Positions 1 through 18,432 of a stretch of DNA of 18,432 nucleotides are shown here, in pieces. Below the pieces are notes generated by a model, which made no database searches, had not been told where the DNA came from, and worked only from the letters and a program-made list of their open reading frames with translations. Made by a program: the position numbers and the translations under genes. The stretch lies in NCBI GenBank assembly GCA_016212295.1, contig JACRGO010000082.1:1-18432 (forward strand). The letters run 5' to 3'. Source of the stretch: Nitrospinota bacterium (GTDB taxonomy: Bacteria; Nitrospinota; Nitrospinia; JACRGO01). The stretch's first letter is position 1. Each line of letters starts with the position of its first letter.

Positions 1-47
1 CGGTAGATGAAATTGCGTTCTTCTTCGGTCACGCGTGTGTAAGCCAT
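1..47 (-). CDS. IS30-family transposase, N-terminal fragment
   Basis: The minus strand from 47 to the window edge encodes MAYTRVTEEERNFIYR, which continues outside. The pattern MxYTxhTxEER..I is the usual beginning of IS30-family transposases (the HTH_38 DNA-binding region). An AAGGAG ribosome binding site lies a few bases upstream of the ATG. Only the first 15-16 residues are visible, so integrity cannot be judged. Its transposase would cut and join the ends of its own element. The neighbouring gene (108-794) ends just upstream of it, which fits insertion of this element into that gene's 3' part. Confidence 0.6.
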   Translation of the reverse strand, partial: MAYTRVTEEERNFIY

Positions 48-125
48 GTCGTTCTCCTTGTGTTGTGGCACACGAAGAACGTAGCTTACCGCGCGTGGCC
101 TTTTCTATCAACAAGTGTTGCAATG
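1..125 (-). mobile_element. One end of an IS30-like insertion sequence (inner part outside the window)
   Basis: The transposase start at 47 is preceded by a short leader. The sequence near 111-125 contains GTGTTGCAA, which resembles the TTGCAACAC-type core seen in several IS30-family terminal repeats. I could not fix the exact outer end: the partner inverted repeat lies outside the window, so the boundary given is an estimate (between about 110 and 150). IS30 elements usually make 2-3 bp target duplications, which also cannot be checked here. Confidence 0.4.
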
Positions 126-794
126 GCCTGTCGCGCGCGGGTACACTACCAATTCTTTAACTATGGATTGGCACCGGCTCCCTTTTAATCCAGATACATC
201 AATTTCCGCGCTTCCGTCATTGCGCACTTTTGTCGCCACTTTTACCCTTCCATCCAACAGAGGGATTTTTTCCTTTCCAATTATTTCAATGTCGGTTTTA
301 TTGACAACTCTGGTCTGGATATTCATTCCAAGCTTTTCATAATGAAGAACAACTTTATTTAAAGTGTGCCTTCGCAAAATGGAATGCCCCAAATCTGCGT
401 TGTTGGTTATAATTTCCAATTTCCCGGCCTTGTCTTTTGACAGCAAAATCGATTCCCCGGATTTATGCCGCAACGCTATAGGAGAATTGTTGGCTGCCAT
501 GTCTCCAACTGGACGGTTCAGGGCAAAACCTTCAATTGCCGCGGCCTTTAGCAAAGGTTCAGGGTCCGTGAGTGTAAGAGGCATCAACATTATTTTTTCC
601 TTGGCGAGAGCTTTTTTGATTTTATTTTTTCCCCATTCCTTCTGAAATTCATCAGCGAGTTTTTTTTGCCGCTCCATCTCTTCCGGACAAACTTCCATGG
701 CCTTGCCGCAAAGATATACGGCGCCCATGACAGCCCCAGCGGCAATTCCCAATGGTATCAAGGCAAGCGGCGCTGCTGATCCGGTGGTGGACAT
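108..794 (-). CDS. Membrane-anchored protein, possibly Ycf35-like (DUF1257) plus DUF2997-like; C-terminus probably replaced by IS sequence
   Basis: 228 aa starting at an ATG with an AAAGGAGG site nearby. Residues about 8-28 form a hydrophobic, Gly/Ala-rich segment (signal anchor or TM helix), followed by a charged stretch around 40-70. The middle (about 70-175; ...PLLKAAAIEGFAL... and ...RRHTLNKVVLHYEKLGMNI) resembles by eye the layout of DUF1257/Ycf35 proteins. Residues about 182-212 (VRNDGSAEIDVSGLKGSRC) resemble DUF2997, whose signature is DGxhxhxhxGhKGxxC. Both families are, from general knowledge, commonly encoded beside Ycf46-type ATPases, and such an ATPase is encoded two genes upstream. 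This is a remote, pattern-based assignment. The last about 13 residues look unlike either family and precede the IS30 end, so the protein is probably truncated. No catalytic function can be assigned. Confidence 0.6.
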   Translation of the reverse strand: MSTTGSAAPLALIPLGIAAGAVMGAVYLCGKAMEVCPEEMERQKKLADEFQKEWGKNKIKKALAKEKIMLMPLTLTDPEPLLKAAAIEGFALNRPVGDMAANNSPIALRHKSGESILLSKDKAGKLEIITNNADLGHSILRRHTLNKVVLHYEKLGMNIQTRVVNKTDIEIIGKEKIPLLDGRVKVATKVRNDGSAEIDVSGLKGSRCQSIVKELVVYPRATGHCNTC

Positions 795-842
795 GGCGAT
801 TCCTCCTTTAAATATTTTGAGTTTTTTAAAAATAGAAGTGAG

Positions 843-1352
843 CTATTTAGGCCAACACTCCTTTATGCTGATCGATAATTTGTTAAACACTGTATCCAGT
901 AAGAAAGCCAGCGAAAAATATATCGCTATGCATGAATGAACAATAAGGCCGGTGTTGTTGAAAAATTTTGTATAAAAATCAATGATCGGGGTCAGTAAAA
1001 GAGCATAAATCCCTAAAAATACGGTTCTGCTTATCAAACAATTCCGGAGTTCCTTTTTCGAATAATCCGTATTGCCGCTGTACATAAAAACTAGTATTCT
1101 GAAAATCTGTTTTATTTCACCTGCACTGACAAATATCATCGCTACCAGCGCGTATATAGACAGTGAGGCGATTATTTTGTGATAACTTATACCGATGACG
1201 AAATGTTCACCATATATCGAGTCTAACCTGGAACGGATAAGCTGATAGTCGGAAAAAATACTATCAGCAAGAAGAAAAAAACTTATACTAAAAATAGCCC
1301 CCCAAATCAGACATATTATTAAGTTATTGGATGCATTTTTCGCGTCATTCAT
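843..1352 (-). CDS. Four-TM membrane protein B (paralogue of the protein at 3879-4862)
   Basis: 169 aa. I start at the ATG at 1352 because a strong AAGGAGGT site lies 7 bases upstream; a longer frame from 1418 has no such site. Four hydrophobic segments are visible (LIICLIWGAIFSISFFLL, IIASLSIYALVAMIFV, TVFLGIYALLLTPII, CIAIYFSLAFLLDTVF). Between TM2 and TM3 lies a conserved cytosolic-looking loop, GEIKQIFRIL...YSKKELRNCLISR. The same loop and helix order occur in the 327-aa protein of this cluster (CEIKQIIGVL...YSSNELKRTLLTR), so the two are paralogues that may form a hetero-oligomer. Protein B lacks the long C-terminal tail. I do not recognise a named family. It sits 93 bp after the AAA+ gene and 48 bp before the 228-aa gene, all in one direction. 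Confidence 0.85.
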   Translation of the reverse strand: MNDAKNASNNLIICLIWGAIFSISFFLLADSIFSDYQLIRSRLDSIYGEHFVIGISYHKIIASLSIYALVAMIFVSAGEIKQIFRILVFMYSGNTDYSKKELRNCLISRTVFLGIYALLLTPIIDFYTKFFNNTGLIVHSCIAIYFSLAFLLDTVFNKLSISIKECWPK

Positions 1353-1445
1353 TTTTTTACCTCCTTCATTAGAAGTTCCTATCGCAAGTTGCTTGTGGAA
1401 ATATATTGTTTTCGTCATGCCGCTTTGTTCCGATCCTCGTCTGCC

Positions 1446-2990
1446 TCATGCTGGTTCGCAATGAAGAACGGCCCAATGCCTCAATTCTTCAAATTGTCCA
1501 TGAATAAGGTTGACTCGTGAGACGTTTTTTCTTATTTCCTGAATTAAATAATTTATTTCTAAATCTTGTTTAACAGCTTGTGAGTAAGCCTTTGCTTCCC
1601 TTATCAATGCCTCAATATCCGCGCCTGTGAATTTCTCCGTCAATTTTGCCAGCTCATTTTTATGTTTTTTTAGACCTTCGGGAAGGAGTTTTTCGAATAT
1701 TTTTTCGCGCGCTTCCAAATCCGGAACATCCACAAAAAATGATTTGTCAAATCTTCCCTTTCTGGTTATTGTGCTTCCTATCTCCCCCATCCTTTCAATG
1801 TTGTTTGCCGTGGCCACGATGAAATTCGGGGAATTGGAATCATTCAACCAAGACAAAAGGCGCCCCATCACCCGCATCATGGTGCCGCCGTCCCTTTCCC
1901 CTCCGGAGGAGTTGGAGGAAAACACCTTTTCAAACTCGTCAATGAAAATAACCACGGGCGCCATGGCCTCGAAGACGGCAAATGCGCTTTCAAAGCGTCT
2001 TTCCGTCTCACCTAAATAGCTGTTCATAAGAGAGGAAATGCGGAATTCTATGACAGGGAAATTCAACCAATTTCCTATAGCCTTAGCCAGCATGGACTTG
2101 CCGGTCCCCGGAGGGCCGATCAACAGAATCCCCTTTGCCCTGTCCTTCCCTGGCACACATATCCGATGCTGGTGAATTTTCAGATAATTGAATAAATTGT
2201 TCAGACCGATGGGAACCTCTTCACGGGCGCTTTCAAGAATGGTCATGGCAAGTTCCCTGGACAGCAAATCTTTTTTTCTTTGGCCCATGAGCTTCAACGC
2301 GGCTTCAAGGTCCACATTATCAATTAAGGCGTCCCTAGCCTCGTTGCGCCCTGCTGTCAACGTAAGTCCGCACAATTCCCTGGCGAATTTTGACGCCCAT
2401 GTTTTAATTTGTTCCGCGTTTATTTTTTTAACATTCTTGTAGGCAATGGCGGCGACTTCGCTTCTCATGCATTCTTCAAGTTCATTATATTTTGGCATGG
2501 GAATCGGAATCCGGATGATCTCTGAAGCAACGGTGCAAGGCAAATGGACCTCGGCCCCTGGCGACTCAACAAGGATCAAGGTAATGCCGGGCGATTTTAC
2601 CGCCATGAGGCGGACCAAAAGATTTCTGGCCACCATTTCTCCTGGATTTGGAGGAGTATTGTTATTTTCACCGGCATTGCGGATAAAATCTTCCACAATG
2701 ACAACCGACTGCTCCTTGAGTTTTTCAATCTGATTTACAATGGAGCCGGGTTCGATAAACCTTGGGCTGCCGGTCATGGCGTTGGGTTTAAAGGCATTCC
2801 TTTCAAAGTCATACTGGCCGGAGTATGTGGGAGAATAATAGTGCAGCGCCTGTTTCATTTCCCCGGCCAACTCGCGGATCAGGTTAATGGAATAGCTCCG
2901 GTCCCTGGTGGTCATCAAGGCTACCCTGATGTTGTTGTATGTCTGGGCCGATTTAACCAGGCGGGCTATTTTATTTTTTATAGTTTCCAT
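1446..2990 (-). CDS. Ycf46-like AAA+ ATPase
   Basis: 514 aa with two halves. Residues about 1-200 are a degenerate NTPase-like region (...QSVVIVEDFIRN..., ...ITLILVESPG...IIRIPIPMP) without a P-loop, as in the Ycf46 family. The second half is an intact AAA+ module: Walker A GPPGTGKS at 292-299, Walker B VVIFIDE at 346-352, sensor 1 in IVATANN, and the second region of homology ending GRFDKSFFVDVPD, very like the GRFDEIFFVDLP of Ycf46 proteins. It probably hexamerises and remodels a partner protein; it is cytosolic, with no TM seen. The ATG at 2990 overlaps the stop of the vWA gene as TAATG, with AGGAGG upstream, so the two are translationally coupled. AAA+/vWA pairs are classic (MoxR-vWA, RavA-ViaA), but this ATPase is of the Cdc48/FtsH-like clade rather than MoxR. 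The Ycf46 assignment is by pattern only. Confidence 0.88.
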   Translation of the reverse strand: METIKNKIARLVKSAQTYNNIRVALMTTRDRSYSINLIRELAGEMKQALHYYSPTYSGQYDFERNAFKPNAMTGSPRFIEPGSIVNQIEKLKEQSVVIVEDFIRNAGENNNTPPNPGEMVARNLLVRLMAVKSPGITLILVESPGAEVHLPCTVASEIIRIPIPMPKYNELEECMRSEVAAIAYKNVKKINAEQIKTWASKFARELCGLTLTAGRNEARDALIDNVDLEAALKLMGQRKKDLLSRELAMTILESAREEVPIGLNNLFNYLKIHQHRICVPGKDRAKGILLIGPPGTGKSMLAKAIGNWLNFPVIEFRISSLMNSYLGETERRFESAFAVFEAMAPVVIFIDEFEKVFSSNSSGGERDGGTMMRVMGRLLSWLNDSNSPNFIVATANNIERMGEIGSTITRKGRFDKSFFVDVPDLEAREKIFEKLLPEGLKKHKNELAKLTEKFTGADIEALIREAKAYSQAVKQDLEINYLIQEIRKNVSRVNLIHGQFEELRHWAVLHCEPA

Positions 2991-3808
2991 TATGCTTTCC
3001 TCCTTTTAAGAAGTGAGATGCAAATGATTAAGACAATAAAGCCAGCAATGAACATTCCCGCTACTTTGAATATAGAGCCAAAGAAGTTCCCTGCCTTTTC
3101 TAAATGTTCCTCTCTCATCTCCTCGGTTATTTTTCTTTTCGCTTTTTTTAGGGCCGGGAGTTCCGCTGTCATTGAATTGGCCTCCCTGTTGAATTGAAAG
3201 GCCAAATCGTATTGGGAAAGTTTTTCCTCCCAAGCCTGGGCCTCCTGAATGTTCACCCAAAAGCCCACCAATGTCGCTTCGGATAATTTCTCCCATTGGA
3301 TACCTTCAGGTGGAGCGGACGGTCGGCGCACGGGACGGCATCCTCCTGTGGGCAAGGGGGGTTCATCCAGCAGGTCCGAGAAGGTCACTATGTATTTGCC
3401 CGCCGGGACGGGATCGTGGTTGAGCAAATAAGCGGCCACGTTAAAGGCCCCTTTGACGTCCGTGCAATTGGCAAAGGCTTTCCTTCCGGCAAACAGCTTC
3501 TTGAGTTCCCCGTTTTTGAGAAGTTCCAACTGCTTTTTTGTCCCAGTCCAAAGCTCCGAGGGTTGGGAGTCCAGGCTCACTATGGAAATTTCATCAGGAC
3601 GGTCCCATCGCTTGTCCCTTCCTGACTCGATCTTTCCCAAAAGCTGAGAGGTTTGTTCCAATGCCGTGGAGATCCGGTCCTGGAACGATCCGGAGGCGTC
3701 CACAATGACCACGATTCTATTGAATGGCTTCTCCACTTTTTCCGCCCAGGCAGCAGTGGCAATGGTAAAACACAAAGCCGTGATAAAATACGCGATTTTC
3801 GTTTTCAT
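2990..3808 (-). CDS. Exported, membrane-anchored vWA-domain protein
   Basis: 272 aa. The ATG at 3808 is chosen because it follows AAGGAG and begins a good signal peptide (residues 1-22, ending ATAAWA). The longer open frame to 4021 overlaps the upstream gene and is not credible. The vWA domain (about 30-205) has a complete-looking MIDAS: DASGS at D37/S39/S41, a Thr at T115 in NCTD, and D145 in TFSD, so metal-dependent ligand binding is likely. A charged, probably coiled-coil stretch (220-240) leads to a TM helix at about 246-266 and a short basic tail LLKRRKA. Expected topology is a periplasmic vWA domain with a tiny cytosolic tail, so it cannot directly meet the cytosolic ATPase except through the tail or the two membrane proteins. 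It is coupled to the AAA+ gene by a 1-nt overlap. Confidence 0.88.
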   Translation of the reverse strand: MKTKIAYFITALCFTIATAAWAEKVEKPFNRIVVIVDASGSFQDRISTALEQTSQLLGKIESGRDKRWDRPDEISIVSLDSQPSELWTGTKKQLELLKNGELKKLFAGRKAFANCTDVKGAFNVAAYLLNHDPVPAGKYIVTFSDLLDEPPLPTGGCRPVRRPSAPPEGIQWEKLSEATLVGFWVNIQEAQAWEEKLSQYDLAFQFNREANSMTAELPALKKAKRKITEEMREEHLEKAGNFFGSIFKVAGMFIAGFIVLIICISLLKRRKA

Positions 3809-3878
3809 TTTTTTCTCCTTTTTATAGTAAATGCAAAAAATAAGTGGACATGAGCCGCTCTCGCATCCGGTTGAAAAT

Positions 3879-4862
3879 CTATTTTCCGTGAATTTCCTGA
3901 TAAAATTGTCTGTCCCACACTCGTCCTTCGTCATCCACATGATATTGAGGGTTGGATCTCGCTTCTTGAAAGGGAACAGTGATAACCGGATTACTTCCGA
4001 TAACCTCGATTTCCTGCGCATCCTCTTCCAAAGTTCCCGTCAGGGTTTCTGGAATATTGCCGCTGCTTTCCGAAATGTCGATGTTTTTGGTTTGTCCTGA
4101 CTCAGTTACGCGAGTTCCCCCGGCCTGGGCAGGAACAATGCTGCTCACAGACGAAACATGTGCTTCGTCGTCGGCCCCCCTGAAGATGGAGTCGTAGAAT
4201 ATGGTCGTGCTGGAATGAAAGTTTTTCACAATAACATCGAAGAGAAAGGCTCCGGCAATGGCAAGGGCCAGATAACAATAGGCAATGGCGTTTCCTGTGT
4301 TGATAATTGCTGAATGTGGATTATTTTTTTCATAGGTCTCCCAGTCCGGCGTATTAATATCGATGGTCACAGCCCCTTGGTTAGCATTTTGCGACAAGAC
4401 GTCTATGAGGGTCTGATAACGGAACATATTCAAATCAAAGGTTACGATCGGCCATAAAAACGACGCGTACAGGGCCAGGTAAAGAGATCTGGTTAAAAGG
4501 GTCCTTTTAAGCTCGTTACTGGAATACTCCCTGTTTTCAGTGTCCACCATATGCTGGAGGACGCCGATAATTTGTTTGATTTCACAAACCGCTGCAAATA
4601 ATAAAGAGGTTAAAAGGACAGCAGTCAGACCGGCCAGCATATAGTTGTAATTGGCGTCCCCAATTCCAAAGGCTGCGATAAAAATCCCCAATAAAGGGTC
4701 TTCGCTTAAGGGAGGTTTTTGGCTTAGGTACTCAAGACCGGTGCGTATGGATGAAAAATTCGCGAAAATATCAACGAACATCAGAACCGCCCATGCAATA
4801 AGGCCCACGGCCCACAAACAGCATCTTACAAAATTTTGAAGAATTGTTTTTAAGTCAGCCAT
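3879..4862 (-). CDS. Four-TM membrane protein A with long soluble C-terminal tail
   Basis: 327 aa, ATG at 4862 with AAAGGAGGTG upstream. TM segments lie near residues 13-33, 70-95, 125-147 and 190-213. The loop CEIKQIIGVLQHM...YSSNELKRTLLTRS between TM2 and TM3 matches that of protein B (843-1352), as do the spacings of the helices. Unlike protein B it has a longer loop between TM3 and TM4 and about 110 extra C-terminal residues, hydrophilic and probably disordered, ending in a small conserved-looking piece (QYHVDDEGRVWDRQFYQEI). The tail could be the docking site for the AAA+ ATPase or the receiver; that is inference. No named family is recognised. It lies 70 bp upstream of the vWA gene and has its own promoter-like element (4926-4947). 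Confidence 0.85.
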   Translation of the reverse strand: MADLKTILQNFVRCCLWAVGLIAWAVLMFVDIFANFSSIRTGLEYLSQKPPLSEDPLLGIFIAAFGIGDANYNYMLAGLTAVLLTSLLFAAVCEIKQIIGVLQHMVDTENREYSSNELKRTLLTRSLYLALYASFLWPIVTFDLNMFRYQTLIDVLSQNANQGAVTIDINTPDWETYEKNNPHSAIINTGNAIAYCYLALAIAGAFLFDVIVKNFHSSTTIFYDSIFRGADDEAHVSSVSSIVPAQAGGTRVTESGQTKNIDISESSGNIPETLTGTLEEDAQEIEVIGSNPVITVPFQEARSNPQYHVDDEGRVWDRQFYQEIHGK

Positions 4863-4925
4863 TTTTCACCTCCTTTGTTTTTTTGCGTTCATAAAAAAAG
4901 TCTGGTGCTTTCCGCTGGTTCTATA

Positions 4926-4956
4926 ATTATATGCAACCCACAAAAAATTAAGTTCA
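4926..4956 (-). promoter_or_regulatory. Promoter-like region with copy 1 of a 20-bp repeat, upstream of membrane protein A
   Basis: On the minus strand the repeat reads TTTTTTGTGGGTTGCATATA (4947-4928). A perfect TATAAT overlaps its end (4931-4926), and TTGAAC lies 20 nt before that hexamer. The spacing is longer than the usual 17, so the shared motif may be an activator or operator site rather than part of the core promoter. The start codon is 64 nt downstream. Confidence 0.5.
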
Positions 4957-5376
4957 ATGTATATCCTCTTTAAATCTTTGTAACGCCTTCGAGACAACAT
5001 GCCTTAATCTGGCCGGTGAAAGAGATGATTTTTGTACATAATAGTAGGTAAATGCGACATCCTTACAGCAGCTTGTGGCTATTTCATGAAAGCTCTTTTC
5101 CGTCCTCACTATGATCTGGATAGATTCCAATTCCTTTTCCTTCCTGATATAGCCAAGCAATTCGAGTCCCGCGTTTTCGCTTTCCATGGCCACATCAATC
5201 AGAGCAACGGCTATATCCGGGTGAACATCCAGCATTTTCATGCCGTCTTTCGCTGAATAAGCATTTATTATCTGAAGGCATCTCCCCTCAAAAACAAAAT
5301 CAGATAGAACAATCCTGGTTACTTCATGAATACCGGTATTGTCATCCACAACCAGTAATTTCCATTTATCATTCAT
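4954..5376 (-). CDS. Stand-alone response-regulator receiver domain (of the DUF3369-regulator type)
   Basis: 140 aa, a single REC domain with no output domain. Acidic pair D11/D12, phospho-acceptor D61 (ALIDVAMES), T92 and K116 (VQKSS) are all in place, so it should be phosphorylatable on aspartate by a histidine kinase not present in the window. The wording DDNTGIHEVTRIVL...FEGR...ALIDVAMES.NAGLEL is the form seen in receivers of regulators that carry a DUF3369 domain, here without it. The start at 5376 follows GAGGTG. It is the first gene of the cluster, so phosphorylation may gate the downstream AAA+/vWA/membrane machinery by protein contact. It could also serve an unrelated two-component pathway. 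Confidence 0.9.
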   Translation of the reverse strand: MNDKWKLLVVDDNTGIHEVTRIVLSDFVFEGRCLQIINAYSAKDGMKMLDVHPDIAVALIDVAMESENAGLELLGYIRKEKELESIQIIVRTEKSFHEIATSCCKDVAFTYYYVQKSSLSPARLRHVVSKALQRFKEDIH

Positions 5377-5753
5377 TCAACACCTCATTTTTATTTTTCT
5401 AATTTGAATAGCGCGTGTGATCCTCTATTTGTATATGCAACCCACAAAAAACATTTTTCAAATAATTGAGCAAGCTCCTTCCTCAAAAGCATGCTTTCCC
5501 CATTTGTTGGTAGTTTTTTTATGTAATCTCTTTAAAATCAAAGCGTTAAAGTACAAGACAAGATCAAGAACCAGAGAATTAATATAAGATTAAGGGCGCA
5601 CTAAAGGTGACTATTTAGAGGAAAAAAACAGGAAGCGAAAGGAAATGCATTATCCGGAAGAGTCATTAATAATAGAAAGATGGAATATTTTGTTGCATGA
5701 AGCTATAATCTTTATGATTTTGCTGTTTATTTTTGAAAAATCGACATTCCACT
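5377..5753 (+). promoter_or_regulatory. Divergent intergenic region; possible promoter of the large HD-NACHT-WD40 gene
   Basis: This 377-bp AT-rich gap separates the minus-strand cluster from the plus-strand giant gene. It holds copy 2 of the 20-bp repeat near its left end. On the plus strand a perfect TATAAT stands at 5704-5709, about 45 bp before the ATG at 5754. The sequence 17 bp upstream of it (TGGAAT) is a poor -35. No convincing Shine-Dalgarno site precedes the ATG. I see no other gene, repeat or RNA in the gap. Confidence 0.35.
5430..5466 (-). promoter_or_regulatory. Promoter-like region with copy 2 of the 20-bp repeat, upstream of the receiver gene
   Basis: The minus strand repeats TTTTTTGTGGGTTGCATATA exactly (5451-5432). 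It is followed by TATACA (5435-5430) and preceded by TTGAAA with the same 20-nt gap as in copy 1. The receiver start is 54 nt further on. An exact 20-bp match at the same place relative to two starts is unlikely by chance and suggests a shared regulator. Confidence 0.5.
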
Positions 5754-8700
5754 ATGAAAATCGAAGAAGCGGATAGCTATTTCAGAAACCAATTTGAGAA
5801 AAGCTGGAAAAATGGGTCCCGCTGGTGGGAGAGATTTGTCTCAAGACGCGCTGAATGGGAAAAACAAAAAAGGAGCTTGTTTGAGTTTTCCGAGACATGG
5901 CAGATGGTGGACCATGGATGGGACCATGCCAATGCCCTGTACGCCTCCCTTCCGCGGTTCCTCTGGGCCATGGAAGCGCATAACGGCAAGAAAATTCTTG
6001 ACAACGGCGCTGAACTTTTTGCCTTTATGGCCGCTGCATATTTGCACGACGTGGGAATGCACTGCCTCTCAACAACCTTGAATGGGGAATTTAAGGAAGC
6101 CGCCCGCAACCCCACTTTTCCCTATTCCTCGGAAGTATTGCTGACGTGGTTGAACCTGGAGCATACGGAGGAAGAGCTGCCTCCCTCCCATGACGCCATT
6201 GTCATAAGGAGGCTTCATCCAGAAATCGGCGCATGGATGTGCGAGTCAGGGGATATATTGATCCAGCCGGACGAAAAGAAAACAATAGGGCAGATTGTTT
6301 TCCGGCACGCCAAAAGAACGTCCAAGAACGGCGGCGCCTGCGGAAGCATGGCACTAGAGGGAGGACCCGTTGAACCGGTCCGGACAGGGTTCATAGCCTC
6401 CCTTATTGCCCTGGCCGATTCCTGCCAGTTGGGCGGCCTCAGAATAACCGGATGGGAAAAACATCTAAAAAAACTGGAAAGCGAAATAAAAATATGGGAA
6501 AAAGTCCAAAATGACATGGATTCAGAAAAGCAGCAACTAAAAGAATGGTGCGGTTCCTACTCCAATCTGCTTCGAGTTCAAATCGAGCACATCTATAAGC
6601 ACCTTGTCGTGGGAGGGGTGTCTCTCGGTCCCGATGGTTTTATCCTGATCCCTGCAGGTACGGATGTGGAGCCATCATGGTTTACGTTAAAGCAGTATAA
6701 GAATTTTACCCGCGAGGCATTGTTAAAACTGGCCCATGAGGATATTAATGGAGAGCTTGGAATTTCTGATAAAGATGGTGGCGTGTCCCAATATTTCTCT
6801 GACTTGGGAATTAAGCTTCCGGAGATTCCGCTTGTGAACACAAGTTCCTGGGAGAATATCAACAAATCATTGAAAGAAAATGACAAGCTGTGGGAAGTGC
6901 ATATAAGGGAGCTTTATGACAAGGAAAAACATAGTAAAGCCATCCTGCCCAAACCCCTCAAAAAGAGAGAGGATTTTGTTCCAGCCCATTTCCGGGAGGA
7001 ACTGGAAAATTATGTGGTCCCGACAATAAAGGGCAAAAATCTTGCCGAGGAAATTGAAAACCTCGTCTCTAAGGGGGAAAACGTCTTTGTCATGGGAGAA
7101 AGCGGCATGGGAAAGAGCCTTCTCCTTGCCTATTCCTTTCTCCAATTTAAGGGACTCTCCAGCTATTACACCATAGACCGGACCCAGGGACTCGATGTCT
7201 ACCGTTCGGAATATGTGCTTTGCGCTCTGCGGGAACGGGCCGTGGAGTTGATGGAGCTGCAAGTATCCCCGCCTGCAAAATCAGAATCCAAAGCCGGGTG
7301 GATATGGGAAAGGGAATACTTGGAAACGGTTTTGCGGGCCTTCTCCCAAGAGAGCCCGGATCAAAATCTCGTTATTTTCCTGGACGGGCTTGATGAGAAT
7401 TACCTGGAAACCCGGGAGAGCGATTTTATCCTGAATATCCTCAAATGTCTCATCCAGGATAAGGAACTGAAAGTTGTTTGGATATTGAGTTCCCAGTCCC
7501 GGCCAGGAGTGGAGTGGACGGAAAATTACTTCACAAGATTTCTCTTTCAGGGACTTGAACGGATGGAGGCGGAGCGGCTTCTTTTAAAACACCTTCCGGA
7601 AGATTTTTATGATAAACATCAGGAATATATTTCCGAGTTTTTGAACAGGGCGGAAATGGGATCAGGATATTACGATCCTGAAATGATCGCCATCACCGGC
7701 CGCGCTTTTCTGGAAAAACATTCTCAAAAGGTAAGCTTTATTTCCAGTGAGTCCTTCAGGAGTTTTATTGATGCCCTTCCCCTGAACTATAGGGAAAAAT
7801 ATGATTGGCTATTTTCCCGGTATACGGAATCCTCTAAATTTAAAGATGTGCCGAGCCTCCAGGAAAACGCCAAAAGATGGTCAGAGCTTGTTCCTGACGT
7901 ACCCTATAACCGTTTTCTTTATGATATTTTTGCCGTCCTTGCCTTGATAAGGGAGCCTATTCCTCTTGCTATCCTTTCATGGGCCTTGGAGAAGGAAGAC
8001 CCCAATCCGAAAAAAGATTTTCGGGGGCGTAAAGTTTGCAATTTCAAGGGCTATCCCATCAGTGTCATGGAGGAAAATAGTTTTCTCTTTACCGCCATAC
8101 GGGACCTCCAGAGGTTTATAAAGATTGTGGATGAAAAGGAGAAACGTTTCTCCTTCTGCAAGGAAGCCGTAAGGGAAAGCTTTATGAAGTTTTCAGAAAA
8201 AGACGGCGAAATCGTGCAATCCGCCAGGGCCAGGCTTACGGCCCTGGCCATGGAAGAGATGGCCTTGGTCCTGGAGGATAATCTGGCCTCGCGCCCTGAT
8301 TATATGATGACGGAGCTTTTATTTCTGGGTTCCCAGGACCGGGAAAGGGCTAAAGTTTTTCTTGATAAGCTGTTAAGACTTCCCTTTTTACCGGAATGGC
8401 TGGAGGCCCATATAAAACAGAGAGACCTCCAAGGCGCTAACCGGGGAAAATCAGCCGGAACTCCGGTTTCATCGTTCGTAGAGGATCTGGGTTTGTTTGA
8501 TGCAATTTTCCTGGATGAGGGGCTGGCGCGTCAAAAAGATTTGATATGCCAGGTTCTTGTCGATTGGCAATATCCATTGAACGCTTATATAGAAATTATT
8601 GCCTCTTTTGTCCGTAATCATAAAGATTTAACCGAATTCTGGCCGCCCAACCCGAAAGATGCCTCAGGACTTTTGAGTCCGCGAGATGGTTATGGACATA

Positions 8701-10742
8701 AAGTAAAAGGCCATACCGGCCCAGTCACCTGCATGGTAGTGCTTCCTGATGGTCGCCTGGCTTCAGGCAGCGAGGATCATACGATCCGCATCTGGGATAT
8801 TAATGCAAAGACATCCATAGTGCTGGAAGGGCATAATAGCAAAGTGATACATCTTGCGGCCTTTCCGGATGGACGGCTGGCATCCGCATCGGAATCAGGT
8901 GAAGTTAGGGTTTGGAATATTGAGAGAAAAACGTCAAAGAAACTGGAAAATAATATTAGATTGATTAAATCTCTTGCAGTTATTTATGATCGGTATTTGG
9001 CATTATTTGGTAACGATAATTCATACTGTTATGATACTTACGCTGATGACATCGAGATTGATAGGGCAGCTTTTTTTATAGGGAATCTTGTGATTTATAG
9101 TTCAAAGGAAGTAGGTCTAATAGATTCTTATGGTCAACTAAATTTTTTGAGTGAAGATGTGGCTAAATGTACAACAGATAAAATTCAAAAATGGTGGGAA
9201 TATGCTGATTATTTGAGATTTGCAATCAACTCAGGAGAGCAATTAATTGCAGCATGTTTAATTGATAAAGAAACGATAACAGATTTAGAAGTGTTAATTG
9301 ATAATCATCTATTTCCCCCAAGAGAGTTCACATTAACGACTGAAGAGGTAGAATATTTGCTGTGTGGTGTTTTGCATGATGTGCCACTCATGACCCATGA
9401 TAGGGGCTTCATTAAAGAAACAAATGGTTTTTTTATACTAGAAAATATGTCCACTGAAGAAAAAAAAGGTGTTCTTGAATTCGCTGGGCGTAGCGGTTTC
9501 AGGGTAGTTAGTTTGGACATGTGTGAAAATAGCGTAATATTTCAATTTAAAGAGGATGCTTATTTATACTGGATATCGTGGAAAGGCACTGGAGATGTAA
9601 AAAAACTACAGTTTAGTGTTAGAGACTTTCAAATAGGTAGCGACCATATTTTAAAATTACTTCCTAATTGTCGCTTGGCAATTACTGATAGTTTTGGGAG
9701 AGTGCAGATTATTAATCTTAACAACCAACATGAGGAGCTATTTTGTGATTCTTGTTTTTCTCCAACTACCGATTTTATAGTTCTTCCGGACGGACGGGTA
9801 GTTTTAAATAATAGAAAAAATAATAATATAAGTGTTTATGATATTTCTAAAAATGAACATACGGTCATCTTACAAACAGGGGATATATCACCAAATTTAT
9901 TTATACTTCGCGAAAATTTAGGGGTTATATATGGAGATAACGACGAAACTGTGGTTGATATATGGGATGTCTTTATGAATAAAAAATGCGCAAGGCATAA
10001 GTTAAAAGGGTTCTGGCAGAATTTAACAAGTGTAATTACTAATCCTTATGATGAGTACATCATGATATTAGATTTGGGAAACATTGTATTCTTAAATTTA
10101 GCATCAGGAGAAATTATTGAGCCTGATTTTAAGGAGATGGAAAAACGCTCGTATTCTTTTGATGCTACCCTCTCTGAGAAAATATTTCTTGTCGATGGAA
10201 ATTGGGCAGGAGTTTTTAAACACTCAGATCACGGACAAGAACAGCTATGGATATTAGATAAAGAAGGAAACATCGTTAATAATGTTAATTATGACGGCAG
10301 ATTCCTATTAGCATTGCCTGATGGACGATTGGCTTATATTTCTTCAAGTAAAAACAGACAAGGAATCGTCATTCGAGATGCAAATTTACGTGAATGTGAT
10401 TTTTATTCGACAGATTCCCTCATTCAGAGCATTTATAACTTCCCCCAAAACCATTTAGCCGCCGCCTGCGTTGATAACTCCATCAGGCTTTGGAATCTTG
10501 AATCAGGTGATTGTAAGGTTTTTCAAGGACATTCCGGAATTGTGCAAGAAGTCATTGCCTTGCCGAACGAACGGTTGGCTTCAGCGGGACAGGACAAAAC
10601 CATTCGTGTTTGGGACATGGCTACCAGGGAACAAACAGCCATAGGTTTTTTTGATGGTTTACCGTCAAAGATGGACCACATTCCTGTTCACCAAACTCTT
10701 CTGCTTTTGACTTCCACCGGATTAAAAGCCTTCAAATTGTGA
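5754..10742 (+). CDS. HD domain - NACHT/STAND NTPase - WD40 repeat protein (bacterial NLR-like)
   Basis: About 1662 aa. I prefer the ATG at 5754; a TTG at 5733 would add seven residues, and neither has a clear ribosome binding site. Domain order: (1) HD phosphohydrolase-like domain, residues about 50-225, with H54/H57 (DHGWDHA), H98-D99 (LHDVGMH), H185 and D222 as likely metal ligands; (2) NACHT-type NTPase, about 420-700, with Walker A GESGMGKS (448-455) and Walker B LVIFLDGLDE (539-548), the D-x-x-D-E form of NACHT; (3) a helical region; (4) WD40 repeats from about 983 to the end, with motifs such as PDGRLASGSEDHTIRIWD, long enough for about two propellers. In STAND proteins the repeats sense a ligand and the NTPase oligomerises to switch on an N-terminal effector; here the HD domain would be the effector, perhaps acting on nucleotides. 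A role in phage defence is inferred from architecture. Residues about 1063-1563 are encoded by strikingly AT-rich DNA. Confidence 0.9.
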   Translation: MKIEEADSYFRNQFEKSWKNGSRWWERFVSRRAEWEKQKRSLFEFSETWQMVDHGWDHANALYASLPRFLWAMEAHNGKKILDNGAELFAFMAAAYLHDVGMHCLSTTLNGEFKEAARNPTFPYSSEVLLTWLNLEHTEEELPPSHDAIVIRRLHPEIGAWMCESGDILIQPDEKKTIGQIVFRHAKRTSKNGGACGSMALEGGPVEPVRTGFIASLIALADSCQLGGLRITGWEKHLKKLESEIKIWEKVQNDMDSEKQQLKEWCGSYSNLLRVQIEHIYKHLVVGGVSLGPDGFILIPAGTDVEPSWFTLKQYKNFTREALLKLAHEDINGELGISDKDGGVSQYFSDLGIKLPEIPLVNTSSWENINKSLKENDKLWEVHIRELYDKEKHSKAILPKPLKKREDFVPAHFREELENYVVPTIKGKNLAEEIENLVSKGENVFVMGESGMGKSLLLAYSFLQFKGLSSYYTIDRTQGLDVYRSEYVLCALRERAVELMELQVSPPAKSESKAGWIWEREYLETVLRAFSQESPDQNLVIFLDGLDENYLETRESDFILNILKCLIQDKELKVVWILSSQSRPGVEWTENYFTRFLFQGLERMEAERLLLKHLPEDFYDKHQEYISEFLNRAEMGSGYYDPEMIAITGRAFLEKHSQKVSFISSESFRSFIDALPLNYREKYDWLFSRYTESSKFKDVPSLQENAKRWSELVPDVPYNRFLYDIFAVLALIREPIPLAILSWALEKEDPNPKKDFRGRKVCNFKGYPISVMEENSFLFTAIRDLQRFIKIVDEKEKRFSFCKEAVRESFMKFSEKDGEIVQSARARLTALAMEEMALVLEDNLASRPDYMMTELLFLGSQDRERAKVFLDKLLRLPFLPEWLEAHIKQRDLQGANRGKSAGTPVSSFVEDLGLFDAIFLDEGLARQKDLICQVLVDWQYPLNAYIEIIASFVRNHKDLTEFWPPNPKDASGLLSPRDGYGHKVKGHTGPVTCMVVLPDGRLASGSEDHTIRIWDINAKTSIVLEGHNSKVIHLAAFPDGRLASASESGEVRVWNIERKTSKKLENNIRLIKSLAVIYDRYLALFGNDNSYCYDTYADDIEIDRAAFFIGNLVIYSSKEVGLIDSYGQLNFLSEDVAKCTTDKIQKWWEYADYLRFAINSGEQLIAACLIDKETITDLEVLIDNHLFPPREFTLTTEEVEYLLCGVLHDVPLMTHDRGFIKETNGFFILENMSTEEKKGVLEFAGRSGFRVVSLDMCENSVIFQFKEDAYLYWISWKGTGDVKKLQFSVRDFQIGSDHILKLLPNCRLAITDSFGRVQIINLNNQHEELFCDSCFSPTTDFIVLPDGRVVLNNRKNNNISVYDISKNEHTVILQTGDISPNLFILRENLGVIYGDNDETVVDIWDVFMNKKCARHKLKGFWQNLTSVITNPYDEYIMILDLGNIVFLNLASGEIIEPDFKEMEKRSYSFDATLSEKIFLVDGNWAGVFKHSDHGQEQLWILDKEGNIVNNVNYDGRFLLALPDGRLAYISSSKNRQGIVIRDANLRECDFYSTDSLIQSIYNFPQNHLAAACVDNSIRLWNLESGDCKVFQGHSGIVQEVIALPNERLASAGQDKTIRVWDMATREQTAIGFFDGLPSKMDHIPVHQTLLLLTSTGLKAFKL
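8940..10440 (+). other. AT-rich, diverged segment inside the WD40 region
   Basis: Within the giant gene, DNA from about 8940 to 10440 has many AT-rich codons (for example 18 of 60 bases are G/C at 9121-9180), while sampled flanks have more (26 of 60 at 7561-7620; 31 of 60 at 8281-8340). Over the same span the WD40 repeats become hard to see, with only scattered LPDGR-like turns. They return to near-canonical form after 10440 (SIRLWNLESGDC, KTIRVWDM). The frame stays open throughout. This suggests exchange or fast evolution of the recognition surface. The edges are estimates. Confidence 0.6.
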
Positions 10743-10855
10743 CGACACTTTCTTTCTTCGTAATCTCAGCGCCTCGGCTCCTTTGAAAAGAAGGACTCCC
10801 TCTCTCTTTGTCACATTCCTATCCAAGTTCTATAAACTGGATAAGCTTATTGCAG
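10743..10855. other. Short convergent intergenic spacer
   Basis: This spacer lies between the end of the plus-strand giant gene and the end of the minus-strand ATPase/DUF234 relic. It contains a weak imperfect hairpin around 10779-10797 (TCCTT...AAGGA) without a T-tract, so I do not call a terminator. Its right end carries a short copy of nucleoside-hydrolase coding sequence (see 10831-10859). Confidence 0.4.
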
Positions 10856-10859
10856 CTAT
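10831..10859. repeat. Short duplicate of a stretch of the CYTH-nucleoside hydrolase gene
   Basis: 27 of 29 bases match 12542-12570 in the same orientation, with a 19-bp exact core AACTGGATAAGCTTATTGC (10835-10853 and 12546-12564). In the second copy these bases encode part of the nucleoside hydrolase (SGNKLIQF on the minus strand). Here they overlap the stop of the DUF234 relic. The two copies bracket the ATPase/DUF234 relic, 1.7 kb apart. Confidence 0.6.
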
Positions 10860-12244
10860 GTGGATACTTTCTCCGTCCCCCTGAAAAGAACGACCTCATC
10901 CCTCCCGGCCGCCTCCAGCATTTCCCTTGTAAAACCCTTTTTAGAAAACAGGGCGAATCTCCTGGCCGTCTTTTTATTCCCCCAGGTTATCCTTTCCGCT
11001 TTCGCCTTCAATTCCCCAAGGATATTCGTCCCGACGGGCTTTTCGGTCCATTTGACCTCGGCGCAGAAGATAAGGTTCCTTTCCTTATTGATCCCCGTGA
11101 TATCGATCTCCTCGTTCCTGTCCCACCATTTGCCAAGGCGGTCAAAAGGGGGAAAGGTTTCCGCGTTCTCCCGCATTATCTCCTGGGCGATTCTTTCATA
11201 GGCAAGGGAGAGGTGATGCGGCATGTCTTGTTTTATGGCGGCCATGACGGCATCCATGCGGTCCATCTCCAATTTTCCCCTCCTCGGGAATACAAACCTG
11301 AATCAAAATAGGAAAAACCGGTCCTTGATGCGATAAAGCCCCTTTTTGCTCTTCAAGGGCTTTTCCTCGGTCACGGGAACTTCTCTTTCCACGATATCCA
11401 GATCAGAAAGGATTCCGAGGTATTTATTCGCCATGGGCTGCGGAATGCCGGTGGCGTTCACGATCTCCGAGAGTTTTCTCTTTCCGTGGGAGACCGCCTG
11501 AAGAAGGGAAAAGTAATGGCGCGGTTCCCTGAATTCTTCCCTCAAAAGGAATTCCACCTCGTCATAGAGCGTCTCCCCCTTCCTGAGCACATGGTCCGTG
11601 AGGTTTTGCCGAAAGTCTTTTTTCTCCGGGAATTGCAGCCAATAAGCCGGAACCCCGCCCGCGACCGAATAATGCATGACCCCGTCCTCGAAGGATTTTC
11701 CCTTTCTGAATTGGCGGACGGCGGAGAACGGCATGGGTTGAATCTTCCACTGTCCCGTTCGCCTTCCGTAAAGGGGGGATTTGTGTCCCAGGACCTCCGT
11801 CTCCATCATGCCGACGCTCGATCCCAGCAGGATGAGAAAAACCTTGCTCCCGGAGAGGTATTCGTCCCATCCCTTTTGAAACAGGCTGGGGATTCCTGGA
11901 TTGGATTGGATCAGATAGGGAAACTCGTCAACGGCAAGGATGAGTCTTTCATTTTTGTCCCGGAGATACCTGAAGGCCTCCTCCCAGGCGTCGAATCCCC
12001 TTGTCAAAAGCAGCGGCTCGCGAAAGAATTCGCCGACGAGGATGGAAAACCTACGGAGCTGTTCCTTTTCGTTCGTGCTCTCGGCAAGGAAATAGAGGTG
12101 CAGCTTGCCCTTCACGAAGCGCTTGACGATTTCGGTCTTTCCGATCCTGCGCTTGCCCCAAAGGACGATAAACTGGGCCTCCAGACGGCTATATTTCTCC
12201 TCAAGAAAGGAAGCTTCCCGGTTTCTTAAACCCGCCTGGCGGGG
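10856..12244 (-). pseudogene. Archaeal-type ATPase with C-terminal DUF234 domain, broken
   Basis: One reading frame runs from 12244 down to the TAG at 10856, interrupted by a single TGA at 11303-11305. The upstream part encodes NREASFLEEKYSRLEAQF and then a P-loop WGKRRIGKTE (around 12134-12157), Walker B ILAVDEFP, and a winged-helix region near LSEIVNATGIPQPMANKYL. The downstream part is DUF234 with a PD-(D/E)xK-like pattern (EEIDITG...FCAEVKW). The TGA sits in RFFLF-stop-FRFVFPRRGKLE, where family members, as I recall them, have Trp, so one TGG-to-TGA change would explain it. The frame also lacks any ATG, GTG or TTG before the P-loop: the first candidate, GTG at 12115, lies after Walker A. 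Thus both the start and the middle are damaged. The two ORF pieces may be annotated separately, but I read them as one relic. Confidence 0.8.
12229..12244 (-). terminator. Possible weak hairpin terminator after the CYTH-nucleoside hydrolase gene
   Basis: Directly after the TGA at 12245 the minus strand reads CCCCGCCAGGCGGGTTTAAG: a GC-rich inverted repeat with a very short loop and only three T. It could end transcription of the fusion gene, but the T-tract is poor. It also occupies the place where the start of the following ATPase should be. Confidence 0.3.
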
Positions 12245-14632
12245 TCAGGAAACCAGCCGGGAAAAGAAGAACTCCTCGAACGCCTCTCTCTCCACGTCTC
12301 GCGCCACGCCGATAACCGCCTCTTTCGGGTCGCGCCACTCTGGATTGCGCGTGGGACGGTCGTCCGGAAAGATCATGCCGTTGGTGAACTGTCCCCTAGT
12401 TTCCACATTGATGATATGTTTTTCCACATTCAAGAATGCAGGGTTAATCACATAGGCCACGGCCAGAGGGTCATGCAGGTAACAACCGGGCAGCCCCTCG
12501 TTCCCCTTATAAAAATCCATGTACTTTCTTGAGATATCCCTTATGAACTGGATAAGCTTATTGCCGCTATTGGCTGAAGCGGCCCGCTCCAGAGCGCCGC
12601 GGCGAAGCAAGACTTTATGGGTCACGTCCAGGCCCACAAAGGTCAAGGGGACGTGTTTATTCTTATCATCATTAAGGAGAAGTGAGTCCTTGCAAAATTT
12701 GACTACTTGTTCGGCGGCGCCAGGATCGGAATAGACGTTGAACTCCGCGTCCGCCCGGATGTTGCCTGCATCGAAAAAGACGCCTCCCATGGCCACGACT
12801 TCTTTCAAATTTTTCACTCCCTCCGGATCATTTTGAATGGCAAGGGCCAGATTCGTCATCGGTCCGACGGTGATCAATGTAATCTGCTTGGGATGCTCCC
12901 TGGCCATATCCACGATGACCTTCCATGCCGGGCGTTCATCCAGTTTTATATTTTCCGGCATTGGCGTGGAATCCGCGTCTCCCAGGCCGTCCTCCCCGTG
13001 CACCGAGGGGACAGGTTCAAACTCCTTTCCAAGAGGTTTTTCCGCCCCTTTCGCCACCACATGCATCTTCTCTAAGCCAAGGGCGTTAAACACCTTGAAG
13101 ACATTGGGCACAACCTTGTCCACGTGAACGTTCCCGGAAACGGCTGTGACCGCCATTACCTCCAATTCAGGCGACCTCAGGGCCAGAACGAGTGCCAGGG
13201 CATCGTCCACGCCGCAGTCGGTGTCGATGATAACCGGCTTGATCACTGCGGGGGCCATTGCCGTTCTTATAAGGGAGACTCCGCGCTCGTATTTCGACTG
13301 CCGGGAAGGGATCATCCCCAGGTTTTCCTCTAAATAGCAGGCGATTTTTTCAAGTTCCTCCCTGGGGATTCCCTTGCTTTCAATCTCCACTTCATTAAAC
13401 GACCCCAGTTCCTTATTATTCACCAGGTAGGTTACCCGATCGAAAAAGACCTCCGCCTTTTGCCCGGAACTATTTCGTACTATCCATCGCTCCCTGTTGT
13501 TTTGGACCTGTAGCTTTTCCATTATCGATCCATGCGCCGGAGCGACATACTCCAGCAACCGGTAGGGGAGAGCCTTTATCCTTTCTCCCTTGAGCAGGGA
13601 TTCCTTTTGTAAGGCCGTGATCACCGCCTCCTCCTCAATCCTCTCATAAAGACCGGTTGCGGAATATTTTTCCTGGACGGGAAGACGCTTTTTCATGGTT
13701 GCCTTCAGATTCCCCTTGGATTCCCTGATCCTGAAGGAGACGCCATTCGCGAGAAGCGTGAAACGCCCATCATCAAAATAAATGTCGGTCTGCGTGTTTG
13801 CCCTCTTGGGACGATGCTCAACTTCAAGCAAATGTTGCTTCAGGACCTCTGGAAATAAGCTCTTGATTGAATTCATCTCGTTTATGTCGTGCGCGAGGAA
13901 CTTGTACTCGATTTCATAGTGGGAGGGCCGGGATTCCAGAGGTTGTCTCGGCGAAAGCTGGTTTTCCTTTAAAACTCTTTCATAACGGCGAAGGGCGCGC
14001 TCCAATTCCCTTGGATGCATGGGGTCCACTAACCAATAATCCTCGCCGTGGTAGTCTTCCGGTACGGTCTGCACAAAACCCATGTCCCCGTTGACAAACC
14101 AACGGACCCAAAGAAAATGTTCCAAATCCAGGCCGTCCTTGGTAAGGGGGTGAATGCGATGATATTGATCCCCTGCGTATTCGCCTTTTTTCCCTTTAAG
14201 TAATTTAACTTTTTTATATTGCCTGGCAAAGAGGGGGCTGGAGGCGTTGTCCGGCCGGGGATGGAAAAAATAAAGATTCGGGATGTTAATTTCCGGCTTC
14301 TCTCTTGCGATATCCTTTAGTTCTCTATCCTTTTGGTTTGGAGCCAAATTTTTAACGTCAATTGTATCGGAATAGTGCGGGTGGAAGACAGAATTAATCC
14401 TCTGAAAGATGCGTCCATCCTCAGCACGGCAACTATTCCCTACTATCTTAAAAAAATTAGTGCCGTACTTAACCAAGATGACGAAGTTGTTTTCGGTCCT
14501 GGTCAGCCTCCAGTCATCCGGCAGGTGGGCGTTGATTTCCTCCACTATTTCCATGAATTCTTTCTCCGAAATCCTCACTCTCTCATCGAGTCTCTCCAGA
14601 ATGTGTTCAAGTTTCCTTTGAAAGACAAGCAT
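12245..14632 (-). CDS. CYTH domain - nucleoside hydrolase fusion with unknown N-terminal domain
   Basis: 795 aa, ATG at 14632 with AAAGGA 11-12 bases upstream. Residues 1 to about 230 are an unrecognised domain, apparently soluble, with many aromatic and charged residues. Residues about 236-455 are a CYTH (triphosphate tunnel) domain with the ExExK signature E240-x-E242-x-K244 and later basic/acidic strands (ATMKKRLP, YERIEEEAV). Such domains bind inorganic or nucleoside triphosphate with divalent metal. Residues about 466-795 are an inosine-uridine-type nucleoside hydrolase: DTDCGVDDA (470-477, calcium site), VHGEDGLGD, TVGPMTNLA, AEFNVYSDPGAA and the HDP motif (LHDPLAVA), so the catalytic set looks complete and the length is normal. 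The domain combination is unusual; it suggests hydrolysis of a nucleotide-derived substrate, possibly in two steps. It lies 50 bp after vapC in the same direction. Confidence 0.88.
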   Translation of the reverse strand: MLVFQRKLEHILERLDERVRISEKEFMEIVEEINAHLPDDWRLTRTENNFVILVKYGTNFFKIVGNSCRAEDGRIFQRINSVFHPHYSDTIDVKNLAPNQKDRELKDIAREKPEINIPNLYFFHPRPDNASSPLFARQYKKVKLLKGKKGEYAGDQYHRIHPLTKDGLDLEHFLWVRWFVNGDMGFVQTVPEDYHGEDYWLVDPMHPRELERALRRYERVLKENQLSPRQPLESRPSHYEIEYKFLAHDINEMNSIKSLFPEVLKQHLLEVEHRPKRANTQTDIYFDDGRFTLLANGVSFRIRESKGNLKATMKKRLPVQEKYSATGLYERIEEEAVITALQKESLLKGERIKALPYRLLEYVAPAHGSIMEKLQVQNNRERWIVRNSSGQKAEVFFDRVTYLVNNKELGSFNEVEIESKGIPREELEKIACYLEENLGMIPSRQSKYERGVSLIRTAMAPAVIKPVIIDTDCGVDDALALVLALRSPELEVMAVTAVSGNVHVDKVVPNVFKVFNALGLEKMHVVAKGAEKPLGKEFEPVPSVHGEDGLGDADSTPMPENIKLDERPAWKVIVDMAREHPKQITLITVGPMTNLALAIQNDPEGVKNLKEVVAMGGVFFDAGNIRADAEFNVYSDPGAAEQVVKFCKDSLLLNDDKNKHVPLTFVGLDVTHKVLLRRGALERAASANSGNKLIQFIRDISRKYMDFYKGNEGLPGCYLHDPLAVAYVINPAFLNVEKHIINVETRGQFTNGMIFPDDRPTRNPEWRDPKEAVIGVARDVEREAFEEFFFSRLVS

Positions 14633-14682
14633 GGATTTTATATCCTTTTTTTACTTTGTGTTAATGGATAGAAGAAGTGATT

Positions 14683-15081
14683 TTATAGATTAATCAAATG
14701 GACGTCACAATATTTTGCGATATCCTTGAAATGGCTGTCCAATGAAAATAGAGACAGGCCCTCCTTCTGGGCAACCGTTGCCAGGACTACATCCACGGTG
14801 CTGAATGTCTTTCCTTTCCTGGCGGCTCTTTGGCTGATGAGCCCGGCGTGATGGTAATGTTCGCGGGTAATTTCCACATACGAAATGGTTTGGAAAAGTT
14901 GTTCCAAAACCAGGATTTCCTGCTGTGTTTTAGCTCCTTGGTAAAGCTCGACTGCAATAGGACCCGCATAGCATGCCTGGTCCATTTTAAGAAACTCCCG
15001 CAGCATTCGGGAAACAGGAGAATCTTTCTTCCGGAAAAATTCTATCCACACGGAGGTATCGATGAGGACTTTACCGTTCAT
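14683..15081 (-). CDS. vapC: VapC-type PIN-domain toxin (ribonuclease)
   Basis: 132 aa from the ATG at 15081, which lies inside the last codons of the antitoxin gene (11-nt overlap), so the pair is translationally coupled. A start nine codons upstream is possible but adds only antitoxin-overlapping residues. The PIN acidic residues are present: D8 (LIDTSVWIEFF), E45 (AVELYQGAK), D97 (STVDVVLA) and D115 (FSLDSHF), so the nuclease should be active on RNA. Length is typical of VapC. It is held inactive by the partner encoded immediately upstream. Confidence 0.93.
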   Translation of the reverse strand: MNGKVLIDTSVWIEFFRKKDSPVSRMLREFLKMDQACYAGPIAVELYQGAKTQQEILVLEQLFQTISYVEITREHYHHAGLISQRAARKGKTFSTVDVVLATVAQKEGLSLFSLDSHFKDIAKYCDVHLINL

Positions 15082-15265
15082 GGCGAGCCGTCTCCCAAAG
15101 GCCGTCAAATCGAAGCTTTCCTTCTTGCTCCAAAAGTTTTTCTATTTTTTTGACGCGAATGTATTCTTGAAGGGCCTCGGCCACGGTTTCCGTTTTTGTC
15201 TTGCGGCCGGAGAGAATCATGGCCGTACTGATAAGATCTTCTGATATGTTCAATGTTGTTTTCAT
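15071..15265 (-). CDS. vapB: VapB-type antitoxin
   Basis: 64 aa. The ATG at 15265 follows a strong GGAGGT site. The N-terminal part MKTTLNISEDLISTAMIL is a ribbon-helix-helix DNA-binding domain of the VapB antitoxin kind (MKTTLNIDdeLl...), followed by a helix EALQEYIRVKKIEKLLEQ and a C-terminal tail with FDGLWE that would block the PIN active site. The gene ends within the start of vapC. It probably represses its own promoter together with VapC. Confidence 0.92.
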   Translation of the reverse strand: MKTTLNISEDLISTAMILSGRKTKTETVAEALQEYIRVKKIEKLLEQEGKLRFDGLWETARHER

Positions 15266-15277
15266 AATACCTCCATA

Positions 15278-15326
15278 ACAATCATTATTGTACATCCACA
15301 TTAAGACAAATAAGATGTATTGTCAA
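15278..15326 (-). promoter_or_regulatory. vapBC promoter/operator candidate
   Basis: The minus strand has a perfect TTGACA (15326-15321), with TAATGT 17 nt later as a weak -10. Just before the vapB ribosome binding site is a palindrome ACAAT-AATG-ATTGT (15291-15278), a plausible RHH-type operator for VapB autorepression. Confidence 0.45.
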
Positions 15327-15427
15327 TGGCAATTTCCCCTGCGGTTTCCCGTGTTGGCATAACCCAATATCTCATGGTTAGATACTTACCTATCGATTCT
15401 GAGAGTTTGTCTCTCACATTTCAGGAT

Positions 15428-15506
15428 ATTTCAGATTTGTGATTTCAGATTTTAGATTGGTGGCAGGTTTTTTTATTCCTTCAATCTGAAATCAGCAATC
15501 TGAAAT
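15428..15506. repeat. Long imperfect inverted repeat
   Basis: The arms are 15428-15451 and 15483-15506, each of the form ATTTCAGATT-NN-TGATTTCAGATT, matching at 22 of 24 positions when one is inverted, with 31 bp between them. Each arm itself contains a tandem-like TTTCAGATT twice. It lies between vapB and the cas6 relic, so it could be a transcription stop for cas6 or a small MITE-like repeat. There is no strong T-tract next to the stem. The rest of the 15327-15527 gap shows nothing coding. Confidence 0.6.
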
Positions 15507-15527
15507 TTAAAATATCTTTTGTTAGGT

Positions 15528-16508
15528 TTAGGCATGCTCTCCTGATATTTCATACTTCCCCATCCCGAAGGTGGCGTATTTCCCGGCATGCACCGCCTCC
15601 CCCAGGATCAGGAAGGGAATAAATTCCTCAAGGTCGCCGGTAAAAGCCACATCCCCAACGAGCCCGCCCATTTTAATTTTTTGCCCTTGGCGATTGGAGT
15701 ATCTTTCCCAATCCTTGAATACCGTCGCATCCTCGATGGTTTTTACTTGTTCCGACTTGGCCGCCAGGCCCTTGAAGTCCAGTTCCAGCTCCACGCCATG
15801 ATGAAAAATCAGCAGGTTGGATATTCGCCTCAAGAGATTTTTAAAAAAGAGATGGAATTCAAAACGACGGCATACCTTCTTGTCGGCCTCAATCCTGAGA
15901 GGCGTAAGAAGGCGCATAGAAAGCTGGTTCATGGAATAATAATCCTCTCTTCCCATGGCCAAATCCCGGAAGGCGGCCACGGATGGCGGCGCGAAAAAAC
16001 TTCAAGATTTAAAAACAGTTTTTGTTATTCCATCTTTATCTGTCCGGCTGACCGATTTTAATAAAAACCTCCCTCCGCCCTTTCCCAGGCCGGCCCGGCC
16101 AAATTCCTCAAAGGCAAAAATGAAGTGGGGCAGATAGTTCCTGGCCTTCCCAATAAGGACCAGGTTGAATATTATTTCCTCTCCTTCCGCGAAAATCCGT
16201 TTATTTTCCAGGGGAGGTTCTATGACAAAGGGGGCGGGAATATTTTTAGTGTTTTTCAGGACCTCGCTGCCTTCTGGAAGTCTGGTATTAAAAAGGTAGA
16301 GAAAGAGGCAATCTTTTTTCCTGGAACAGTCGTCGCAATTATTCTTTTTTTCATCGCATAAAACCTTCCGCAATGCCGTTCCGAAGCCGCCCCTCAAGGC
16401 GGAGCCTTTATACTCAGGAAGCTCAATATGCTCTTCTGAAGCCAGAATAAACTCGAACCTGGCGATGCGAAATTCCTCCAGCTTTCTTAGGATATTTTCA
16501 GCAAGCAT
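15528..16508 (-). pseudogene. cas6: CRISPR repeat RNA endonuclease Cas6 (RAMP), split by an in-frame TGA
   Basis: One frame of 327 codons from the ATG at 16508 is interrupted by TGA at 16002-16004. The N-terminal part has the Cas6 pattern YKGSALRGGFGTALRKVLC followed by a Cys cluster (CDDCSRKKDC) and FGRAGLGKGGGRF. The C-terminal part, after the stop, has QLSMRLLTPLRI, ...GDVAFTGDLEEFIPFLILGEAVHAGKYATFGMGKYEI, the glycine-rich end of this Cas6 family. Joined, the length is normal. Cas6 cuts CRISPR precursor RNA in the repeats. No other cas gene and no repeat array is visible in the window, so this looks like an orphan relic. No good ribosome binding site precedes 16508, and the gene begins 12 bp after the DUF4143 ATPase ends. 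Confidence 0.8.
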
Positions 16509-16520
16509 GATGTTATCAGT

Positions 16521-17666
16521 TCAAAGGCCCATTTTTTTTATCAGCAATTGCCAGGGAAGCGCATCTATTTCCTCGATGCGTTTTACATCTTTTCCCATAT
16601 AGGCAACGGCCTTGAAATGTTTCTTGCCGTAATACTCGGAAAAGCTTTTCATGCCTCTTAAATCATGCCGCCCGATGCTTTGTGACGCCTTGATTTCCAC
16701 CGCCCAAAGGGAGTCATTGATTTCAATGATGAAATCCACTTCCGCGCCGTGGGAGGTCCGGTACGAGGAAATCCGCAAATCCACATCCCCGGCGTAGGCG
16801 CTGTTGATAAGCTGATTGAAAAAAAAATGCTCAAAAAGCGGCCCCTTTCTATCCTCGGACGCATGGAAGTTGCCCAGGACGCCATTTAAAACCCCCGTGT
16901 CAAAGAAAAAATAGCGGGGGTGCTGGAGAAGCCGCCTTCTGGCGCTTTTGGCGAAGCTCTCGCAGCGGTGGACCAGCAAGGTATCCTCCAGGATCTCGAA
17001 AAACCTTACCGCTGATTGTCTTGGAACCTGCGCCTCGGAGGCGAATTTCGCAAGGTCCAGATATTGCCCCGCGTGGGCCGCGGCCACATGAAGAAACCGG
17101 GCGAAGCCCTCTATATTGCGGGCCAGGGCCTCGGCCTGAATCTCTTCCTTTAGGTAAGTGGCGCAATAGGATCTCAGGGTTTTCTGGCGGGATTTTTCAT
17201 CCGGGTCAGTATAAATTCCAGGGAGGGAACCTGTTTGCAGGCATTGTTGAGTATCTATCCTATAATCCAGTTCCATGCTCGCCAAGGGAGCCAAGTGATA
17301 GGCGTGAATGCGGCCTGGAAGCAGGTTGGCCTTTCCACGGCGCAATTTCCGGGCACTTGATCCAGTCAGAAAAAACTTTAGTTTTCCCGCCGACTCGTCA
17401 ATGAGGGCCTGCACGGTATTCAGAAGATTGGGAAGGCGTTGCACTTCGTCAATGAATATGGTCCGGGCGTTTGTCCCCTTGATGCGTTGCTCTAATTCGA
17501 GGGGATTTCTCGAAAACTCGAGAAAGGCCATTTCATGGGCCAGATTGATTTTTAAATCCGTCTGAAAGGATGAGACGAGGGTGGATTTTCCTGTTTGCCT
17601 GGGACCTAGGAGCAAAATGCTTTTATTTGATTTTTTCAGGAGAGGGGATATCCGGCGTGGAATCAT
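16521..17666 (-). CDS. AAA ATPase with C-terminal DUF4143 domain
   Basis: 381 aa. N-terminal AAA_14-type ATPase: Walker A GPRQTGKS (about 22-29), Walker B TIFIDEVQ, and sensor region FLTGSSARKLRRG with the following LLPGR typical of the family. The C-terminal DUF4143 part has a winged-helix stretch (FASEAQVPRQSAVRFFEIL) and a PD-(D/E)xK-like nuclease pattern (GAEVDFIIEI...LWAVEIKAS). The length is usual for the family, which is widespread, poorly characterised and often found in accessory regions. The ATG at 17666 has no clear Shine-Dalgarno site, but an inverted repeat abuts it (17668-17694). It seems intact. Confidence 0.92.
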   Translation of the reverse strand: MIPRRISPLLKKSNKSILLLGPRQTGKSTLVSSFQTDLKINLAHEMAFLEFSRNPLELEQRIKGTNARTIFIDEVQRLPNLLNTVQALIDESAGKLKFFLTGSSARKLRRGKANLLPGRIHAYHLAPLASMELDYRIDTQQCLQTGSLPGIYTDPDEKSRQKTLRSYCATYLKEEIQAEALARNIEGFARFLHVAAAHAGQYLDLAKFASEAQVPRQSAVRFFEILEDTLLVHRCESFAKSARRRLLQHPRYFFFDTGVLNGVLGNFHASEDRKGPLFEHFFFNQLINSAYAGDVDLRISSYRTSHGAEVDFIIEINDSLWAVEIKASQSIGRHDLRGMKSFSEYYGKKHFKAVAYMGKDVKRIEEIDALPWQLLIKKMGL

Positions 17667-17667
17667 G

Positions 17668-17694
17668 TGGTTATTTTACACGGTTAAATAACCA
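17668..17694. promoter_or_regulatory. Perfect inverted repeat touching the start codon of the DUF4143 ATPase
   Basis: TGGTTATTT (17668-17676) and AAATAACCA (17686-17694) form 9-bp arms around a 9-bp centre, one base upstream of the ATG at 17666. It may be an operator, or an RNA hairpin that limits translation; the site where a ribosome binding site should be is inside it. Confidence 0.5.
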
Positions 17695-17847
17695 TATGTC
17701 AATCTCATGATTCAGCAGGCTGATAATTTTCACCTGAAAATCCTTTTCTCGCGCAAGGGCGCAAAGAACCCTTCGGCAAGCTCAGCAGCGCCGCGTTTTA
17801 TTTTTTTGCCATTATTGCTTCCAAAGTTGTCTCTAATGCCTCTACTA
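17695..17847. other. Non-coding spacer between the DUF4143 ATPase and the MITE-like element
   Basis: Nothing convincing is encoded here. It contains a copy of the sort of low-information sequence CTTCGGCAAGCTCAG common in intergenic DNA. A tiny minus-strand frame, 17798-17860 (MRLLIVEALETTLEAIMAKK), begins in the element's terminal repeat; it may be the tail of a lost gene or chance. Confidence 0.4.
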
Positions 17848-18038
17848 TTAACAGTCTCATAATAGTATTGACAGAAACAAACTCTCTCTCGCTCCCAGGG
17901 TCCTCCCTGGGAGCGCAGGTTTTGGAGGCTCCGCCTCCAGCATTGTACGAAGCGGAGCCTCGTGGTTCGGCATTCCCAGGCAGAGCCTGGGAACGAGAGG
18001 CATGGAAGGCTATGTCGTTACTATTATGAGACCCTTAA
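17848..18038. repeat. MITE-like nested palindromic element bounded by TTAA
   Basis: The terminal inverted repeats are 17848-17873 and 18013-18038; each reads inward as TTAANNGTCTCATAATAGTA then GACA, with four mismatches over 26 bases. Inside are three hairpins: GCTCCCAGGG/CCCTGGGAGC (17891-17914, perfect), TGGAGGC/GCCTCCA (17923-17939) and TTCCCAGGC/GCCTGGGAA (17973-17993). An outer pair, CTCTCGCTCCCAGG with CCTGGGAACGAGAG, is also present. No ORF of note is inside. The element is about 190 bp and non-coding, and may use TTAA as target site. Its right end coincides with the premature stop of the HEPN gene. Confidence 0.7.
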
Positions 18039-18295
18039 TAAAATTCACCTCGGGAAACCAAGCCTTGCCTGATGAAATGCTCGTTAAAGAGAAACACGAC
18101 TCCAGAATGCTTGGATGAATCCTTACCCACTGTCGCAAGCAATGCCCGCATGGCATAAAAAATGGAATAATAAGCCCTGTTCACAGCCAGCCTGAAATTA
18201 TTGCGGGACAATTCATCCATTGCTTCGCTGAGGGTTGACTTTGCCCTTTCTAATCTATGGCTTGCGAGGGCCTTTTGCTCAGAACTCAAAGCCAT
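18035..18295 (-). pseudogene. HEPN-domain protein, C-terminally truncated
   Basis: 86 aa remain from the ATG at 18295 (AAGGA just upstream, start nested in the end of the MNT gene). The sequence ALASHRLERAKSTLSEAMDEL...RLAVNRAYYSIFYAMRALL and SSKHSGVVFLFNEHFI is the HEPN (PF05168-type) fold, normally about 120-135 aa. It stops at a TAA formed exactly where the TTAA end of the MITE-like element begins, after VSRGEFY, so the last helix or helices are missing. HEPN proteins pair with MNT nucleotidyltransferases as toxin-antitoxin-like modules. I found no continuation of the HEPN frame beyond the element. Confidence 0.8.
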
Positions 18296-18432
18296 ATTCC
18301 TTGTTCCCTCACCGTCTTGCAAAAGGGTGACGCCTTTATCGCGGGACTTTCCCATTCGCTGATATCGTATCTTATGGTTGATATAAGGACATTATGTTTC
18401 AAGTTTTCCAGCGCGGCCAGTTCGGAAATGGA
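18286..18432 (-). CDS. MNT-family nucleotidyltransferase, C-terminal end (partial)
   Basis: The last 48 codons enter from the right edge: SISELAALENLKHNVLIST...RYDISEWESPAIKASPFCKTV, ending REQGIWL and TGA at 18286-18288. This matches the usual end of minimal nucleotidyltransferases encoded with HEPN partners (pattern DxxxWExPxhxxTPhhxxhxxEGhxh). The stop overlaps the HEPN start (ATG at 18295), as expected for such pairs. The catalytic GSxxxGxxxxxSDhD part is outside the window. It probably modifies or neutralises the HEPN protein. Confidence 0.72.
   Translation of the reverse strand, partial: SISELAALENLKHNVLISTIRYDISEWESPAIKASPFCKTVREQGIWL

Follow-up and report, generated by a model that had tools for sequence, protein, structure and literature searches.

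A six-gene cluster around a Ycf46-type AAA+ ATPase in a Nitrospinota bacterium, possibly a membrane-tethered variant of a recurring module

Introduction

In the MoxR AAA+/vWA systems, including RavA-ViaA, NorQ-NorD, VMAP and other ternary conflict systems, a AAA+ ATPase lies next to a vWA protein with an intact MIDAS and is accompanied by accessory proteins, and the MoxR-vWA ternary conflict systems are the nearest published design to the locus described here (PMC7159879). The Ycf46/DUF1257/DUF2997 module of cyanobacteria, plasmids and phages offers a second comparison; some of its members also have a TM-bearing DUF1257-like partner, and in cyanobacteria ycf35/DUF2997 adjoins the ferredoxin gene fed7 (PMC4284462). 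ATPases of the Ycf46 family occur widely among bacteria, phages and algal plastids, and our literature search returned almost nothing on their usual partners. Here we compare these systems with six genes encoded on an 18.4-kb contig; the window is the whole stretch of 18,432 nucleotides that was analysed.

Results

Six genes packed on one strand

All six genes are encoded on the minus strand and are read in the order rec, tmB, vWA, ATPase, tmA and g1 (Table 1), with successive gaps of 91 bp and 70 bp, an overlap between vWA and ATPase, and gaps of 93 bp (with the tmA start taken at 1352) and 48 bp. The vWA stop codon overlaps the ATPase ATG, most starts are preceded by a GGAG-type ribosome site, and GC content ranges from 0.35 (tmA) to 0.50 (vWA). 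An earlier sequence-only reading had described six same-strand genes with short gaps and one overlap, and had treated them as one unit; both points stand, the second through the spacing, the translational overlap of vWA and ATPase, and a 20-bp element limited to the locus, and the packing of the six genes as one operon is supported. The span of 108-5376 given there does hold all six genes, but its true lower end is at about 143, since positions 1-142 are an IS30-like end. No Rfam family matches within the window.

Table 1. Features of the cluster (window coordinates) and loci of the related module elsewhere
Feature	Position	Strand	Description	Evidence
IS30-like end	1..142	-	insertion sequence end, transposase start MAYTRVTEEERNFIY	identical sequence at many contig ends; HTH_38 in a longer copy
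g1	143..794	-	N-terminal TM helix, alpha/beta region, cut DUF2997-like domain	weak DUF2997 match, local profile, IS boundary
tmA	843..1352	-	169-aa 4-TM protein	hydropathy, alignment to tmB
ATPase	1446..2990	-	514-aa Ycf46-type AAA+ protein	AAA 1.3e-28, full-length alignment with homologues, phrog_8638
vWA	2990..3808	-	272 aa; signal peptide, MIDAS DxSxS...T...D, C-terminal TM helix then KRRKA	VWA_2, motif positions, hydropathy
MITE-like end	3819..3874	.	element end with inverted termini (CATGTMTACTTATTTTTTGCGTTTACTAT) in the tmB-vWA gap	dispersed, many copies and part copies in the genome
tmB	3879..4862	-	327-aa membrane protein with ~110-aa C-terminal tail, tmA paralogue	hydropathy, BLASTP, alignment
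28-nt element, copy 1	4920..4947	-	20 nt exact; 57 bp before the tmB start	repeat search
rec	4954..5376	-	stand-alone response-regulator receiver, 140 aa	Pfam Response_reg 1.3e-7; residues located; CheY matches in PDB
28-nt element, copy 2	5424..5451	-	20 nt exact; 47 bp before the receiver start	repeat search
Related module	L182, L202, L230, L089 (around ATPase match), L075:4564-8257		TM-HhH, radical-SAM, ATPase, DUF1257-like, DUF2997	

The exact 20-nt core of the repeated element occurs only twice in the 3.74 Mb genome, even with up to 3 mismatches allowed. In 100 Markov-simulated sequences of the region no exact repeat was longer than 15 nt, against the 20 nt observed; as exact repeats of similar size occur elsewhere in the window (10835/12546), the weight of the 28-nt element lies in its position before two cluster genes, and it may be either a shared operator or what is left of a duplication. 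Farther along the window is a 29-nt direct repeat with 93% identical copies (10831-10859 and 12542-12570), one of them within a nucleoside-hydrolase gene.

A full-length Ycf46-type ATPase outside the MoxR clade

The ATPase has an intact Walker A (GPPGTGKS, 292), Walker B (IFIDE, 348-352) and SRH arginine (in RKGRFD, 410; GRFD at 412-415). It aligns along its length with 11 homologues, the Ycf46-type N-domain included, and with the phage family phrog_8638 across residues 25-513 (2.4e-55); the Ycf46-type relatives that align in this way come from plasmids, phages and genomes. The Ycf46-like character first read from the letters thus extends from end to end of the protein. Its best-matching families are the Cdc48, PAN and FtsH-like classical AAA ATPases and not those of the MoxR clade. 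A tree of 149 sequences puts the protein by itself on a very long branch of 2.4 substitutions per site, which leaves it unassigned to any one group of orthologues. The ATPase is a complete Ycf46-family protein, though on a very long branch, and not a MoxR ATPase, which sets the locus apart from the MoxR AAA+/vWA systems.

A truncated, probably DUF2997-like partner

The last gene, g1, gives a below-threshold match to Pfam DUF2997 (18.6 bits, E 0.0017; cut-off 24.1), and a locally built DUF2997 profile matches its residues 185-215, the domain being cut by the IS. There is no Pfam match to DUF1257/Ycf35, and our own profiles gave E values of 0.9-44 at Z=20000. Of the earlier description of g1 as Ycf35/DUF2997-like, the DUF2997 part has some statistical support and the Ycf35/DUF1257 part has none, although the layout of g1 resembles a fusion of a TM-bearing DUF1257-like protein with DUF2997. 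Fold searches with the predicted model of g1, which like that of tmB is of poor quality, returned low TM-scores or common arrangements only.

The sequence at positions 1-142 of the window also ends many other contigs of the genome, and a longer copy of the element elsewhere carries HTH_38 (4.3e-10). This contig-end comparison rules out positions 101-142 as part of g1: its ORF was called at 108-794, and the last 10-11 codons (108-142) are IS sequence. As the frame enters the IS at about 142, the DUF2997 domain is lost after about half and the C-terminus is not g1's own; and as the IS30-like end opens the contig, the operon is cut short, with whatever lay beyond g1 absent from the contig. Either the insertion has broken g1, or only some of the sampled cells carry it and the assembly ended on reaching the repeat. 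This copy of the cluster may be decaying, since the IS end disrupts its last gene.

Paired membrane proteins, an exported vWA protein and a lone receiver

The two membrane proteins were proposed as paralogues from the outset, as BLASTP of tmA against tmB confirms (9e-16). Only three segments of tmB exceed the hydropathy threshold, the fourth TM being placed through alignment with tmA, and tmA itself probably starts at 1352, downstream of GGAGG, although its ORF opens at 1418. A stretch EIKQI...YSxxEL is conserved between them in the TM2-TM3 loop, where positive charge is densest. Pfam, NCBIfam and PHROG scans assigned no family to tmB.

The vWA protein matches VWA_2 short of the Pfam cut-off (E 8e-5), and its MIDAS positions are filled: DASGS at 37, Thr in CTD at 115 and Asp in FSD at 143. 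Its start was moved from the ORF opening at 4021, as first read, to an internal Met at 3808. Export and membrane anchoring, also proposed at first, are predicted: the protein has an N-terminal signal peptide and, at its C-terminus, a TM helix with the basic residues KRRKA after it, and these features place the vWA domain in the periplasm by prediction. Together with the classical Cdc48/FtsH-like AAA domain of the ATPase, this predicted periplasmic, anchored vWA domain distinguishes the locus from the MoxR AAA+/vWA systems.

The receiver keeps the acidic pocket (D11/D12), the phospho-acceptor (D61) and the switch residues (T92 and K116), and its initial description as a lone receiver is borne out by its Response_reg match. 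It may resemble the receiver that heads HD-GYP response regulators with DUF3369.

The combination of genes was found nowhere else

The combination of rec, tmA/tmB, vWA, ATPase and g1 was found in no other sequence set searched. No relative of tmA/tmB or vWA was found in the set for the bacterium's own phylum (77 genomes), and tmA/tmB were likewise missing from 50 genomes that carry related ATPases as well as from a sample of about 1,170 genomes of three other phyla. There was no match to tmB, vWA, tmA or g1 among plasmids, nor to tmB or vWA among phages, and viral contigs and 84,980 genomes, searched through short exact peptide patterns for tmB, for vWA or for the profile of the membrane pair, gave nothing; the tmA/tmB profile search is of limited sensitivity because the profile was built on two sequences. 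The genome scan for the ATPase returned at least 80 loci, and among the matches listed the nearest ATPase loci all lack the vWA and membrane genes. Weak matches to the tmB tail in the own phylum, inside presumably protoporphyrinogen-oxidase-like proteins, were dismissed as chance, as was one 41-aa match in another phylum.

The lack of recurrence in the sets searched favours the possibility of chance neighbours, in which a Ycf46-DUF2997 pair merely adjoins a membrane/vWA/receiver set unrelated to it, within an island that is decaying and rich in mobile elements; this account is also favoured by the IS30-like end in g1, the MITE end between tmB and vWA and the spread of GC content between tmA and vWA. 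Two unrelated sets side by side are nevertheless disfavoured by their interleaving, with tmA between ATPase and g1 and its paralogue tmB before vWA, and the translational overlap and the shared element unique to the locus also speak against chance neighbours, which we consider rather unlikely.

A recurring Ycf46-type module

A DUF2997-like gene lies within 5 kb of the Ycf46-type ATPase in 29 of the 136 loci examined, and DUF1257, DUF2997 and 4Fe-4S genes adjoin such ATPases on annotated plasmids. Neighbours of the nearest Ycf46-type ATPases among the matches listed include DUF1257, DUF2997, a radical-SAM 4Fe-4S protein and a TM-HhH protein. The cluster shares with the Ycf46/DUF1257/DUF2997 module the full-length ATPase homology and probably a DUF2997-like operon partner. 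It differs in adding tmA/tmB, the exported vWA protein and the receiver and in its very long-branched ATPase; no HhH partner was recognised on its contig, and no DUF1257 half could be demonstrated. Nor was a radical-SAM 4Fe-4S (Fer4_12) partner recognised on the contig, which has lost the end of the operon to the IS, and the search of the genome elsewhere gave E 0.0097 at best. The composition had been put forward as new. Its vWA and tmA/tmB proteins have no detected relatives in any set searched, but the ATPase is of the Ycf46 type, and the probable presence of the usual partner DUF2997 would make the cluster an elaboration of that known, uncharacterised module and not a wholly unrelated system.

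A set comprising TM-HhH, radical-SAM/Fer4_12, a Ycf46-type ATPase, a DUF1257-like protein with an N-terminal TM, and DUF2997 recurs in genomes of Gastranaerophilales and others, on a viral contig and on an actinobacterial plasmid. A literature search under its family names found no paper, and this module may be more worth study than the six-gene cluster.

Discussion

We tentatively favour, as possible though doubtful, the reading of the cluster as a Ycf46-type AAA+ module in a variant form tethered to the membrane. Favouring it are the gene packing, the vWA/ATPase overlap, the ribosome sites and the 20-nt element; the Ycf46 homology, the DUF2997 genes near Ycf46-type ATPases, the plasmid loci with DUF1257 and 4Fe-4S genes, and the TM-bearing DUF1257-like partners elsewhere; and the intact MIDAS and receiver residues together with EIKQI/YSxxEL in a positive loop. 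It is weakened by the lack of a second example, by the IS end that disrupts g1, and by the nearest ATPase loci being without vWA or membrane genes. In such a variant the ATPase ring would dock at the inner membrane via the DUF2997-like adaptor g1 and the cytosolic TM2-TM3 loop of tmA/tmB (EIKQI...YSxxEL), with tmA/tmB forming a membrane platform whose N and C termini lie inside. The periplasmic vWA domain might bind a metal-dependent ligand, as sensor or clamp, ATP hydrolysis would remodel or free a membrane or envelope client across the platform, and the receiver may switch assembly or activity once a kinase from another locus phosphorylates it. Both the membrane coupling and the phosphorylation control suggested by the earlier reading are inference. 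A more specific and unlikely version is a AAA+ machine that spans the envelope: a cytosolic Ycf46 ring would act through the two 4-TM proteins as platform, and through the adaptor with its TM anchor, to work the periplasmic vWA under receiver control; if true, it would be a AAA+ motor/vWA pairing outside the MoxR clade.

The readings of chance neighbours and of a conflict system rank close behind that of the membrane-tethered variant. As a conflict or anti-phage system, which we regard as unlikely, the ATPase and adaptor would sense or unfold an invader-related client, tmA/tmB would damage the membrane and vWA would serve as scaffold. In its favour, the gene next to the cluster and divergent from it (5733-10742) encodes a STAND-like protein with HD-CE, NTPase and WD40 regions, genes for PIN, Cas6, RAMP-like, HEPN and DUF4143 proteins are found within 13 kb, and the rarity of the cluster and the density of mobile elements fit a defence island; the MoxR-vWA ternary conflict systems illustrate the general design (PMC7159879). 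The ATPase is nevertheless not a MoxR protein, an exported vWA would be unusual and no effector domain was recognised. Although the AAA+ domain resembles IetA models, PADLOC matches are limited to this shared domain, which is also the only likeness to IetA/IetS defence (AAA+ and a subtilisin-like protease); the N-terminal domain and partners differ, and no protease family, and so no IetS-type partner, was found among the window proteins scanned.

A maturation chaperone akin to NorQ-NorD or CoxD-CoxE, with the ATPase and vWA assembling a metal cofactor or membrane enzyme complex, would account for a AAA+/vWA pair with intact MIDAS, and related Ycf46 modules do contain 4Fe-4S radical-SAM proteins, and cyanobacterial ycf35/DUF2997 sits with fed7 (PMC4284462). 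Such a role is improbable: the contig has no recognised gene for a metalloenzyme or a radical-SAM protein, the ATPase falls outside the MoxR clade, and vWA and ATPase are predicted on opposite sides of the membrane.

The cluster is a real yet isolated, partly broken curiosity. A Ycf46-type variant joined to membrane and periplasmic parts, as in the membrane-tethered reading, hints that this family can act at membranes and suggests partners to test. Should such a variant be real and exist intact elsewhere, AAA+/vWA pairing would no longer be confined to MoxR ATPases and would reach across the inner membrane.

Three other features of the window were observed. The 1669-aa protein at 5733-10742, divergent from the cluster, combines HD-CE, P-loop NTPase and WD40 regions and is likely a STAND-type conflict protein. 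At 14683-18355, genes for PIN, Cas6, RAMP-like, DUF4143 ATPase and HEPN proteins lie close together without a full CRISPR-Cas locus, and between them and the STAND-like gene, at 12245-14632, a single 795-aa protein fuses a CYTH domain to a nucleoside hydrolase domain.

Follow-up and report, generated by a model that had tools for sequence, protein, structure and literature searches.

A CYTH–nucleoside hydrolase fusion protein whose N-terminal domain has relatives in type III-B CRISPR loci: a candidate nucleotide-degrading accessory

Type III CRISPR immunity works largely via accessory enzymes, among which enzymes that destroy nucleotides are a growing class. Chp, a CARF-HAD phosphatase effector of type III-A immunity, lowers ATP and IMP and thereby shows that an accessory enzyme of type III CRISPR can act on nucleotides (PMC12715507), while the PNP-fold ATP nucleosidases of CBASS, Detocs and other systems, as cited in the same work, are effectors that split ATP and represent N-glycosidic bond cleavage as a means of defence. 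Neither are CYTH domains new to type III systems, as CYTH is listed among the CARF/SAVED-linked domains in a figure legend (PMC10910872) and PADLOC includes a model named CARF7--CARF_CYTH_HD. In its main text, the 2025 CRISPR classification makes no mention of nucleosides or phosphorylases, and nucleosides are likewise absent from the 2024 survey of type III effectors.

The window, i.e. the whole stretch of 18,432 nt analysed here, which is the entire contig, encodes on its minus strand a protein that joins an N-terminal domain without a family name (N-domain), a CYTH domain and an IU nucleoside hydrolase (NH) domain in one frame without internal stop across 795 codons (Table 1). Action on nucleotides and N-glycosidic bond splitting, respectively, are what this fusion would share with Chp and the PNP-fold nucleosidases. 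The catalytic domains of Chp are unrelated, however, and Chp possesses a CARF sensor and transmembrane helices (PMC12715507); the PNP-fold enzymes differ in fold from the NH domain, whose pocket suits free nucleosides, and a PNP domain is absent from the fusion. With the CARF7 CARF-HD and CARF-CYTH-HD proteins (PADLOC PDLC01933 and PDLC01929) it has in common the use of CYTH in type III CRISPR, but it shows no detectable CARF or HD domain, carries a different N-terminal domain and an additional NH domain, and the combination of N-domain and CYTH (N-CYTH) does not match the PADLOC CARF_CYTH_HD model. CYTH-CHAD inorganic triphosphatases of the YgiF type have the same tunnel residues, whereas the fusion lacks CHAD and is extended by the N-domain on one side and by NH on the other.

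Table 1. Coordinates of the fusion protein, its parts and neighbouring genes in the window
Feature	Position	Strand	Basis or remark
N-domain + CYTH + nucleoside hydrolase fusion, 795 aa	12245..14632	-	open frame, Pfam
N-domain, residues 1-235	13928..14632	-	hhalign homology to ~320-aa family of type III-B CRISPR loci
CYTH domain, residues 239-456	13265..13918	-	PF01928 over cut-off; tunnel residues kept
ExExK motif, E240-K244 (E240-I-E-Y-K244)	13901..13915	-	sequence and alignment
Junction, residues 457-466, with M459 (codon 13256-13258)	13235..13264	-	possible NH start-codon relic
IU nucleoside hydrolase domain, residues 467-786	12275..13234	-	PF01156; PDB relatives, e.g. 1mas
DTDCGVDD metal/ribose site, residues 470-477	13202..13225	-	sequence and alignment
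cas6, interrupted by TGA at 16002-16004	15528..16508	-	PF10040
vapC-like PIN toxin gene, 50 nt upstream of fusion, same strand	14683..15108	-	PF01850
vapB-like antitoxin gene	15071..15301	-	PF09957
ATPase_2/DUF234 gene, in-frame TGA at 11303-11305	10856..12115	-	single frame

The initial annotation had recognized CYTH and nucleoside hydrolase domains in one polypeptide, which is borne out by two Pfam matches above their curated cut-offs in a single open frame, with the ExExK and DTDxGxDD motifs at the positions it had given. As the known catalytic residues of both families are all present in alignments, both domains look active by sequence. PF01928 matches residues 239-451 (E 1.8e-10, 41.4 bits versus a cut-off of 23.2), and besides ExExK the domain keeps R301/R303, K314/K315, R331, E333, E335, E416/E418 and S446-K447. 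The ExExK, RxR, lysine, RxExE, ExE and C-terminal SK elements align with CYTH-CHAD and phage CYTH proteins, and the catalytic residues are invariant across the three N-CYTH sequences described here. We infer that the CYTH domain of the fusion would use a triphosphate as substrate. Structure prediction of the full-length protein reached a mean pLDDT of 40, with strand-rich parts of the CYTH region at 60-79; searches of the PDB with CYTH and N-domain-family profiles returned nothing usable.

The NH domain matches PF01156 over residues 467-786 and profile positions 1-296 of 297 (E 1e-80, 272 bits versus a cut-off of 34.2), and a PDB search relates it to Crithidia IU-NH (1mas, E 3.5e-47). Kept besides DTDxGxDD are T593-N594, GN...AEFN (629-632) and H720-D721-P722. 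Conserved pocket residues hold the free ribose in Crithidia IU-NH, and enzymes of this family usually act on free nucleosides; as the ribose-holding residues are retained, nucleosides would suit the domain better than nucleotides. RihA, RihC and Crithidia IU-NH resemble the fusion in possessing a complete NH domain with all these residues, but the window domain is fused, stands outside a salvage setting and scores far under the NCBIfam equivalog cut-offs (RihA 200.6 versus 382, RihC 194 versus 433, UriH 185.5 versus 450 and ribosylpyrimidine nucleosidase 119.2 versus 459). The NH family is found in two of the 77 genomes of the window's phylum; the window genome has one copy, the fused one, and the second gene (genome G067) is joined to different domains and unrelated to the fusion.

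Relatives of the N-CYTH part are rare. Among 84,980 species genomes, scanning with back-translated patterns, the reach of which is limited to close relatives, returned a single one, in a Desulfobacteraceae metagenome-assembled genome (JAABRU010000095.1, locus L002/L010). This protein of 462 aa consists of N-domain and CYTH, lacks NH and is 44-45% identical to the window protein. On the same strand it opens a tight run of N-CYTH, a second CYTH gene (CYTH2), a 617-aa protein read as membrane-spanning from its hydrophobic segments, a uridine phosphorylase above both NCBIfam equivalog cut-offs, Cmr2/Cas10, Cmr3 and a RAMP read as Cmr4. Cmr5 and Cmr6 follow, then a CARF-HD protein (PF09651, PF24391; PADLOC CARF7) and, past it, HEPN-like, nucleotidyltransferase-like, Cmr1-like and Cas6-like reading frames, a 323-aa protein and a reverse transcriptase-primase protein, the names Cmr5, Cmr6, HEPN, nucleotidyltransferase, Cmr1 and Cas6 being taken from reading of the sequences. 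A second N-CYTH locus (L029/L016) was reached by searching with the 617-aa protein and lies in a single-contig genome of 6.9 Mb (G537). Its N-CYTH (471 aa, 42% identical to the window protein), CYTH2 and membrane protein immediately precede cmr2, 27 nt separating the membrane protein gene from cmr2, and neither phosphorylase nor NH is encoded alongside. N-CYTH thus opens a same-strand run into a type III-B operon, from cmr2 onward, in both genomes, at L002/L010 and L029/L016 alike together with cas10 and type III effector genes, and a CARF-HD gene is part of both operons (tested with PADLOC in L010, read by similarity in L016). The first residues common to N-CYTH in the three genomes (MLVFQ, MLVFQ and MLVLQ) support the start methionine of the fusion.

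A profile search of 301 genomes of their class found N-CYTH in these two genomes only, and the N-domain is absent from 76 of the 77 genomes of the window's phylum. The fusion is not conserved in the genomes searched: searches covering close relatives found N-CYTH-NH in no second genome, with L002 encoding a separate uridine phosphorylase and G537 neither NH nor phosphorylase. Scanned viral contigs contained no relative, and plasmids and phages yielded CYTH or NH parts without N-domain; the few plasmid matches of an N-CYTH relative include CYTH-CHAD proteins at 26-31% identity. A CYTH2 profile, run without a positive control, found no match in the window's genome.

Some further features of the two operons were observed. 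In both genomes the first Glu of ExExK is missing from CYTH2 (L002 7180-7806; L029 11484-12125), and the L002 copy is also without the RxExE block; with such degenerate residues, CYTH2 may accompany N-CYTH as an inactive partner. A reverse transcriptase and archaeo-eukaryotic primase (AEP-TOTE) protein of 1062 aa is encoded beside the type III-B genes at L010 12162-15350, and a 1007-aa protein that reads like it takes the same position in L016. Directly upstream of the G537 N-CYTH operon, L029 440-9723 holds a second set of reading frames that reads as type III, named from reading only as Cas10-like with GGDD, Cmr-like RAMPs and a CARF-like frame.

For the first 230 residues, the initial annotation had no match to offer. 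This holds for Pfam, NCBIfam, PHROGs and PADLOC, none of which gave an accepted match to residues 1-235, but homology was found to an unnamed family of about 320 aa from type III-B loci. A profile built from the first two N-domains and run over 395 genomes, irrespective of context, produced one weak extra match (E 7.5e-5), a 301-aa protein which, found blind in this manner, is flanked by a Cmr1-like gene and a TM-CARF gene. Further members are the 323-aa protein of L010, an intact protein of L015, a frameshifted one of L016, which shares its type III-B operon with the G537 N-CYTH, and an internally deleted one of L020. Three N-domains align with the five family members over 209 columns (hhalign 97%, E 8.4e-11), and reciprocal hmmsearch, with 4000 shuffled sequences for comparison, placed no shuffle ahead of a true member either way, the weakest members being near the best shuffles (L020 E 0.047 and L029 E 0.0035 versus 0.25 and 0.019). 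Common to both groups are the blocks HxL...R...PxDWRxT...GxxxR and YhxxxPLTxxGxD...G. Three of the five loci of the ~320-aa family are placed in type III-B systems; L015 and L020 show no cas gene. Judged by these comparisons, the N-domain family is an unnamed one that recurs in type III-B loci. Predicted alone, the N-domain reached a pLDDT of 44, and PADLOC detected no CARF or SAVED messenger-binding domain in the fusion or its parts.

Around the PxDWRxT motif, a stretch of about 40 residues is covered by two weak PHROGs matches, phrog_9397 and phrog_35258. At L010 10620-10731 (protein residues 39-76) this block weakly matches the phage family phrog_9397 (E 4e-4), and the best phage tblastn matches of the protein carrying it are to Lactococcus phages (E 0.06). 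In L015, a 6.6-kb contig (2-6574) without cas genes, the family member is preceded by three large genes lacking an assignment.

In the window, the main genes between 18355 and 10856 are all on the minus strand, in the order HEPN, AAA/DUF4143, cas6, vapB, vapC, fusion and ATPase/DUF234. The cas6 gene, three genes from the fusion, shares 43% identity with its counterpart in a type III-A locus of the same genome; this locus lies on another contig (C92), where PADLOC identified Cas6, Cas10/Csm1 and Csm2-5 and where array-like repeated units occur near 19.5 kb. The tetranucleotide composition of the window agrees with that of C92 (r 0.96, versus 0.65-0.83 with foreign loci), wherefore the window contig seems to be rightly binned. 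Part of the region may be decaying, as cas6 and the ATPase_2/DUF234 gene each contain an in-frame TGA, and the same is suggested for the locus by the absence of cas10 and of a CRISPR array from the window contig together with the stop in cas6. A frameshift as the cause of the two split genes was rejected, since each is one frame with a single TGA, and recoding of TGA is unlikely, as several genes of the window and of C92 end in it; the two TGAs are either real nonsense mutations or errors. The initial annotation had placed the fusion in a defence setting because of vapBC and a STAND gene nearby. This basis is weak and the useful neighbour is cas6, but the defence setting as such has gained from the type III-B placement of the N-domain family and from N-CYTH in type III-B operons of two other genomes, which support it better than could be known then.

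The N-CYTH family is probably part of type III immunity, and for the window copy this holds with somewhat better than even chances. Tentatively, and with less than even confidence, the fusion may be regarded as a rare accessory of type III CRISPR in fused form, with nucleotide degradation as its function. This is favoured by the location of N-CYTH before cmr2 in two genomes and of the N-domain family in other type III-B loci, by cas6 three genes off and the type III-A locus elsewhere in the genome, by the catalytic residues kept in both domains and the L002 uridine phosphorylase beside N-CYTH, and by CYTH in CARF7 proteins and the Chp precedent for nucleotide depletion (PMC12715507). Upon detection of foreign RNA by the type III system, the N-domain, or a partner bound by it, would respond, the CYTH tunnel would remove phosphate from nucleoside triphosphates or from a different triphosphate, phosphatases of the cell would take the product on to the nucleoside, and base and ribose would then be separated by the NH domain, preventing direct reuse, so that the cell is starved of nucleotides and phage replication blocked; in L002, the separate uridine phosphorylase could fill the role of the NH domain. 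Since NH usually requires a free nucleoside, the path from triphosphate to base would be incomplete in one protein and depend on host phosphatases. This extra step, the NH fusion met once, the G537 N-CYTH without NH or phosphorylase alongside, the absence of cas10 and array from the window contig and the stop in cas6 speak against such an accessory, and nucleotide degradation as the effector mechanism is itself somewhat doubtful. That the N-domain is a new type III sensing or docking domain unlike CARF and SAVED, and the fusion a single-chain triphosphatase-nucleosidase that destroys nucleotides in an undescribed mode of type III immunity, is rather unlikely. New, as far as found, are the N-domain, the run of N-CYTH, CYTH2 and membrane protein before cmr2, and the NH fusion. 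Type III-B loci hereby gain an unnamed recurring domain family and CYTH proteins as separate genes, and a nucleoside-cleaving enzyme fused to CYTH in one genome and encoded adjacently in another suggests a testable role for CRISPR-linked CYTH.

Alternatively, N-CYTH might serve type III systems in regulation or in the turnover of signals, binding or hydrolysing a signal or intermediate that bears a triphosphate, possibly in concert with CYTH2 and CARF-HD; NH would then have been added later and have little function or an unrelated one. Both N-CYTH relatives are indeed without NH and are accompanied by a degenerate CYTH2, a membrane protein and a CARF-HD gene rather than by a fixed nucleosidase, and the PADLOC CARF_CYTH_HD model suggests that CYTH works with CARF-HD. 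On the other hand, the NH domain of the window is complete with its residues intact, and, counting the L002 phosphorylase, a nucleoside-cleaving enzyme is present at two of the three N-CYTH loci known; we consider such a regulator somewhat less likely than the nucleotide-degrading accessory.

An artefact or decayed junction, in which N-CYTH and a separate NH gene became joined by sequencing error or by loss of a stop codon in a degenerating locus, is improbable. The junction is tight, with CYTH ending at about residue 456, the first NH strand starting at about 465 and a linker of roughly ten residues, and in the alignment the genes of the N-CYTH relatives end just where the window protein continues into NH; M459 resembles a native NH start and could be the start codon of a formerly free NH gene. 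Inspection of the DNA revealed a CCC run at about 13272-13274 in which one base fewer gives a TAA just before M459, and two neighbouring genes carry in-frame stops. Against this stand 795 open codons with coding composition throughout the frame, no step in GC3 at the junction and no strong ribosome-binding site before M459 for a separate NH, and each interrupted neighbour has one in-frame TGA rather than a frameshift. The fusion is probably real.

Least probable of all is a salvage or housekeeping enzyme incidentally near CRISPR genes, for although the CYTH and NH families are mostly metabolic and the closest solved NH relatives are salvage enzymes, the N-domain is confined in the phylum to the window's genome with its relatives clustering in type III-B loci, and NH is nearly absent from the phylum and falls far short of the RihA, RihC and ribosylpyrimidine nucleosidase cut-offs.

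The plus strand of the window encodes at 5733-10742 a protein of 1669 aa in which an N-terminal HD-CE domain is joined to a STAND-type AAA_16 NTPase and to WD40 repeats; an HD-CE domain is also present in the CARF-HD protein of L010.
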